DNA from: a virus
IMG/VR virus record: IMGVR_UViG_3300027963_000100
Coordinates: 1-51,789 of that record
DNA length: 51,789 nucleotides
Strand: one strand, 5' to 3'
Shown: piece by piece, positions 1-51,789 of the stretch
Layout of the letters: the number at the start of each line of letters is the position of its first letter
Numbering within the stretch: position 1 is the stretch's first letter
The notes under the pieces: generated by a model
Databases searched by the model: none
What the model was told of the DNA's origin: nothing
What the model saw: the letters and a program-made list of their open reading frames with translations, nothing else
Position numbers and translations under genes: made by a program

Positions 1-11
1 AGGAATATACA

Positions 12-620
12 ATGAAATTATTCAAAGAATACCTGGCAGAATCAGAAAAAACCTACTTGTATCGCATACGCATGGTGGGTGATGTACCTGCAGATTTTGT
101 CAGCCGGCTCAAACAGCGCCTGGATCAGTTTGATCCTGTTCGCTTGGGCAACATCAAGTCAACACCGGTGCAGGCACAGCCCGCTGGATTTGCCAAGTTC
201 CCCAATGAATCAGTTTCCAGCTTTGATCTAGAACTGCGCTATCCAGCCATTGAGCCCCAGATTCAACAGTTGGCCAATTTGTTGGGCATGGATCCCAATC
301 GCATTCAATTGGTAACTCAATCGCATGATGACAGTCTCGCTCAAGAAGCTGCCCGTGTGGCTGCACAAAATAAAGACCTGTTGAAACACACAGACTTTCC
401 TGCTCCTGATGCTGAACAAAAGGCATTGAGTGCAGATTACTCAGCTGAACCCCACGATCATGTGGTGTTGAAAAATGCCTATCGCAGTGACTTCACTGTG
501 GCCGGTGGTCGGACACCCGCTGCCAAGACCACAAATGATTTGCCACAGGGTGTGAAAAGCCCCATGAGCACAATCAAGCGTCCCCCCAAGCCGCCTACTG
601 GCGCACATCCCCGAGGATAA
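12..620 (+). CDS. Putative capsid-cargo/virion protein with capsid-targeting-like leader
   Basis: This 202-residue protein has no function I recognise. Its first ten residues, MKLFKEYLAE, closely resemble the T4 capsid-targeting leader of internal proteins (recalled as MKTYQEFIAE), which the prohead protease removes after Leu/Ile-x-Glu; here L8-A9-E10 fits. The rest is soluble, with no membrane segment. It has a folded-looking N-terminal half (to about residue 105) and a low-complexity tail rich in Pro, Lys, Thr and Ser. A weak AGGA lies 8 bases before the ATG. The next gene starts 6 bases downstream, so the two are probably co-transcribed. Capsid packaging is inference; the leader is seen directly. 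Confidence 0.7.
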   Translation: MKLFKEYLAESEKTYLYRIRMVGDVPADFVSRLKQRLDQFDPVRLGNIKSTPVQAQPAGFAKFPNESVSSFDLELRYPAIEPQIQQLANLLGMDPNRIQLVTQSHDDSLAQEAARVAAQNKDLLKHTDFPAPDAEQKALSADYSAEPHDHVVLKNAYRSDFTVAGGRTPAAKTTNDLPQGVKSPMSTIKRPPKPPTGAHPRG

Positions 621-626
621 TATAAC

Positions 627-3600
627 ATGACCTTTTTTTACGATCTCTTTAAAAGACTTGACGCAGTTGAAAACCGCGTGGAATCCACTCAGCTCACCGA
701 GCGTGCCAACAAATGGATTCAAGGCGCTGTTGATCCTGAGCACAAAGGCGATTTGCACAAGGCTTTGCATGTGGCTCAGGACAAAAAAATCCCCAAGTCC
801 AAGATTGAAAAAGCCACTCACAGCCGTGATCCACATCTGCGTCACATGGCTCAGTTTGCCAAGAATGTGGCTCACGAAGACATGAACGAAGCCGACATGG
901 AAGAAGGCAACCGGTTTACTCGAGGTTTGTCTGACGATGATGTCAAAGTCGGCGAAAAAATCCCCGGCACCAACGCTGTCAAGACCAAAGACATCGACGA
1001 AAACTGGAATGACATGTTGAACGATGTCAAGCGCAGAGCTGATATGGCAAAAAAGGGAGACACTGAGCATGGCACCAAGCATGATATCAAGCATACCTCA
1101 ACTGGTCGCATGGTAACACGCAGAGTGGATCCCGAAGGCATGTCAGTGGGTGCCGACGGTGATTCAGACACACAAGCAGGCCCACGTGGTCGTGGTCGAC
1201 CCAAGGGCACTGGCAAAAGTACAGGTGCCAAAGGCCCTAGTGGCAACAGCAAGCTCATGAATCCCGAAGAGATCGAAGAAGCAATTGCAGCCCTGGAAGA
1301 ATGTGGCTACACTGTGACTCCCTTGGAAGAAAAAGCAGTGAGCAAAAAGCAACAAAAGTTTAAGAAAAAGGACGCAGAAGACTTTGCTGCTACCAAGCAT
1401 GAAGGCCTGCCTGAGAAAAAGAAATCTGAAGGCAAGAAAAAATCAAAGGATGTGGAAGAATCTGGTACCACAGCAGGCTCAGTGGCCACCAGTTCTGAAG
1501 CTGCCAACAGCAAGCCAGAGGGCAAGAAAAAGTCCGGTGGCTCCTCTGTGGTGGGCAAGGGCATTTACGACAGCCTAAACCGTGAACTGGAAAGCATGAT
1601 TTCCGAAAGCATGAACATCAATGTGTCCATGAGCACTGATCCACACGGTGGCCCTCAAAAAAGCGTCACAGTCACAGCCACTGATGACGATGCAGCAGAA
1701 TTGGCCATGATGTTGAGCCGTGCAGGTGTCAACATGGGTGCCGATACCGGTGCACATGCCTGTGCTGCCTGTGGTCAAGCACCCTGTGGTTGTGCCAAAG
1801 TTGTGGACGAAAACGCAGCTGACTGGCCTACCCAGCCCGAATACCAAGACATGAAACTGTCAACTGATCCCATCAGCAATGACTTGAATCGCAACAAGAG
1901 CACGGGTCAAACTGTGGATGCTCCGCCAAATCTTCAAGAACCGCGTCAAGGTGTCATGAAAGAAGATCAGGACGACGAGTGCCCGGTGCATGGATACTAT
2001 GCATTGCCCAACCAAGAAGACGAGTCCGGTTGCACTTGCGACTCCGGCGATCAAGTGAACGAAGTTGGTCTGGGTCGACTGTCTGAATTGGCTGGCTTGG
2101 GCAAAGGCCAGATGGCGGAAGCAATACCGACACCAGGCGCTGACATAGACTCTGGCGTGACAATGCAATATGCTAAAAAAATCAAACAGGCATTGGAAAA
2201 TACGACTAGTGCGACAATCAAAACGGTTACGAACCAAGACGGAAGCGTCACAGTGATTGTAAATCCCAGTGCTCAAAATCCGTCAATCGGTTATATGGTA
2301 CCCAACGGTCCATACGGTGCCACTATGCAAAACGTCGACACTGCCATTGATCCCTTTTATCGTATGTTTAGACAAAAAGGCTGGAGATTCGATCAGCCAA
2401 TGCAAGGTAAGTTTACTATTGCTGTACCTGTGTCTCAAGGTGTGGAGGAAGGCATTGTTGATTGGGCTAAAGAAAAATACCATGACTATCAAACTGGTAG
2501 ACAATGGAACAAGTTTGGTAAGGCCCAACGCAACGGTGATCAAGCAGGAATGCAAGCCGCACAAGATGCCGCCGCCGCTCATAAAGATCAATTACAAGCG
2601 GCCCGCTACAGACGCACTGGTAGCACTTTGTCCAAAGATACATCAACGGGTCTAGGACAAGATGTCGCTAATTTGAAAGCGTTGAAGGCTAAAGGCTTGG
2701 CAGAAGACCTGCAGGCCGACGATGGCAAACACTATGACAGTTTTGCTGATTTTATTGGCCAGTTCTATCCAGATTCGTTTGATAAGACAAAAACTTACTC
2801 AGCAGGTCGGGAAATTCGTGGTTATATCAATGGCCGGTGCGTGATGTCCTGGGAATTTGATGATGAAAGCATGACCAGCGGATATGGCAACTACGACATG
2901 ACCATGCTGGAAGATGATCGACTGATGGCAAGAACAGGTATCAACAGTGTCAACAAATTTGCTCGCCCTGGCCAAACCGATTACAGTGAAATTCCTGCTG
3001 GCAATCATCCCCGTAGCAAACACAAATATTCGGACGAGTATCGTAGCAGTCAACCTGAGCGTCTCAAACACAGTATCAAAGCATCCTTGGGCAAACACGC
3101 TGAACCCAACTTGCCTGAAAGCATGGCTTCCATGCTGGGCCGTCTTGATGAGTTGGCAGAGGCAGATATAGAAGAAGGCGCAGACCAAGCTGTGAAAAAA
3201 GCACCAGCTGAGTGGTTGAGAGATCCTGCTCTGAAACAGGCCAAGTCATTGCAGGCCACTGGTCTTGGTCTAGATGACCCAGCCAAGGGATTCAAGTCAT
3301 TTGACAACTTCCGTGGTCCAGACATGAGTCAAGCCAGTGACCCGGCTCACTTTGAAGAGTTCTTGAACGCTTTTGCTCGAGTTCCTGGTGCAATGGTAAC
3401 TGCTTTTATGTCACCAGCTAGCACACAGCCAGCCATGGCAGAAGGCGCTGGCCAAACCGAGAAAAAATCAGCAGCTGAGTGGTTGAGAGATCCCAGACTG
3501 GAAACACAAGTTACCTCATTGCAAGCCACTGGTCTTGGTCTAGATGACCCAGCCAAGGGATTCAAGTCATTTGACAACTTCCGTGGTCCTGACATGAGTC

Positions 3601-3770
3601 AAGCCAGCAACCCCATGTACTTCCGAGATTTCTTGAATGCTTTTTCTCGAGTGCCAGGCGCAATGGTAACAGCCAGCATGTCTGCTGTGGCACCACAGCC
3701 GGCAATGGCCGAAAGTGTTGAGTCTCACGCTGGTCGTTTGTTCCGCGAACTGCAACAGTTCAAGGGTTGA
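627..3770 (+). CDS. Large modular virion-type protein with repeated modules
   Basis: This 1047-residue protein is built of modules and I do not recognise it as a whole. Residues 1-130 are charged and helical. Residues 170-310 are Lys/Glu/Ser-rich low complexity. Residues 320-375 form a compact domain followed by a Cys cluster (CAACGQAPCGC, about 374-388), a possible metal site. After about residue 490 several unrelated-looking segments follow, each introduced by a short hydrophobic-x-Glu motif (QMAEA, GVEEG, GLAED, DIEEG, AMAEG, AMAES). The last two long segments are near-identical copies. The insert at about 2130-2690 is visibly more AT-rich than its surroundings. GAGG upstream supports the ATG start. 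Capsid core or cargo protein processed by a prohead protease is my best guess. Confidence 0.75.
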   Translation: MTFFYDLFKRLDAVENRVESTQLTERANKWIQGAVDPEHKGDLHKALHVAQDKKIPKSKIEKATHSRDPHLRHMAQFAKNVAHEDMNEADMEEGNRFTRGLSDDDVKVGEKIPGTNAVKTKDIDENWNDMLNDVKRRADMAKKGDTEHGTKHDIKHTSTGRMVTRRVDPEGMSVGADGDSDTQAGPRGRGRPKGTGKSTGAKGPSGNSKLMNPEEIEEAIAALEECGYTVTPLEEKAVSKKQQKFKKKDAEDFAATKHEGLPEKKKSEGKKKSKDVEESGTTAGSVATSSEAANSKPEGKKKSGGSSVVGKGIYDSLNRELESMISESMNINVSMSTDPHGGPQKSVTVTATDDDAAELAMMLSRAGVNMGADTGAHACAACGQAPCGCAKVVDENAADWPTQPEYQDMKLSTDPISNDLNRNKSTGQTVDAPPNLQEPRQGVMKEDQDDECPVHGYYALPNQEDESGCTCDSGDQVNEVGLGRLSELAGLGKGQMAEAIPTPGADIDSGVTMQYAKKIKQALENTTSATIKTVTNQDGSVTVIVNPSAQNPSIGYMVPNGPYGATMQNVDTAIDPFYRMFRQKGWRFDQPMQGKFTIAVPVSQGVEEGIVDWAKEKYHDYQTGRQWNKFGKAQRNGDQAGMQAAQDAAAAHKDQLQAARYRRTGSTLSKDTSTGLGQDVANLKALKAKGLAEDLQADDGKHYDSFADFIGQFYPDSFDKTKTYSAGREIRGYINGRCVMSWEFDDESMTSGYGNYDMTMLEDDRLMARTGINSVNKFARPGQTDYSEIPAGNHPRSKHKYSDEYRSSQPERLKHSIKASLGKHAEPNLPESMASMLGRLDELAEADIEEGADQAVKKAPAEWLRDPALKQAKSLQATGLGLDDPAKGFKSFDNFRGPDMSQASDPAHFEEFLNAFARVPGAMVTAFMSPASTQPAMAEGAGQTEKKSAAEWLRDPRLETQVTSLQATGLGLDDPAKGFKSFDNFRGPDMSQASNPMYFRDFLNAFSRVPGAMVTASMSAVAPQPAMAESVESHAGRLFRELQQFKG
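3208..3717 (+). repeat. In-frame direct repeat, two copies of about 90 codons
   Basis: Copy 1 spans about 3208-3447 and copy 2 about 3475-3717, inside the large modular gene. The offset is 267 bp at the 5' end and 270 bp after a one-codon insertion. The central stretch (3271-3319 and 3541-3589) is identical at the nucleotide level, so the duplication is recent or kept by gene conversion. Each copy encodes an AEWLRDP start, an ATGLGLDDPAKGFKSFDNF core and ends in a P-x-M-A-E-G/S motif. Confidence 0.95.
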
Positions 3771-3775
3771 TCAAC

Positions 3776-4150
3776 ATGCGAGCCCGGGAGTTTGTGGCCG
3801 AAGAAAAAATGGGCAAACTCTCGGCACGCAATCGCTATGCCACAGTTGGTCTTGACACCTTTACCGACGGCCACAAAAACATCAACAATGACTACACTCT
3901 CAATCGAGTCATGATGGCTGTGGCCTGTGCTGACGGCACCGACACACCAGTTGAAATGGATTCTGAATCCTGGGTTGGTAAAAATCGAACTGCACATCCC
4001 TATACCCGGGTTGAACAAAACATGCTCAAACAAGCATTCAAGGCAGCAGGTGCCAACTGGGAAGATCTCAACAGCGGTGATCTGGACAGTGAGGAAGTGA
4101 AATCTACCAATAAACAAAGCCCAGTTCAAGGATTTGGTGGATTCCGGTGA
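3776..4150 (+). CDS. Small protein with capsid-targeting-like leader
   Basis: I chose the ATG at 3776 rather than the in-frame TTG at 3767, because the resulting N-terminus MRAREFVAE is almost identical to that of the next gene (MRAREFVSE) and resembles the T4 capsid-targeting leader, ending V7-A8-E9. The 124-residue product has no recognised domain. It is polar with a Gly/Phe-containing C-terminus (GFGGFR), a feature shared with the next protein (PFRGF). Its 3' end overlaps the next GTG start (GTGA), so translation is probably coupled. It may be an internal head protein. Confidence 0.75.
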   Translation: MRAREFVAEEKMGKLSARNRYATVGLDTFTDGHKNINNDYTLNRVMMAVACADGTDTPVEMDSESWVGKNRTAHPYTRVEQNMLKQAFKAAGANWEDLNSGDLDSEEVKSTNKQSPVQGFGGFR

Positions 4151-4533
4151 GAGCTAGAGAATTTGTGTCGGAAAGCCGTGTGGGGTCAATTGCCCCGGAT
4201 GTGGGCCGTGCCTTGCCCGGTGCGTTCAAGATACCGGCACTGAAAAATCAAGACCCTTACCTGCAGTATCGTTTTGGTGTGGCCATTGCCGGAGCCAAAG
4301 GTGCTGCCCAGCGTGCCCAAGACAGCGTGCCTGACTTTGCGGGTCGGGAATCAGTGTTTGGCGAAAACGAAATTGTGATCAGCTATGATCCGCATGTGGT
4401 CGACTACATTCATGATGCGCTGCATGCCATGGGCATGCCCGCCAGCAGTGCAGTTCGAATTGGCACCATGACCAGTGACGAAGCTGAGGATGTGAGCGTC
4501 ACCAGTCCTGTAACACCGTTCCGGGGCTTTTAA
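4147..4533 (+). CDS. Small protein with capsid-targeting-like leader (paralogous ends)
   Basis: A 128-residue protein starting at GTG 4147, inside the stop of the previous gene. The leader MRAREFVSE followed by Ser matches the previous protein over nine residues and would be cut after V-S-E if the T4-type rule holds. Residues 55-115 contain an alternating hydrophobic pattern (IVISYDPHVVDYIHDALHAM) that suggests a small alpha/beta fold. The end, TPFRGF, resembles the previous protein's end. It meets the opposite-strand protease gene tail to tail with a 4-bp overlap. Confidence 0.75.
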   Translation: MRAREFVSESRVGSIAPDVGRALPGAFKIPALKNQDPYLQYRFGVAIAGAKGAAQRAQDSVPDFAGRESVFGENEIVISYDPHVVDYIHDALHAMGMPASSAVRIGTMTSDEAEDVSVTSPVTPFRGF

Positions 4534-5282
4534 CTGACCCGATCCAGCACCGGATTCCAAATATCAAACACCCAGCGGTCGTAACCGTGCTGTTCTAGAT
4601 ATTCAAACGGAATCCAACAGTAGCCCTGATCTCCCCAGGCAGTGCCAAAACTGTTTTTGGCCAAGAATTGCCGTTCGGGCAGTCTATAGCCCACCATGCA
4701 CATGGCATGCCCACCGCGACCCTGTTCATCGGGCTCGGGCATGGGTACCACAGGATTCTCGGCGTTTACTCGCATGAAACTGGCATAAATTTCCATGCCA
4801 AATATCACAGGACGCAGTTGACTCAAGGCGTCCACAGTGTCATCGATGGTGTCCAGTTTGCGGTAGTTGCGCAAGGATCTTGACCGGGCATCTTCAAAAC
4901 TTTCGTCACTGGGTCTCACTGCAAAGTTTTCTACATTGTACGGCCACAACGCTTCACTGCAGATGCCATGGTCTCGCACGGCCTTGATCACATCTCTGAG
5001 ATAGGCTCCGGTATCTTGATCGATGCTGTTGTCAATTGCTCGTGCATTGTAGTAAATGAACAGGCGACTCAGTTCCACAAAGTTTTCGGGTGCTTGTCTC
5101 CGAACCTGCAGCTCGTAGGCATTGGCCATGGCATTGCCGGCACAACTGCCTAGATCCAATTGACTGTCCACAGCACTGTCCCACTCTCGCAAATCCACTT
5201 TGGGTTGCGGAGTTAGATCAGATCTTTGATAGATCCAGTCCCGATCATCTCGGGGACTGGATTTTAGAAGGAACTGTCTCAC
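4530..5282 (-). CDS. Papain-like (C1A-type) cysteine protease
   Basis: The 250-residue product carries the papain-family active site in the right order. These are an oxyanion Gln plus catalytic Cys in QLDLGSCAGNAMA (Q41, C47), a catalytic His in GGHAMCMVGY (H192), and the Asn in AKNSFGTAWGDQGYCWIP (N210). No signal peptide or long propeptide is visible, so it looks like a compact mature-type cytoplasmic or virion protease. The start is GTG 5282, overlapping the stop of the upstream Cys-rich gene (GTGA). T4-type prohead proteases are serine enzymes of another fold, so this is not a gp21 equivalent. Its substrate is unknown. Its position beside leader-bearing genes makes a virion-maturation or host-attack role possible. 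Confidence 0.85.
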   Translation of the reverse strand: MRQFLLKSSPRDDRDWIYQRSDLTPQPKVDLREWDSAVDSQLDLGSCAGNAMANAYELQVRRQAPENFVELSRLFIYYNARAIDNSIDQDTGAYLRDVIKAVRDHGICSEALWPYNVENFAVRPSDESFEDARSRSLRNYRKLDTIDDTVDALSQLRPVIFGMEIYASFMRVNAENPVVPMPEPDEQGRGGHAMCMVGYRLPERQFLAKNSFGTAWGDQGYCWIPFEYLEQHGYDRWVFDIWNPVLDRVS

Positions 5283-5809
5283 TTGGCTTCGGGCACATAC
5301 GCAGGTGTAGTCTCACCCACTATGTCCCGGTAGTGATCCATGGTCAACTCACCATCTTGGTTGACCAACTGGATCATCTTTTTTGCAATTGTGTGCAGTT
5401 CTTGGTCCGTGGCTGCTTGTTCTCGAGCATATTCCATGATTCTGATCATGAGTGGCACATCCAGCACAATCATGTCTTCATCTTGGTCATATATCATCCA
5501 AGCACTGCTGGCTGTTTTCGGCATGGCACTGTCCCAGGCTGCGCACCACCAACCCGGTCTCACAGGGGCATTCCACCCATTGCAAAAGCGAGTGGCAGCA
5601 TCATAGTTCTTGCAGTTGCGGCATTTTTGACCACTTGGTGCCTGCCCGCGCCAGGCTGGTTGATAGCTGGGCGGCAACGACTCTGGAATAGCAGTGCCAT
5701 CCGGGTACTTGGCAGGTCGGGTGTAGACAGCAGCGGCACCAAACACATGAGCCGCCATGGGATGCTCAAAATGTTCTTCTGTGATATTGTGTGTGACTTT
5801 TTTGTACAT
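5279..5809 (-). CDS. Cys-rich, HiPIP-like protein with shared MYKK leader
   Basis: A 176-residue protein starting MYKKVTHNITEEHFEHPMA, a leader shared with two other minus-strand genes here (starts 9415 and 10120). Residues about 62-93 hold four cysteines arranged C-x2-C-x8-C-x12-C, with the last in GWWCAAW. This spacing and the G-W-x-C-x-x-W ending resemble high-potential iron-sulfur proteins. A zinc knuckle is the alternative. The C-terminal half is helical (LMIRIMEYAREQAATDQELHTI). No transmembrane segment is visible. The I9-T10-E11 motif would allow leader removal by a T4-type prohead protease. Fe-S binding is inference from spacing only. Confidence 0.7.
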   Translation of the reverse strand: MYKKVTHNITEEHFEHPMAAHVFGAAAVYTRPAKYPDGTAIPESLPPSYQPAWRGQAPSGQKCRNCKNYDAATRFCNGWNAPVRPGWWCAAWDSAMPKTASSAWMIYDQDEDMIVLDVPLMIRIMEYAREQAATDQELHTIAKKMIQLVNQDGELTMDHYRDIVGETTPAYVPEAK

Positions 5810-5818
5810 GATTTTACC

Positions 5819-6298
5819 TTACATGATGTTCCAGCAATCATCGGCAAATATCAGTATGAGACTGCCGCTGGTTCCTAGTGTTTTGGATGAACTACCATCT
5901 ATATTTTCGCCACTGGCTGCTTTGACTGTGATGCTGCCATTTGCTCGATTTTTGATATAGTAAACTTTGCCATCCACGCCTTTTGGCAGTGTTATGGTAA
6001 TGTTTTTTTCAGTGGCACCAATAAAGCAATCGCTCGCAGTAGCGGTGTAACTATTGCGAGTGATTTTTGTATTGACCCGGCAACAGTCATCACCACCGCC
6101 GCCAGTGGCTGACAGAACACCAGCAGGTGTTATTGCCAATCCACTGCCCACCTGTACCACACCCAAGCTGGTGGTGGTGGCAATTTCGGCATCCAGTGTG
6201 ACAGGCACAATGCCAGCAGGCTGCACCACATTAGGAGGGGGATTTTGTCGCAAGGCCACTCCGGCCAAGGTCACTTGTGGTGGTCTATTGTAGGCCAT
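5819..6298 (-). CDS. Small fibre-type structural protein
   Basis: This 159-residue protein is Pro/Thr/Gly-rich at the N-terminus. Its C-terminal domain (about residues 80-159) has the pattern YTATASDCFIG...NITITLPKG...KVYYIKNRANGSITVK...LILIFADDCWNIM. That beta-rich domain recurs in the two neighbouring genes (6308-6706 and 7272-7742) and is of the kind found at the tips of phage fibres and collagen-like proteins. Its start ATG lies 9 bases past the end of the upstream gene. Likely part of a host-recognition or decoration fibre; the exact role is unknown. Confidence 0.7.
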   Translation of the reverse strand: MAYNRPPQVTLAGVALRQNPPPNVVQPAGIVPVTLDAEIATTTSLGVVQVGSGLAITPAGVLSATGGGGDDCCRVNTKITRNSYTATASDCFIGATEKNITITLPKGVDGKVYYIKNRANGSITVKAASGENIDGSSSKTLGTSGSLILIFADDCWNIM

Positions 6299-6307
6299 GT
6301 CGGTGCC

Positions 6308-6706
6308 TTAGATCAACTGCCACTCAACACCAGTGTACACCAGAGTGAGCGAACCATAAGGGGCATTGATTGTGGCTGTGGCAGCACCGTCAATGGTACC
6401 AGCTGCTGGCGTGATTGTGATGGGGGTTGCCGGAGCAGCCAATCCCAAGCCATCCTTGATGGTGAATTGACGACCTGTGACACCTGCGGGCAAATTAACT
6501 GCCACTGCCACTGGACCAGGTACTTGTACGCTGACCAAGTCATCGGTGTTGACCACAGTGACCGGGGTGGCCACAGCAATTCTCACAGCCACAGTTTGAA
6601 CACCGCTGGTGCTGATGGTCACAACTTCGGCACCAGTGCCTGTTGTGGGAGTAACGGTGATACCGGCTCCGGCCAGTATGCTTCTTGGGTTGTTGGTATA
6701 TGACAT
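6308..6706 (-). CDS. Small fibre-type structural protein
   Basis: I place the start at ATG 6706 (MSYTNNPRS), since an AAAGGA box lies just upstream; an earlier in-frame ATG at 6739 lacks one. The 132-residue protein has an N-terminal Ala/Thr/Gly-rich beta segment. It ends in the same domain as its neighbours: VNLPAGVTGRQFTIKDG, then a GTIDGAATATINAPYGSL segment and a final VYTGVEWQLI. It looks like a trimeric fibre tip. The three related genes in this cluster probably arose by duplication. Confidence 0.7.
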   Translation of the reverse strand: MSYTNNPRSILAGAGITVTPTTGTGAEVVTISTSGVQTVAVRIAVATPVTVVNTDDLVSVQVPGPVAVAVNLPAGVTGRQFTIKDGLGLAAPATPITITPAAGTIDGAATATINAPYGSLTLVYTGVEWQLI

Positions 6707-6717
6707 TTTGTTTCCTT

Positions 6718-7272
6718 TTATAGTTGAATGATAGTGCATCTCACACTAGGGGTTGCAGGTCGCACAGGACCAACCTGTGCGGGTACTGACAAAAATCGCA
6801 AGGCAGTGTCAGAACTCTGCCAGGCAATTTGTACGGTGTCTCCGGCAGTCAATGCCAGAGTAAAATTCCATGATGCCACCAACACTCCCGCTCCACCTGT
6901 GATGGAAATTTGACTGTTGGTGTCGGGATAATCCACGCCATTACGGCGAATCCAGATATCAGCTAGATCAGTGCCAGCATCGGTCTTGTCACCCTGGATG
7001 ACAAATTGAAAGTTGTAGTTGGCAGTGCGACTCACTGTGATCTGTGAACCTGCCACCAGAGTGATGCCCACATTGATGGCACTATTGTTGAAGGTTGCAA
7101 TGTTGACAGCATTGGCCACAGGGTTGGTCTGAGTCACTGTGCTGAAGAAATATGCTTGGTTGAACAATGCCACTGGTGTGACATCAATCACACCACCACT
7201 AACTGTGAGATTGGTGCCCGGTGTCACAATACCCGGTGTAGCATTGGTGGCCAAGGGTGACTTGTAACTCAT
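6718..7272 (-). CDS. Fibre/decoration protein, jelly-roll-like
   Basis: The start at ATG 7272 (MSYKSPLATN) overlaps the upstream stop as TAATG, which argues for translational coupling; an in-frame ATG at 7287 also exists. The 184-residue product is almost all beta (TVSRTANYNFQFVIQGDK, SWNFTLALTAGDTVQIAW) in a pattern like C1q/TNF-type jelly-roll fibre heads. The N-terminus, which runs MSYKSPLATNATPGIVTPG, resembles the N-termini of sibling fibre genes (MSYTNNPRS). No catalytic motif is seen. Probably a receptor-binding or decoration protein. Confidence 0.65.
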   Translation of the reverse strand: MSYKSPLATNATPGIVTPGTNLTVSGGVIDVTPVALFNQAYFFSTVTQTNPVANAVNIATFNNSAINVGITLVAGSQITVSRTANYNFQFVIQGDKTDAGTDLADIWIRRNGVDYPDTNSQISITGGAGVLVASWNFTLALTAGDTVQIAWQSSDTALRFLSVPAQVGPVRPATPSVRCTIIQL

Positions 7273-7742
7273 TACACAATGCTCCAACCGGTGCCATTGA
7301 ACACAAACTGCAAGCTACCAAAATTGGTGTTGATGGTGGCCGCGGCTGCACCATCAACCAGTTGCCCCCCAGTGCCTTGTATGGTAATTGGATTTGTGGC
7401 TGCAGCACCAAAGCAATCTTTCACCATGTAGACTCGTCCCAGTGTACCTGCAGGCAAGGTGATAGTGACCAAACCATTGGTTAGCACACACAAAAAGTAA
7501 TCAGTGGCCAGTGCTGTGTAGGTTGCGGTAACCACATCCGTTACTGCTACTGGACTGGGATTACCGGGTGGGCCGGGTGGGCCGGGCGGGCCGGGTGGTC
7601 CTGATCCACCATTGACAAAGAAGTCGGATCCCCCGCCGCCAAACTGTGCTATCACAGGAAACGCTGGTCTGCGTGCCAAGGGTCTGCGTGCCAAGGGTCT
7701 TCTGGGACCAAACGAGCGATACATTAAAAAATTGTTAAACAT
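7272..7742 (-). CDS. Collagen-like fibre protein
   Basis: A 156-residue protein with three parts. The N-terminus is Arg/Pro-rich with a small internal repeat (RRPLARRPLARRPA). It is followed by a short collagen-like GPP run (about residues 46-60, encoded at 7564-7601) and a C-terminal beta domain matching those of 5819-6298 and 6308-6706 (VTITLPAGTLGRVYMVKD ... TINTNFGSLQFVFNGTGWSIV). Collagen-like Gly-x-Y stretches usually drive trimerisation in phage fibres. The AAGGAAAC box upstream supports the ATG at 7742. Likely a short trimeric fibre. Confidence 0.75.
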   Translation of the reverse strand: MFNNFLMYRSFGPRRPLARRPLARRPAFPVIAQFGGGGSDFFVNGGSGPPGPPGPPGPPGNPSPVAVTDVVTATYTALATDYFLCVLTNGLVTITLPAGTLGRVYMVKDCFGAAATNPITIQGTGGQLVDGAAAATINTNFGSLQFVFNGTGWSIV

Positions 7743-8485
7743 TAGTCAGTTTCCTTTTTGTTGGTTTTGTTTTGCCCCAGTCGGTGTCCCAGTTGCAAAA
7801 ATCCCTTTTCAATCAAGCCACGAATCATGGGCACCAGAGCTCGATTGTTCTCAGTTTCGGCTTGCACCAAGCTCTCCACGGCCTGATCCAGGGGTGGATC
7901 AATTGCAGGTGAGGGTGTTTCGAAAATTTTCTTCACTTGTTCAGTGTACACAGTTTCGGGTCTGCTCACGGGCAACACCGTTTCAATTGCAGGCACTGGC
8001 ACAGACACTGGCTCGGGAGTTGGTTCTGGAGTTGGTTCTGGAGTTGGTTCTGGAGTTGGTTCTGGAGTTGGTTCTGGAGTTGGTTCTGGAGTTGGTTCTG
8101 GTTCAGGTTCGGCCATGAGTTCGGGTTCGATCACAGGCTCAGGCTCTGCTGCAGGCACAGAAGTGGCTGCAACTGGCTCTGGCTGTAGTGTTGATACTGC
8201 AGGCGCTGCAGCAGGTGCTGGTGGCGATGCTGGTGCAGCCTGGGCATTCACATGATTGTACAACTGTAGAGCACGAGCCACCACATCTGCTTCGGATGGC
8301 ATGGCGGGCACCGGCGGGAACGGCAATTTCACACCCCGAGTTTTCCAGGCATGGTCACTGTCAGTGGTCCACTGGGTGTAGGCAGCGGCTCGTTGTTTGA
8401 GATAGTCTTCGTTCAGCAGATGTCTAGCCAGCTTCAACATTTCCATGCGCCGGCGTATTTCCACAAATTCAGCTTCGGTGGTCAT
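7742..8485 (-). CDS. Proline-rich stalk protein with PEPT repeats
   Basis: The 247-residue protein has a helical N-terminal domain (residues 1-85). A long Ala/Pro/Glu spacer (about 85-170) follows, with a run of PEPT tetrapeptides encoded by a 12-bp tandem repeat, and then a helical C-terminal part ending in Lys/Asn. The spacer is of the TonB or stalk type: extended and acidic, able to hold two domains apart. I do not recognise the end domains. It overlaps the upstream start codon of the next gene by one base. A virion spacer or tether is possible. Confidence 0.7.
   Translation of the reverse strand: MTTEAEFVEIRRRMEMLKLARHLLNEDYLKQRAAAYTQWTTDSDHAWKTRGVKLPFPPVPAMPSEADVVARALQLYNHVNAQAAPASPPAPAAAPAVSTLQPEPVAATSVPAAEPEPVIEPELMAEPEPEPTPEPTPEPTPEPTPEPTPEPTPEPTPEPVSVPVPAIETVLPVSRPETVYTEQVKKIFETPSPAIDPPLDQAVESLVQAETENNRALVPMIRGLIEKGFLQLGHRLGQNKTNKKETD
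8016..8099 (-). repeat. 12-bp tandem repeat, seven perfect units
   Basis: Seven consecutive perfect copies of GGAGTTGGTTCT (plus-strand sense) encode Pro-Glu-Pro-Thr units on the minus strand within 7742-8485. Perfect identity implies recent slippage, so copy number is expected to vary between relatives. Confidence 0.97.
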
Positions 8486-8486
8486 G

Positions 8487-8723
8487 TTATTTTCCCAAGA
8501 TCATGCTCAGCACGCTGAGTGCAGTGCCTGTTACCAGACTGGCCGCTGCACCCAGCAAAATTCTCATGAACATTCGATTGCGATCGTTGATTTTGGCAAT
8601 TTCAACTTCGCTGCGAGCAATACGATCTTCCAAGGCACGATATCGTTGCTGGGCCATCACAACATGTGCTTCCAGGTCCACAAACTCAATGTTTTTGCCT
8701 TTATCAATGGTGATTACTGACAT
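8487..8723 (-). CDS. Small coiled-coil plus transmembrane protein (holin/XhlA-like)
   Basis: A 78-residue protein: residues 15-48 form an amphipathic, coiled-coil-like helix (LEAHVVMAQQRYRALEDRI), and residues 52-75 are a hydrophobic membrane segment. The helix start matches that of the 44080-44343 protein (LEAHVELCAERYNAIENRL), so the two are paralogs. The architecture (N-terminal coiled coil, C-terminal membrane anchor) is that of XhlA-type haemolysin/holin accessory proteins. A holin-related or membrane-tether role is inference. It sits 1 base before the proline-rich gene. Confidence 0.7.
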   Translation of the reverse strand: MSVITIDKGKNIEFVDLEAHVVMAQQRYRALEDRIARSEVEIAKINDRNRMFMRILLGAAASLVTGTALSVLSMILGK

Positions 8724-8737
8724 GGCTGGCTCCTGGA

Positions 8738-9415
8738 CTATTCAGTAAACGACAGTGGAAACTGTGCCACTATGCCTCGACTGAGTATGTCGGCTATGCT
8801 GGAGTAACCACGGTTCACATGATTGGGTATGCCAGTCACAGCCACCTTGAGTATGTTGTCCAAGGCCACTGAGTCAGCAGCAAAGTCGCTGTCTATTCTG
8901 GCCTGGAAATCCTCCACCCAGAACGCAGTGAGATTGGTCATCATTTCTATCAGCAGGTCTCGTGGATAGTAGGAGGGATTTTGCTGATTGAGATAGTCAG
9001 CCCACTCATAGATCTGCTTGTCCCAGATGGTTCGATACACTTCGATGTCTTTTTTATCCACCAAGGCTTCTACTACCTTGACACCGTTGAGCGTGATCAC
9101 ATTCAACAGATTGCCAATCTTGGTACCCGAAGTGATGCCATAGTAGGGCACAAAGAAATCACCAATGAAGTTGGCATTTCTGCTGAGATTTCGTTCCACA
9201 GCAGGTGTGCTGCTGAGATTGCCCAGCCTACTGACCGAGTAGTTGATCATGCCCAGTGAATATCTGGTCCAATGGGTGCGTGAATCCATTCTAAACACCA
9301 GGGTACGTTCGTTAATCACTGCACTGGGCAAGGGCGGAAGAACACCTGGATTTGACGGTACCATGGCAGCACCGTAGTGTTCTTCTTTGATGTCGTGAGT
9401 GATTTTTTTATACAT
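8738..9415 (-). CDS. Helical-bundle protein with shared MYKK leader
   Basis: The 225-residue product begins MYKKITHDIKEEHYGAAM, the leader shared with genes starting at 5809 and 10120. The body resembles the helical family often mis-named acetylglutamate kinase in Bacillus annotations: an N-terminal WTRY-type segment, a FYG-like FVPYYG, a middle WADYLNQQNP and a final ILSRGIVAQFPLSF. It is distantly similar to 9425-10120, especially in the PYYG segment and the QFP..F end. No kinase motif is visible. I9-K10-E11 would allow leader cleavage. Function unknown; virion cargo or a structural role is plausible. Confidence 0.7.
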   Translation of the reverse strand: MYKKITHDIKEEHYGAAMVPSNPGVLPPLPSAVINERTLVFRMDSRTHWTRYSLGMINYSVSRLGNLSSTPAVERNLSRNANFIGDFFVPYYGITSGTKIGNLLNVITLNGVKVVEALVDKKDIEVYRTIWDKQIYEWADYLNQQNPSYYPRDLLIEMMTNLTAFWVEDFQARIDSDFAADSVALDNILKVAVTGIPNHVNRGYSSIADILSRGIVAQFPLSFTE

Positions 9416-9424
9416 GATGATTTA

Positions 9425-10120
9425 TTATCTAAACTTTTCAGGAAACTGTTGAGTTATCATGAATGCTATTTGACTGGCTAAATCTGGAGCGTTGTTGAAT
9501 GGTGCAAACAGCAACGGTCCATTGGCAATGATCTGTCTGGCTCGTTCAGCTTCGTCAAAGTCTTTTTTCCAATCTTGAACAGCTCGTGAACTGATCTGAT
9601 TCACAACAGCTTGGAAATATTGAGAAAGATATGTCGCAAGTGTAGGATATCGATTGTTCCAATATGTAGTGTTCCATGATGTTATCAGCGCGGCCAAAGC
9701 ATTCATATGATCCAGTGCAGCAGCAGCAGGAGTATTCCAGTCTCCTTTTACCGCAGCAGCAGAAATAGTGTCTTCAATAGACTTGGCAAATTCAGCTATA
9801 TGCCCTACAGCAGCTTCGGCTGCTGGTTTGCCATAGTAAGGTTCAAAAAATGGCCCAAACGCAGCAGTCAGTTCGGTTAGTCGTTGTTTGTTGAATACCA
9901 GTGCCGGATCGTTTGTTCCAGATCCTGTGATCACATTGCGCAAGGCCGTGTTAAATTGATCAAACTGTAATTTCAATTGATTAACAAGTTCCTGTGACCT
10001 TGGTGTTGGTGGCCAGGCAGCATTCATTTTGGCGCCATGATCCACCATTTTCTTGATCTCTTGAGCCATGGGATGGTCAAAGTGTTCTTCCATAATGCTG
10101 TGTGTGACTTTTTTATACAT
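9425..10120 (-). CDS. Helical-bundle protein with shared MYKK leader (paralog)
   Basis: A 231-residue, largely helical protein starting MYKKVTHSIMEEHFDHPMA, nearly the same leader as the 5279-5809 protein. The body matches 8738-9415 in outline: FFEPYYGKP in the middle, a WNNRYPTLATYLSQYF segment, and an end of IAFMITQQFPEKF. This places it in the same helical family, and the pair probably arose by duplication. I9-M10-E11 matches the T4-type prohead cleavage rule. No catalytic residues recognised. It is separated from its neighbour by 9 bases, suggesting one transcript. Confidence 0.7.
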   Translation of the reverse strand: MYKKVTHSIMEEHFDHPMAQEIKKMVDHGAKMNAAWPPTPRSQELVNQLKLQFDQFNTALRNVITGSGTNDPALVFNKQRLTELTAAFGPFFEPYYGKPAAEAAVGHIAEFAKSIEDTISAAAVKGDWNTPAAAALDHMNALAALITSWNTTYWNNRYPTLATYLSQYFQAVVNQISSRAVQDWKKDFDEAERARQIIANGPLLFAPFNNAPDLASQIAFMITQQFPEKFR

Positions 10121-10135
10121 GTTGGTGTTCTCGGT

Positions 10136-10354
10136 TTACCAGCCAATTACTGTGGGCGTGGCAATTTGATTGATGCCAGCTGCTGTGCCGGTGTTGATGA
10201 GACTTTGATTGGCCACGGCACTGCCAATTATGTTGTTGGCAGAATAATTGCCATAACCGCCCCAGCCGCCGCCGTAGCCCCATGCGGGATAGCCATAGGC
10301 TGGATAGGGATAAGGAAAACTTCTATAATATGGATACAAATAACCTGTGTACAT
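10136..10354 (-). CDS. Small Tyr/Gly-rich protein
   Basis: This 72-residue protein has an N-terminal Tyr/Pro/Gly/Trp-rich half (YPYYRSFPYPYPAYGYPAWG) and a C-terminal half ending QSLINTGTAAGINQIATPTV. The C-terminal motif recurs at the ends of the two larger proteins at 10614-11174 and 11407-11952. An AAAGGGG box precedes the ATG. The aromatic-rich part suggests a sticky, low-complexity structural segment. Probably a minor virion component; no enzyme motif. Confidence 0.65.
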   Translation of the reverse strand: MYTGYLYPYYRSFPYPYPAYGYPAWGYGGGWGGYGNYSANNIIGSAVANQSLINTGTAAGINQIATPTVIGW

Positions 10355-10381
10355 GTTGTGCCCCTTTGTTGTTATAATAAA

Positions 10382-10407
10382 AGTGAGTTGGTGTTACCCA
10401 ACTCACT
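10382..10407 (-). terminator. Rho-independent terminator
   Basis: A perfect 10-bp stem (AGTGAGTTGG / CCAACTCACT, at 10382-10391 and 10398-10407) with a 6-base loop is followed on the minus strand by a TTTTATTAT tract. It lies just downstream of the 10419-10598 gene and upstream of 10136-10354. Confidence 0.8.
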
Positions 10408-10418
10408 GGTCGATTTGC

Positions 10419-10598
10419 TTAGATTAACGGATAGCCACCATAGCCGTAGCCATAGTAGGGATAAAAAGAACCCCAGCCGCCTTGATAGGGATAACCTATG
10501 CCAGCTGCCAAGTATCCTCTAGGGTAGCCCCAGCCGCCGTAGCCGCCATAGCCTCCCCAACCTCCCCAGCCTCCGTAACCCCATGTAGATCTATACAT
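10419..10598 (-). CDS. Tiny Gly/Trp/Tyr-rich protein
   Basis: A 59-residue ORF from ATG 10598 to TAA at 10419. It is preceded by a good AAGGAG ribosome-binding site 8 bases upstream and followed by a clear terminator, so I take it as real despite its size. The sequence starts MYRSTWGYGGWGGWGGYGG and stays almost entirely Gly, Trp, Tyr and Pro to the end. Its composition matches the front half of the next protein (10136-10354). Such sequences form flexible or condensate-prone surfaces. Function unknown. Confidence 0.75.
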   Translation of the reverse strand: MYRSTWGYGGWGGWGGYGGYGGWGYPRGYLAAGIGYPYQGGWGSFYPYYGYGYGGYPLI

Positions 10599-10613
10599 AG
10601 AGATACTCCTTGA

Positions 10614-11174
10614 TTAGTTGATACTTGTAGGAGTAGAAGTCTGTGTAGTACCTGTCATGGTGCCTGTGTTGACCAAGCCTTGTGTGCTGATGGCGCTGTT
10701 TAACGCATTCAGTGCACTGTTAGTGCTGGCGCTTTGATAAGCAGCAACAGCACCACCGTAGGCCAGACCCAAACCACCATACAAACCATTCAAGCCTGTG
10801 AGAGCTGTGTTGGTGTTGATCAGGGCTGTGTTCAAGTTTTGTGTGTTCAAACCATTGATCAGACCACGAGTAGCTTCGCCTTGCTCCATGATCAAGCGTT
10901 GTTGAGCAGCAGCAGTAGCACCGATAGCAGCGTCTGTACGACCAGCAGCCAACATGGTTTGCAGTGTGCCTTCGCTGGTGGCTTGCTTGAGGTCAGCCAG
11001 TGCGGATGCATCGTGCAGGGCCACTTGCATGGCACGGTTGTTGATGTCGTTGGTTTGTGCCACTTGCAGTTTGTAGTTTTCAAAGATACTGTCAGACACT
11101 TTGGTCTTGGTGTCTTGAATGTTTTGCAGCAATGAAAAGAACGGATCAGTTGTGAGTGTAGTCATATCAGCCAT
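10614..11174 (-). CDS. Helical protein with Ala/Asn/Thr-rich tail (paralog 1)
   Basis: This 186-residue protein is highly similar along its length to 11407-11952: both contain LTTDPFF, QNIQDTKTKVSDSIFENYK and GLNTQNLNTALINTNTALTG. The first 110 residues look like a long amphipathic helix. The rest is small-residue-rich and ends QGLVNTGTMTGTTQTSTPTS, a tail also found in 10136-10354. AAGGA precedes the ATG. No membrane segment or catalytic motif. Duplicated, probably abundant structural protein of unknown role. Confidence 0.8.
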   Translation of the reverse strand: MADMTTLTTDPFFSLLQNIQDTKTKVSDSIFENYKLQVAQTNDINNRAMQVALHDASALADLKQATSEGTLQTMLAAGRTDAAIGATAAAQQRLIMEQGEATRGLINGLNTQNLNTALINTNTALTGLNGLYGGLGLAYGGAVAAYQSASTNSALNALNSAISTQGLVNTGTMTGTTQTSTPTSIN

Positions 11175-11254
11175 TTTATTAATTCCTTAAATTATAAAAT
11201 TTCCAGGTTATTGGTCCCGGATGTGAGCGCAAAACAGAACCATTCCGCTTTGCC

Positions 11255-11268
11255 ACATTAATACTTAG
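11255..11268 (-). promoter_or_regulatory. Shared upstream motif, candidate operator/promoter site
   Basis: ACATTAATACTTAG (plus sense) lies about 81 bases before the 10614-11174 start and matches 12 of 14 bases with ACACTATTACTTAG at 11993-12006 upstream of the paralogous gene. The TACTTA core resembles NarL-type half-sites (TACYYMT). The rest of the gap 11175-11345 shows no gene. Confidence 0.4.
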
Positions 11269-11345
11269 AACTTTACAGGGTAGTCGATCCACCTGCTTCA
11301 GTATGGATCGCACACCAGTACTAGTGGTAGTAGCATTGGCATGGT

Positions 11346-11378
11346 CAAAAAAAAGACACTGCGGGTGACAGTGTCTTT
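11346..11378 (-). terminator. Rho-independent terminator of 11407-11952
   Basis: A 10-bp perfect stem (AAAGACACTG 11352-11361 / CAGTGTCTTT 11369-11378) with a 7-base loop is followed on the minus strand by an unbroken T run. It lies 28 bases past the stop of 11407-11952, so the two paralogous genes are separate transcription units. Confidence 0.88.
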
Positions 11379-11406
11379 AAAGGCTGCTTGTATACAGCTA
11401 AATCGA

Positions 11407-11952
11407 TCAGCCAATTGACGTGGCTTCGGAAGATTGTACCGTGGCGTTGGCCACGCCAGTGTTGATGAATCTCTGACCACTGGTGGCACTGTTGAGTGCA
11501 TTGATTGCGGTGTTGGTAGATACTGACTGAGCAGCACCCACAGCACCACCATAGGCCAAGCCCAGGCTGCCGTATTGACCGTTGAGGCCAGTGAGTGCAG
11601 TATTGGTGTTGATCAAGGCGGTGTTCAAGTTTTGCGTGTTCAATCCGTTGATCAGGCAACGAGTGGCTTCGCCTTGTTCCATGACCATGCGTTGAGTTTC
11701 GCTGGCAGTTCTGGCAATGGCAGCGTCGGTGCGTTGTGCAGCCAACATGCTTTCCAGGATGCCTTTGCTGACCGCAGCTTTGAGATCAGCAAAGGAAGAT
11801 GTATTGTTTAAGGCCACTTGCATGGCACGGTTGTTGATGTCGTTGCTCTGGGCAACTTGCAGCTTGTAGTTTTCGAATATGCTGTCTGACACCTTGGTCT
11901 TGGTGTCTTGTACATTTTGCAACAGGGCAAAAAATGGATCGGTTGTGAGCAT
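11407..11952 (-). CDS. Helical protein with Ala/Asn/Thr-rich tail (paralog 2)
   Basis: A 181-residue paralog of 10614-11174, lacking its first four residues and starting MLTTDPFFALLQNVQDTKTK. The helical N-terminal region and the NTQNLNTALINTNTALTGL segment are nearly identical. The tail (QRFINTGVANATVQSSEATS) has diverged more. AAAGGAAAC lies upstream of the ATG and a strong terminator follows. With its own upstream motif and terminator it is a monocistronic unit, consistent with strong expression. Role unknown. Confidence 0.8.
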   Translation of the reverse strand: MLTTDPFFALLQNVQDTKTKVSDSIFENYKLQVAQSNDINNRAMQVALNNTSSFADLKAAVSKGILESMLAAQRTDAAIARTASETQRMVMEQGEATRCLINGLNTQNLNTALINTNTALTGLNGQYGSLGLAYGGAVGAAQSVSTNTAINALNSATSGQRFINTGVANATVQSSEATSIG

Positions 11953-11992
11953 GGTAGGTTTCCTTTTCTTGTAAATATGGTAACTCTAGGTT

Positions 11993-12006
11993 ACACTATT
12001 ACTTAG
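11993..12006 (-). promoter_or_regulatory. Shared upstream motif, candidate operator/promoter site
   Basis: ACACTATTACTTAG (plus sense) is the counterpart of the 11255-11268 motif, 41 bases before the 11407-11952 start. The neighbouring LuxR/NarL-type regulator gene makes regulator binding worth testing. Confidence 0.4.
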
Positions 12007-12067
12007 GTATCCACATTTCACAATTGATTCAGCTTCAGTATGACCACGACTGTTGTACTAGAACGGG

Positions 12068-12904
12068 TCAAGCCCGGAGTCCACTGCCACCTGACAGGGC
12101 CAGTTGTGTTCGGTTTCTCACACCATGTGCTCGCATGATGGCACTCACATGAATCTTCACTGTGCTCTCACTGAGACTGAGTGCTCGGGCAATTTGTTTG
12201 TTACTGAGTCCACGATTGCAAATGAGATCACACACCTGTTGTTGTCGATCAGTCAAGCAGATGTTGTGGTCTATGGGCTGTGTCACAGTGGTGCGATTGC
12301 CCGGCAAGTGATCCAAGATATGTAGGGGCCAGTAAGGCACACCTGTGGCCACGGCTGCCATGCCCGCTTGAGTTTCTTCTGCTGAAAATGTGTTGCTGCA
12401 GGGTATGATGCCAAACACTCCGGCTGCTTTCAAATCTTTCACTGTGCCCAGGCGGGTGTTGTTTTCGATCGAAACTGCAATGCGTGGCTGATGTCCGGGT
12501 GTGGCAAGTCTGGCCATGCTTTCCACCATGGATACAAATTCCGCTGCAGTGATTCCGGCCTGTTCAAACACACTCACATGCAGGCCAATGGAGTCGGGCT
12601 GCTGTTGGCCTAGAATATGGGAAAACTTCTCCCAGCATGTGGTTCTCACATAACGGAACAGCACATCACTGTGGGTCAAATATTCCATTGGCAGTGGGGT
12701 CGATACATTGTTTACATATCCCAAATGCAAGGGCCTGGGATCCTGGGCATCAGCAGTGATTGGAATAACATCACCGGCATCATGCTCGGGCTGGTACAGT
12801 TGATATGTTTTTAAATCTTCGGCAATTTTGATAGAGTTCAAGTGCAATCCTCCTGGATCTCTGTAATACTTACTAGGTACTTCGACACAAGTTGGGCCAG
12901 ACAA
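12068..12904 (-). CDS. LuxR/NarL-family transcription regulator
   Basis: The 278-residue protein ends in a clear LuxR/GerE helix-turn-helix: LTDRQQQVCDLICNRGLSNKQIARALSLSESTVKIHVSAIM, about residues 217-258. The middle (about 100-205) reads like a receiver-type alpha/beta fold without the phospho-acceptor pattern: FVSMVESMARL, PRIAVSIEN, and a DLKAAGVFGIIPC segment resembling the usual AGA.GYI.K part. This suggests a pseudo-receiver. The only start I find is TTG 12904, because an in-frame stop lies just upstream; the N-terminus is therefore uncertain. It is divergent from the nuclease/terminase region. It could control its own promoter and the nearby minus-strand genes. Confidence 0.8.
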   Translation of the reverse strand: MSGPTCVEVPSKYYRDPGGLHLNSIKIAEDLKTYQLYQPEHDAGDVIPITADAQDPRPLHLGYVNNVSTPLPMEYLTHSDVLFRYVRTTCWEKFSHILGQQQPDSIGLHVSVFEQAGITAAEFVSMVESMARLATPGHQPRIAVSIENNTRLGTVKDLKAAGVFGIIPCSNTFSAEETQAGMAAVATGVPYWPLHILDHLPGNRTTVTQPIDHNICLTDRQQQVCDLICNRGLSNKQIARALSLSESTVKIHVSAIMRAHGVRNRTQLALSGGSGLRA

Positions 12905-12920
12905 AGTATTAGTAGTACTT
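12904..12920. promoter_or_regulatory. Dyad at the regulator start, candidate autoregulatory operator
   Basis: AAGTA-N7-TACTT is a perfect 5+5 dyad lying on the TTG start of the LuxR-type gene. Its TACTT half-site also occurs in the motifs before the two paralogous genes at 11255 and 11993. No experiment supports binding; this is pattern evidence only. Confidence 0.35.
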
Positions 12921-12930
12921 CAGTAAATCC

Positions 12931-12948
12931 ATGCACTATGTTGTGCAT
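12931..12948. promoter_or_regulatory. Inverted repeat in divergent intergenic region
   Basis: ATGCAC-TATGTT-GTGCAT is a perfect 6+6 dyad in the gap between the regulator and nuclease genes. It could be an operator or a short hairpin. The rest of 12905-13094 contains no gene. Confidence 0.4.
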
Positions 12949-13060
12949 TTGCTATCTACACTACTAATGTAAGTGACCTGGAATTACTGGTCTATCCCAC
13001 GCATGTACTATTTGTGCCTCAATATTGCCAGACTGAACTTTATTGGTAAATCACAGCTGA

Positions 13061-13067
13061 ATAAATA
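13061..13067 (+). promoter_or_regulatory. T4-late-like promoter box (ATAAATA)
   Basis: ATAAATA precedes the nuclease start by 27 bases and matches the core of the T4 late box TATAAATA. It is the only such box in this intergenic region. Confidence 0.45.
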
Positions 13068-13094
13068 GTTGTACACTTTATTCAAGGCGCGTAT

Positions 13095-13820
13095 ATGAAA
13101 CACATCTTTTTTGCCATCATGTTGGCCACGATGGCCAGCACTGCTGCAGCTGACATCAACCGAGACTGCCCACAGTTCACGGTCACAGGTGCACCACAAT
13201 ATCAGCCAAGACCCGGCGATCAAGAACTGTGCAGAACCAACTATGCTGTGATACATCGCTGTGATGTTCGAGCACCGGTGGCAGTGTTTGAGCACCTGAC
13301 TCCTGCTGCCATGTCAGGTCCCGCAAAACGAAAAGACAACTTTCGAGCCGACCCAGATGTTGCGCCACAGTGCCGTGCCACCTTGGCCGACTATGCCACA
13401 GTGGGCCGCACACACGACCGCGGACACATGAGTCCGGCGGCCAACAACACACAAAACGATGCTGTCATGAGCGAGAGTTTCTTGTTGTCAAACATGGTGG
13501 CACAAGTGGCCAACAACAACCGCGGAATATGGAAACAGTTGGAAACCTGGACCCGAGACTGGGCCTCCCGAGGCGGGGATTTTTACATTGTTTCGGGCGG
13601 AATCTATGATGCTGGCCATGCAGTGACAGGTGCAGGCCTGGGTATACCCACCCGCTTGTACAAGATCATTGTGGAAAAAACTTCAGGTCAGGTCATGGCC
13701 TATCTCATGCCCAACACAGCTCTGCCAGTGGCTGACTTGCCCCGTTATCAGACCACTGTGGCCGAAGTGGAACAGGCCACAGGTTTTCAATTTAATTTCA
13801 ACAAACTCACACACAGATAA
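13095..13820 (+). CDS. DNA/RNA non-specific endonuclease with signal peptide (NUC family)
   Basis: The 241-residue protein has the beta-beta-alpha metal nuclease signature DRGHMSPAANN (D108-R109-G110-H111, with following Asn) typical of the Serratia nuclease/EndoG family. Residues 1-19 (MKHIFFAIMLATMASTAAA) are a textbook Sec signal peptide with an Ala-x-Ala end, so it should be exported to the periplasm or outside. Four Cys in the mature part (C25, C46, C56, C93) could form disulfides. An exported nuclease is unusual for a T4-like phage. It might clear competing or released DNA, or feed nucleotides. No strong RBS is visible. Confidence 0.9.
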   Translation: MKHIFFAIMLATMASTAAADINRDCPQFTVTGAPQYQPRPGDQELCRTNYAVIHRCDVRAPVAVFEHLTPAAMSGPAKRKDNFRADPDVAPQCRATLADYATVGRTHDRGHMSPAANNTQNDAVMSESFLLSNMVAQVANNNRGIWKQLETWTRDWASRGGDFYIVSGGIYDAGHAVTGAGLGIPTRLYKIIVEKTSGQVMAYLMPNTALPVADLPRYQTTVAEVEQATGFQFNFNKLTHR

Positions 13821-13827
13821 TTGATTC

Positions 13828-15402
13828 ATGGCCACCAAGGACGCAGACAACTTAGTCAAGGCCCCGCATCGACGCCAGGCCTATACCGAATCACAGCTGG
13901 CAGAGTTTGTGGCCTGTGCAGATCCCTTGGACGGCCCCAGGTATTTTCTTGACAACTTTTTTCACATACAGCACCCCACCCGGGGCAAGATGCTGTATCA
14001 GCCGTTTGACTATCAAAAAAAGCTGATAGACACTTACCACAACTACAGATTCAGCATCAGCATGATGCCCAGGCAGACCGGTAAGTCAACATCGGCTGCA
14101 GGTTACTTGCTGTGGTATGCTATGTTTGTGCCGGACTCGACTATTCTTATTGCTGCTCACAAGTACACCGGCTCTCGAGAGATCATGCAGCGTATTCAAT
14201 ATGCGTATGAACTGTGCCCAAATCACATTAGAGCCGGTGTCACCAGCTACAACAAAGGCAACCTGGACTTTGAAAACGGCAGTCGCATAGTGTCAGCTAC
14301 CACAACTGAAAACACCGGCCGGGGTATGAGTATTTCCCTGCTGTACGCCGACGAGTTTGCGTTTGTGCGGCCCACTATTGCCAAAGAGTTTTGGACTTCG
14401 ATTTCTCCCACTTTGGCCACTGGTGGTAAGGCCATTATCACATCAACTCCCAATTCAGACGAGGATCAGTTTGCTCAGTTGTGGAAAGGTGCCAATCGGC
14501 GTGAAGATGCTTATGGCAATCCCACACCTATTGGACAAAATGGATTCAAAGCCTATCGCAGCTATTGGCACGAGCACCCGGATCGAGACGAAAAGTGGGC
14601 TGCGGAACAGCGAGCCCAACTGGGCGACGAGCGTTTTAGACGCGAAATGGATTGCGAATTCATCATCTGGGAAGAGACCTTGATCTCTGCCACCACCTTG
14701 ATTGATCTCCAGGCACAAGAACCTCTCTATCACACTGGCCAGGTGCGGTGGTATCAACGTCCCGAACGTGGCCGAATCTATGTGGTGTCCCTGGATCCCA
14801 GTCTGGGCACTGGGGGTGATCCTGCTGCTATCCAGATCTTTGAGGCCAACACCACACGACAGGTTGGCGAGTGGCGTCACAACCGTACTGATATTCCCAC
14901 ACAAATCAGAATCTTGGCCGACATAGTGAAACATCTGCACGAACACACACAGGATCAAAACAGCATCTACTACAGCATTGAAAACAACACCATTGGCGAA
15001 GCTGCTTTGATCAGCATTGCTGACTACGGGGAAGAAAACATTCCTGGCTACTTTCTCAGCGACAATTCGGTTGTGGGCACCACTGGGCGCAGGTTTCGCA
15101 AGGGATTCAACACCACACCCCGGGCCAAACTCACGGCCTGCAACAAGCTGAAAATTCTAGTGGAATCGGGTCGCTTGCGCATTGCCAGTCAACCCTTGAT
15201 CTCTGAGCTCAAAACTTTCATTGCTCACGGAGTCAGCTATGCAGCCAAGCCTGGCGAGCATGATGATCTTGTGATGGCCACTATTCTGGCCGTGCGCATG
15301 ATGCAACTGCTGCAGACCTATCACCCGGAAATGGATGCACAAATGAAGGATCACGGAGATCAGCGCATTGATCCCATGCCATTTATATCAATAATGCGCT
15401 AA
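13828..15402 (+). CDS. 17: Terminase large subunit, DNA packaging motor (gp17-like)
   Basis: The 524-residue protein has both terminase domains. The ATPase has the Walker A-like MPRQTGKST (about residues 80-88), a Walker B LLYADEF (about 172-178) and a coupling-type ITSTPN at about 209. The C-terminal RNase H-like nuclease contains VVSLDPSLGTGGDP (about 319-332), a SIENNTIGE segment and a late acidic GEHDDLVMA. In T4 the gp17 motor cuts concatemers and pumps DNA into the prohead. Length is somewhat below T4 gp17. No small terminase gene adjoins it. It starts 8 bases after the nuclease gene without an obvious RBS. Confidence 0.93.
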   Translation: MATKDADNLVKAPHRRQAYTESQLAEFVACADPLDGPRYFLDNFFHIQHPTRGKMLYQPFDYQKKLIDTYHNYRFSISMMPRQTGKSTSAAGYLLWYAMFVPDSTILIAAHKYTGSREIMQRIQYAYELCPNHIRAGVTSYNKGNLDFENGSRIVSATTTENTGRGMSISLLYADEFAFVRPTIAKEFWTSISPTLATGGKAIITSTPNSDEDQFAQLWKGANRREDAYGNPTPIGQNGFKAYRSYWHEHPDRDEKWAAEQRAQLGDERFRREMDCEFIIWEETLISATTLIDLQAQEPLYHTGQVRWYQRPERGRIYVVSLDPSLGTGGDPAAIQIFEANTTRQVGEWRHNRTDIPTQIRILADIVKHLHEHTQDQNSIYYSIENNTIGEAALISIADYGEENIPGYFLSDNSVVGTTGRRFRKGFNTTPRAKLTACNKLKILVESGRLRIASQPLISELKTFIAHGVSYAAKPGEHDDLVMATILAVRMMQLLQTYHPEMDAQMKDHGDQRIDPMPFISIMR

Positions 15403-15405
15403 ATA
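15399..15405 (+). promoter_or_regulatory. Late-type promoter box (CTAAATA), leaderless spacing
   Basis: CTAAATA overlaps the terminase stop codon and ends 7 bases before the ATG of 15413-17632. With T4 late promoters initiating about 6 bases beyond the box, the mRNA would begin at or next to the start codon. No Shine-Dalgarno is visible. Confidence 0.5.
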
Positions 15406-15412
15406 AGCTACT

Positions 15413-17632
15413 ATGAGTATTGAAACAAGATCCCAAGAATTGGCTGACCTGCTGGTGACTCGCAACTTCGAGCCTGATTATTTCAAAGCAGGCCGTTCAG
15501 TGACCACAGCACAAGATGCTGACATGTTTTCGTTTGATTATGTGGGTGCATCTGGACGCAACTACGGCACTGTGGTGATCATGTTCCAGGAAGATGACAC
15601 ATTCCTGCTGCTGGCGGCCAACAACATGGCCCGGGGCATGGAAGATAGAGACTCGGATGAGTGGTCTGACTTTTTGATTCAACTCAAGCAATGGGCTGTG
15701 AGTCCGGGCACAGGATTTAGAAATTTTAGTGTGCAGAATATCTCGAAACTGCGACACCACCAAGCTGGCATGGCAGCCATACGCGAGGGCCTGTTTGAAG
15801 GCTACTATGGCACACGACACATCAGCTATGTGGGCGAGGCCACTCAAGCCAGACTCATGATCCGACACAAACGCCCCTTGGGCGAGGGTGATGCACGCCA
15901 TCGCCAAATCGACAGCTTGTTCTTGGAAACTGCGGATGGTGAACGCTACCGACTGCCATTTCGTCAATTGGCGGGCGGTCGTGCCATGCTGGAACATGTG
16001 CGTGCAGGAGGCCGTCCCTGGGATGTGCGCGGTGTGCATATCACAGAAATGGTGTCAGAACTGGCTGTGCTGTCAAGATTTCGCCGAGCCAGTGCTGGCC
16101 GTGTGCTGGAAGGCATAAGCCAACAAGTGGTAGAATCTGCTGCTCACTACTATGATGCCCTGCGTGAAAGCATTCGTCGCTTGGGTTCCAGTCGTGGCTA
16201 TGCTGATTATTTTGAATCTTGGACGCCGGCTGACATTGGCAGTCACGAAGAATTGGTAGAAGACATCCGACAACTGTTTGTGGAACAGACCCTGGATGCC
16301 AGAATAGAATCAGCCTTGCCCTTGTTGGCACGCATACAACAGAAGGAAAACAGCATGAAAGAAATTGCAGTATTTGAAGCCTGGACCGACCGTGTAATGG
16401 AAGGTACCTGGGAATTGCCCGAAACACCAGAACAACTAAATCAACTGCGTCAGCTGCTGAGCCAGCCCTTGACTGTGGGTGTGGATGCCATGGATGCCAC
16501 GGAACAACTGGGGGGTCTAGTAGGCGATGATGAGCTGTTTGATCGCTTGACTGACCTGGCCGATCGTGATCCCAATGCCAATGCATGGGACGACTCAGCT
16601 GTGATGGATCGCATGTGGGAACTGGCTGACGCCAGCCCGGAATTGGCCGCGGCATTGACACAGATTGGCACTCCCACAGGTCCCGAAGATGATCAGCCTG
16701 GCATAGCAGAGGGCGCTGGAACTTTGCTTCCAGAAGTTCAAGCAAAAGTCGAACAAATGGCCCTAAAATTAGCCAAAGCCCTACGCAGTGAAATTATTCG
16801 CGGTTGGCGAGAAGATAAGGATTATTACGGAAAAGAAGAAGCTGACCGAGTTGCCAAAGAAGCAGTTGAACAAATTCGCGACGTTGCCACAAGTTTATCA
16901 AAAAATTGGACCGCGTCTGACTGGATCATTGATGTAGCAGACGCACGTGCCAAAGGTGCTTATAATATTCTTATGGGCCAGCGAGGGTGGGACGGATTTG
17001 ATTGGGAATCAAAATATCCTGGTATTAAGCAAGCACTAGATCAATCTTTTGCTCGTGCATGGCAAAGTATAGATGTGCCCGGCCTGCAAGCAATCAAAGA
17101 ACAAGGCATGTACAAAGACAACATAGATGATCAAGGCATGGCGGAAGCCTTGGGCGATCTCAGACCCAAACTGGGCAGCAGACGCGATCAGGGCAAAAGT
17201 ATTCGCAAATGGCGCAAGGCCCGTGGGCTGGACGAATCAGGTGTGGCGGAAGGTGCAACACCAACACCGGGACTGCAACCTGACGGCAAATACTATAATA
17301 AAGCCGGCAGACTAATAGGCACTTGGAATGGGCGCACTCTTGCTATAGATCCTGGTGCAAAACAATACTGGATCGATGAGTTTGGCGAAGAAGAAGCTGG
17401 TAACATAGCGATCAAATGGCAGAAACAACTAGAAAAGGTCACTGCCCCATCTGAAGATAGTGTCAAATATTATGCAAACGAATTAGAAAAATCCGATCTT
17501 CAAGCCAATCGGCCCAGACAAAGTCGTCAACAGTATTATGACCTAGCAGTACAAATGCTATCAGGCCAACAAGGCATAACAGAAGGCGCAGATCGTGAAT
17601 TAGCACGCCTGCGTGAGTTGCTGAAGCGATAA
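15413..17632 (+). CDS. Large modular virion-type protein with hydrophobic-x-Glu linkers
   Basis: The 739-residue protein is unknown to me. Residues 1-340 look like folded alpha/beta and helical domains (RFRRASAGRVLEGISQQ, SMKEIAVFEAWTDRV). Beyond about residue 425 it turns modular: segments are separated by PGIAEGAG, QGMAEALG, SGVAEGAT and QGITEGAD, with a short charged tail ending ARLRELLKR. Two of these segments (about 16720-17100 and 17250-17580) are AT-richer and use different codons from the surrounding gene, as if inserted. The same linker type is found in 627-3770. Probably a virion or capsid-associated polyprotein processed after Glu. Confidence 0.75.
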   Translation: MSIETRSQELADLLVTRNFEPDYFKAGRSVTTAQDADMFSFDYVGASGRNYGTVVIMFQEDDTFLLLAANNMARGMEDRDSDEWSDFLIQLKQWAVSPGTGFRNFSVQNISKLRHHQAGMAAIREGLFEGYYGTRHISYVGEATQARLMIRHKRPLGEGDARHRQIDSLFLETADGERYRLPFRQLAGGRAMLEHVRAGGRPWDVRGVHITEMVSELAVLSRFRRASAGRVLEGISQQVVESAAHYYDALRESIRRLGSSRGYADYFESWTPADIGSHEELVEDIRQLFVEQTLDARIESALPLLARIQQKENSMKEIAVFEAWTDRVMEGTWELPETPEQLNQLRQLLSQPLTVGVDAMDATEQLGGLVGDDELFDRLTDLADRDPNANAWDDSAVMDRMWELADASPELAAALTQIGTPTGPEDDQPGIAEGAGTLLPEVQAKVEQMALKLAKALRSEIIRGWREDKDYYGKEEADRVAKEAVEQIRDVATSLSKNWTASDWIIDVADARAKGAYNILMGQRGWDGFDWESKYPGIKQALDQSFARAWQSIDVPGLQAIKEQGMYKDNIDDQGMAEALGDLRPKLGSRRDQGKSIRKWRKARGLDESGVAEGATPTPGLQPDGKYYNKAGRLIGTWNGRTLAIDPGAKQYWIDEFGEEEAGNIAIKWQKQLEKVTAPSEDSVKYYANELEKSDLQANRPRQSRQQYYDLAVQMLSGQQGITEGADRELARLRELLKR

Positions 17633-17671
17633 GCACTGTTTTTGACAAACGTGCCGGTCAACTGTTGGCAG

Positions 17672-17679
17672 CATAAATA
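17672..17679 (+). promoter_or_regulatory. Late-type promoter box (CATAAATA) upstream of gene 32
   Basis: CATAAATA differs from the T4 late octamer TATAAATA by one base. It lies before the terminator-like hairpin and the pseudoknot, so its use for gene 32 would require read-through. Confidence 0.4.
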
Positions 17680-17688
17680 AAACACAGC

Positions 17689-17708
17689 AAGGATGCGGTG
17701 GCATCCTT
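17689..17708 (+). terminator. Hairpin, probable terminator
   Basis: AAGGATGC (17689-17696) and GCATCCTT (17701-17708) form an 8-bp stem with a GGTG tetraloop, followed by TCTTG. The U tract is short, so it may be a weak terminator of the upstream modular gene. Confidence 0.5.
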
Positions 17709-17738
17709 TCTTGAGGCAATTTAACCAGTTTCGTAGAA

Positions 17739-17771
17739 AACACAGACAAGGCTGTGTTAAAATAACCTTGT
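17739..17771 (+). promoter_or_regulatory. Predicted H-type pseudoknot in gene 32 leader
   Basis: Stem 1 is AACACAG (17739-17745) with CTGTGTT (17752-17758). The 6-base loop ACAAGG (17746-17751) is perfectly complementary to CCTTGT (17766-17771), giving stem 2. If the outermost A-U pair of stem 2 opens, loop 1 is a single A and loop 3 is the A-rich 17759-17765, the geometry of T4-group gene 32 pseudoknots. The knot lies 65 bases before the ATG, followed by an A/U-rich, weakly structured leader with a small TTTAAG/CTTAAA dyad (17780-17796). In T4 the equivalent knot nucleates gp32 binding and translational repression. Confidence 0.7.
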
Positions 17772-17836
17772 AGGCAGCATTTAAGTAGATCTTAAATTTT
17801 TAAATCATATTAACGCATATAGAAAGGCAACACAAT

Positions 17837-18847
17837 ATGGCATCACTAGCAGAAATTCGGGCTCGTTTGGCAGCCGCAGAAAACAAACAAGTCAGCCAAG
17901 GAACTGGATCCTCTGACATTTATCCACACTGGAACCTTAATGAAGGCGATTCTTGTACTCTGCGTTTCCTTCCCGATGGAAATACCAAAAACACATTCTT
18001 CTGGCAGGAACGTGCCATGATCCGACTGCCGTTTAGTGGCATCAAGGGCGAAATGGAATCCCGACAAGTCATGGTGCAAGTGCCATGCGTGGAGATGTGG
18101 GGCGATGCTTGCCCAATCTTGGCCGAAGTTCGCGGCTGGTTCAAGGACAAGAGTCTTGAAGAAATGGGTCGCAAATACTGGAAAAAGCGCAGCTACATTT
18201 TCCAAGGTTTTGTGCGTGAGAATCCACTAGCTGACGACAAGTCTCCTGAAAATCCAATCCGTCGCTTTATCATTGGTCCCCAAATCTTTACCACTATCAA
18301 AGGTGCCTTGATGGATCCTGAACTGGAAGAATTACCAACTGACTACCTGCGTGGTCTGGACTTCCGTATCAGCAAAGGAGCCAAGGGCGGTTTTGCTGAC
18401 TACAACGGATCAAAGTGGGCACGTAAGGAATCGGCACTGACCGAAGCCGAGTCTGCTGCCATTGAGCAACATGGCTTGTTTGACCTGAGCACATTCTTGC
18501 CCAAGAAGCCCTCTGACGTTGAGTTGAAAGTGATCAAAGAAATGTTTGAAGCTTCGGTAGACGGCCAGCCCTACGACACCGAGCGTTGGGGCAGCTACTA
18601 CCGTCCTGCTGGTGTACAAGCACCTGCTGGCGCTGCTGCAGCTTCATCCACAGCAGATGTGGACGAGGATGCTCCTGCTCGCTCTGCTGCCAAACCCATG
18701 GTCACAGCCAAACCTGCACCTGCAGCCGCCAGCTTTGACGACGAGGATGCGGAAGTTGCAGTTGCAGCAGCACCTGTGGCTGCAGCCAAGCCCGCACAAA
18801 AGGCCGAAGACATCTTGGCCATGATTCGTGCACGTCAACAGAAGTAA
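17837..18847 (+). CDS. 32: Single-stranded DNA-binding protein (gp32-like)
   Basis: The 336-residue protein matches T4 gp32 in architecture. A basic N-terminal LAST-like segment (IRARLAAAENKQ) serves cooperative self-contact. A central OB-type core includes TLRFLPDGN, the KKRSYIFQGFVREN strand and the FRISKGAKGGFADY segment. A long Ala/Pro linker with acidic patches follows (DVDEDAPA, FDDEDAE), needed in T4 for partner binding. The zinc site looks degraded: C-x7-C (VPCVEMWGDACPI) is present but the third Cys of T4's set is missing. AAAGG lies upstream of the ATG. It is followed by a terminator and uvsX. Confidence 0.92.
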   Translation: MASLAEIRARLAAAENKQVSQGTGSSDIYPHWNLNEGDSCTLRFLPDGNTKNTFFWQERAMIRLPFSGIKGEMESRQVMVQVPCVEMWGDACPILAEVRGWFKDKSLEEMGRKYWKKRSYIFQGFVRENPLADDKSPENPIRRFIIGPQIFTTIKGALMDPELEELPTDYLRGLDFRISKGAKGGFADYNGSKWARKESALTEAESAAIEQHGLFDLSTFLPKKPSDVELKVIKEMFEASVDGQPYDTERWGSYYRPAGVQAPAGAAAASSTADVDEDAPARSAAKPMVTAKPAPAAASFDDEDAEVAVAAAPVAAAKPAQKAEDILAMIRARQQK

Positions 18848-18858
18848 ATGACTAGCAA

Positions 18859-18888
18859 ACAGGCACAGAATTCTGTGCCTGTATTTTT
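18859..18888 (+). terminator. Rho-independent terminator between gene 32 and uvsX
   Basis: A perfect 24-base palindrome centred on GAATTC (18859-18882) is followed by ATTTTTT. It would end the gene 32 message and separate it from uvsX, which then needs partial read-through or its own promoter. Confidence 0.88.
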
Positions 18889-18905
18889 TAGAATAAGGAA
18901 AAACA

Positions 18906-19970
18906 ATGGCCAAGCCGTTTGACGTCTCGAAATTTCGCAAGGAAATTACCAAATCAATTGATGGACTTTCTATCGGTTTTAACGATCCCACAGACTGGAT
19001 TTCAACAGGTAACTATGCCTTGAACTATCTCATATCCGGGGACTTCCACCGTGGTATTCCCCTGGGCAAGGTTACTGTGTTTGCCGGGGAATCCGGTGCC
19101 GGCAAAAGCTACATCTGTTCAGGCAACATCATCAAAAATGCCCAAGAGCAAGGCATCTTTGTGGTGCTGATTGACTCGGAAAATGCCTTGGACGAGGACT
19201 GGCTCAAGGCCTTGGGTGTGGACACCAGTGAGAGCAAGTTGCTGAAACTGAGCATGGCCATGATTGATGATGTGGCCAAGACCATCTCTACCTTCATGAG
19301 TGACTACAAGGCCTTGCCCGACGGTGAGCGTCCCAAGGTGTTGTTTGTGATTGACAGCTTGGGCATGTTGCTCACACCCACTGACATCAACCAATTTGAT
19401 GCTGGAGACCTCAAGGGTGACCTGGGCCGCAAGCCCAAGGCACTCACAGCCCTGGTACGCAACTGTGTCAACATGTTTGGATCATACAACGTGGGCTTGG
19501 TATGTACCAACCACACCTATGCTAGCCAGGACATGTTTGATCCCGATGACAAGATTTCAGGTGGTCAGGGTTTTATCTATGCCAGCTCCATTGTGGTGGC
19601 CATGAAAAAACTCAAGCTCAAAGAGGACGAAGATGGCAACAAGATTTCAGATGTCATGGGCATTCGATCAGCTTGCAAGGTCATGAAAACACGCTATGCC
19701 AAACCCTTTGAGGGAGTGCAGGTCAAGATACCCTACACCACTGGCATGAGTCCACATTCCGGGCTGGTTGATCTGGCTGAGAAAAAAAATCTTCTCAAGA
19801 AAGAAGGCAACAGTTTGGTATTTGTTACCAGTGATGGCGAAATTATCAAACAGTTTCGTAAAAAATGGGAATCAAACGAGAATGGTAGTCTGGATCGACT
19901 CATGGCAGATTTTAGAAATCAAAAGATCACAACCGAAACAGTAGAAGAATCACAGGAGGATGCAGAATGA
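18906..19970 (+). CDS. uvsX: RecA-like recombinase UvsX
   Basis: The 354-residue protein has the RecA core: Walker A GESGAGKS (residues 61-68) and Walker B VLFVIDS (about 139-145). The DNA-loop and filament regions follow (NHTYASQDMFDPDDKISGGQG). UvsX coats gp32-covered single-stranded DNA with the help of UvsY and drives strand exchange and recombination-dependent replication. Here the partner genes gp32, uvsY and uvsW are all within the window. TAAGGAAAAAC before the ATG is a usable RBS. Its stop overlaps the next start (ATGA). Confidence 0.95.
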   Translation: MAKPFDVSKFRKEITKSIDGLSIGFNDPTDWISTGNYALNYLISGDFHRGIPLGKVTVFAGESGAGKSYICSGNIIKNAQEQGIFVVLIDSENALDEDWLKALGVDTSESKLLKLSMAMIDDVAKTISTFMSDYKALPDGERPKVLFVIDSLGMLLTPTDINQFDAGDLKGDLGRKPKALTALVRNCVNMFGSYNVGLVCTNHTYASQDMFDPDDKISGGQGFIYASSIVVAMKKLKLKEDEDGNKISDVMGIRSACKVMKTRYAKPFEGVQVKIPYTTGMSPHSGLVDLAEKKNLLKKEGNSLVFVTSDGEIIKQFRKKWESNENGSLDRLMADFRNQKITTETVEESQEDAE

Positions 19971-20239
19971 GCGTGGATGTTATCAGCGAAATTTGGACCG
20001 AACTCAAGCGATATGTCAATGTGGTTGATCGCGGCGACGCAGCTGAATCCATTGTGTCTATCCTGATAGATCATGACATTGATGCTGATGAAATACGCAC
20101 CTGGTTCAAAGGCGACGGCGACATCAAAACCGCCTTAAGTGATTACCTGGCTACCGATACCGATTCGAATGATATGCTAGAGGAGGACTCAGAAGAAGAC
20201 GATGATTTCAGTGAAGACGATGAGGACGACTGGGATTAA
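19967..20239 (+). CDS. Small acidic protein coupled to uvsX
   Basis: A 90-residue protein with a folded helical N-terminus (VISEIWTELKRYVNVVDRGDAA) and a highly acidic tail of Asp/Glu from about residue 65 to the end. It starts inside the uvsX stop codon (ATGA), so translation is coupled. The same kind of small acidic protein follows uvsX in marine T4-like phages as far as I recall. The acidic tail may mimic DNA or bind gp32/UvsX. No catalytic motif; the role is not established. Confidence 0.75.
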   Translation: MSVDVISEIWTELKRYVNVVDRGDAAESIVSILIDHDIDADEIRTWFKGDGDIKTALSDYLATDTDSNDMLEEDSEEDDDFSEDDEDDWD

Positions 20240-20240
20240 T

Positions 20241-21491
20241 GTGACTGATCAATATTTTCCGATAAAAACGGCCACAGCGTGTTCTTTAAAATGGACCTGG
20301 AGTACGTTGTATTTAAATTCAAACGAAACAGCATCCTGTCATCGAACGGGATTTAGTAAACTAACCCTTGAGAATTTTGATAATTTTCATAACACTGAAA
20401 AAAAGATTTCGGAAAGAGAAGCAATGCTCAAGGGCCAGTGGCCAGTGGATAGTTGTAGTTATTGTCGGAATATTGAGCTAGCTGGTGGATTCAGCGATCG
20501 CATGTTGCACTCAAAAATTCCAGGTCAAGTACCTGTTGAATTAGTGTCAAACACCACTGCAACTACGGTGACACCCACTATTCTAGAGGTATTTTTTAAA
20601 AATACGTGCAATTTGTCATGTTTGTACTGCTTGCCAGAGTTGAGTTCAAAAATTAATCAAGAAAATCAAAAATTTGGAAAGTTTGAAAAAAACAGCGTAG
20701 AATTATCGACATACACACCCCCAACTTCTGTGGATTTGTTAATAGAAAAATTTTGGGATTGGATGCAAATAAATTCTCACAATCTGAAAAGATTTAATAT
20801 ACTCGGCGGCGAACCTTTTTATCAGCAAGAATTTGATCGTTGTTTGGATTATTTTGAATCGTCAATGCACCCGGATCTTGAAATAGGAATAGTTACCAAT
20901 TTATCAATGAGCCAGGATAGACTTGAAGTCTATCTTGACCGATTTAAATCGTTACTGGCAAAAAAACAAATTAAACGCATCGATCTTACGTGTAGTATCG
21001 ATTGTCTTGGTCCAGAACAAGAATTTGTCAGGCATGGGTTAGATCTTGAACAATGGATCAAAAATTTTGAATTATTGTTGCAAAAGAAATGGTTAACGCT
21101 CAATATAAATCAAACTATTAGTTTGTTAACAATAAAAACCATGCCCGAGTTATTGCAAAAAATGATTCAATGGAGAGAGATTAAACCAATTGGACACTAT
21201 TTTTCAGAGGTTTCTCCTCACCCTAGTTATCTCATGTCTAATGTTTTAGGATCTGGGATATTTGAAGATGATTTTGAAATTATTCTCAATCTCATGCCTG
21301 TCAGTACTGAGAAAGACCAACTTGCTAAAAAATACATGCAAGGTATTGCTGATTCGATTGTGAAATCTCAAAGAAACACATCTGAAATTTTAAAATTAAA
21401 AACTTTTTTAGACGAAAAAGATCGTAGAAGAGGTACCAATTGGAGGAAAACTTTTCCCTGGTTAGAATGTGAGATAGATCATGTGGTATAG
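20241..21491 (+). CDS. Radical SAM protein with twitch/SPASM-like features
   Basis: The 416-residue protein has the radical SAM cluster motif C-x3-C-x2-C in NTCNLSCLYCLPELSSKI, which would bind a 4Fe-4S cluster and S-adenosylmethionine. It also has a following ILGGEPFYQ (GGE motif). Upstream Cys in ASCHRTGFSK and DSCSYCRNIELAGG could hold an auxiliary cluster. I favour GTG 20241, directly after the previous stop, over the ATG at 20202, which would overlap. The gene is strikingly AT-rich (20641-20700 has 15 G/C in 60, against 31 in 60 at 21541-21600) and sits between uvsX and uvsY, so it looks inserted. Substrate unknown. Confidence 0.85.
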   Translation: MTDQYFPIKTATACSLKWTWSTLYLNSNETASCHRTGFSKLTLENFDNFHNTEKKISEREAMLKGQWPVDSCSYCRNIELAGGFSDRMLHSKIPGQVPVELVSNTTATTVTPTILEVFFKNTCNLSCLYCLPELSSKINQENQKFGKFEKNSVELSTYTPPTSVDLLIEKFWDWMQINSHNLKRFNILGGEPFYQQEFDRCLDYFESSMHPDLEIGIVTNLSMSQDRLEVYLDRFKSLLAKKQIKRIDLTCSIDCLGPEQEFVRHGLDLEQWIKNFELLLQKKWLTLNINQTISLLTIKTMPELLQKMIQWREIKPIGHYFSEVSPHPSYLMSNVLGSGIFEDDFEIILNLMPVSTEKDQLAKKYMQGIADSIVKSQRNTSEILKLKTFLDEKDRRRGTNWRKTFPWLECEIDHVV

Positions 21492-21933
21492 CCGTGTCAC
21501 TGCTGACCTGGGTGCAATCCCGGATTTCATAGCTCACTACGAGAGCGAACTGGACGCTGCCAAGCGAGACTGCAAAATTGGCGGAGTGGTAGAAAAAAAC
21601 ATCACAGCCCTGCCCGGCATCACCGAGCATCGTTTCAATCAGTTGCAAGAGATTGAAGCTGTGCTGAACCTGCTCAACATCCAGTTGCGAAAAATTCGTC
21701 GTCGCCACTTTCAAAAGTACCTGGAAGGATATGCGCGAGCACTGACATCAAGGGATGCCGAAAAGTACGTGGACGGGGAAGATGAAGTGATTGACTTTGA
21801 GACCATAATTAACGAAGTGGCCTTTCTGCGCAATCGTTGGTTGGGTATTCTCAAAGGCCTGGATACCAAACAGTGGCAGATGGGTCATATTGTGAGATTG
21901 CGCACAGCCGGAATGGAAGACATACAGGTGTAA
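21481..21933 (+). CDS. uvsY: UvsY-like recombination mediator
   Basis: The 150-residue, highly helical, charged protein resembles T4-type UvsY in size and layout. It has an N-terminal helical half (IPDFIAHYESELDAAKRDCK), a basic RKIRRRHFQKY segment, and a conserved-type ending LGILKGLDTKQWQMGHIVRLR. UvsY loads UvsX onto gp32-coated ssDNA. Context supports this: uvsX lies upstream in the same operon, interrupted only by the acidic protein and the AT-rich radical SAM gene. It overlaps the latter by 11 bases. Identity is by pattern and context, not by search. Confidence 0.68.
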   Translation: MWYSRVTADLGAIPDFIAHYESELDAAKRDCKIGGVVEKNITALPGITEHRFNQLQEIEAVLNLLNIQLRKIRRRHFQKYLEGYARALTSRDAEKYVDGEDEVIDFETIINEVAFLRNRWLGILKGLDTKQWQMGHIVRLRTAGMEDIQV

Positions 21934-21936
21934 TAT

Positions 21937-22686
21937 ATGTTTAAAAATCACGAGGAAAGTCACGAGCACAGTCTCGAAACACTAAACTTGTTCTACGAAT
22001 ACGACGACTTCATGGAAAGCGTGGGTACCTTGGCTGACCTGGGGTGCGGTGCTGGTCTAGATCTGGAATGGTGGGCCACACGCACCACACGAGACGATGT
22101 GCCACAACCACTTGAGATCAAGTGCACCGGTATCGACATCCTGGATTCCTTGCCAGTGGCGCATCGGTATCCCAACATGGTTTATCAGCGCAACGACTTT
22201 GAGCAGGCTGTGGATGCTCCGCCTACCCGATTCGATGTGCTGTGGTGTCACGATGCTTTTCAATACTGTATCAATCCTGTGGCTGCCTTGAGCCGTTGGT
22301 GGCATGCCACCAGTGATGGCGGTATGTTGGTGTTGATCCTGCCGCAAACAGCCAGTATTGTTCGCAGACAGTTGATTCACACACAGCAAAACGGGTGCTA
22401 TCATCATCATAGTCTTGTGAGTCTCATTCACCAACTGGCAGTGTCGGGTTGGGATTGTCAAAATGGATTTTTTCTCAAGCGACCCACGGACCCTTGGCTG
22501 CATGCCATAGCATACAAGAGCACCCACCAGCCCATGGATCCCAGAACCACCACCTGGTATGATCTGGCAGATCGTCAACTGTTGCCCGAATCAGCTGCTG
22601 AGGGTGTGCAGAGCCGTGGACACTTGGCTCACTCGGACTTGATCTTGCCCTGGTTGGACAAAAGTTTCATACACTACGGGGAATAA
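21937..22686 (+). CDS. SAM-dependent class I methyltransferase
   Basis: The 249-residue protein has a methyltransferase motif I (LADLGCGAGLDLEWWA, about 28-43). It continues with an acidic motif II strand (CTGIDIL), a motif IV-like FDVLWCHDAFQYCINPV and a GGMLVLILPQ strand. This is the small-molecule or sugar methyltransferase type (UbiE/FkbM-like layout) rather than a DNA methylase; no catalytic D/NPPY is seen. It opens an island of glycosyltransferase genes, so methylation of a glycan is plausible. It begins 3 bases after uvsY. Confidence 0.8.
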   Translation: MFKNHEESHEHSLETLNLFYEYDDFMESVGTLADLGCGAGLDLEWWATRTTRDDVPQPLEIKCTGIDILDSLPVAHRYPNMVYQRNDFEQAVDAPPTRFDVLWCHDAFQYCINPVAALSRWWHATSDGGMLVLILPQTASIVRRQLIHTQQNGCYHHHSLVSLIHQLAVSGWDCQNGFFLKRPTDPWLHAIAYKSTHQPMDPRTTTWYDLADRQLLPESAAEGVQSRGHLAHSDLILPWLDKSFIHYGE

Positions 22687-22689
22687 GGC

Positions 22690-23361
22690 ATGCTGCCGGT
22701 CTCAGTGTTTGTGGGCTACGATCCACGCGAGGCAGTGGCCTATCATGTGTGCTGCAACAGCATCATAAGACTGGCTACTGCTCCTGTGGCCATTGTGCCC
22801 TTGGCACTCAATCTCATGAGAGACTATCAAGAAACACACACTGACGGCAGCAACACCTTTGTATACAGTCGTTTTTTGGTGCCTTATCTCATGGGTTATC
22901 AGGGTCGTGCCGTATTCATTGACGGTGACATGGTGTTGCAGAGCGATATCCTGGAACTGTTTGACCTGCTGGGCAATCAACATGCTGTGGCAGTGGTCAA
23001 ACATGATTATCAAACTCGTTCGGCTGTCAAGTACTTGGGCAATGCCAATCACAACTATCCTCGCAAGAATTGGTCCAGTGTGATTGTGTGGAACTGTGAC
23101 CATGAGAAAAATCGTATGCTCACACCTGACCTGGTGCAACACAGCACTGGGTCTTATCTGCATCGCTTTGGCTGGTTGGATGATGTCAACATTGGAGAAT
23201 TGCCCCGGGAATGGAACTGGCTGCCCGACGAACTGGGTGCCAATCCTGAGGCCAAACTGCTGCATTACACCCTGGGCACACCTTGCTTTGCTGAGTATGA
23301 GTCAGTGCCTCAAGCCGATGTCTGGCATCAAGAACGCCGGCTTGCGCAGCATCCGTCATGA
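22690..23361 (+). CDS. Glycosyltransferase, GT-A fold (GT8-like)
   Basis: The 223-residue protein starts LPVSVFVGYDPREAVAYHVC and has a D-x-D metal/nucleotide-sugar motif in AVFIDGDMVLQSDI (about 74-87), followed by acceptor-side segments (RKNWSSVIVWNC, WNWLPDELG, LLHYTLGTP). The layout is that of GT8-like enzymes, which transfer a sugar from a UDP-sugar to an acceptor. Its stop overlaps the start of the next gene (ATGA). The acceptor may be a virion protein, host surface glycan or modified base; the sequence does not tell. Confidence 0.82.
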   Translation: MLPVSVFVGYDPREAVAYHVCCNSIIRLATAPVAIVPLALNLMRDYQETHTDGSNTFVYSRFLVPYLMGYQGRAVFIDGDMVLQSDILELFDLLGNQHAVAVVKHDYQTRSAVKYLGNANHNYPRKNWSSVIVWNCDHEKNRMLTPDLVQHSTGSYLHRFGWLDDVNIGELPREWNWLPDELGANPEAKLLHYTLGTPCFAEYESVPQADVWHQERRLAQHPS

Positions 23362-24308
23362 ACACTGTGGCAGTTTATCACAGATCTGTGCCCAATGATC
23401 GCAATTGGGAAAAGGTCAATCTCTTGAAACTGTTTGGTCAGGGTGTGAGAACCACTGGCGACTCAGTAGTGGATGTCAATGACTATCAAGTGGGTCATAC
23501 CGATGTGGCTGTGATTCAAGGTTGGTATACCACAACTGCCCGGCCAAGACCACATGCTGATTTGAGAAATCGAGTGATCTTGTCACAACGTCGCATGCAG
23601 CGTCGAGTGTTGGCTGTGGACAGCAACTTGTTCCTGTATGCCAACACCGACAATCCCCATCACTACTTGCGTTACAGTTTTGATGATGTGTTCCCCAGTA
23701 CTGGAGAATACTGTGATCGCCCAGTGGATCCTGACAGGTGGCGCAGCATCAGTCAACAGTTGGGCATTGAGTTACGTGACTACAGAACCCGTGGAGATCA
23801 TGTGCTGGTGTGCCTGCAGCGACAAGGAGGCTGGAGCATGGGAGATGTTGATGTCACCGCCTGGTTGACACAAACTGTTCAAACACTGGCACGATATACT
23901 GATCGGTCCATTGTGATACGCCCACATCCAGGAGACAAAAAACTTCACACCTACTTGGATCTTGTGAATCCCTTGCCCGGAGTTGAGATCTCAAACCCAA
24001 TTCGGGTGAGTCAGCATCGGGATTTGCGCCAAGATTTGATCAACTGCTGGGCTGTGGTCAACCACAATTCAAGTCCTGCTGTGGCTGCGGCTGTGGAAGG
24101 ATATCCGGTGTTTGTGACCGATCCTGATCGCAGTCAGTGCTGGGCAATTGCCAACTGGGACCTGAGCCAGATCGAATCACCCGAATTGCCGGATCGACTG
24201 AGTTGGGTGCAAGGCTTGGCCATGAGCCACTGGAATTTTCAAGAACTGGAGTCTGGTGAGTGTTGGCATCACATGCGACAGTTTGTTCGTTCCAGTAGTC
24301 AGTCTTGA
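23358..24308 (+). CDS. Glycosyltransferase-like protein, GT-B type
   Basis: A 316-residue protein with an IVIRPHPGDKK strand-loop (about 193-203) and VVNHNSSPAVAAAVEGYPVFV (about 234-254), a pattern of GT-B enzymes and capsule-synthesis proteins in which a His/Arg loop and a Gly-rich helix bind a nucleotide sugar. It is paralogous to 25770-26612, which has VVRSHPR and VVNHNSGPGIQAAL in the same order. The C-terminus (MSHWNFQELESGECWHHM) looks complete. Translation is coupled to the upstream GT by ATGA. The last 250 bases lie antisense to the end of 24058-24957. Confidence 0.7.
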   Translation: MNTVAVYHRSVPNDRNWEKVNLLKLFGQGVRTTGDSVVDVNDYQVGHTDVAVIQGWYTTTARPRPHADLRNRVILSQRRMQRRVLAVDSNLFLYANTDNPHHYLRYSFDDVFPSTGEYCDRPVDPDRWRSISQQLGIELRDYRTRGDHVLVCLQRQGGWSMGDVDVTAWLTQTVQTLARYTDRSIVIRPHPGDKKLHTYLDLVNPLPGVEISNPIRVSQHRDLRQDLINCWAVVNHNSSPAVAAAVEGYPVFVTDPDRSQCWAIANWDLSQIESPELPDRLSWVQGLAMSHWNFQELESGECWHHMRQFVRSSSQS

Positions 24309-24957
24309 CCAAGGAACTTTTGCCCCCAGTGGGATCTCGATCTTGAGCCTGGCCCATTAGATAATTGTGAATCTCCAGTCGGATCAAGGTTTGATTCATG
24401 GCATTGTCTGAAGGCAAAAACGAGTGTTGATAGGCGTCGACTAAAATTTTGGCCGCAGCAGGTTTTATGATGTAACCAGCAGTGCCTGGCATGCTGGCCT
24501 GTCGATATTCACACGCTGCAGCCTCACCTGAGGGAGATGTCAAGTAGTCTCTATACTTGGCCAGCTTTTTGTCGTGACTGGTGGCCACAATCAACACCTG
24601 ATCAAACTCCACCGGTATCAAGGGTCTGATCAGTCGGGTATCATCTTCAAACACTATAATGGGTTCTCCCAGCTCCGCACACAGTTGCCACAGTCGATAG
24701 TGGCTGTCAAAACAGCCAATCACTCCCGGTAGACTCATTTCGTATTTTTCATGGTCACTCAAGGGTCGATCTGGGCCTTTGAAGCCCCAGGCATGACAAC
24801 CTCGACCCTGAGATTCGTACTGTTGCTTGGCCACGTTGCCGTAGGAACCTTCAAACAGTTGCCAAGAAATTCCGTAGTTGGTCAACTGTTGCGCCAGCGT
24901 TTCGGCAGATCTGGCACTGCTGGCCACTTGAGAAAGATGGATAATGTAACAGTTCAT
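24058..24957 (-). CDS. Glycosyltransferase family 25-like protein with run-on C-terminus
   Basis: The start at ATG 24957 overlaps the upstream stop (ATGA), and the N-terminus is GT25-like: MNCYIIHLS, then GVIGCFDSHYRLWQLC and PIIVFEDD (about 95-102). GT25 enzymes act in lipooligosaccharide and glycan synthesis. The recognisable domain appears to end near KSSLVKTDYW, at about 24290. The remaining 77 or so residues are translated from the antisense of the 23358-24308 gene and look like non-homologous run-on, as if the original stop was lost. The total is 299 residues. Confidence 0.78.
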   Translation of the reverse strand: MNCYIIHLSQVASSARSAETLAQQLTNYGISWQLFEGSYGNVAKQQYESQGRGCHAWGFKGPDRPLSDHEKYEMSLPGVIGCFDSHYRLWQLCAELGEPIIVFEDDTRLIRPLIPVEFDQVLIVATSHDKKLAKYRDYLTSPSGEAAACEYRQASMPGTAGYIIKPAAAKILVDAYQHSFLPSDNAMNQTLIRLEIHNYLMGQAQDRDPTGGKSSLVKTDYWNEQTVACDANTHQTPVLENSSGSWPSLAPNSVDPAIRVIRSGSGPSWQLPSTDCDQDRSQTPDILPQPQPQQDLNCG

Positions 24958-25757
24958 TGCCAGTAAGATTCTCTGCGTGGTTGTATCAGGTCTTGTGCTC
25001 TGCTGCGACCCAGAGATTTTCTGGCGCCTTTGAGGTGGTCCAGCCAGGCGCCCCATGCTGAATTGATTAAGGGATGACCTTCTCCGGATATCAGTCCCTC
25101 ACTCCAGTTCAATTGCTTCAATGGCACTTGCGCTCGCACAGCATCAAACACAAAACTGTCGTGCCATTCGGCCAAGGTGAATATGCCTGATTCGGCCGAA
25201 TCATAGTAGTGCTGGAACAGCTTCAAGAATTCTTGCGTTTGGTCGCTATGTAGATTCATGGCATATAGCCCACATTCGGAATATTTGTTTTCGCGACCCA
25301 GGTAGCAGATATCGTATTGATTGGGGCACAGTGTGTCTAAATTGGCCAGAGTGATTGGACTGTGGCACACAGTGTCGGCATCCATCCAGATCAACCACTG
25401 AGCTTGAGAGTGTTGAGCAGCATGACATATGGCATATACTTTGTGGGCAAATCTCACTGCTTGCCATTTGAAACTTTTGGCATGATCTCTGCGGCGGCTT
25501 CGTTGAGGATCTTGACTCACATCACCATTGGCCCAGGGCACTGACTGCCACTGTTGTTTGAATGCCACCAATTCGGGCGATGCCTGTGCCAGGTCCAGCA
25601 CAGCCAAATTTGGTGCCGCTTCTTGAACCTCACAAGATTCGGCATAGACCACTAGATCAACCTCGCGAGGCCAGGTGTTCAAAAAGGTTTGAATCATGCG
25701 TTGACCATACAAGTTATAGCCCTGGTCGTGAAAAGTGGTAACTACACAATAGCTCAT
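24954..25757 (-). CDS. Glycosyltransferase, GT-A-like
   Basis: The 267-residue protein has an N-terminal YCVVTTFHDQGYNLYGQRM, a D-x-D motif in WLIWMDADTVCH (about 128-139), and a C-terminal HPLINSAWGAWLDHLKGARK segment typical of a phage/marine GT family as I recall it. It probably transfers a sugar from a nucleotide sugar. Its ATG abuts the divergent plus-strand gene, and a CTAAATA box lies six bases upstream, implying a nearly leaderless transcript. Its stop overlaps the GT25-like start, so both minus genes are one operon. Confidence 0.78.
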   Translation of the reverse strand: MSYCVVTTFHDQGYNLYGQRMIQTFLNTWPREVDLVVYAESCEVQEAAPNLAVLDLAQASPELVAFKQQWQSVPWANGDVSQDPQRSRRRDHAKSFKWQAVRFAHKVYAICHAAQHSQAQWLIWMDADTVCHSPITLANLDTLCPNQYDICYLGRENKYSECGLYAMNLHSDQTQEFLKLFQHYYDSAESGIFTLAEWHDSFVFDAVRAQVPLKQLNWSEGLISGEGHPLINSAWGAWLDHLKGARKSLGRSRAQDLIQPRRESYWQ

Positions 25758-25763
25758 GTGAGA

Positions 25764-25770
25764 TATTTAG
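25764..25770 (-). promoter_or_regulatory. Late-type promoter box (CTAAATA, minus), leaderless spacing
   Basis: On the minus strand CTAAATA is followed by six bases and the ATG of 24954-25757. There is no room for a Shine-Dalgarno. The box also overlaps the start region of the divergent plus gene. Confidence 0.5.
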
Positions 25771-26612
25771 TGATCAAAACCATAGCCTATTTTCCTTTGC
25801 AATGTGCCCGCAACTCCGGCGAAGTCCTGGCGGCGGTGCGCGGCAGCCTCAATCAACACGGTGTTGAGATTCAGGCCCAGAGCTGGGATTCAGATGCAGT
25901 GATCATATGGTCGGTGCTGTGGCATGGCCGCATGCTGGAAAATCGTGAAGTGTATGCGCACTATCGTGGTCTTGACCGTCCTGTGATTGTGATTGATGTG
26001 GGAACCTTGATCCGTGGTGTGACCTGGAAAGTAGCTGTGAACAACATCACTGCAGACGGACACTATGGACATGAACACAATCTAGACTGGGATCGACCCC
26101 GACGACTAGGCATTGAGTTACAAAATCAAACACTGAGACCAGAAATATTAATAGCTGCGCAACATCAACAAAGTCTACAGATGTCAAAGGTACCAGATCA
26201 AGAAGCCTGGATCACACAACAGATTGCACAAATAAGATCAACTACAGATCGACCCATTGTGGTGCGTTCTCATCCAAGATGTGCCTTGAATATCAGTCGA
26301 CTGCCATCGGGAATTGAAATACAAGCTACACACCGCCTGACCAATACCTATGACAGTTATGACATGAACGTTGACTACCATGCTGTGGTAAACCACAACA
26401 GCGGACCCGGTATCCAGGCAGCCCTGACTGGTGCTAGACCCATAGTGGATAGATCTAGTTTGGCAGCACCTGTGGGCATTGACATTGCTATCATCGAACA
26501 GCCGTATGAGGTGGATCGTGAGCAGTGGTTGGTAGAAATAACCCATACTGAATATACCATACCAGAACTGGAGGCAGGATTGTGGATTCAGCGTCTGGAA
26601 CCTTACCTTTAG
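25770..26612 (+). CDS. Glycosyltransferase-like protein, GT-B type (paralog)
   Basis: I start at GTG 25770, giving MIKTIAYFPLQCARN; GTG 25758 is an alternative, and starts further upstream would overlap the divergent gene. The 280-residue protein carries PIVVRSHPR (about 173-181) and YHAVVNHNSGPGIQAALTGARPI (about 209-231), matching the paralog at 23358-24308. An N-terminal helical region with GEVLAAVRGSLNQHGV precedes it. This is the nucleotide-sugar-binding half of GT-B or capsule-type enzymes. Part of the glycosylation island; acceptor unknown. Confidence 0.68.
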   Translation: MIKTIAYFPLQCARNSGEVLAAVRGSLNQHGVEIQAQSWDSDAVIIWSVLWHGRMLENREVYAHYRGLDRPVIVIDVGTLIRGVTWKVAVNNITADGHYGHEHNLDWDRPRRLGIELQNQTLRPEILIAAQHQQSLQMSKVPDQEAWITQQIAQIRSTTDRPIVVRSHPRCALNISRLPSGIEIQATHRLTNTYDSYDMNVDYHAVVNHNSGPGIQAALTGARPIVDRSSLAAPVGIDIAIIEQPYEVDREQWLVEITHTEYTIPELEAGLWIQRLEPYL

Positions 26613-27301
26613 ACTGTGCCTGTGTGATTGTGGGTGATGCATACTCATGGCAGTATGTAGACACTCTCCACAGCATGTTGACCCGACATCTGACCCGGCC
26701 TGTGACCTTGCATGTGTACACCGAGGAACATAGAACAGTTCCGGATCACATGGTCAAACATGTGCTGACACCATGGAGGGTAAACAAGCCCTGGTGGTAC
26801 AAAATGCAACTGTTTGATCCTGCACACCACTCAGGCCCCATGCTGTATTTTGATCTAGATGTGGTGATTGTGGATTCCATAGACTGGATTTGGCAACTGC
26901 CTCTGGATCGTTTTTGGGCAGTGCAAGACTTCAAGTATCTCTGGAGACCCACATGGCCTGGACTCAACACCAGTGTGATGTGGTGGGATACCAGTCGGTA
27001 CGAGTCACTGTGGGCAGAATTCAATAGCCAAGGTCCCGCTGCAGTGGCTGCTCGATATCCGGGTGATCAAGACTATGTGACTGCTCGACTGCCTCAATCT
27101 CAACAGGCTCGTCTAGACCACACGAGTGTGGTCAGTTGGCGCTGGCAAGCACTAGATGGTGGGTATGATCCTGCAGCTCGACAACATTGCCAACCTGGGG
27201 CCGGAACTCGTATTGACCCCGGGGTATCTGTACTGGTGTGTCACGGACACCCCAAGCCGCATCAAGTTTCGGACTCTGTGATTGTGCAACACTGGAAATG
27301 A
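26582..27301 (+). CDS. Glycosyltransferase, GT-A-like
   Basis: The 239-residue protein has a D-x-D motif in MLYFDLDVVIVDSI (about 88-101), preceded by the usual donor-binding N-terminus (CVIVGDAYSWQYVDTLHS). PGLNTSVMWWD, GDQDYVTARL and a C-terminal CHGHPKPHQV (possible metal-binding His) follow. This matches GT-A transferases of the type found next to phage and bacterial glycan loci. ATG 26582 overlaps the previous gene by 31 bases; a start near the GTG at about 26624 would remove the overlap. Likely co-transcribed with 25770-26612. Confidence 0.75.
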   Translation: MDSASGTLPLDCACVIVGDAYSWQYVDTLHSMLTRHLTRPVTLHVYTEEHRTVPDHMVKHVLTPWRVNKPWWYKMQLFDPAHHSGPMLYFDLDVVIVDSIDWIWQLPLDRFWAVQDFKYLWRPTWPGLNTSVMWWDTSRYESLWAEFNSQGPAAVAARYPGDQDYVTARLPQSQQARLDHTSVVSWRWQALDGGYDPAARQHCQPGAGTRIDPGVSVLVCHGHPKPHQVSDSVIVQHWK

Positions 27302-27328
27302 CACAAACTGTTTGAGTGTTGTGTTTTT
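27300..27328 (+). terminator. Weak terminator-like hairpin
   Basis: ACACAA (27301-27306) and TTGTGT (27319-27324) can pair, with the region ending in TTTTTG. It lies directly after the GT gene and before the first early-type promoter. The stem is short, so confidence is limited. Confidence 0.4.
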
Positions 27329-27343
27329 GCAACAAACTGTCAG

Positions 27344-27373
27344 TTGACCAAAAATACCTTTTTTGGTTATAAT
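27344..27373 (+). promoter_or_regulatory. Sigma70-like early promoter
   Basis: TTGACC, an 18-bp spacer and TATAAT precede the 27403 gene, leaving a 29-base leader with an AAGGAG RBS. The -35 and spacer (CAGTTGACCAAAAATACC) are nearly identical to the next promoter at 27648. Confidence 0.88.
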
Positions 27374-27402
27374 ATACACTTAACAGCAAAAAGGAGTCAG
27401 TA

Positions 27403-27639
27403 ATGCAAACAGCATGTCAAGCAGTTGCCAAAGTTGTCATTAACCGTCGTCTTAATACAGTTCGCGTTCTTGTGACGTTTGACGTTGCAGCTCGCAAAGT
27501 TTCTGTTCTCAACGCATCCTATGTCAGCGGCGACATTTGCAATGCAGACCTAGACCCGGATCTTCGCAAAATAGAAGTTGCAAAAACACTTGCTGTTGCT
27601 GCAAAACAACTTCGTACTGACAATATTCGTGTTGTGTAA
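27403..27639 (+). CDS. Small early protein of unknown function
   Basis: A 78-residue protein starting MQTACQAVAKVVINRRLNTV, preceded by AAGGAG and a strong sigma70-like promoter. It has beta-strand-like VRVLVTFDVAARKVSVL followed by a helical C-terminus (KIEVAKTLAVAAKQL). No known motif. Promoter strength and position at the head of an early-type array suggest a small host-takeover protein, but this is context only. Confidence 0.75.
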   Translation: MQTACQAVAKVVINRRLNTVRVLVTFDVAARKVSVLNASYVSGDICNADLDPDLRKIEVAKTLAVAAKQLRTDNIRVV

Positions 27640-27647
27640 TTTGCCAG

Positions 27648-27677
27648 TTGACCAAAAATACCTTTTTCGGTTACAAT
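27648..27677 (+). promoter_or_regulatory. Sigma70-like early promoter
   Basis: TTGACC, an 18-bp spacer and TACAAT; the region from -35 through the spacer repeats the 27344 promoter almost base for base. It drives the 28-codon gene at 27708. Confidence 0.88.
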
Positions 27678-27707
27678 AGCATTATTACAAACAAACAGGA
27701 GCTTGAT

Positions 27708-27794
27708 ATGACAACATTGGCACATACCGTTTTGGGTTACACTCTGGCATTTTCAGCAGGTTTTGTGCTGTGCATGCTGGCCTTTGGCCTGTAA
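27708..27794 (+). CDS. 28-residue single-span membrane peptide
   Basis: An ATG at 27708 with a CAGGAG RBS and its own promoter opens a 28-codon frame starting MTTLAHTVLGYTLAFSAGF and staying hydrophobic to the end, a single membrane span. The next promoter begins right after its stop. Dedicated signals on both sides support it as a real small gene. It could alter the host membrane; function unknown. Confidence 0.7.
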   Translation: MTTLAHTVLGYTLAFSAGFVLCMLAFGL

Positions 27795-27800
27795 AAACAG

Positions 27801-27830
27801 TTGACCAAAAATGGCCAAATCGAGTATAAT
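27801..27830 (+). promoter_or_regulatory. Sigma70-like early promoter, leaderless spacing
   Basis: TTGACC, an 18-bp spacer and TATAAT; only six bases (TACAGC) separate the -10 from the ATG at 27837, so transcription should start at or beside the start codon. Confidence 0.85.
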
Positions 27831-27836
27831 TACAGC

Positions 27837-28001
27837 ATGAACAAAACAAAGACCACCCAACAAAAAAGCCCGGAGCCCCGTGTGCACCGTGTGCTTTTTG
27901 ATCGTGACTTGCCATTTCGTGCCCGAAGCGAGCGAAATGTCATGTTGTATCAACGCAACACCAAGCATCGTGCAAAATCAGCACATGACATGGTGAGTTG
28001 A
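27837..28001 (+). CDS. Small basic early protein
   Basis: A 54-residue, strongly basic protein starting MNKTKTTQQKSPEPRVHRVL, rich in Arg, Lys and His (FDRDLPFRARSERN) and without hydrophobic core segments. It may bind nucleic acid. The ATG lies six bases after a good -10 with no RBS, suggesting a leaderless message. The next promoter overlaps its stop codon. Confidence 0.7.
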   Translation: MNKTKTTQQKSPEPRVHRVLFDRDLPFRARSERNVMLYQRNTKHRAKSAHDMVS

Positions 28002-28026
28002 CACCAAATTCACAATATCGTACAAT
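27998..28026 (+). promoter_or_regulatory. Sigma70-like early promoter
   Basis: TTGACA, a 17-bp spacer and TACAAT; the leader of about 29 bases carries a CGGAG RBS before the AAA+ gene at 28056. Confidence 0.85.
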
Positions 28027-28055
28027 ATACATATATTAACAAAACGGAGCTAGAG

Positions 28056-29084
28056 ATGAGTAAAATTTGTATCAAAAACGGTGTGTATCGTAATCAACCT
28101 GTACGCAACATCACCTTCTCCTTGGTGCAGGGATTTAGAACAGGTGCTCGCGGCGGCTATGTCACAGTGGACAGCGAGGGGTATTTTGGGCCAGAATTTG
28201 GCCAAGTGCGTGTGCGTGTGAACTCGATTGAAGACATTGAATATGTGGAAGGAACCAGCGTGACAAAAGAAAATACAGTGGTAGAATTCAAGCCTGTGGC
28301 ACAGGTGGAAACCGAAGACCAAGCCATGGCTCGTATTCGCGAGCGTTTTGAAATTCTTACCGAAATGACCAAGGCCACAGTGACTGGTGACATTCGCGCC
28401 ATGATCGTGAGTGGCCCTCCGGGTGTGGGCAAGAGCTTTGGCGTAGAGACCGAAATTGAAAAAGCCTGTTTGTTTGACAAATTGGCCGGCAAGCGTCTGC
28501 GAGCCGAAGTGGTCAAAGGTTCTGCTACTCCAATTGGCCTGTTCCAGACCTTGTACAAGTTTTCTGACGCCAATTGTGTGATTGTGTTTGACGACTGTGA
28601 CTCGATCTTGCTGGATGATGTGGCCTTGAACTTGCTGAAAGGTGCCTTGGACTCAGGCAAGAAACGCACCATTTCGTGGTTGAGCGAGAGCAGTGCCCTG
28701 CGCAGAGAAGGCATTCCAGACCGTTTCGAGTTCAAAGGTAGTGTGATCTTTATCACCAACTTGAAGTTTGACCAAATGAAGAGCCAGAAACTGCGCGACC
28801 ACTTGGATGCACTGCAAAGTCGTTGTCACTACCTGGACTTGACCTTGGACACCATGCGTGACAAGATCCTGCGCATCAAACAGATTGCCCGGGACGGTGT
28901 GTTGTTCCAGGACTATGAATTTGACCAGTGTGTGCAAGACGAGATCATTGAGTTCATGAACGCCAACCAGAATCGCCTGCGTGAAATGAGCCTGCGTATG
29001 GCCTTGAAGATTGCAGACCTGCGCAAGTTGAGTGTGTTGAACTGGAAGCGATTGGCAGAAACCACATGTATGAAAACGGCTTGA
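28056..29084 (+). CDS. AAA+ ATPase
   Basis: The 342-residue protein has Walker A SGPPGVGKSFG (about 119-129), Walker B CVIVFDDCDS (about 174-183) and a sensor 1-like GSVIFITNLKF. The N-terminal 85 residues form a separate beta-rich domain. It has a single P-loop and lacks the zinc finger and SRC pattern expected of a clamp loader large subunit, so I do not call it gp44. It is of the remodelling type seen in marine phages. It has its own promoter and a strong terminator, hence is a monocistronic early gene. Confidence 0.88.
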   Translation: MSKICIKNGVYRNQPVRNITFSLVQGFRTGARGGYVTVDSEGYFGPEFGQVRVRVNSIEDIEYVEGTSVTKENTVVEFKPVAQVETEDQAMARIRERFEILTEMTKATVTGDIRAMIVSGPPGVGKSFGVETEIEKACLFDKLAGKRLRAEVVKGSATPIGLFQTLYKFSDANCVIVFDDCDSILLDDVALNLLKGALDSGKKRTISWLSESSALRREGIPDRFEFKGSVIFITNLKFDQMKSQKLRDHLDALQSRCHYLDLTLDTMRDKILRIKQIARDGVLFQDYEFDQCVQDEIIEFMNANQNRLREMSLRMALKIADLRKLSVLNWKRLAETTCMKTA

Positions 29085-29123
29085 TCAAGTTAGCTCCTGA
29101 ACTGTGAATCACAGTTCATTTAC

Positions 29124-29150
29124 AACAGGCTCCGTGGAGCCTGTTTTTTT
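29124..29150 (+). terminator. Rho-independent terminator after AAA+ gene
   Basis: AACAGGCTCC and GGAGCCTGTT form a 10-bp stem with a GT loop, then a T run. A second hairpin (TGAACTGTG/CACAGTTCA, 29098-29118) lies just before it. The T tract overlaps the -35 of the next promoter. Confidence 0.92.
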
Positions 29151-29177
29151 GACTTTTAGTTTTGTTTCGTATATAAT
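29149..29177 (+). promoter_or_regulatory. Sigma70-like early promoter, leaderless spacing
   Basis: TTGACT (overlapping the terminator T run), a 17-bp spacer and TATAAT; the ATG at 29183 comes after only five bases (ACAGC). Confidence 0.82.
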
Positions 29178-29182
29178 ACAGC

Positions 29183-30085
29183 ATGAGTCAAAGATTCTTG
29201 AAGATTGAACTAGGCGAAGACAACTATGAGTTGAAGTTTCGTATCCTGGATACCCCAGTGGCCAATCTCTGGCTTGAGCGAATGAATCTTAGGCATCAAT
29301 GGCCCTTGGACCATCCCAACAGATTTTACAACTTTGATTCGGAACAGCAAGAGCGAGATCGTGCAGCCGACATGATACAGGATTGTGTGGCTGTTATCAA
29401 CAGTCACCAACCTATTGTGGAGCGTGAATTCACCAGTATAGATGATCAAGATTACTTGAACTATCTGCATCACGTATTTGAAGTTTATCACGGATTGTTG
29501 GACCAACAAACACATGAATTTTGGCAGTCAGCACCGGACACTGTTCGTCAAGCCCTAGCTGAACTAAATTTAGCCGTTCACAGATGCGAAACAGTGAGTC
29601 GTGACAGACAACCTAGATTTGTTTGCACCTGGTTTGGCATGCCCAAAACTGAACACCTGCCTGCGGAGTTGATGCAACAACACGGTGAAGTAAATCCTGC
29701 CTGGGGGTCGGTTTGTTTGAACTATGTGGAGATTGGCAAAACACTAGAAGATCTAACACAGGATCAAGACCAGTACATCGAGGATGATGCGTTTAAACCA
29801 TGGGATTTTTTCAGTGCAGATTTTGTAGTGAGACTGTTTGAATTGTCTGAGTCTGAAGTGATTGGCAAAGCTGTCAGCATGATGAACTACTTTGATCAAC
29901 ACCAAGAGTTTTTTCACAGTCGCGGGTACAGCAGTATCGGCGATGCCAAACTTGCTCCATTGAGATTTCCTGTAGCACAACTGATAGAAACTGTGCCAAG
30001 AGATCAATTACTAGCAGATATTCGTGAGAGACAATTTGTAAAACTGGTAACCATTTGTGAAACAAGCAACGATAACAATTCGTGA
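29183..30085 (+). CDS. Conserved-type hypothetical protein upstream of uvsW
   Basis: A 300-residue soluble acidic protein starting MSQRFLKIELGEDNYELKF, with helical segments (ERDRAADMIQDCVAVINS) and no membrane span or motif I recognise. It is read from a leaderless-type promoter and overlaps the GTG start of uvsW by 29 bases, so the two are one operon. Its partner position suggests a role in replication or recombination, but the sequence gives no catalytic clue. Confidence 0.7.
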   Translation: MSQRFLKIELGEDNYELKFRILDTPVANLWLERMNLRHQWPLDHPNRFYNFDSEQQERDRAADMIQDCVAVINSHQPIVEREFTSIDDQDYLNYLHHVFEVYHGLLDQQTHEFWQSAPDTVRQALAELNLAVHRCETVSRDRQPRFVCTWFGMPKTEHLPAELMQQHGEVNPAWGSVCLNYVEIGKTLEDLTQDQDQYIEDDAFKPWDFFSADFVVRLFELSESEVIGKAVSMMNYFDQHQEFFHSRGYSSIGDAKLAPLRFPVAQLIETVPRDQLLADIRERQFVKLVTICETSNDNNS

Positions 30086-31526
30086 TGAAGTAAACATCAA
30101 AATTGAAGGGCTTGATCTAGACACTCGCAAAGCTCTAGTAAAAGCCTTCAAGTACGAAGACCCTACTGCACGATTTCGTCCGGCCTACAGACTGGGTCGA
30201 TGGGACGGCAAAGTGGGATTCTTTCAGTTGGGCGGCAGCACCTTTGTGAATCTCTTGCCCGAGATTGTGCCCATCCTGGAACGCTATGACTACGACATTG
30301 ACCTGGATGATCAAAGAGATTATGCCACCCAGTTTGAATTTGCAAGTGTGCAAGAAGACAGTTTTGCCCACATTGCCTGGGGCGCAGGGCATCCGCTAGT
30401 GGGTCAACCCATTCAGTTGCGAGACTATCAGGTTCGCATTGTCAATGACTTTTTGAGTAATCCACAATGTTTACAAGAAGTGGCCACAGGTGCAGGCAAG
30501 ACCATCATGACTGCGGCACTGAGTCAACGCTGTGAAGCACATGGCCGTACCATAGTGATTGTGCCCAACAAGAGCTTGGTAACTCAGACTGAAAAGGACT
30601 ATCGTGCACTGGGATTGGATGTGGGTGTGTACTTTGGTGATAGAAAAGAACTGGGACTCACGCACACCATTTGCACCTGGCAGAGTCTCAATGTGCTGAT
30701 GAAGAACACACAATCGGGTGTGGCTGAGTACACCATACAGGACTTTTTGCAAGATGTGGTAGCAGTGATTGTGGACGAAGTGCACATGGCCAAGGCTGAC
30801 GCACTCAAGACCTTGCTCACAGGAGTCATGAGTCGTGTGCCCATTCGCTGGGGACTCACAGGAACTGTGCCCAAAGAAAAGTTTGAGAGTGTGCCACTCA
30901 CTGTGAGCATTGGTCCTGTGATCAGTCACTTGTCGGCCAGTGAACTGCAGGATCGTGGTGTGCTGGCTCAGTGCCATGTGAACATTGTGCAGTTGGTAGA
31001 CCTGGTAGAGTACAAAGACTATCAAAGCGAGCTCAAGTACTTGTTGGAAGAGTCTGGTCGACTGGACACCGTGGCTGCACTAATCCAGCGAGTAAATGCC
31101 ACCGGCAATACCCTGGTCTTGGTAGATCGTGTGGCAGCAGGTCATGCCTTGGTACAGCGCCTGGGTGATCGAGCTGTGTTTGTGTCAGGTGCTACCAAAG
31201 CCCAAGCAAGACAGGATGAATATGATCAAGTGGCTGAAAGCTCTGACAAAATTATCGTGGCCACCTACGGCGTCGCTGCTGTGGGTATCAATATTCCTAG
31301 AATCTTTAACCTGGTGTTGCTGGAGCCGGGCAAGAGCTTTGTGAGGGTTATACAAAGTATTGGGCGTGGTATCCGCAAAGCCGAAGACAAAGACCATGTG
31401 GAAATCTGGGACATAACATCAACCTGTAAGTTTGCTAAACGTCATTTGACCAAGCGCAAACAGTTCTACAAAGAAGCCAAATACAATTTCACCCAAGAAA
31501 AATTAGACTGGATGAAAATCAAATAA
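30057..31526 (+). CDS. uvsW: UvsW-like superfamily 2 helicase
   Basis: The 489-residue protein carries SF2 helicase motifs: Walker A EVATGAGKTIMT (about 142-153), a DEVH box VAVIVDEVHMAKA (about 236-248), motif III GLTGTVP, and motif VI-type VIQSIGRGIRKAED. The N-terminal domain (residues 1-110, with the RLGRWDGKVGFF turn) matches the UvsW substrate-recognition domain. UvsW unwinds branched DNA and R-loops and moves T4 replication from origin to recombination mode. It starts at GTG 30057 inside the previous gene. Confidence 0.9.
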   Translation: MKQATITIRDEVNIKIEGLDLDTRKALVKAFKYEDPTARFRPAYRLGRWDGKVGFFQLGGSTFVNLLPEIVPILERYDYDIDLDDQRDYATQFEFASVQEDSFAHIAWGAGHPLVGQPIQLRDYQVRIVNDFLSNPQCLQEVATGAGKTIMTAALSQRCEAHGRTIVIVPNKSLVTQTEKDYRALGLDVGVYFGDRKELGLTHTICTWQSLNVLMKNTQSGVAEYTIQDFLQDVVAVIVDEVHMAKADALKTLLTGVMSRVPIRWGLTGTVPKEKFESVPLTVSIGPVISHLSASELQDRGVLAQCHVNIVQLVDLVEYKDYQSELKYLLEESGRLDTVAALIQRVNATGNTLVLVDRVAAGHALVQRLGDRAVFVSGATKAQARQDEYDQVAESSDKIIVATYGVAAVGINIPRIFNLVLLEPGKSFVRVIQSIGRGIRKAEDKDHVEIWDITSTCKFAKRHLTKRKQFYKEAKYNFTQEKLDWMKIK

Positions 31527-31529
31527 CCG

Positions 31530-31558
31530 TTGACTTTACAAACCTGCCAGTGTATTAT
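31530..31558 (+). promoter_or_regulatory. Sigma70-like early promoter, leaderless spacing
   Basis: TTGACT, a 17-bp spacer and TATTAT; six bases (ACAACA) separate it from the ATG at 31565. Confidence 0.8.
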
Positions 31559-31564
31559 ACAACA

Positions 31565-32065
31565 ATGCAAATATTAACTCTCGACAACGCCACATTTGAT
31601 TTGAACCACTTGCCCGACGAAGTGGACGACATGCGCTTTGCCATCCTGGACAACAGCGACCCCAAGGACCCGGACTATTTTTATATTCCGCTAATCTTTT
31701 TGGAGAGCTTTACCAGTCCGGCCTTGGTGCTGAGAATTGGCGAGCATCGCATCAAGATGCCCATTGACTGGCAGATCCTGATTGGTGAACCTGACCTGGG
31801 TGACCTAGAAGCACTGCCACTCACATCCATCAATGATCGTGGATTCCGTGTGTTTGAATTCAATCCACTGTCCAGTTTCCGTCCCAGTTTCCCCGACATT
31901 GAAATCCTGGATGTGTACCATGAAGTGACCTGGCATGCACCCAAACTCAAGAACGGACAGATGTTGTGTGTGCCATTGTCCGCTGGAGAGACACCACCCT
32001 GTGTGTACTTTGTGAAAGACATTAGCCGCAACTGTGAGATTGTGGACTACAATCGAGCCTGGTAA
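31565..32065 (+). CDS. Conserved-type hypothetical protein
   Basis: The start at ATG 31565 fits the promoter better than the ATG at 31550, which would lie inside the -10 region. The 166-residue protein is beta-rich (YFYIPLIFLESF, LRIGEHRIKMPIDWQI, FEFNPLSSFRPSF). It resembles conserved proteins of unknown function near uvsW in cyanophages as I recall. No enzyme motif. It begins a run of tightly packed small genes (31565-34130). Confidence 0.72.
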   Translation: MQILTLDNATFDLNHLPDEVDDMRFAILDNSDPKDPDYFYIPLIFLESFTSPALVLRIGEHRIKMPIDWQILIGEPDLGDLEALPLTSINDRGFRVFEFNPLSSFRPSFPDIEILDVYHEVTWHAPKLKNGQMLCVPLSAGETPPCVYFVKDISRNCEIVDYNRAW

Positions 32066-32066
32066 C

Positions 32067-32213
32067 ATGTCATACACCGAACCCGAACTTATTCAGGCAA
32101 TCACACGCATGGCGGAATTGTACGGTGCTACCTATCCCCAAGATCATGATGCTGTGCAACGATTCCTTGACTGGGTGTTGTTGGAATGGGGCTACGAACA
32201 TGGGAAGTCTTAG
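32067..32213 (+). CDS. Small hypothetical protein (48 residues)
   Basis: ATG 32067 follows the previous stop by one base and opens a 48-codon frame starting MSYTEPELIQAITRMAELYG, with an aromatic ending (FLDWVLLEWGYE). It fills the gap between two conserved genes and overlaps the next start by 14 bases, as expected in this compact operon. It is helical with no known domain. Confidence 0.65.
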   Translation: MSYTEPELIQAITRMAELYGATYPQDHDAVQRFLDWVLLEWGYEHGKS

Positions 32214-32454
32214 GCCCGGTGCCGAGTACATTTACGAAAGCCCCGATGGGGGAGAAACTGTGTATGCCAGAGAGTGGGGATCCACAGAGCGTCGCATGAT
32301 TGGGCAAAGCCTAAAGGCAGCAGGACTAGTAAAAGATCTTGAACAAGACCAATTATGGGGCAACATTCGTCGAGCCGCCGAAACCAATCCTGCTTTACAG
32401 GATGCCTTGGACCGTGCTATAGTGATATATCAGCTGAGCAAAAAAAATGAGTGA
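32200..32454 (+). CDS. Conserved-type small hypothetical protein
   Basis: I start at ATG 32200 (MGSLRPGAEYIYESPDGG), as the upstream in-frame part encodes out-of-frame overlap with the 48-residue gene. The 84-residue protein has a beta N-terminus with a GGETVYAREWG turn and a helical C-terminus (AAETNPALQDALDRAIVIY). I recall similar small proteins in cyanophage genomes with the SPDGG-type start. Function unknown. Confidence 0.7.
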   Translation: MGSLRPGAEYIYESPDGGETVYAREWGSTERRMIGQSLKAAGLVKDLEQDQLWGNIRRAAETNPALQDALDRAIVIYQLSKKNE

Positions 32455-32890
32455 CAAATTAAATATTGCCAACGAAATGCGTGAGTTGGATCGCAAGAAT
32501 CGTGATTTTTATCGTGACCTTACTCCAGAAGAACGCAAGAAGTTTTCCAACTATCTCATGATACGCTGGGCCAGTGGTGTGCAAGGCGCCCGAGAACTGC
32601 AGGAATTCTATGTGATTGCCACCAACGAGCGATTGAACAAACACTTTTTCTCCTTGGGCAAGTTACCAGACTTGCAGTGGTTGTGTGCTACCACAGTGAG
32701 TCCAGATCTAGGCGCACAGCGGCATCAGTGGATTTCGCCACGTAAACGAGAACCCGGTGCCAGTTCTGTGAAAAAACAATTGAGCAACTTGTTCCCACAT
32801 TTCAAAAGTGACGAAATTGATTTGCTGGCCGAGATTACCACCAAAAAAGAACTAGCCGAGTACGTCCGGCAGCATGGACAAGAACCGTGA
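32447..32890 (+). CDS. Hypothetical protein, possible gp62-like clamp-loader small subunit
   Basis: The 147-residue protein is helical with the pattern KKFSNYLMIRWASGV, a central aromatic KLPDLQWLCATTVSP and a HQWISPRK segment. T4-type clamp loader small subunits have a similar F.nYl.nR... then W..K layout, so gp62 is a possible identity, held at low confidence because no partner gp44 or gp45 gene is in the window. It overlaps both neighbours by a few bases (ATGA-type). Confidence 0.5.
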   Translation: MSDKLNIANEMRELDRKNRDFYRDLTPEERKKFSNYLMIRWASGVQGARELQEFYVIATNERLNKHFFSLGKLPDLQWLCATTVSPDLGAQRHQWISPRKREPGASSVKKQLSNLFPHFKSDEIDLLAEITTKKELAEYVRQHGQEP

Positions 32891-33561
32891 CATATCAGTG
32901 TGAGTTTTGCAAACGAGATTTTGTGAAAGAAAGCAGTCTTGCAGTGCATGCCTGTGAACCACGTCGTCGGCGCCTGGAGCAAAACGAACCTGGAGTGCGA
33001 CTGGCCATGTATGGCTATCTCAAATTCTACGAACTGTGTCAAGGTTCGGCTCAGCTCAAGACATTTGAAGATTTTGCTGAATCACCGTACTATCGAGCAT
33101 TTGTGAGATTTGGTCGTTACTGTGTGAACACCCGAGTGATCAATCCCGAACAATTCATGACATGGTTGCTGAAACAAAACAAAAAAATTGATCACTGGTG
33201 CCGTGACAGCATGTACACCGAGTTCTTGATACAGTATCTGCGCATGGAAACTGTGGACGATGCCCTGGCGCGAGCCATGGAGTTTGGTATCTCCTGGCAA
33301 GAAACCACCGGCAGTCCGGCACAGGATTGCATGCGATACGGCAATGCCAATGTGATATGTCATGCCATCACAGCGGGCAGAATCAGTGCCTGGGCCATTT
33401 ACAATTCAGATTCTGGTCAGGAATTCCTGGGCAATTTAACACCAGACTTGGTCGCAGCAATCTGGCCCTACATCGATGCTGATGCCTGGCAAAAACGATT
33501 CCGGGACTACCCAGCTGATGTTGAGTATGCTCGGGATATCTTGAAGAAAGCAGGTTGGTAA
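32887..33561 (+). CDS. Zinc-finger protein of unknown function
   Basis: The 224-residue protein starts with a C2HC-type zinc finger, YQCEFCKRDFVKESSLAVHAC (C5, C8, H21, C23). A basic RRRRLEQN segment and a helical body (FEDFAESPYYRAFVRFGRYC) follow. The finger suggests DNA, RNA or protein binding. I recall similar proteins in marine T4-like phages without a known role. The ATG overlaps the previous gene, and its stop overlaps the next ATG (TAATG). Confidence 0.75.
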   Translation: MTYQCEFCKRDFVKESSLAVHACEPRRRRLEQNEPGVRLAMYGYLKFYELCQGSAQLKTFEDFAESPYYRAFVRFGRYCVNTRVINPEQFMTWLLKQNKKIDHWCRDSMYTEFLIQYLRMETVDDALARAMEFGISWQETTGSPAQDCMRYGNANVICHAITAGRISAWAIYNSDSGQEFLGNLTPDLVAAIWPYIDADAWQKRFRDYPADVEYARDILKKAGW

Positions 33562-34130
33562 TGAGCGCCGACATTGACATTGACTTGGCCAATCGGGATC
33601 AGCTGTTGGCATTGATACGTCATACTCCAGCAAGACAAACAGTAAATGATCAAGCACGCCGGCACAATTCAGGTGTGTATGTGACCAACATACCTAGAGA
33701 TCCGGTGTTGGGCTGTGCTGCCATAGACTATCAAGAGGCTGAATCTCGGGGCTACTTCAAGATTGATTTGCTGAACATGAGTGTGTACCAGTTGATTCGT
33801 GACCAGGATCATTACAATCAACTGTTGGCACAGGAACCACCTTGGTCTCGACTGTGGCAGGATTCAGCCTGGGCTGCTCAACTGGTACATGTGGGCAACT
33901 ATACTGAGTTGTTGAAAAGCATGCAGCCAGATTCTGTGCCAAGAATGGCAGCATTTATCAGTATCATTCGTCCGGGCAAGGCTCACTTGCAAAACCAACC
34001 CTGGGAAACAGTGTTTGAATCAGTGTGGGACGGAGATGACAGCCGAGGATTTGTGTTCAAGCATGCTCACGCCATCGGCTATGCAGCCTTGGTGTCGTTG
34101 CACATGAATCTACTCCACACGTCGAACTAG
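33561..34130 (+). CDS. Miniature DnaE/PolIII-alpha-palm-like protein
   Basis: This 189-residue protein begins MSADIDIDLANRDQLLALI, which mirrors the catalytic P-D-I-D-x-D-F segment of bacterial polymerase III alpha (D4, D6, D8). It continues with GVYVTNIPRD and GYFKIDLLNMSVY (D69), which mirrors the KxDxLGL segment carrying the third catalytic Asp. All three carboxylate positions are therefore represented, but the usual 150-residue spacing is shortened to about 60, and no thumb, fingers or PHP domain is present. It may be a relic or a repurposed palm. The ATG overlaps the upstream stop (TAATG). Confidence 0.55.
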   Translation: MSADIDIDLANRDQLLALIRHTPARQTVNDQARRHNSGVYVTNIPRDPVLGCAAIDYQEAESRGYFKIDLLNMSVYQLIRDQDHYNQLLAQEPPWSRLWQDSAWAAQLVHVGNYTELLKSMQPDSVPRMAAFISIIRPGKAHLQNQPWETVFESVWDGDDSRGFVFKHAHAIGYAALVSLHMNLLHTSN

Positions 34131-34487
34131 GGTAATTGATTTTCGCTTGGTTTTTTTGCGGCTGATTTCCGACAGGCTGCAAACTGGTCCGTGTAGTATT
34201 TCAAGATCTCGATTGGTGAATGTGCGCAAGTAGGGACGAAATGGCTCCCACTCATGTTTGAGAAATATGTTGATGGGTATGCTGCGATTGCTTTCCCACC
34301 ACCACACATTGGCCAATTCTAAAAACAGTCGTTTTTGTTCTGCTTCTATGATGCTGCCAAAGTCGTAGATGGTGGTAATAAAGTCGTCTCTATTTTGTAT
34401 GATACCCACGTACTCGTTGGCAGCATAAGTGCAAAGAGTGATAAACGGGTATTTTTCGGCCAATTTGGCAAAGATATCTGGGCTCAT
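34110..34487 (-). CDS. Conserved-type hypothetical protein
   Basis: The 125-residue protein has an N-terminal YPFITLCTYAANEYVGIIQN strand region, a WWWESNRSIPINIFL centre and a basic SRKKTKRKSITLVRR tail. I recall near relatives in T4-like cyanophages annotated only as conserved hypothetical. A perfect minus-strand TATAAATA box lies six bases before its ATG. It is convergent with 33561-34130 (21-bp tail overlap). Confidence 0.75.
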   Translation of the reverse strand: MSPDIFAKLAEKYPFITLCTYAANEYVGIIQNRDDFITTIYDFGSIIEAEQKRLFLELANVWWWESNRSIPINIFLKHEWEPFRPYLRTFTNRDLEILHGPVCSLSEISRKKTKRKSITLVRRVE

Positions 34488-34493
34488 TGATGA

Positions 34494-34501
34494 TATTTAT
34501 A
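34494..34501 (-). promoter_or_regulatory. Consensus T4-type late promoter box (TATAAATA, minus)
   Basis: The minus strand reads TATAAATA, then six bases, then the ATG of 34110-34487. This is the exact T4 late octamer and again leaves no room for an RBS. Confidence 0.75.
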
Positions 34502-34527
34502 CAACCAAAATCATCCGGCAAATATCG

Positions 34528-34534
34528 ATAAATA
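34528..34534 (+). promoter_or_regulatory. Late-type promoter box (ATAAATA)
   Basis: ATAAATA ends six bases before the ATG at 34541 and lies 27 bases from the divergent minus-strand box, so the two late promoters are back to back. Confidence 0.55.
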
Positions 34535-34540
34535 ACATGT

Positions 34541-35650
34541 ATGTATTCTACCACAGCTTATATCTACCAGCAGGTCACACGAGTGTTAATGATGGATGCC
34601 AGCGGTGGTTCAACTTTTCCCTATAGGTATGACCCAGTGTACGCAAAACGATTGACCGTTAATCTAGGTGTTGACAATGTGCTGTTGTTTGAGTTCATCA
34701 ATCAAGATCAAAAGCCCTTCAACATCACAGGCAGTGTGTTGACATTCCGCATGGTCAGCCAAGACGGTGTTGAACTGTTGTTGGAAAAACCCATGACCAT
34801 TATCAACGCCACCGTAGGCCGAGCCCGAGTCACACTGGAGGCACAAGATCTAGTGGAACTCACAGCACAGCCAGCCAGTTACAGCATCACTCGAGCCAGT
34901 GGCAACTTGGTAGAAGCTGTGTTTGTGGACGCACAAGCAGGTGCCCGAGCCGCAGTGGACATTGTGAATTCGGTCTGGCCTGTGAGCTTGCCCAGCACAG
35001 AGCTCACCATACCCACCACACGCACTGTGGCACAAAACGACTACGGCGCTGCCTCGCCTGGCGACTACCCAGACTGGAGTCTGCAAGGTGCATACGCGGG
35101 TGGATACTCACAAAACCCTTATCAGAATTTGGAATACTACAGCAGTTTCATTGAGCCCTCCAGTTCAGTCACTACCATACAAATGGATCTTGTGGGCTAC
35201 ACTGGTACCATCAAAACACAAGCTGCTCAAAACTATCAAAGTATTTGGTACAATGTGACTGAATCTACAAGCTATCTCAATCATACTGGTATCATTTACA
35301 TCACGGTCATGGGTTGGCATCCCCTGTTGAGAGTGGCGTTCAACAACAGCATTTTCAGCAGCTTGGATCAACCAGCACGACCTGCACAGGCCACAGTACA
35401 GGCCACTGAGGGGGTGATCACTGGCATCACAGTGACCAATCCGGGTCTGGGCTACATGGCACCACCGCACATCAGCATTGTGGGCACAGGTGCTGGTGCA
35501 GTGGCACGAGCATATTTGGGAAGTCAGGGAACTGTGAGCAGCATTGAGGTTGTGTCAGGTGGGTCGGGTTATAGACCAAGTCCGCCCACCATGAACCCAG
35601 CCGTGGTGATTGTTACCACAGGCTTTGTGACCAATCTCCTGTATCGATAA
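34541..35650 (+). CDS. Baseplate or tail-fibre structural protein
   Basis: The 369-residue protein has an N-terminal Ig/BppU-like domain (residues 25-125: LLFEFINQDQKPFNITGSVL, TVGRARVTLEAQDL) found in baseplate and adsorption proteins. A middle beta domain follows, and then a C-terminal repeat motif GVITGITVTNPGLGY...GTGAGAVARAYLGSQGTVSSIEVVSGGSGY, a GxGY-type stalk common in phage fibres. The ATG at 34541 follows a late box directly; a later ATG at 34589 (MDASGG) is an alternative. Structural, probably host-contact. Confidence 0.8.
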   Translation: MYSTTAYIYQQVTRVLMMDASGGSTFPYRYDPVYAKRLTVNLGVDNVLLFEFINQDQKPFNITGSVLTFRMVSQDGVELLLEKPMTIINATVGRARVTLEAQDLVELTAQPASYSITRASGNLVEAVFVDAQAGARAAVDIVNSVWPVSLPSTELTIPTTRTVAQNDYGAASPGDYPDWSLQGAYAGGYSQNPYQNLEYYSSFIEPSSSVTTIQMDLVGYTGTIKTQAAQNYQSIWYNVTESTSYLNHTGIIYITVMGWHPLLRVAFNNSIFSSLDQPARPAQATVQATEGVITGITVTNPGLGYMAPPHISIVGTGAGAVARAYLGSQGTVSSIEVVSGGSGYRPSPPTMNPAVVIVTTGFVTNLLYR

Positions 35651-35663
35651 ATTGCCGGAACTG

Positions 35664-35693
35664 TTGATTGCTCAGTTGCGATTGTGTTACAAT
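35664..35693 (+). promoter_or_regulatory. Sigma70-like promoter, leaderless spacing
   Basis: TTGATT, an 18-bp spacer and TACAAT; the primase ATG at 35699 follows after five bases (GTAGC). Confidence 0.7.
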
Positions 35694-35698
35694 GTAGC

Positions 35699-36688
35699 AT
35701 GATTGATGTGGTGAGTTTACTGCCGGGCAAACGCAAGTCAACGCCTTCGGGCTGGATCAGCTTCAATGCTGTGTGCTGTGCTCATCGTGGTCAATCACCG
35801 GACCGGCGCCAGCGTGGTGGAATCAAAATTACCGATTTAGGCTTTTCTTACCATTGCTTCAACTGCCAGTTCACAGCCAGTTTTGTTTTGGGACGACAAC
35901 TGGGTTTTCGAGCCAGACAACTGCTGACTTGGTTGGGTGTGAGTGATAGTGATATTGATCAACTGAACCTTGACAGTTTGCGGCATCGCAGCGTGTACGG
36001 CATCATTGATGATCGACAGCGTGTGGCCATGGCCATTACTGACATCAAGTTTGACGAGTGTGACGAATTCCCACCATTCAGTGAATTGGTTACTCCCGAG
36101 CATGCGGCACAGTGGCAATACTTGAGACAGCGTGGCGTTCCGGAGGATTATCCTGTGATGACTGCGATTGAAAATGACGGTGTTCACTGGACAAGACCAC
36201 AAGTGATCATTCCGTTCATGCATCATGACCAAGTGGTGGGTTGGTGTGCTAGATTTTTAGACAACCGGCAGCCCCGGTACATCAATCACTCACAACCCGG
36301 CTATGTGTTTGGCACAGATTTGCAAAGACCTGCATGGCAGCATGTGATTGTGACAGAAGGCATATTCGACGCACTCAGCATAGGTGGCTTGGCCTTGATG
36401 CACAACACTGTGGGTGATGCACAAGCTAGACTGATAAGAAGTTTGGGCCGAGAAGTCACTGTGGTACCAGATCAAGATCGAGCTGGCATGGACCTGGTGG
36501 ATCGTGCTCTAGAACTGGGCTGGGCAGTAAGTATACCTGAGTGGCCTGAGGGTTGTAAGGATGTGAATGATGCAGTGATTTGCCTGGGTCGAGTAGGCGC
36601 CTTGCTAACTATATTCCAGGCCCGAGAAACATCGCGTATAAAGATTGAAATGAAAAGGAAGCAACTTGCTAAAAGATTACTCAGTTGA
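35699..36688 (+). CDS. 61: DNA primase (gp61/DnaG-like)
   Basis: The 329-residue protein has an N-terminal zinc-binding domain (VCCAHRG and YHCFNCQF, residues about 25-60) and a Toprim-type catalytic core: VIVTEGIFDALS (about 217-228), VVPDQDRAGMDL (about 257-268), and a late acidic CKDVNDA. It synthesises RNA primers for lagging-strand replication together with the gp41 helicase, encoded immediately downstream. The ATG at 35699 follows a promoter with leaderless spacing. Its 3' end overlaps the helicase start by 23 bases. Confidence 0.87.
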   Translation: MIDVVSLLPGKRKSTPSGWISFNAVCCAHRGQSPDRRQRGGIKITDLGFSYHCFNCQFTASFVLGRQLGFRARQLLTWLGVSDSDIDQLNLDSLRHRSVYGIIDDRQRVAMAITDIKFDECDEFPPFSELVTPEHAAQWQYLRQRGVPEDYPVMTAIENDGVHWTRPQVIIPFMHHDQVVGWCARFLDNRQPRYINHSQPGYVFGTDLQRPAWQHVIVTEGIFDALSIGGLALMHNTVGDAQARLIRSLGREVTVVPDQDRAGMDLVDRALELGWAVSIPEWPEGCKDVNDAVICLGRVGALLTIFQARETSRIKIEMKRKQLAKRLLS

Positions 36689-38069
36689 TGTTCAGAAAAT
36701 TTTTCTGGAAATGATGTTGGAAGATGCCGGCAGCTATGTGCGTGTGCAGAACATCTACAATCCCGAAAACTTTGATCGCAAGCTGCGCCCTGTGGCTGAA
36801 TTTATCCAACAGCACAGTCGTGATCACAAAACCCTGCCCACAGTGGAAGTGATTTCGGCTGCCACAGGAATACAGCTGAGTCGAGTGCCGGACTTGAACG
36901 AAGGCCACTTTGAGTGGTTCATGGCAGAATTTGAAAAGTTTACTAGACGTCAAGAACTGGAACGAGCCATTCTCAAAAGTGCTGATCTCTTGGAAAAGGG
37001 CGAGTATGATCCGGTAGAAAAACTAATCAAAGATGCTGTGCAGATCAGCCTGACCCGAGACATGGGCACAGATTACTTCAGTGATCCGGCAGATCGTATT
37101 AACCGATACTTTAACTCAGGTGGCCAAGTAAGCACAGGGTGGCCACAGATGGACAAGATTCTGTACGGTGGCTTTAGCCGCGGCGAACTTAACATTTTTG
37201 CTGGTGGAAGTGGATCTGGCAAAAGTCTAGTCATGATGAACATAGCGTTGTCTTGGTTACAAGCCGGACTCAGTGGGGTGTATATCAGTTTGGAACTGAG
37301 TGAAGAATTGTGTGCGTTAAGAACTGATGCCATGTTGGCCGGGATGAGCACAAAAGAAATTCGCAAAGACATTGATCAAACTGAACTCAAAGTCAAGTTG
37401 GTGAGCAAGAAAGCCGGACAGTATCGTATCAAAGCATTGCCGGCACAAAGCAACATCAACGACATTCGCAGTTATATCAAAGAAGTGCAAGTGCAGACCG
37501 GAATCCGGGTAGACTTTGTCATGTGCGACTACTTGGACTTGTTGATGCCAGTCAGTGCCAAAGTTAGTCCCAATGACCTTTTTGTCAAGGACAAATATGT
37601 AAGTGAAGAACTGCGTAACTTGGCCAAGGAACTCAATGTGCTGTTTGTAACAGCAAGTCAGCTGAATCGGTCAGCAGTGGAAGAAGTAGAGTTTGATCAC
37701 AGTCACATTTCGGGTGGTATCAGCAAGATCAATACAGCAGACAATGTATTTGGTATTTTTACAAGTAGGGCCATGCGTGAGCGCGGTAAATATCAGATAC
37801 AGTGTATGAAATCGCGTAGTAGTACTGGGGTTGGCATGAAAATCGACCTGGACTATAATGTCGAAACCATGCGTATTACAGATCCAGGCGAAGAAGCCGG
37901 GCCAGTTAATTCTTTTGCCAAGGGTAATTTTCTTGATAGTATCAAGGCAAAAAGCACAATGATCAATCGAGAAACTGTAAATACTAACACTAGCGAAATT
38001 GGCCGAGTCACTGCCGACGTGCAAAGTGCCAAACTAAAACAGTTACTGGGACAGATAAAACAATCATGA
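36666..38069 (+). CDS. 41: Replicative helicase, DnaB/gp41-like
   Basis: The start is TTG 36666 with AAAAGGAA just upstream, within the primase gene. The 467-residue protein has an N-terminal helical domain and a RecA-type core with Walker A FAGGSGSGKSLVMMN (about 179-193), Walker B-type VDFVMCDYLDLL (about 280-291), DnaB-type SQLNRSA and an HISGG segment. The hexamer unwinds DNA 5' to 3' at the fork and pairs with the primase. Its stop overlaps the next start (ATGA), coupling it to an unrelated amidinotransferase. Confidence 0.92.
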   Translation: MLKDYSVDVQKIFLEMMLEDAGSYVRVQNIYNPENFDRKLRPVAEFIQQHSRDHKTLPTVEVISAATGIQLSRVPDLNEGHFEWFMAEFEKFTRRQELERAILKSADLLEKGEYDPVEKLIKDAVQISLTRDMGTDYFSDPADRINRYFNSGGQVSTGWPQMDKILYGGFSRGELNIFAGGSGSGKSLVMMNIALSWLQAGLSGVYISLELSEELCALRTDAMLAGMSTKEIRKDIDQTELKVKLVSKKAGQYRIKALPAQSNINDIRSYIKEVQVQTGIRVDFVMCDYLDLLMPVSAKVSPNDLFVKDKYVSEELRNLAKELNVLFVTASQLNRSAVEEVEFDHSHISGGISKINTADNVFGIFTSRAMRERGKYQIQCMKSRSSTGVGMKIDLDYNVETMRITDPGEEAGPVNSFAKGNFLDSIKAKSTMINRETVNTNTSEIGRVTADVQSAKLKQLLGQIKQS

Positions 38070-39085
38070 TTAGTAGTCATACCGGATTCCAACCTCTTAA
38101 AGAAGTGTGGCTAGGAGATTGTTATCCTGCTGAGTGGTATTGTGATTTTGATAACCAAGCACAGGACATATTTGAATCAATCACCGAGCTTACTAAACAG
38201 GATCTTAAAAAATTCGAACAAAAATTACAAGAATTGGGCATTATAGTCCGCCGGCCTGCCTTTGAAGATAAATCTAAGTTTGTTGACTCAGACGGAAATC
38301 TTATTAAGCCTCCTATAACTCCCAGAGACTGGGCAATGACATTAGGAGATACTTTATATATTATTCCGCAGTATGAAAATTCTGTTACAGGATTCGAGGC
38401 AACTATAGATTTATATAAAAAACAAGATCAAAAAGTGGTAGTGTTAGATAGATCTAACCCGGATCCTATGTGTTTTGTTCCTTTTCCTAGTACGGTAAGA
38501 GTTGGGCAAGATATTTTTCTTGACTGCGGGAAAGATTCTTCTGGCTATGGCTATTTTGAACAGGTTGTAAAAGATTTGTCAAAAACATATCGTGTTCATG
38601 TCAGTCACACCAATGAGCACAATGATGGCATATTTTGTCCGGTTAAACCTAAAACTATTTTCAGTACGCATTATCGAACAAGTTATGAAACGACTTTTCC
38701 TGGCTGGAATGTATTTTATTTACATGATACTACCGAACAAAGACAAAATAATGGTTTCAATGGCAAATGGTGGATGCCTGGAAAAGACTATCAGATCTAT
38801 AATGATTCTATAATTAAATATGCTCAAGACTGGATTGGCAATAGTATGGAAACAGTTTTTGAAGTCAATATGTTAGTGGTAGATGAACACAATATCTTTT
38901 GTATTGCCGAAGACGATCGTGCTTGTCGACAGCTTGAAAGTATGGGCGTAATACCACATATCATTGATTTTAGATGTCGTGGATTTTGGGACGGTGGATT
39001 GCATTGTCTTACAACAGATATACACAGAGAAGGCGTATGCCTGGACTACTGGCCCGGCCGCGGCCCTAATGGAATTTACAAATGA
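38066..39085 (+). CDS. Amidinotransferase-family protein
   Basis: The 339-residue protein fits the glycine/inosamine amidinotransferase fold. It has RDWAMTLGDTLYI near the front, a middle HTNEHNDGIF (acid/His part) and the catalytic-Cys segment FWDGGLHCLTTDIHREG near the C-terminus (Cys about residue 314). Such enzymes move an amidino group from arginine to an amine, as in creatine or streptomycin-type synthesis. The gene is clearly more AT-rich than gp41, whose stop it overlaps. It leads a three-gene cassette with 38066-39085, 39082-39855 and 39852-40856. Acceptor unknown. Confidence 0.85.
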   Translation: MISSHTGFQPLKEVWLGDCYPAEWYCDFDNQAQDIFESITELTKQDLKKFEQKLQELGIIVRRPAFEDKSKFVDSDGNLIKPPITPRDWAMTLGDTLYIIPQYENSVTGFEATIDLYKKQDQKVVVLDRSNPDPMCFVPFPSTVRVGQDIFLDCGKDSSGYGYFEQVVKDLSKTYRVHVSHTNEHNDGIFCPVKPKTIFSTHYRTSYETTFPGWNVFYLHDTTEQRQNNGFNGKWWMPGKDYQIYNDSIIKYAQDWIGNSMETVFEVNMLVVDEHNIFCIAEDDRACRQLESMGVIPHIIDFRCRGFWDGGLHCLTTDIHREGVCLDYWPGRGPNGIYK

Positions 39086-39855
39086 TTTTTATAGATTACC
39101 CACCCGGTGGGCTTGGTAATTTTTTAGCGCAAATTTTAACGAACAATGGCGAGTTGTTTGATAAACATCTATCTTTTCATCGGAACCCAAAAAAAGAATA
39201 TTCTCGATTGATTTTAGAATCGCCTGACCAATTTTGTCAACAGATAAAATTATTTGTACCCGAACATGAAATAACAGTGACGCATTCGTTTGGCAACATC
39301 AATGAACTACGAACTCGCTGGCCATCTGCCACAATAATACAGGTTGTTGCTAGACAAGAAATTGCAATACTGCTTAACAATATGTGGAGGAAAGCGGCAT
39401 CAGACAATCCTGATTCTGAGACAAAATTATCAAACAGATTAATACAGCATTATAAGAAAGATACTGCTGCGGTAAGGAGAGAAAATTATGCGCTTTCTTA
39501 TTTGTATTTTAAAGAACATGCTGGATATCATAATACTCTGCACCCGTTGACTGATATAGAGATTAATTTTGATAATTTATATCAAGGACCTGATCTCATG
39601 CAGATAGAGTTATCAAAAATTAAAAAAGATGTTGACATAAAAAAAATCAATGAAGTTTTTCAATTAACGCAACAATCAATAATACAAAAAAATAATCTAT
39701 ATAAAGAGTTAGTTGCAGGATCTATATCTTGGGAACAAAGTAAACATCATTTTGACACAATCGATCACGGATTAATATGTGGTATACTTCAAGAAAAACA
39801 CAATAAAGAATTTTTCCTACCAAATCAAGATCATTTTGAGCTGATCATTCAATGA
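39082..39855 (+). CDS. Hypothetical protein, possibly sulfotransferase-like
   Basis: The 257-residue, AT-rich gene begins MIFIDYPPGGLGNFLAQIL, a Gly-rich strand-loop-helix near the N-terminus like that of sulfotransferase-type P-loop proteins. An HSFGNINELRTRWPSATII segment follows. The remainder is helical and charged. The match is weak, so sulfotransferase is only a suggestion. It is coupled to both neighbours by ATGA overlaps and shares their base composition, which implies joint acquisition. Confidence 0.6.
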   Translation: MIFIDYPPGGLGNFLAQILTNNGELFDKHLSFHRNPKKEYSRLILESPDQFCQQIKLFVPEHEITVTHSFGNINELRTRWPSATIIQVVARQEIAILLNNMWRKAASDNPDSETKLSNRLIQHYKKDTAAVRRENYALSYLYFKEHAGYHNTLHPLTDIEINFDNLYQGPDLMQIELSKIKKDVDIKKINEVFQLTQQSIIQKNNLYKELVAGSISWEQSKHHFDTIDHGLICGILQEKHNKEFFLPNQDHFELIIQ

Positions 39856-40856
39856 TAGATTTTAAAAATATCAGAGATGTGCATCTTGAAATCTCTTCAT
39901 TATGCAATGCCAGTTGTCCTTGGTGCCCTAGAACATTTTGGGGATATCCGTTCAATGGAGGATATCCTGAAGTAAATCTTTCTCTTGAGAATGCTAAAAA
40001 ACTATTTCAGCCGGATTTTTTGAATCAGCTGACTAGCATTCGTATCAATGGAAATTTTGGAGACATAGTGATGAATCCCGAAGGTCCTGACATCGTTGAA
40101 TACTTTTTTAATGTGAATCCTACTTTGAATATTTCTGTCAGCACCAACGGTGGCGCCAGGGACAGCAAATTTTGGACTCAGTTGGCAAAAACTCCTGTTA
40201 CAGCGTTGTTTTGTATCGACGGATTAGAAGATACTCATCACTTGTATAGACAAAACACAGTGTGGTCCATAGTGATTCGCAATGCTCAAACATTTATTGC
40301 AGCTGGAGGTAGAGCTGTTTGGAAAATGATTGAATTTGATCACAACCGTCATCAACGTGAGCAATGTCGTGAACTGAGTAAAACTCTTGGGTTTGAAAGT
40401 TTCCAATTGATCAATGATGGTCGAAATACTGCCCCGGTATTTGATCGCCACGGTAATTTGACTCATGTGTTGGGCAATTATACCGGAGAACAGGATTTCA
40501 AAGTGCTATTTCATAAAAGGAAAACAGATGAAGTATTGCTTGAAGATATTACTATTGATCGACACCCAAAAAAACATATATTTTGTAAAACCAAGACTTT
40601 AAAAAGCATATACATCAGTGCCACAGGTGATGTAAGTCCGTGCTGTTGGACAGGATTTTATCCCAAAACATATGGCGCTGGCTATTATCATCAAGCTGCT
40701 AATGCACAATTAATTCCTCTCATATCAAAAAATAATGCACTGGAATATACCTTAGAAGAATGCATTGAGTGGTTTAACTGTGTTGAACAATCGTGGTCTA
40801 TTGACAGTTATGACCAAGGTAGACTAGTCATCTGCGATGATGTTTGTGGTAAATAA
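39852..40856 (+). CDS. Radical SAM protein with SPASM-like C-terminus
   Basis: The 334-residue protein has C-x3-C-x2-C in SSLCNASCPWCPRTFWG (residues about 17-33), a RINGNFGDIVMNPE strand and a late Cys cluster (HIFCKTKTL, ISATGDVSPCCWTGF), as in SPASM proteins with an auxiliary Fe-S cluster. Such enzymes often modify peptides. The start overlaps the previous stop (ATGA). The cassette amidinotransferase / P-loop-like / radical SAM resembles a small natural-product or peptide-modification unit. No precursor peptide is obvious. Confidence 0.87.
   Translation: MIDFKNIRDVHLEISSLCNASCPWCPRTFWGYPFNGGYPEVNLSLENAKKLFQPDFLNQLTSIRINGNFGDIVMNPEGPDIVEYFFNVNPTLNISVSTNGGARDSKFWTQLAKTPVTALFCIDGLEDTHHLYRQNTVWSIVIRNAQTFIAAGGRAVWKMIEFDHNRHQREQCRELSKTLGFESFQLINDGRNTAPVFDRHGNLTHVLGNYTGEQDFKVLFHKRKTDEVLLEDITIDRHPKKHIFCKTKTLKSIYISATGDVSPCCWTGFYPKTYGAGYYHQAANAQLIPLISKNNALEYTLEECIEWFNCVEQSWSIDSYDQGRLVICDDVCGK
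40849..40855 (+). promoter_or_regulatory. Late-type promoter box (GTAAATA)
   Basis: GTAAATA overlaps the radical SAM stop codon and lies 20 bases before the ATG at 40876, with an AAGGG RBS between. Confidence 0.5.
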
Positions 40857-40875
40857 GTCAAAGGGTCCGCCGGTC

Positions 40876-41124
40876 ATGCAGAAAAAAACTCGTAGCCTAC
40901 TTGAAGAACTTGACGCCATGTATGTGGAGCGCGATCAGCGCCATGTGGTAGAAAGTCGTGCCGCCAATGTGATTGCCAGTGCTATTCGCTTGCTGGAACA
41001 CATTGATGCTGCATACACACCTGAACAAGCTGAAAATTTGTCGAGAAAACTGTTAAACGCCATTCGCTTGCGGGACCCTGCCAAATTTGCTCGCACTGTG
41101 AGAAAAACTGATGCAGGGATTTGA
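40876..41124 (+). CDS. Small helical conserved-type protein
   Basis: I start at ATG 40876 (MQKKTRSLLEELDAMYVERD) because AAGGG precedes it; an upstream ATG lies inside the radical SAM gene. The 82-residue protein is nearly all helix (VVESRAANVIASAIRLLEHI) and ends with a basic stretch. I recall similar small proteins in marine T4-like phages. Its 3' end overlaps the next gene by 14 bases. Function unknown. Confidence 0.7.
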   Translation: MQKKTRSLLEELDAMYVERDQRHVVESRAANVIASAIRLLEHIDAAYTPEQAENLSRKLLNAIRLRDPAKFARTVRKTDAGI

Positions 41125-43126
41125 TCTTGGCCTGCGACGGGCTATTGCCGAAGGTGGCAATGTGTTCAAGGACGGCAGTGGTCAGGCCCTAACACAACGC
41201 ATTAATCAGACTGATGTTGATCCCACAGTGACTTGGTTGGAACAACTGACTGGACTTGACTTACATGGTGAACTTGATCCTGACACTGCGGATGCCAGTC
41301 ATCCACAGGGCTATCCTGAAAAGTGGTTGGGCAGTACAGGCAAAAAAGAATCCAGTGGCGATCTGGATCTCGGTGTCGATGCCAATGAATTCACCAAAGA
41401 TCAAATGGTTAACAGACTCGGTCAGTGGTGCACCAGTCACGGACTCGAGCCCGAAGATTATGTAAAAAAGTCCGGTAGCATAGTTCATTTTAAAACTCCC
41501 ATCAACGGCCGACCCGATCTGGGCCATGTTCAAACAGATTTTACATTTTTAGGAAAACCCAAGTGGAGTCAGTTTGTGTTGAGTGGTGGCATTGGCAGCC
41601 AATACAAAGGGCGTGAACGCAATGTGCTAATGAACAGCATGGCTAAAAGCATGGGCTACAAGTTGAATCAAAACGACGGCATCCAGGATCGCGCCACCAA
41701 TCAACTCATAACCGATGACCCTGATCAGGTGGCCAAAATATTATTAAATCCTCGTGCCACTCGTTCTGACCTGCGCAATGTAGAAACTATTGTAAAAGCC
41801 CTGGAGCGCGATCCCAAACGCGATGCCAAGTTGGCAGACTTTCGCCAACACATGGCTCGTGAAGGACTGCCGTTCATGGAGCAGGTTAATACCAATCCAT
41901 ACATTGAATACAACGAAGTAAATTTTTTAGCTCGACTGAGAGATCGTATTGTAAACCAAGGCATGCAGCCCTTGATCGAAGATCGCGACGAGCGGGTGCA
42001 ATATCTGCGTGAAGCCAAGAATCCCCGAATTCCCTATGTGGAGGACCTGGTGTTCCAAGCAGGCTTGCGTGGTGCCCGACAGGCTGTGGACATCATTCGT
42101 CAAGCTGCTGCAAATGCTCAAGAATATGTCACAATCAAGTGGGATGGTTCACCTGCTGTGATATTTGGCCGAAATGAACAGGGCGAATTTGTGCTCACAG
42201 ACAAGGCCGGCGCCACTGCAGTGGGTTACTCGGGCTTGGCCACCAGTCCTGAACAAATAGCACAGATCATGGCACAGCGTGATCAAACCGCGGCTGCTCA
42301 AGGCAAACGGGCTGACCGTGTGCAGACCCTGTTGCCCATGTATCAAGAACTGTGGCCCTTGTTGCAAGCGGCCACACCGCGTAAATTTCAAGGATACCTC
42401 AAGGGCGACATGTTGTACTCGTCGGCGGATCCCTATGTGCGTGATGCAGGCAACCTGGTTTTCAACCCCAACAAGCATGATGGCATCACCTACAGAATTC
42501 CCGAAAGCAGTGAACTGGGACAAAAAATTGCTGCCAGTCGCGTGGGTGTGGCCATACACACACGCATGGATGATCCCGGCAGCGCCGAGCAGCCCGAAAC
42601 TGATCCCGAAAGTGTGCTGAAACGAGTGCCAGGTCTCATGGTCACAGCAGCCACAGTCAAGACCCTGAAGAATCTGCAGATCAATCGTGGCATAATGTCC
42701 GAGCTGACCCCGCTCACTAGAGGTGAATCTGCACAGGCCCTGCAAGGCTTGCTGAATCCCGCAGAATTGCGATCACAGCAGATCACAGACCTCCCGGCAC
42801 TAATGGAACGCTACATCAACAGTCTCAAGGGCACTGACTACTCGGCTGCCACACCTGAATCATTTGTGGCCTGGTTGCAGACTGCAGTGACTCCACGCAA
42901 GTACAACAATACGGTGGAATATCTCCGCAGTCCCAGATCCAACATGCTGGGCATGCAAGTGGCATTTGATATCTGGAACCTGTTGCATGCTCTCAAGCAA
43001 GATCTACAGCGACAGCTGGACCTGCAGCAACCCGGACAAGAAGGTTGGGTGTTTGCCACTCCTGCTGGTCGTGCCAAGCTGGTCAGCAGAACCGCTGGCG
43101 GCTTTGGTGCTCGAAAAGCCGCCTAA
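41111..43126 (+). CDS. Polymerase-beta-type NTase fused to ligase-like domain
   Basis: The 671-residue protein starts MQGFDLGLRRAIAEGGNVF, again with an I12-A13-E14 site followed by Gly. Residues 74-143 carry a nucleotidyltransferase signature: G74-S75 plus D84-L85-D86, then D143 in HVQTDFTF. Further on, VTIKWDGSPAVIFGR (K343) matches the KxDG nucleotidylation motif of ligases and capping enzymes. Motif III-like YLKGDMLY (D433) and motif IV-like DGITYRI (D457) follow. The combination suggests nucleotidyl or nick/RNA repair chemistry in one chain. A capsid-type leader would make it a packaged enzyme. Motif assignment is mine. Confidence 0.65.
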   Translation: MQGFDLGLRRAIAEGGNVFKDGSGQALTQRINQTDVDPTVTWLEQLTGLDLHGELDPDTADASHPQGYPEKWLGSTGKKESSGDLDLGVDANEFTKDQMVNRLGQWCTSHGLEPEDYVKKSGSIVHFKTPINGRPDLGHVQTDFTFLGKPKWSQFVLSGGIGSQYKGRERNVLMNSMAKSMGYKLNQNDGIQDRATNQLITDDPDQVAKILLNPRATRSDLRNVETIVKALERDPKRDAKLADFRQHMAREGLPFMEQVNTNPYIEYNEVNFLARLRDRIVNQGMQPLIEDRDERVQYLREAKNPRIPYVEDLVFQAGLRGARQAVDIIRQAAANAQEYVTIKWDGSPAVIFGRNEQGEFVLTDKAGATAVGYSGLATSPEQIAQIMAQRDQTAAAQGKRADRVQTLLPMYQELWPLLQAATPRKFQGYLKGDMLYSSADPYVRDAGNLVFNPNKHDGITYRIPESSELGQKIAASRVGVAIHTRMDDPGSAEQPETDPESVLKRVPGLMVTAATVKTLKNLQINRGIMSELTPLTRGESAQALQGLLNPAELRSQQITDLPALMERYINSLKGTDYSAATPESFVAWLQTAVTPRKYNNTVEYLRSPRSNMLGMQVAFDIWNLLHALKQDLQRQLDLQQPGQEGWVFATPAGRAKLVSRTAGGFGARKAA

Positions 43127-43148
43127 CCGGTGATTTTTTGTCAACTTG

Positions 43149-43155
43149 GTAAATA
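43149..43155 (+). promoter_or_regulatory. Late-type promoter box (GTAAATA)
   Basis: GTAAATA lies 40 bases upstream of the ATG at 43196, leaving a leader with a strong AAGGAG RBS. With the terminator at 43602 it defines a one-gene unit. Confidence 0.6.
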
Positions 43156-43195
43156 AGTGTAGGGTCAACGAACCCATATACCAAGGAGAATCAAA

Positions 43196-43582
43196 ATGGC
43201 TTATATTACACGAGTGCACGGTGATGCACAACCAGTATTTGCAACAGACGTTGCAACAGGTCCCGTCAGTGCTGACGCTAACACAGCAGCTACACCAGTT
43301 AACTTTGCTGGTCCCAAGCTGGACTTTTTCCGCGTTGTGGCCAACACCAGTGTTGTGTCCCAACAAGGCGTGAACGAGTACGTGGCCAACGTGCTGCAAT
43401 CAGTTCAACAAACTTCCACAGTGGCCATGTACCAAGTGGACGGTACAGTGTTGAGCATTGCTGTGTTCCCCCAAGGCGCATTTGCTAGTAGCTCTGCGTT
43501 CTTGGCTGCTGCCAACGTAACAGCCACTGGCTACCAGTTGGATAGCTGCACCAGCATTGGCTTCAAGCTGGCTGCTTCCTAA
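43196..43582 (+). CDS. Small virion-type protein in its own transcription unit
   Basis: The 128-residue protein starts MAYITRVHGDAQPVFATDVA and is Ala/Val/Ser/Thr-rich with beta character (FFRVVANTSVVSQQGV, VDGTVLSIAVFPQG). It has no enzymatic motif. A late box, a strong RBS and a strong terminator surround this single gene, typical of abundantly made structural proteins such as head decoration or tail components. Identity not recognised. Confidence 0.75.
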   Translation: MAYITRVHGDAQPVFATDVATGPVSADANTAATPVNFAGPKLDFFRVVANTSVVSQQGVNEYVANVLQSVQQTSTVAMYQVDGTVLSIAVFPQGAFASSSAFLAAANVTATGYQLDSCTSIGFKLAAS

Positions 43583-43601
43583 TCACCGATCTTTGTGAAC
43601 A

Positions 43602-43632
43602 AAAACCCTGGATTAAAAACCCAGGGTTTTTT
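43602..43632 (+). terminator. Rho-independent terminator
   Basis: AAAACCCTGG (43602-43611) pairs with CCAGGGTTTT (43621-43630) around a 9-base loop, followed by more Ts. It terminates the 43196-43582 unit. Confidence 0.9.
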
Positions 43633-43638
43633 GTTGGT

Positions 43639-43645
43639 GTAAATA
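43639..43645 (+). promoter_or_regulatory. Late-type promoter box (GTAAATA), leaderless spacing
   Basis: GTAAATA lies just after the terminator and seven bases before the GTG at 43653; there is no RBS, so a leaderless late transcript is predicted. Confidence 0.55.
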
Positions 43646-43652
43646 ACCCACT

Positions 43653-44087
43653 GTGAAGATTGTTTGTACTACCTCGTTTGATATCACTGTGACCGGAGTG
43701 ACCGGCCACTACAAAGTGTCCCGTGTGCCATTCCTGGATTGTGCTGGCCGTGAAATCACTACTGAACGAGACTGGAATAGATCTAGAAATCAACAGCGCA
43801 ACTGGGAAACCCTACAGCAGTTGTTGAGCCTGCGAACCCAGGTGTTTTCGGCCACTGTGCCAACACGCCAGGGTCACATGTGGCAGTTTGAGTTTGAAGT
43901 GGAATCTCAGGATGTGTATGGTGAGGATCTAAGCCTGCTGCAGGCCGACTGTGAGGGTGTGCCCATGCTGACAGGACTGGATGAAACAACTTCTAGTACT
44001 AAAGTACTAGTGACCCAAGGCCAGCTTCAAAACCTATGGTTTCAGTTGAACCTGCTAAATAATCAAGCGGGAGAAAATCATGGTTGA
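43653..44087 (+). CDS. Conserved-type hypothetical protein
   Basis: The 144-residue protein starts at GTG 43653 (MKIVCTTSFDITVTGVTGHYK), seven bases after a late box. The first strand pattern, DITVTGVTGHYKVSRVPF, is followed by a helical RNQQRNWETLQQLLSLR segment and beta strands. No membrane span. Its 3' end overlaps the next gene by 8 bases, so it continues a late operon (43653-44846). I do not recognise the family. Confidence 0.72.
   Translation: MKIVCTTSFDITVTGVTGHYKVSRVPFLDCAGREITTERDWNRSRNQQRNWETLQQLLSLRTQVFSATVPTRQGHMWQFEFEVESQDVYGEDLSLLQADCEGVPMLTGLDETTSSTKVLVTQGQLQNLWFQLNLLNNQAGENHG
44055..44061 (+). promoter_or_regulatory. Late-type promoter box (CTAAATA)
   Basis: CTAAATA lies inside the end of the previous gene and 18 bases before the ATG at 44080, followed by a GGGAG RBS. 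Confidence 0.6.
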
Positions 44088-44343
44088 GGCAACAGACATT
44101 GAGAAAAAAAGTTTAGAAGCGCACGTTGAGCTCTGTGCTGAGCGTTACAATGCCATCGAGAACAGACTCGACAGTGTGGATGACAAAATTTCATCCGTGA
44201 GCAAAATGGTCAAAGAAATGCATGACATGATGCACTCGGTTGTGACCAAACGCAACGATCAGATCATCAACTGGGGCGTGGGTATCATTGGTGTGTTGCT
44301 GGCCAGCTTGGCCTGGTTTGTCACACATTATGTGATTAAATGA
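44080..44343 (+). CDS. Coiled-coil plus transmembrane protein (holin/XhlA-like paralog)
   Basis: The 87-residue protein has a helical segment beginning LEAHVELCAERYNAIENRL, a short second coil (residues 30-55) and a C-terminal membrane span (WGVGIIGVLLASLAWFV, about 65-82). The first helix matches the 8487-8723 protein, making them paralogs encoded on opposite strands. Accessory holin or membrane-anchoring protein is possible. Its stop overlaps the next ATG (ATGA). Confidence 0.75.
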   Translation: MVEATDIEKKSLEAHVELCAERYNAIENRLDSVDDKISSVSKMVKEMHDMMHSVVTKRNDQIINWGVGIIGVLLASLAWFVTHYVIK

Positions 44344-44846
44344 AGTCAAAAAAATCAGTTGAACGTGCTCTTGCCGATGAGTTGCAGCAGATCTTGCCCA
44401 ACATCATTGCCCCGGATTCTCAAGGTGGATACCAACTGTTTGGTCGCTATCGCTTGGTCAGCAGTGATCAACAACATCAAGTTTTCCGCAACAACACACC
44501 GGCAGCAGTATTTGGCACCACTCGTGCTGCAGTCAGCTGGTGTATAGCTGACCGTTATCAACAATACCGCCTGGCTCGCGACATTGAAACCACAGATCGC
44601 ATGCTGAGTCGAGTGACTCATGATGTGCAAGTAAGGACTGCTGTGAGCCGTCGGAGCAAGCAATATGAATTCCGGGACCATGTGGAAGCCAAGTTACAGA
44701 CTCGATCAATTCGCAAACAACAGCTGGAAAATCATCTAGCAGTTTGTGTAAATTTGGCTAAATACATTCAACAAAGAGGATTCGATAATGAAACTGCAAG
44801 AACTGGCCCATCAAAAACCAACCGAGCAAACCGCTCGAGTACTTGA
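44340..44846 (+). CDS. Conserved-type hypothetical protein
   Basis: A 168-residue basic protein with a beta segment (GGYQLFGRYRLVSSDQQ), an AVSWCIADRYQQYRLARDI helix and a basic helical C-terminus (YEFRDHVEAKLQTRSIRKQQ). The last 20 residues overlap the next gene in another frame and are Ser/Thr/Arg-rich, suggesting that only the first 148 residues are conserved. I recall the SWCIAD-type core in marine T4-like phages. Function unknown. Confidence 0.7.
   Translation: MKSKKSVERALADELQQILPNIIAPDSQGGYQLFGRYRLVSSDQQHQVFRNNTPAAVFGTTRAAVSWCIADRYQQYRLARDIETTDRMLSRVTHDVQVRTAVSRRSKQYEFRDHVEAKLQTRSIRKQQLENHLAVCVNLAKYIQQRGFDNETARTGPSKTNRANRSST
44758..44764 (+). promoter_or_regulatory. Late-type promoter box (CTAAATA)
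   Basis: CTAAATA precedes the ATG at 44788 by 23 bases, with AAAGAGGA as RBS between them. Confidence 0.65.
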
Positions 44847-45642
44847 GAGCTATTTTGGTAAAACCATTAAATTTGACACCGTAACACCGGGTCAAGCACG
44901 TGCCATGCTGGGTCGTGTGCGTGGCTTGATCTCAGAACATCGTGCTAGACCAGAATTTCATGTGAGCGAGCGCAACTCTGCTTACTTGCGTCTGGTCATG
45001 ATGGAACAGGCTCTAACACATCGTCTCAAAGAAACCATGCCGCCGGTGGCTCCGACTGCTGGCGTACCCAAAGCCGATCCTCAAACTGATGCCAAATACA
45101 AGCAAGCACAAAAAAAACTGGCTCAAGGTCAGACCCTCAACCCTGAAGAACAAGGACTAATTAACGCAGCAGCCACTCTTGCTGCTGAAAGCCGTTTGCG
45201 CAGAGCCTATCGTGTGCTTAAAGAAAGTGAAGTTCAACAGGCTCAAGTGGTTTTGGCCGCTCAAGACCTAGTGGACAAGATGCAAAAGATGTTGGAAGAC
45301 ACATCTGAATTGCAGTTCAAAGATCTGCCGGCCTTGGTGGATCAGATCAAGAATCAAATTGGCGCAGAACAAAGCGTTCAGTTCAACACTGATGCCACCG
45401 CGGCCTTGAGTGGCCTGGTGCAAAATCTTCAAGCTGCCAGACAGCAATTGGATAGTGCCCTGGGTGTGGTAACTGGTCAGGCTCCTGCCATGCCTGATGT
45501 GACTGGCGCAGATGCTGCTGCAGCCTTGCCTGCTGCAGATGCTGTTGCTGATCCCACAGCTGACATTGACGTAGATGTTGATGCTGAAATCGAGCCCGAT
45601 GCTGAAGAGCCTGCTGCTGCACTTGGTCGCCCACGCAGATAA
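44788..45642 (+). CDS. Putative head-core/scaffold-type protein
   Basis: The 284-residue protein is strongly helical and charged (VQQAQVVLAAQDLVDKMQKM, FKDLPALVDQIKNQIGAEQS) with a Glu/Asp/Ala/Pro-rich acidic tail, a composition typical of prohead core or internal proteins. LISEHRA and RVLKESEV contain hydrophobic-x-Glu sites. I recall the MVD-K-QKM-type core in marine T4-like phages with no firm role. A late box and strong RBS precede it. Scaffold is a guess from composition. Confidence 0.68.
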   Translation: MKLQELAHQKPTEQTARVLESYFGKTIKFDTVTPGQARAMLGRVRGLISEHRARPEFHVSERNSAYLRLVMMEQALTHRLKETMPPVAPTAGVPKADPQTDAKYKQAQKKLAQGQTLNPEEQGLINAAATLAAESRLRRAYRVLKESEVQQAQVVLAAQDLVDKMQKMLEDTSELQFKDLPALVDQIKNQIGAEQSVQFNTDATAALSGLVQNLQAARQQLDSALGVVTGQAPAMPDVTGADAAAALPAADAVADPTADIDVDVDAEIEPDAEEPAAALGRPRR

Positions 45643-45644
45643 AC

Positions 45645-45980
45645 ATGTTGATTTGTGAAATAGCAGATCCGGGTGCACAAAAACTCACTGCACTAGTGGC
45701 ATTGTTGACAGGTCGTGCCCGAGATGATTCGGGCCCACAGGAAATTTCAAAAACAGCTTTTATCAGCATGGCCAACAGCTTGGGCGTGGCAGTGACTCCG
45801 GACACACTGCCACAACTGCTGGCACAACCACCACTGAGCAATGTGTTGGAGCAGGATGAGCCCAATTCTCCAGTGTTGAGATTTCGTGGAAATACAAAAA
45901 CTGACACTGACATGACGGCAAATCAGGCTCAAGACATTGTGGCCAAGAATGCTCAATCTGCTCTAAAACGAGCAAAATAA
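45645..45980 (+). CDS. Conserved-type hypothetical protein
   Basis: A 111-residue protein directly after the core-like gene (2 bases apart). It is helical with the segments KLTALVALLTGRARDD, FISMANSLGVAVTP and PQLLAQPPLSNVL, and a basic C-terminus. This pattern recurs in marine T4-like phages as I recall, paired with the previous gene. Late expression with its neighbour is likely. Function unknown. Confidence 0.7.
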   Translation: MLICEIADPGAQKLTALVALLTGRARDDSGPQEISKTAFISMANSLGVAVTPDTLPQLLAQPPLSNVLEQDEPNSPVLRFRGNTKTDTDMTANQAQDIVAKNAQSALKRAK

Positions 45981-45985
45981 AAAAC

Positions 45986-46014
45986 TTGACTTTGATCACA
46001 AAGTCGCATAAAAT
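45986..46014 (+). promoter_or_regulatory. Sigma70-like promoter of the iscU operon
   Basis: TTGACT, a 17-bp spacer and TAAAAT precede iscU, leaving a short leader with a GGGAG RBS before the ATG at 46035. This gives the Fe-S genes early-type expression, separate from the late genes upstream. Confidence 0.72.
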
Positions 46015-46034
46015 TATAACAATGGGAGAATTAT

Positions 46035-46424
46035 ATGGCTTACAGTAAGGCTGTGGTGGACCACTATGAAAATCCCCGCAATGTGGGCAGCTTTGGCAAG
46101 GACGAAGCGGATGTGGGCACGGGCATGGTGGGAGCACCGGCATGCGGTGACGTGATGAAATTGCAAATCAAGGTGGATGAACATGGTGTTATTAGAGATG
46201 CTCGTTTCAAGACATATGGCTGCGGTTCAGCCATTGCTAGTTCAAGTTTGGTTACAGAAATGGTCAAGGGCATGCACATTGATGCTGCTCAAAATATCAA
46301 AAACAGCGAGATCGCGGCAGAGCTTGCACTCCCACCTGTGAAGATTCACTGCAGCATCTTGGCCGAGGATGCAATCCGAGCTGCAATCGCCGACTACCGA
46401 ACCAAGCATGATACAGCTAACTGA
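46035..46424 (+). CDS. iscU: Fe-S cluster assembly scaffold IscU
   Basis: The 129-residue protein is a complete IscU. It has Cys37 in GAPACGDVM, with the adjacent Asp39, Cys63 in TYGCGSAIASS and Cys106 in VKIHCSILAEDAI, the same numbering as in E. coli. It also has the LPPVK motif (99-103) that HscA-type chaperones recognise. IscU builds 2Fe-2S and 4Fe-4S clusters from iron and cysteine-derived sulfur; no IscS is encoded nearby, so the host desulfurase must supply sulfur. It has its own promoter and overlaps iscA by 17 bases. Confidence 0.96.
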   Translation: MAYSKAVVDHYENPRNVGSFGKDEADVGTGMVGAPACGDVMKLQIKVDEHGVIRDARFKTYGCGSAIASSSLVTEMVKGMHIDAAQNIKNSEIAAELALPPVKIHCSILAEDAIRAAIADYRTKHDTAN

Positions 46425-46749
46425 TACAGCTAGAAAAAAAGTTCAAAAACTCCTGGCACAACGTGGCGGTGCTGGCATCAGGCTAGGTGTCAAAACCACC
46501 GGTTGCTCGGGCTTGGCTTATGTGTTAGAATATGTGGATCGCTATGAATATGACGAATCCACCATCAACTATGCTCAACCCGGAGATCACAACACCCCTG
46601 GCTTTTGTGTGTTGGTGGACAAGCGCAATGAACCCTTGCTGGCCAACATGACTGTGGACTATGTGCGTCAAGGGCTAAATGAAGGTTTTGAATTCAGCAA
46701 TCCCAATGAACGAGATCGCTGCGGCTGCGGTGAGAGTTTTAGAGTATGA
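46408..46749 (+). CDS. iscA: A-type Fe-S carrier IscA
   Basis: I start at ATG 46408 (MIQLTDTARKKVQKLL), because the earlier in-frame codons fall inside iscU. The 113-residue protein has the three A-type cysteines, C33 in TTGCSGLAYVLEY and C105/C107 in RCGCGESF. IscA takes clusters from IscU and delivers them to 4Fe-4S targets such as radical SAM enzymes. Its stop overlaps the next start (ATGA), a radical SAM gene, which makes a direct supply line plausible. Confidence 0.95.
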   Translation: MIQLTDTARKKVQKLLAQRGGAGIRLGVKTTGCSGLAYVLEYVDRYEYDESTINYAQPGDHNTPGFCVLVDKRNEPLLANMTVDYVRQGLNEGFEFSNPNERDRCGCGESFRV

Positions 46750-48062
46750 AAATCCCAGTTACAAATCTGTTGCCGGCTGACATCTCACATGCTGACAGAA
46801 TTACCTGGATTAAAAATAATCAACATGTTTGTTTAAATCCTTTTCAAACGTATTATTATCAATATGAAGCTAAATCTGGCAAAGCTGTACTGAACAATAA
46901 TTTTTGCTGTAGTGTATATTCCAATTCAGATGTTGATGAGGTAAAAAATAATATATTTGCCGGAAGTCTTAGTAAACAATGTCAGGTGTGTTGGAATTTA
47001 GAATCTCAGACAGGAACATCCGAAAGAACACTGTCGTTGGCAACAGTTCCGAGTGATGTTTTAAACAAATTTATCGAGACCGGAGAGTCTGACAGTTATC
47101 ATTACAGAATAAAGTTTTCAAATCTATGTAATTTGGCATGTAGATCATGTGCTCCGACATTTAGCAGCAAATACGCACAAACCTACAAGTTGAATGTGCC
47201 ACAAGAATTGTATCAAGATATTGGTTACGATAACAGTGTTTGGGATAGCATAACCAGTAGCATCACCAATGCTTGTGAAACATATCAGTCAGTTACTGTT
47301 ATGATATTGGGCGGCGAATCATTAATTCAACCCGGAGCCATCAAACTCATTGACTGGTTGACTGATACCAAGTTGCCTGTGGCATTAAGTATCACAACCA
47401 ATCTAACAAAATTGGATACCAAGGTAGTGGAAAGATTGCGCCACCTTTCGTATATTCATCTTGCACTGAGCATTGACAGCGTAAATCACAACTACGAATA
47501 TGTTCGATGGCCGGCAAAGTTTAGTGATATTGAAAAAAATCTCTCTGTCATATTTAAGTATACTAATGCATCCTTGATCGTACAACCAGTCTGGAGCTTG
47601 AACAACATATTTTATATCATTGATTTTTTAGATTGGTGGTATCAGTGGTTTAACACAAATCGAGAAATACCAATTAAACCTGTTGTCATGCATCATCCGC
47701 CCAGCATAACCATTCAAAATTTACCAACAAGATATCGTGCACAATTGTTGACAATAGTTGATCATGCTCTCAAGCATGATATTTTTAAAAGCCAGATTCA
47801 ATTGCCATTTTATCGCTATCTATTGGAACTAACTGATTTTTTACAAACTGATCATGTGATACATGATTTATTTGATCAGTTTTTATATGAAACTGCAGTT
47901 CAGGACAGAGCAACTGGCAGCAACTTTGCTCAGGGAAATCAAAACTTTTATAAGATATTAACAGAATCAGATCAAACATTATTTAAACAACATCCCAACA
48001 TAAAATTATTACCCAGACAATCAAAAAACTTTTATTCTTTACATGTACAATCCCAAATTTGA
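46746..48062 (+). CDS. Radical SAM protein coupled to iscU-iscA
   Basis: The 438-residue protein carries C-x3-C-x2-C in FSNLCNLACRSCAPTFSS, and a GGESLI motif (VMILGGESLI) follows. Extra cysteines upstream (NFCCSVYSN, QCQVCWNLES) could bind an auxiliary cluster (twitch type). It starts inside the iscA stop (ATGA), overlaps the nuclease gene at its 3' end and is much more AT-rich than both neighbours. It is a third radical SAM gene in this window. Substrate unknown; the context argues that its Fe-S cluster is supplied by the upstream proteins. Confidence 0.88.
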   Translation: MKIPVTNLLPADISHADRITWIKNNQHVCLNPFQTYYYQYEAKSGKAVLNNNFCCSVYSNSDVDEVKNNIFAGSLSKQCQVCWNLESQTGTSERTLSLATVPSDVLNKFIETGESDSYHYRIKFSNLCNLACRSCAPTFSSKYAQTYKLNVPQELYQDIGYDNSVWDSITSSITNACETYQSVTVMILGGESLIQPGAIKLIDWLTDTKLPVALSITTNLTKLDTKVVERLRHLSYIHLALSIDSVNHNYEYVRWPAKFSDIEKNLSVIFKYTNASLIVQPVWSLNNIFYIIDFLDWWYQWFNTNREIPIKPVVMHHPPSITIQNLPTRYRAQLLTIVDHALKHDIFKSQIQLPFYRYLLELTDFLQTDHVIHDLFDQFLYETAVQDRATGSNFAQGNQNFYKILTESDQTLFKQHPNIKLLPRQSKNFYSLHVQSQI

Positions 48063-48759
48063 CTATCAACCTATTCCCAGAGAAACTGTGGATGGGCGGC
48101 GACTGTATGCTACTCCCGACGGCCGCAGACTGCCATCAGTGACTACTATCCTGGAAGCCACCAAGCCTGAAGAAAAACGGCAAGCCCTGCAAAACTGGCG
48201 CAATCGAGTGGGTGTGGCACAGGCACAGGCCATCACTACAGAAGCTGCCAATCGTGGCACCCGAATGCACACCTATCTTGAGCACTATGTCAAGACCGGA
48301 GAAGTCAAAGCACGTGGCACCAATCCTTTTGGCTGGGCCAGTCATGCCATGGCTGCGGTAGTTATTGAACAGGGTTTGAAAAATGTGCAGGAATTCTGGG
48401 GCATTGAAGTGCCACTATACTTTCCCAGTATCTATGCCGGCACCACAGACGGCTGTGGTATACACCTGGGCGACCAAGCTATCCTGGATTACAAGCAGAC
48501 CAATCGTCCCAAAAAGCGCGAGTGGATCGAAGACTACTTCATGCAGTTGTGTGCCTATGCCGAAGCTCACAACGAATTGCATGGTACCAAGATAAACAAA
48601 GGTGTGATCTTGATGTGTGTGAAACCCGACATGGACGCCAACAACAACATGTTAAAGCCTCCGGAATATCAGGAATTTGTGCTGGCGGGTGTGGAATTTG
48701 AGCAGTATCGACAACTGTGGTGGGATCGTGTGGAACAGTATTACATGCTAAATACATGA
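48043..48759 (+). CDS. PD-(D/E)XK superfamily nuclease (RecB/Cas4-like)
   Basis: The 238-residue protein starts MYNPKFDYQPIPRETVDGRR. It has PSVTTILEAT, a helix with RGTRMHTYLEHYV, and the catalytic core GTTDGCGIHLGDQAILDYKQTN (D-x-n-DYK), then QLCAYAEAHN. This is the PD-(D/E)XK order found in RecB-type and MGME1-like exonucleases. In marine T4-like phages such proteins are annotated as exonucleases. It overlaps the radical SAM gene by 20 bases. DNA repair or host-DNA processing is likely. Confidence 0.85.
   Translation: MYNPKFDYQPIPRETVDGRRLYATPDGRRLPSVTTILEATKPEEKRQALQNWRNRVGVAQAQAITTEAANRGTRMHTYLEHYVKTGEVKARGTNPFGWASHAMAAVVIEQGLKNVQEFWGIEVPLYFPSIYAGTTDGCGIHLGDQAILDYKQTNRPKKREWIEDYFMQLCAYAEAHNELHGTKINKGVILMCVKPDMDANNNMLKPPEYQEFVLAGVEFEQYRQLWWDRVEQYYMLNT
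48748..48754 (+). promoter_or_regulatory. Late-type promoter box (CTAAATA)
   Basis: CTAAATA overlaps the nuclease stop and is followed by an AGGGA RBS and the GTG at 48778. Confidence 0.6.
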
Positions 48760-48777
48760 TCATTTAGGGATCCTATC

Positions 48778-50370
48778 GTGGCTATTGTACAAATTTCGAG
48801 AATCACACAGCGTTCGGGGCTGCAACAAGATTTACCACAACTGGCTGGTGCCGAATTTGGTTGGAGCGTGGATCAACGCCGACTGTTCATTGGCAATGGC
48901 ACTCTGGCGGAAGGTGCGCCGGTTGTGGGCAATACCGAAATCCTGACAGAATTTTCTGACCTGTTGGCCATCACAGCTTCGGGTTACACCTACCGGGGAG
49001 AAGCAGCTGGATATCCTGCACAAACAGGCCCTACTTCGGGTGCCCCGGTCAACATCAGTGTGCAGAGCTGGATGGATCAGTGGGCCACTGTATTGGACTT
49101 TGGTGCTGTGGGAGATGGTGTCACAGACTGCACTGACGCTATCAATCGTGCGCTGTACGAAATCTATTGCAGACAAACCAACCCGCAGATACGCAGAAGT
49201 TTGTTCTTTCCCGGCGGCATCTACAAGATTTCCGGTACTATCATAATTCCTCCCTGGGCTACACTGGTGGGCGAGGGGGCTAGAAACAGCGTGATACAGT
49301 TGACACAAACTGCCACAGTGAACTATGTGTTTCAAACCGGCGACAGCTTGCAACAAACTGGCGCCAACATCGGCAACGGTGGTGCCACACCTCCGCAGTC
49401 TATCACCATAACAGATCTGGGATTTGAAAGTCTCAAGTCAACCGCCAGCATTGGTCTGTTTCAAGATGCTAGAGACTGTGTGATTTCAAGATCAAGATTT
49501 GTGGGACCCTTGGGCACTGCAGATCTTGTGAACGAAGTGGCTGGATCTGCTGGTATAAAGTTTGCCAGCACGGCAGGTTTGATCTGCAGCAACATTCAAT
49601 TTGATCACTGTGTGTTTGGCGGCACCACCTGGGCCATCAACACTGACCAAGGCATGAATGGTGTGAGAGTTGACCAGTCGGAATTTGATACCTTGTATCA
49701 GGGCATTGTGCTGGGTGCTGGCGGCACTGTGAATCCTGCGTTTCCTCTCTTGGGATTCCGAGTGTCGGCCAGTGTGTTTGACAACATCTATGCCCAGGGC
49801 ATTGTGTTCGGCGAAGTGCAGTTGAGTGGATCACTGTACAACACTTTTCTTGATGTGGGCAATCACTTTGGTGGCGAAGGCAATCCCTCAACCACAGTGG
49901 TTGACCTGCTGTCGGCCAACTGCGTTAGCGTGGGCGACCAGTTTGAGCGTTCTGCTACCAATGCCGCAATCTACACCAGAATCAATCTTGCCAATCAAGC
50001 CAGTATTGCATTCACCAACGGTGAGCAGCTGGCCATGGGCAGCTATGTGAGACTCACGGGACAAACAGTCCAACTCAACAACTATCAGACTTCGGCCGTG
50101 ACCTTGACGGTGATTGATGCCACCGCTTCGCCAACATTTTTGATCAACTATGCCATTCGCAGATCTGATGCCTATCGCACAGGAACCATAACTGTGGCAG
50201 CAGGTTCTGTGGCCAATGCCTTGAACTATAGTGATGACTACATGGAAAACACACCCACTGGCGTGACACTCACAGTGACTCAAACTGGCTCCACTATGAA
50301 GTTTCAATACACATCTACCAACACCGGCACTGCGCCAGTGATCAATTATTCCGTTTCCTATCTCGCTTGA
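48778..50370 (+). CDS. Tail fibre/spike protein with beta-helix domain
   Basis: The 530-residue protein starts at GTG 48778. The N-terminal segment (QISRITQRSGLQQDLPQLAG...WSVDQRRLFIGNGT, residues 5-40) is the attachment motif common in tail-fibre proteins. GAVGDGVTDCTDAINRAL begins a right-handed beta-helix of the pectate-lyase type (about residues 105-400) used in tailspikes and depolymerases. No clear catalytic triad is visible. The C-terminal part is beta-rich. Probably a host-recognition spike that may degrade surface polysaccharide. Confidence 0.85.
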   Translation: MAIVQISRITQRSGLQQDLPQLAGAEFGWSVDQRRLFIGNGTLAEGAPVVGNTEILTEFSDLLAITASGYTYRGEAAGYPAQTGPTSGAPVNISVQSWMDQWATVLDFGAVGDGVTDCTDAINRALYEIYCRQTNPQIRRSLFFPGGIYKISGTIIIPPWATLVGEGARNSVIQLTQTATVNYVFQTGDSLQQTGANIGNGGATPPQSITITDLGFESLKSTASIGLFQDARDCVISRSRFVGPLGTADLVNEVAGSAGIKFASTAGLICSNIQFDHCVFGGTTWAINTDQGMNGVRVDQSEFDTLYQGIVLGAGGTVNPAFPLLGFRVSASVFDNIYAQGIVFGEVQLSGSLYNTFLDVGNHFGGEGNPSTTVVDLLSANCVSVGDQFERSATNAAIYTRINLANQASIAFTNGEQLAMGSYVRLTGQTVQLNNYQTSAVTLTVIDATASPTFLINYAIRRSDAYRTGTITVAAGSVANALNYSDDYMENTPTGVTLTVTQTGSTMKFQYTSTNTGTAPVINYSVSYLA

Positions 50371-50795
50371 TGTGGCCTAAAACTTTTGCCGAACGCCTGG
50401 CGTCGTGGAGTCATCTACGACTGCAAGCGCACGATTTACCACTAGACCGGGCCCTGTCAGAAATAAATTCTTGGTGGTTTCGGTGCCCCTGGCAACCCTA
50501 TCACCTGCACTGGGACGAACAAGCAGACTGGCCCGATCCCTGGCAGCTATTGAGCGACAACATGTACTGTGATATTGCTCGCGGGCTGGGAATCATGTAC
50601 ACTATAACTTTGCTGGATCGCAAGGATATTCAACATGCACAGCTGGTTCACGACCACCGCGGCAACAATTTAGTCCTGATTCCGGATACAAAATATATAT
50701 TGAATTGGGACTCCAGTTCTGTCGTAAATATCAACCCAGCTGGTGAGATTCGTCAACTTCTGGACCAGCAGCATCTAAAACAACAATATACCTAA
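50367..50795 (+). CDS. Conserved-type hypothetical protein
   Basis: The 142-residue protein starts at ATG 50367, overlapping the spike stop (ATGA). It is Trp-rich with PWQPYHLHWDEQADWPDPWQ, and an ILNWDSSSVVNIN segment near the end. I recall a WPDPWQLL-type family in marine phages adjacent to fibre genes, without a known role. It ends one base before nrdA. Not recognised beyond that. Confidence 0.7.
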   Translation: MMWPKTFAERLASWSHLRLQAHDLPLDRALSEINSWWFRCPWQPYHLHWDEQADWPDPWQLLSDNMYCDIARGLGIMYTITLLDRKDIQHAQLVHDHRGNNLVLIPDTKYILNWDSSSVVNINPAGEIRQLLDQQHLKQQYT

Positions 50796-50796
50796 C

Positions 50797-51789
50797 ATGT
50801 CCAATATAACTGTAGTCAAGCGTAGTGGTCGCCGCGAACCACTCATGATCGAAAAATGGCAAGCTCAAGTGGCCAAAGTGTGTCAAGGCATAGCTGATGT
50901 GAGTCAGAGCATGATCGAGATCAAGGCCCAGTTGCACTTTTATGATGGTATTACCACTCAGGACATTGACGGTATCACGTTGAGAGCCATTGTGGACTTG
51001 ATTGATGTGGAAAATCACTCAGATGTGGGTCATGTCAACTATCAGTACGTGGCCGGAAAACAACGACTCAGCATGCTGCGCAAAGATGTGTACGGCAGCT
51101 ATGAACCACCGCACCTGTATGAAATTGTGAAACGCAATGTGGAGGTGGGTCTATACACTCCTGACCTGTTGACCTGGTACGACGAGTCTGACTGGAACCG
51201 GATGGAAGCCATGTTGGATCATGGGAAAGATGAGGAATACTCATACGCTGCCATTGAGCAGTTGATTGAGAAGTACTTGGTGCGCAACAGAGCCACCAAG
51301 CAAATCTACGAAACACCACAGGTGCGTTACATGATAGCAGCAGCCACGGTATTTCATGGAGAAGAGCCCAACGCAGCCAGAATGCGTTACATAAAGGAAT
51401 ACTACAATGCGGCTAGTGACGGCTTATTTACTCTCGCTACTCCTGTGCTTGCTGGGCTCGGCACTCCTACCAAGCAGTTCTCAAGTTGCGTACTCATTCG
51501 CAGTGACGATGATCTTGACAGCATATTTGCTAGTGGTGAAATGATGGCAAAATATGCCAGCAAGCGAGCTGGCATAGGGCTGGAAATTGGTCGACTGCGG
51601 CCATTGGGGTCGCCTATCCGTGGTGGTGAAATCATGCACACTGGCATGATACCATTCTTGAAGAAATGGTTTGGTGATTTGCGTTCATGTTCACAAGGAG
51701 GTATTCGCAATGCTTCGGCTACGGTTTTCTATCCCATATGGCATCATCAATTTGATGACCTCATTGTACTCAAAAACAACCAAGGTACA
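50797..51789 (+). CDS. nrdA: Ribonucleotide reductase alpha subunit, 3'-truncated by window
   Basis: The frame starts at ATG 50797 and stays open for 331 codons to the window end. The N-terminus is an ATP-cone (VVKRSGRREPLMIEKWQAQV). It is followed by the class I core: LATPVLAGLGTPTKQFSSC with the first redox-active Cys, a DDDLDSIF segment, and RAGIGLEIGRLRPLGSPI. The end runs through CSQGGIRNASATVFYPIW. This subunit reduces ribonucleotides to deoxyribonucleotides for phage DNA synthesis. The missing 3' part should hold the remaining catalytic Cys and Tyr pairs. The beta subunit gene is presumably downstream. Confidence 0.94.
   Translation, partial: MSNITVVKRSGRREPLMIEKWQAQVAKVCQGIADVSQSMIEIKAQLHFYDGITTQDIDGITLRAIVDLIDVENHSDVGHVNYQYVAGKQRLSMLRKDVYGSYEPPHLYEIVKRNVEVGLYTPDLLTWYDESDWNRMEAMLDHGKDEEYSYAAIEQLIEKYLVRNRATKQIYETPQVRYMIAAATVFHGEEPNAARMRYIKEYYNAASDGLFTLATPVLAGLGTPTKQFSSCVLIRSDDDLDSIFASGEMMAKYASKRAGIGLEIGRLRPLGSPIRGGEIMHTGMIPFLKKWFGDLRSCSQGGIRNASATVFYPIWHHQFDDLIVLKNNQGT

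Follow-up and report, generated by a model that had tools for sequence, protein, structure and literature searches.

A covarying pseudoknot in the leader of a phage gp32-like gene, a putative part of a T4-like autogenous operator

Introduction

The gp32 protein of phage T4 acts as a repressor of its own translation: it nucleates on a pseudoknot in its mRNA and then spreads through UUAA(A) repeats as far as the ribosome-binding site (RBS) (PMC535899, PMC3014915). Both the knot and the UUAAA repeats are required for this repression (PMC535899). The gene 32 mRNA is unusually stable, with an RNase E cleavage site at -71, immediately before the knot (PMC3014915), and the middle and late promoters of gene 32 are located inside segG (PMC2988022). 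A 2010 review described the T4-type gene 32 knot as perhaps the sole viral pseudoknot for translational autoregulation and listed RB49 as being without one (PMC3014915).

Here, we describe a pseudoknot upstream of a gp32-like gene of an uncultured phage, IMG/VR virus record IMGVR_UViG_3300027963_000100, of which 51,789 nucleotides, hereafter the window, were analyzed, and we compare it with the leaders of related phages.

Results

An H-type pseudoknot lies on the plus strand at 17739-17771, with its 3' end 65 nt before the ATG at 17837 of the gp32-like gene. An earlier note had claimed a 7-bp stem whose 6-base loop is complementary to a downstream hexamer, 65 bases before the gene, and the sequence confirms this arrangement:

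17739-17745, plus strand: 5' strand of stem 1 (S1), AACACAG; inner pairs with compensatory changes
17746-17751, plus strand: 5' strand of stem 2 (S2), ACAAGG, which is also the S1 loop; S2 covariation, permutation z 9.7
17752-17758, plus strand: 3' strand of S1, CTGTGTT; compensatory changes
17759-17765, plus strand: L3, AAAATAA, 7 nt; 7-9 nt in relatives
17766-17771, plus strand: 3' strand of S2, CCTTGT; S2 covariation

All seven S1 pairs are Watson-Crick, and the ACAAGG loop exactly complements CCTTGT. Because a fully paired S2 would leave an L1 of 0, its outer A-U pair is probably not closed; L1 is then 1 nt and S2 5 bp long, as in the geometry of the relatives. When both strands of the 51.8 kb were scanned, this was the only Watson-Crick pseudoknot with such 7+6 geometry, compared to a chance expectation of 0.033 per plus strand in random windows of the same dinucleotide composition (first-order Markov), and 2 of 20,000 randomized leaders contained one. 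The minimum free energy of the whole leader is unremarkable (z -0.9), so folding energy alone could not have revealed the knot. No match at the Rfam gathering score was obtained for the window or eight relatives; weak sub-threshold hits to snoRNAs were taken as chance, and we rejected this identity for the leader.

The earlier note had named covariation as a check on the knot, and when run on the leaders of relatives this check was strongly positive. When IMG/VR was scanned twice by protein and twice by DNA pattern, 186 distinct gp32 leaders were recovered. The knot is present in 95 of them, and these collapse to 48 distinct elements with 6-7 bp in S1 and 5-6 bp in S2; a search with a long TTAAATATAAATA pattern gave no hits. 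S2 occurs in about ten different sequences that are nearly always self-complementary (ACAAGG/CCTTGT, ACAGG/CYTGT, ACAGTC/GACTGT, ACAGC/GCTGT, ACAAC/GTTGT, ACGAC/GTCGT, CCTAG/CTAGG, CTTAG/CTAAG, CCCAG/CTGGG, and CAGTG/CACTG), and the 30 distinct combinations of loop and 3' segment pair far better than permuted ones (z 9.7). Since a MAFFT alignment of all 48 elements shifted the stem-2 register, we used a gap-free subset of 15 elements, in which 98.7% of S2 cells were paired, changes on both sides were found at four of five S2 pairs and two of six S1 pairs, and the covariation score was 0.449 compared to 0.107 when shuffled and at most 0.153 when slid. The sole difference between L163 and L138 is a change from G-C to A-U within S2, and the series ACAAG/CTTGT, ACAGG/CTTGT, and ACAGG/CCTGT passes from A-U through G-U to G-C. 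The distance between the S2 halves varies by 1-3 nt, even where S2 is identical (L081 and L164; L178 and L191). Compensatory changes in S1 sit at inner pairs, while the outer pairs hardly vary, in part a consequence of the ACAC and GTGT built into the DNA patterns; leaders found by the protein search alone show the same S1 core, except for two G-U variants (L275 and L282).

Outside gp32 leaders, we did not find the paired element. A scan of bacterial genome contigs for a host link gave 40 chance matches to the consensus, none with gp32. Their mean S2 complementarity was 2.8, compared to 5.06 for the elements before gp32 (p 5e-9), and it did not exceed 4 in 20 viral matches that had no gp32. 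Together, these findings leave us highly confident that this is a real pseudoknot whose pairing is under selection.

The gene downstream of the knot is a gp32 homolog according to PHROG and hhalign:

17837-18847, plus strand: gp32-like ssDNA-binding protein, 336 aa; PHROG 1192, PHROG 224, and T4 gp32 profile matches
18906-19970, plus strand: UvsX-like recombinase; PHROG 97, E 4e-67

The gp32-like protein matches the SSB family PHROG 1192 with an E value of 5e-68, PHROG 224 (SSB) more weakly (E 2e-5), and T4 gp32 by hhalign (91.6%, E 8e-7), while a Pfam search gave no match and a PDB sequence search gave nothing meaningful. Its AlphaFold model (pLDDT 54) was too poor for a fold search. The alignment with T4 gp32 shows that the zinc ligands are partly kept and the Cys-X2-Cys part is missing, so the zinc site may differ from that of T4 or be absent. 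The order gp32-uvsX is common to the cultured jumbo phages PBECO4, RaK2, GAP32, XaC1, and Phosso. In addition, a strong terminator-like hairpin with a T-run lies between gp32 and uvsX (18859-18882), a radical-SAM domain protein (PHROG 1802) is encoded shortly after uvsX (20202-21491), and an open reading frame (ORF) further downstream (21937-22686) reads like a putative methyltransferase.

Between the knot and the start codon, the window contains a UUAA(A)-rich leader, as in T4:

17772-17836, plus strand: A/U-rich leader with four UUAA units (17781, 17792, 17800, and 17810); TTAA counts
17779-17797, plus strand: weak hairpin, ATTTAAG/CTTAAAT; present in most knot-bearing relatives
17823-17827, plus strand: Shine-Dalgarno sequence, AAAGG

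From L3 to the ATG, A and U make up 71% of the leader. Knot-bearing leaders contain 3.04 TTAA per 65 nt versus 1.20 expected from dinucleotides, while knot-less leaders contain 0.64 versus 0.78 expected; this signal is limited by the shared ancestry of the knot-bearing leaders and stems in part from the ATTTAAG/CTTAAAT hairpin. Because of this weak hairpin, the downstream leader may not be simply unstructured; a stem of at least 5 bp was present in 93 of 95 knot-bearing relatives and also in 65% of randomized leaders. Separately, AGGCAAC is present once in the window leader (17825-17831) and as two to four copies in many relatives, where the repeats lie between the promoter and the start codon; the last copy often contains the Shine-Dalgarno sequence, and in L030 the knot module sits between two copies.

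Two features lie upstream of the knot:

17672-17679, plus strand: CATAAATA, a box resembling the T4 late promoter; ATAAATA counts and relatives
17689-17708, plus strand: hairpin AAGGATGC-GGTG-GCATCCTT, predicted near the 5' end of a transcript initiated upstream; hairpins in relatives

All four copies of ATAAATA in the window are intergenic, though intergenic DNA makes up only 7% of it. Among knot-bearing relatives free of an endonuclease insert, nearly all have a box of the ATAAATA or CTAAATA type ahead of the knot, and L030, L161, L098, L107, L055, and others have a sigma-70 promoter there. In the window itself, the region ahead of the knot yielded the ATAAATA box but no good sigma-70 promoter. 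Since one or the other signal precedes the knot in nearly all insert-free relatives, the knot can be part of the mRNA. The hairpin begins about 6-12 nt after ATAAATA in most relatives, with arms that vary yet stay complementary. We rejected a terminator as its main reading, as the equivalent in relatives follows ATAAATA and mostly has no T-run.

Together, these findings suggest that the element probably acts at the RNA level, and on balance we consider it a cis-acting RNA pseudoknot that forms part of a two-part, T4-like autogenous translational operator of gp32. Transcripts begun upstream, here at the late-type CATAAATA box, would carry the knot; gp32 in excess of single-stranded DNA (ssDNA) would nucleate on it and spread cooperatively along the UUAA-rich leader, covering the Shine-Dalgarno sequence and repressing translation. 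The co-occurrence of knot and UUAA enrichment is the best functional evidence for such an operator. Points that we count against it are the absence of the knot from about half of the close relatives, the want of a good sigma-70 promoter ahead of the knot in the window, the few UUAA units in some knot-bearing leaders, such as L008, and the missing Cys-X2-Cys. The grades that we give to the knot, to its action as RNA, and to the T4-like operator are judgements and were not computed.

An RNA pseudoknot could also serve a role that does not involve gp32, for example by protecting the 5' region of the mRNA, marking a point for RNase processing, or binding another factor. The RNase E cut and the unusual stability of the T4 gene 32 mRNA (PMC3014915) would fit such a role, as would the covarying hairpin near the predicted transcript start. 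We think this unlikely, since the knot was found only before gp32, along with the UUAA enrichment that corresponds to the second half of the T4 operator.

The knot also overlaps promoter-like signals:

17733-17739, plus strand: conserved GTAGNAA block containing TAGNAA, a possible -35-like hexamer; in nearly all of the 48 distinct elements
17758-17763, plus strand: TAAAAT, a -10-like box spanning the S1 end and part of L3; promoter-like, with TG before the box

The -10-like box is TATAAT in 33 of 48 elements and TAAAAT in the other 15, so that TAWAAT is invariant, and its distance from TAGNAA is 17 nt in 45 elements and 18 nt in 3, despite small insertions and deletions. Ten genome records had GTAGNAA-N-TAWAAT at the gp32 leader, and matches at other sites did not rise above background, so we rejected a general middle-promoter motif.

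These signals raise the alternative that the element is a promoter-operator in double-stranded DNA, with a sigma-70-type TAGNAA-N17-TAWAAT promoter whose interleaved inverted repeats bind a dimeric regulator and with no RNA pseudoknot at all. Such an operator could likewise covary, and besides the maintained spacing, two points speak for it: in the W-type leaders, the search ahead of the knot gave no good sigma-70 promoter, and knot-less relatives carry, in a comparable position, TTGACN-N17-TAYACT with a dyad over the -10. On the other hand, S2 takes about ten unrelated sequences among phages whose gp32 proteins are mostly 79% or more identical, and a DNA-binding protein would need new recognition for each. 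A shift of 1-3 bp between half-sites is rarely tolerated by a dimer, a single element was found in each genome record and therefore no regulon, and several leaders have a sigma-70 promoter upstream of the knot (L030, L161, L098, L107, and others). The free change of S2 with pairing retained, the variable spacing, the G-U series, and the gp32-only location thus favor the RNA reading, and we regard the DNA operator as improbable.

Most knot-less leaders have a clear TTGACN-N17-TAYACT promoter (L001-L004, L006, L012, L036, L044, and others), often with TAAATA just upstream and with a variable dyad over the -10, e.g., GCGCATATACT...AGTGTTTGCGC, and this site resembles either an operator or a promoter combined with a terminator. 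Another candidate operator dyad, TAGTAGA...TATAATCTACTA, flanks the -10 directly before an ATGGCAGCGAAAAA start in phages of an unrelated group (L084, L087, L101, L113, L121, and others).

The fixed 17-nt spacing also counts against the RNA operator, as it suggests a promoter at the same site, with transcripts that start after the knot. A promoter embedded in the knot, with TAWAAT in L3, would be a new point and is possible from the sequence. Tentatively, we propose that the element could be promoter and RNA operator in one, with L3 as the sigma-70-type -10, and that endonuclease genes may spread the knot module. If so, late transcripts from upstream would bear the knot and be repressed by gp32, transcripts from the embedded promoter would start past the knot and escape, and the choice of promoter would set a time switch for gp32, while homing-endonuclease genes that overlap the knot may move the module between phages.

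Since gp32 binds ssDNA and covariation alone cannot separate RNA from ssDNA, the knot could instead form in ssDNA, with a role in replication or recombination close to the SSB gene; for the STAXI motif, its authors once suggested such a reading (PMC2864571). Two features make this very improbable for the knot: it always has the same place and orientation ahead of the gp32 start codon, beside promoters, and S2 shows the A-U, G-U, and G-C series. Chance complementarity has only the short length of the stems in its favor and is refuted by the covariation and by the natural controls, that is, the bacterial and viral off-target matches.

Discussion

The earlier note had proposed that the arrangement is conserved with T4 and retained from it. 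The T4-like arrangement itself stands, with a knot, an A/U-rich leader of UUAA repeats, and an RBS, but its retention from T4 is not supported, since the two knots share no sequence, their stems differ in size, and presence on the tree is patchy. No knot of this type was found in eight cultured relatives, which are jumbo phages, and about half of the close environmental relatives are also without one, so the knot is not essential for gp32 control. A quick gp32 tree of 181 proteins implies about 22 changes in knot presence, a rough count given uneven branch support, with at least 8 forced by well-supported branches. The absence from cultured relatives, the many gains and losses, and the lack of similarity to T4 leave common descent with the T4 knot unsupported, and we consider parallel origin or exchange just as likely. 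With roughly 90 distinct, strongly covarying knot leaders beside close knot-less relatives, the contribution of the knot to gp32 control becomes accessible to study.

Homing endonucleases may be relevant to this history. In 14 of the 48 elements, a homing-endonuclease-like ORF extends into the knot, terminating within it or a short distance beyond, and a comparison of L030 with L015 resembles a knot module inserted between AGGCAACT repeats. Two endonuclease-like ORFs that we scanned gave no significant Pfam match and only weakly matched PHROG 314 (E 5e-8) and PHROG 19446 (E 7e-4). Such ORFs lie upstream of gp32 in L163, L158, L142, L120, L086, L117, L136, L267, and others, several with zinc-finger-like C-termini, and the stop codon of each frame (..NLTSLVVNTDSRVYNQL*) falls within the pseudoknot or directly behind it, as is the case for T4 segG (PMC535899). 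Endonuclease frames that enter the knot thus repeat the segG pattern, which suggests either that gene 32 is generally a place of homing sites or that the regulatory module is mobile.

Among other known systems, the STAXI motif (PMC2864571) is likewise a pseudoknot near SSB genes, but it consists of two to three tandem knots, frequently capped by UUCG tetraloops, and lies near genes for DNA handling, whereas here we found a single knot with no Rfam hit. The Escherichia coli rpsO (S15) operator, named in PMC3014915, also combines autogenous repression with a leader pseudoknot, although it concerns a ribosomal protein and an unrelated gene. Compared to the gene 32 operator of T4, the element described here has no evident sequence similarity to the leader or to the knot, whose helix in T4 is a 7-bp GCTATGA/TCATAGC; it has an invariant TAWAAT in L3 and GTAGNAA before S1, its presence is patchy, and its ligand is putative. 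On the other hand, it shares with T4, T2, and RB69 an H-type knot tens of nucleotides before the gp32 start (-67 in T4), an A/U-rich UUAA(A) stretch into the RBS, a gp32-like product, and a late-type promoter upstream. As with T4 segG, where we located the TGA at 2712-2710 of L322 within the GCTATGA of the knot, a homing-endonuclease frame enters the knot in some members.

Follow-up and report, generated by a model that had tools for sequence, protein, structure and literature searches.

Gene modules that combine an amidinotransferase with radical SAM enzymes have already been described for the Campylobacter phages CP220 and CPt10, which are T4-like, as is the virus studied here (Timms et al. 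2010, PMC2853527). A glycine-amidinotransferase-like gene and five radical SAM genes lie in an interchangeable region of these phages that forms a single block of 10-12 genes. Homologues of the genes described below are found in one block of CP220 (amidinotransferase, 5e-19; radical SAM enzymes, 1e-21, 7e-17, and 5e-15), and this module adjoins two proteins annotated with nucleotide-diphospho-sugar transferase domains. The locus presented here differs in that one amidinotransferase, one putative sulfotransferase-fold protein, and one radical SAM enzyme occupy a slot next to the replicative helicase, whereas further radical SAM and sugar genes are located outside this cassette. Cyanophage S-SCSM2R encodes an amidinotransferase of the same family (1e-58 with our family model) beside kdsA/kdsB and 2OG-oxygenases, but gene order and neighbours differ, and the fetched stretch of its genome has no match to our models of either radical SAM family discussed below.

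Results

The stretch of DNA analysed here (the window; 51,789 nt) belongs to record IMGVR_UViG_3300027963_000100 of an uncultured large bacterial virus. Among cultured phages, its helicase is closest to those of PA5oct-group jumbo phages (48.8% identity), and PA5oct itself carries a homologue of the small virion gene c3 immediately 3' of its helicase gene. In the window, three open reading frames directly 3' of the helicase gene, all on the plus strand, precede c3 instead (Table 1). A first-pass annotation had described three AT-rich genes with successive ATGA overlaps, and the open reading frames, overlaps, and base composition confirm this: each start codon of the cassette shares an ATGA with the preceding stop codon, including the helicase stop at 38069, and the three genes have GC contents of 37.6%, 32.6%, and 38.0% (GC3 of 0.25-0.31) compared to 44.8% for the helicase (GC3 0.47) and 51.5% for the gene at 41111 (GC3 0.51). 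Relatives of the cassette genes share 61-92% identity, and dN/dS values of 0.07 for gene 1 (one of three pairs computable with finite dS), 0.17 for gene 2 (both pairs), and 0.06-0.20 for gene 3 (all four pairs) reveal purifying selection on all three, so these are not chance open reading frames. Pfam searches gave no name to gene 1 or gene 2 and only sub-threshold SPASM/Radical_SAM matches to gene 3; our assignments are therefore based on family profiles, a fold model of relatives, and cysteine conservation.

Table 1. Features of the window that are relevant to the cassette
Feature	Coordinates	Strand	Evidence
Second radical SAM gene (c13/"twitch" family), AT-rich	20202..21491	+	c13 model 5e-63; between uvsX-like and uvsY-like genes
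Glycosyltransferase family 8-like	22690..23361	+	Pfam Glyco_transf_8 1e-7
Glycosyltransferase family 25-like	24058..25056	-	Pfam Glyco_transf_25 3.7e-17
Possible glycosyltransferase family 2 (weak)	24954..25757	-	Pfam Glycos_transf_2 4.8e-4, below cut-off
Phage glycosyltransferase-like	26582..27301	+	PHROG_1962 5e-15
DnaB-like replicative helicase, upstream hotspot border	36666..38069	+	PHROG_19 1e-73, Pfam DnaB_C 5.5e-21
Predicted arginine-type amidinotransferase (gene 1), 339 aa	38066..39085	+	Profile matches, conserved Asp/His/Cys
Putative sulfotransferase-fold protein (gene 2, "MID"), 257 aa, distant c20-family member	39082..39855	+	Profile comparison
Predicted radical SAM enzyme, SPASM-like C-terminus (gene 3), 334 aa	39852..40856	+	Cys motifs, PHROG_21308 4e-17
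Small virion structural protein (c3), downstream hotspot border	40876..41124	+	PHROG_11854 8e-15; start set at ATG 40876
NifU-like Fe-S assembly protein	46035..46424	+	PHROG_8429 6e-39
A-type Fe-S carrier, overlaps third radical SAM gene	46369..46749	+	Pfam Fe-S_biosyn 9e-16
Third radical SAM gene (c13/"twitch" family), AT-rich	46746..48062	+	Pfam Radical_SAM 3e-8 (above cut-off), c13 model 4e-54

Gene 1 is confidently predicted to encode an arginine-type amidinotransferase of the AGAT/StrB1 group. While the single sequence matches solved amidinotransferases at 4e-6, a profile of 30 relatives reaches 3e-27 for L-arginine:glycine amidinotransferase, 6e-24 for SxtG, 1e-22 for HsvA, and 8e-20 for StrB1. 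Residues H185, D187, and C314 are conserved in 65/65 aligned family members and D149 in 62/65; from alignment to AGAT and general knowledge of these enzymes, we take D149, H185, and C314 to be the catalytic Asp/His/Cys. Gene 1 thus resembles L-arginine:glycine amidinotransferase and StrB1-type inosamine-phosphate amidinotransferases in profile match and conserved residues, but its full-length similarity to them is distant. With at most 80 loci kept per scan (458 amidinotransferase relatives existed), 107 amidinotransferases were collected and deduplicated to 77, and the commonest context among them (32/77) comprises DUF6875-, ATE_C-, and DUF6614-type genes that are not obviously linked to glycans. 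The subgroup at the helicase locus keeps other company, i.e., sulfotransferase-fold and radical SAM genes.

The protein encoded by gene 2 appears to be a distant relative of a phage protein family (c20) whose confident structure model matches sulfotransferases only. A profile of five gene 2-type sequences aligned to the profile of c20 (for which at most 80 of 201 relatives were kept) with a probability of 90 (E 1.6e-6, 215 columns), and the c20 model (pLDDT 95.5) retrieved sulfotransferases as all 50 matches listed (Z 7.6-8.9). Searches of gene 2 against PDB sequences gave chance-level matches only, those with c20 in Pfam or PDB were uninformative, and a Pfam sulfotransferase match was absent from 36/36 c20 members. 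Relatives of gene 2 itself are few, with three in a first scan and four more only in loci collected with the helicase as bait. The 5'-phosphosulfate loop of PAPS sulfotransferases is expected to carry a basic residue, Lys or Arg. None of the 48 c20-type loops matched by our pattern has one in the first loop, and the five gene 2-type loops, which the pattern did not match, show by eye no K/R from the start of PPG to FL. The c20 relatives of gene 2 would share the fold of PAPS sulfotransferases such as SULT and StaL/Teg12 but differ from them in this loop and in the missing Pfam match, and sulfate transfer by gene 2 is unproven because its loop lacks Lys/Arg.

Gene 3 can be assigned with confidence to the radical SAM enzymes and seems to have a cysteine-rich C-terminus of the kind that holds auxiliary clusters. 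The CX3CX2C motif (C18, C22, C25) is present in 54/56 family members (the other two are gapped), and six C-terminal cysteines are conserved (C245, C264, C265, C328, and C332 in 56/56; C304 in 54/56), with a Pfam SPASM score of 17.3 bits against a cut-off of 21.5. Solved structures gave no clear match (best E 0.006, MoaA). At most 80 of 125 relatives of this type were kept for analysis. Cellular relatives were seen at 14 loci, and at two of these in Bdellovibrionales (L244 and L246) the relative lies near apparent c13-type radical SAM and glycosyltransferase genes, as judged by eye. The window encodes two more radical SAM enzymes, ca. 17 kb upstream and ca. 6 kb downstream of the cassette, and the NifU-like protein is likely a helper of these enzymes. 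As to the first-pass annotation, its enzyme classes for genes 1 and 3 were borne out, and the "P-loop-like" middle protein is consistent with a sulfotransferase fold. The structure prediction that it had proposed for this protein was uninformative for gene 2 itself (AlphaFold model with its three close sequences, pLDDT 37.6) and succeeded only for the c20 relatives.

The interval between helicase and c3 is an insertion hotspot, and the cassette is not a fixed three-gene operon. Among the best 80 of at least 597 helicase relatives, 14 loci did not include the complete interval and were dropped; of the 66 remaining intervals, 23 are empty, 34 contain a radical SAM gene, six a gene 2-type gene, and three an amidinotransferase. 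A twitch gene stands alone in ten intervals and a window-type radical SAM gene in eight. Neighbours at the hotspot comprise radical SAM, sulfotransferase-fold, SGNH-like, SDR-like, and 2OG-oxygenase-like genes. The first-pass annotation had named a lack of co-occurrence elsewhere as grounds for refuting it, but pairs of the three families do recur: gene 2-type genes accompany the amidinotransferase at 6/11 hotspot loci that hold one (a bait-biased count) and adjoin a radical SAM gene in 5/6 intervals (though 34/66 hold such a gene anyway), and amidinotransferase and window-type radical SAM gene coincide at two of 80 bait-biased helicase loci (deduplicated from 136) and in none of the 66 intervals. 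Among all loci fetched, the exact triple was seen in the window only, and the data thus do not demonstrate a dedicated pathway of three steps. The two radical SAM families never share one of the 66 intervals (hypergeometric P 0.005), but we do not claim mutual exclusion because these loci are not phylogenetically independent and a single interval of the bait-biased set carries both c13 and RSAM genes.

Sugar genes of the window lie at 22.7-27.3 kb, 11-15 kb away from the cassette rather than adjoining it. A close relative whose helicase is 89% identical has, in its 317-kb contig, an amidinotransferase that is part of a ca. 20 kb module with an NDP-sugar epimerase (1.6e-46), a DegT/StrS aminotransferase (1.4e-54), a carbamoyltransferase (1.4e-16), SGNH-like and 2OG-oxygenase-like genes, and six radical SAM genes of the c13 family. 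In another contig (L155), amidinotransferases and a radical SAM gene of the window type (60% identical) belong to one cluster that also encodes an epimerase, DegT, a PIG-L deacetylase, a carbamoyltransferase, and an FkbM methyltransferase. Glyco_transf_2 exceeds its cut-off in only 3/26 related contigs and Glyco_transf_25 in 5/16, making them weaker markers than hoped.

Discussion

Because the same enzyme families reside inside sugar-building gene clusters of related viruses, the cassette is best explained as a set of accessory sugar- or glycan-tailoring enzymes in the variable helicase-c3 slot of a large phage akin to the PA5oct group, a reading that we give an even chance of being right. The genes with their overlaps, families, and purifying selection, the hotspot, and the company kept in glycan clusters are established here, whereas we infer the substrate, the order of the steps, a joint action of all three enzymes on one molecule, and the purpose. 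The amidinotransferase would take an amidino group from arginine and attach it to the amine of an acceptor of the amino-sugar type, the sugar may be oxidised, epimerised, or deoxygenated by the radical SAM enzyme, and the sulfotransferase-fold protein might add sulfate or some related group. The modified sugar could then enter a glycan made by the phage's own glycosyltransferases and would alter the surface of the virion or of the infected cell. We counted in favour of this reading the 317-kb module, the L155 cluster, the neighbours in S-SCSM2R and CP220, the glycosyltransferase and Fe-S genes of the window, and the company at the hotspot. Counting against it are the missing second triple, the rare coincidence of amidinotransferase and window-type radical SAM genes at the hotspot, the distance of the sugar genes, the patchy Glyco_transf_2/25 matches, the dominant other context of amidinotransferases, and the loop without Lys/Arg. 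The metabolite modification proposed initially thus holds up in this narrower form, but not as a dedicated three-step pathway.

An alternative is that the three genes are unrelated single-gene morons in a common insertion site that form no pathway, with a separate target in host or virion for each enzyme, given that the slot is empty or filled with other single genes in most relatives and the triple occurs in the window alone. This is possible though on the unlikely side, as the recurring pairs and the reunion of amidinotransferase, radical SAM, SGNH-like, and 2OG-like families in one glycan module speak against it. That the product is a small guanidino compound or a derivative of an amino acid, serving as metabolite or signal, and not a glycan, seems improbable; the nearest solved relatives of gene 1 include glycine amidinotransferase and natural-product enzymes, and many of the phage amidinotransferases fetched have DUF6875-like, ATE_C-like, and DUF6614 genes as neighbours rather than glycan genes, but the cassette has no DUF6614/ATE_C-type partner and the hotspot subgroup travels with sulfotransferase-fold and radical SAM genes instead.

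Phage DNA hypermodification is known to involve radical SAM and P-loop enzymes, and the cassette is coupled to a gene for replication, which could point to base modification as raised by the first-pass annotation. We consider this quite improbable, since the slot accepts many unrelated genes and the thymidylate synthase/hydroxymethylase family was found in 0/7 records (the window and six related ones, which may be fragments) and in 1/26 related contigs. Its absence from 7/7 and 25/26 records, which is weak evidence where these are fragments, disfavours hydroxymethyl-type modification in particular; 7-deazaguanines and carboxymethylcytosine are chemistries that do without this family. RiPP-type peptide modification by the SPASM-like enzyme, likewise raised before, is the most doubtful reading by our estimate. 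Peptides are often the substrate of SPASM enzymes, and gene 3 has weak profile matches to anaerobic sulfatase maturase and YydG, but no local precursor fits: helicase and radical SAM genes overlap by four bases in 28/36 pairs, the gap to c3 is 16-50 nt in 25/26 (with its start approximated as the last 83 codons), and c3 is a structural gene that also occurs without a radical SAM gene. The first-pass annotation had found no precursor gene either, in agreement with this lack of space, though a precursor encoded at a distance, or a whole protein as the substrate, would be compatible with it.

If the cassette does tailor sugars, the helicase-c3 slot might even, as a tentative and rather bold extension, be dedicated to such chemistry and continually reloaded with either radical SAM family together with amidinotransferase, sulfotransferase-fold, hydrolase, and oxygenase genes; the product encoded in the window would then be a sugar as yet undescribed from a virus, guanidinylated, modified by radical chemistry, and carrying a further substituent. 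"Metabolic" radical SAM and amidinotransferase genes of phages are scattered and have no agreed purpose, and the CP220/CPt10 module has been known since 2010. Linking these genes, across several groups of phages, with modules of amino-sugar and glycosyltransferase genes, and with one swappable slot, gives a testable chemical hypothesis, namely that phages place guanidino or otherwise tailored sugars of their own making on infected cells or virions. If true, this would have a bearing on superinfection exclusion and on the ways in which surfaces are disguised by phages.

Cassette genes in the helicase-to-c3 slot

The amidinotransferase (gene 1), gene 2 and radical SAM gene (gene 3) form a cassette as described in the first-pass annotation, AT-rich and with starts in ATGA overlaps, the overlap at the start of gene 1 being with the stop of the helicase gene. 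Purifying selection acts on all three. The 51.8-kb virus record is probably a fragment, and among cultured phages its helicase comes closest (48.8%) to that of jumbo phages in the PA5oct group. In PA5oct, the helicase gene is directly followed by a homologue of c3, the small virion gene bordering the cassette, so that this phage represents an empty site.

Features of the window
Feature	Position	Strand	Remarks
Papain-family cysteine protease	4530-5282	-	Pfam 1.5e-10
Predicted LuxR-type HTH regulator	12068-12904	-	class from sequence match (GerE 6e-14)
AT-rich radical SAM gene	20202-21491		between uvsX-like region and uvsY-like gene
Glycosyltransferase-like genes	22.7-27.3 kb
DnaB-like helicase	36666-38069	+
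Gene 1, amidinotransferase	38066-39085	+
Gene 2	39082-39855	+
Gene 3, radical SAM	39852-40856	+
c3, small virion gene	40876-41124	+
NifU-like, A-type Fe-S carrier and radical SAM genes	46035-48062		each overlapping the next

Our helicase-bait set comprises 80 loci of at least 597 relatives, and the interval from helicase to c3 (the slot) is complete in 66 of the 80. It is empty in 23/66 intervals, holds a radical SAM gene of the gene 3 type in 11/66 and one of a second family, c13 ("twitch"), in 23/66, and never contains both types together (0/66). Gene 2-type genes occur in 6 and amidinotransferases in 3 of these intervals, and a single one (1/66) combines an amidinotransferase with any radical SAM gene. 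Further genes found in the slot resemble SGNH hydrolases, SDR enzymes and 2OG oxygenases, an assignment from motifs and visual inspection that has little backing from Pfam. In many relatives the slot is stably occupied by the gene 3 type, and a 4-base overlap joins helicase and radical SAM gene in 28 of 36 pairs.

A second helicase set of 80 deduplicated loci, which is bait-biased, has a gene 3-type radical SAM gene at 51 loci and an amidinotransferase at 11. The first-pass annotation had seen a possible peptide or metabolite modification pathway in the combination of amidinotransferase and radical SAM enzyme. In this set the amidinotransferase is paired with the radical SAM gene at 2/80 loci and with a gene 2-type gene at 6 of the 11 amidinotransferase loci, and the full triple was found only at the window's own locus (1/80).

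Predicted functions of the three genes

A profile built from 30 relatives of gene 1 matches arginine:glycine amidinotransferase at 3e-27, besides SxtG, HsvA and StrB1. In the alignment of relatives the catalytic His and Cys never vary (65/65) and the Asp is kept in 62/65; profile and conserved residues agree with the putative arginine-type amidinotransferase of the first-pass annotation. Its assignment for gene 3 was a SPASM radical SAM enzyme: CX3CX2C is kept in 54/56 relatives (the other 2 are gapped) and six nearly invariant C-terminal cysteines follow an auxiliary-cluster-like pattern, but the SPASM score lies under the Pfam cut-off.

Searches with gene 2 against Pfam, PHROGs and PDB were blank or gave matches at chance level. 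The N-terminus of gene 2 is similar to c20, a phage family whose genes are frequently positioned after an amidinotransferase or after the helicase. The helicase-bait loci contain four further gene 2-type genes (two distinct sequences), and the gene 2 profile with these added matches c20 at an E-value of 1.6e-6 over 215 columns. The predicted structure of c20 is confident (pLDDT 95.5), and sulfotransferases account for 50/50 of the structural matches listed, with Z scores of 7.6 to 8.9, a middling range that the comparison tool warns is common. Lys/Arg is found in 0/48 of the c20 loops matched by the pattern, and 0/36 c20 members match a Pfam sulfotransferase. Via the c20 model, gene 2 likely has a sulfotransferase fold, with sulfotransferase activity being putative.

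Possible role of the cassette in sugar tailoring

We give an even chance to a role of the cassette in sugar or glycan tailoring. A close relative has a 317-kb contig on which an amidinotransferase gene lies amid epimerase, DegT aminotransferase and carbamoyltransferase genes and six radical SAM genes of the c13 family, and the same module also holds SGNH-like and 2OG-like genes. Another contig (L155), with a gene 3-type radical SAM gene 60% identical to that of the window, carries a cluster similar to this module together with PIG-L and FkbM genes. The window itself has glycosyltransferase-like genes. Amidinotransferases homologous to that of the window adjoin annotated sugar genes in Campylobacter phage CP220 and in cyanophage S-SCSM2R. 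An earlier study describes, for CP220 and CPt10, an interchangeable module in which a putative glycine amidinotransferase accompanies five radical SAM genes, with metabolic benefit as its suggested role (Timms et al. 2010, PMC2853527). Judged by listing entries, we found no other description of amidinotransferase, radical SAM and sulfotransferase combined in a phage in the literature searched.

Several observations count against glycan tailoring: glycosyltransferase markers are patchy in related contigs (3/26 and 5/16), many other phage amidinotransferases keep non-glycan company (32/77 deduplicated contexts), and the triple does not recur outside the window among the loci analysed. That the cassette genes are simply independent morons seems rather unlikely to us. 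Because of these same three observations, we can only infer that in sugar or glycan tailoring the three enzymes would catalyze successive steps of one pathway.

Other amidinotransferase, radical SAM and Fe-S genes

A recurrent phage cassette of DUF6875-like, ATE_C-like (aminoacyl-tRNA transferase fold), amidinotransferase and DUF6614 genes makes up 32/77 deduplicated amidinotransferase contexts (L016, L043, L050, L058, L063, L080 and others) and looks like a separate small-molecule pathway. Five or six radical SAM genes of the c13 family adjoin carbamoyltransferase, DegT aminotransferase, epimerase and amidinotransferase genes in large phage modules at L262-L263 and L346-L347. A Methylophilaceae MAG contig (L255), by appearance a T4-like phage with a tail-sheath-like gene, has a "GHCGHFL" gene that is similar to the start of the gene 2 family, besides a radical SAM gene of the gene 3 type.

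Within the window, the radical SAM gene beside the uvsY-like gene occupies another slot at replication/recombination genes, one with the same kind of use as the slot next to the helicase. The third radical SAM gene of the window is preceded by NifU-like and A-type Fe-S carrier genes, the latter family being present in 15/16 related records tested, and this locus is likely a phage Fe-S supply module serving radical enzymes.
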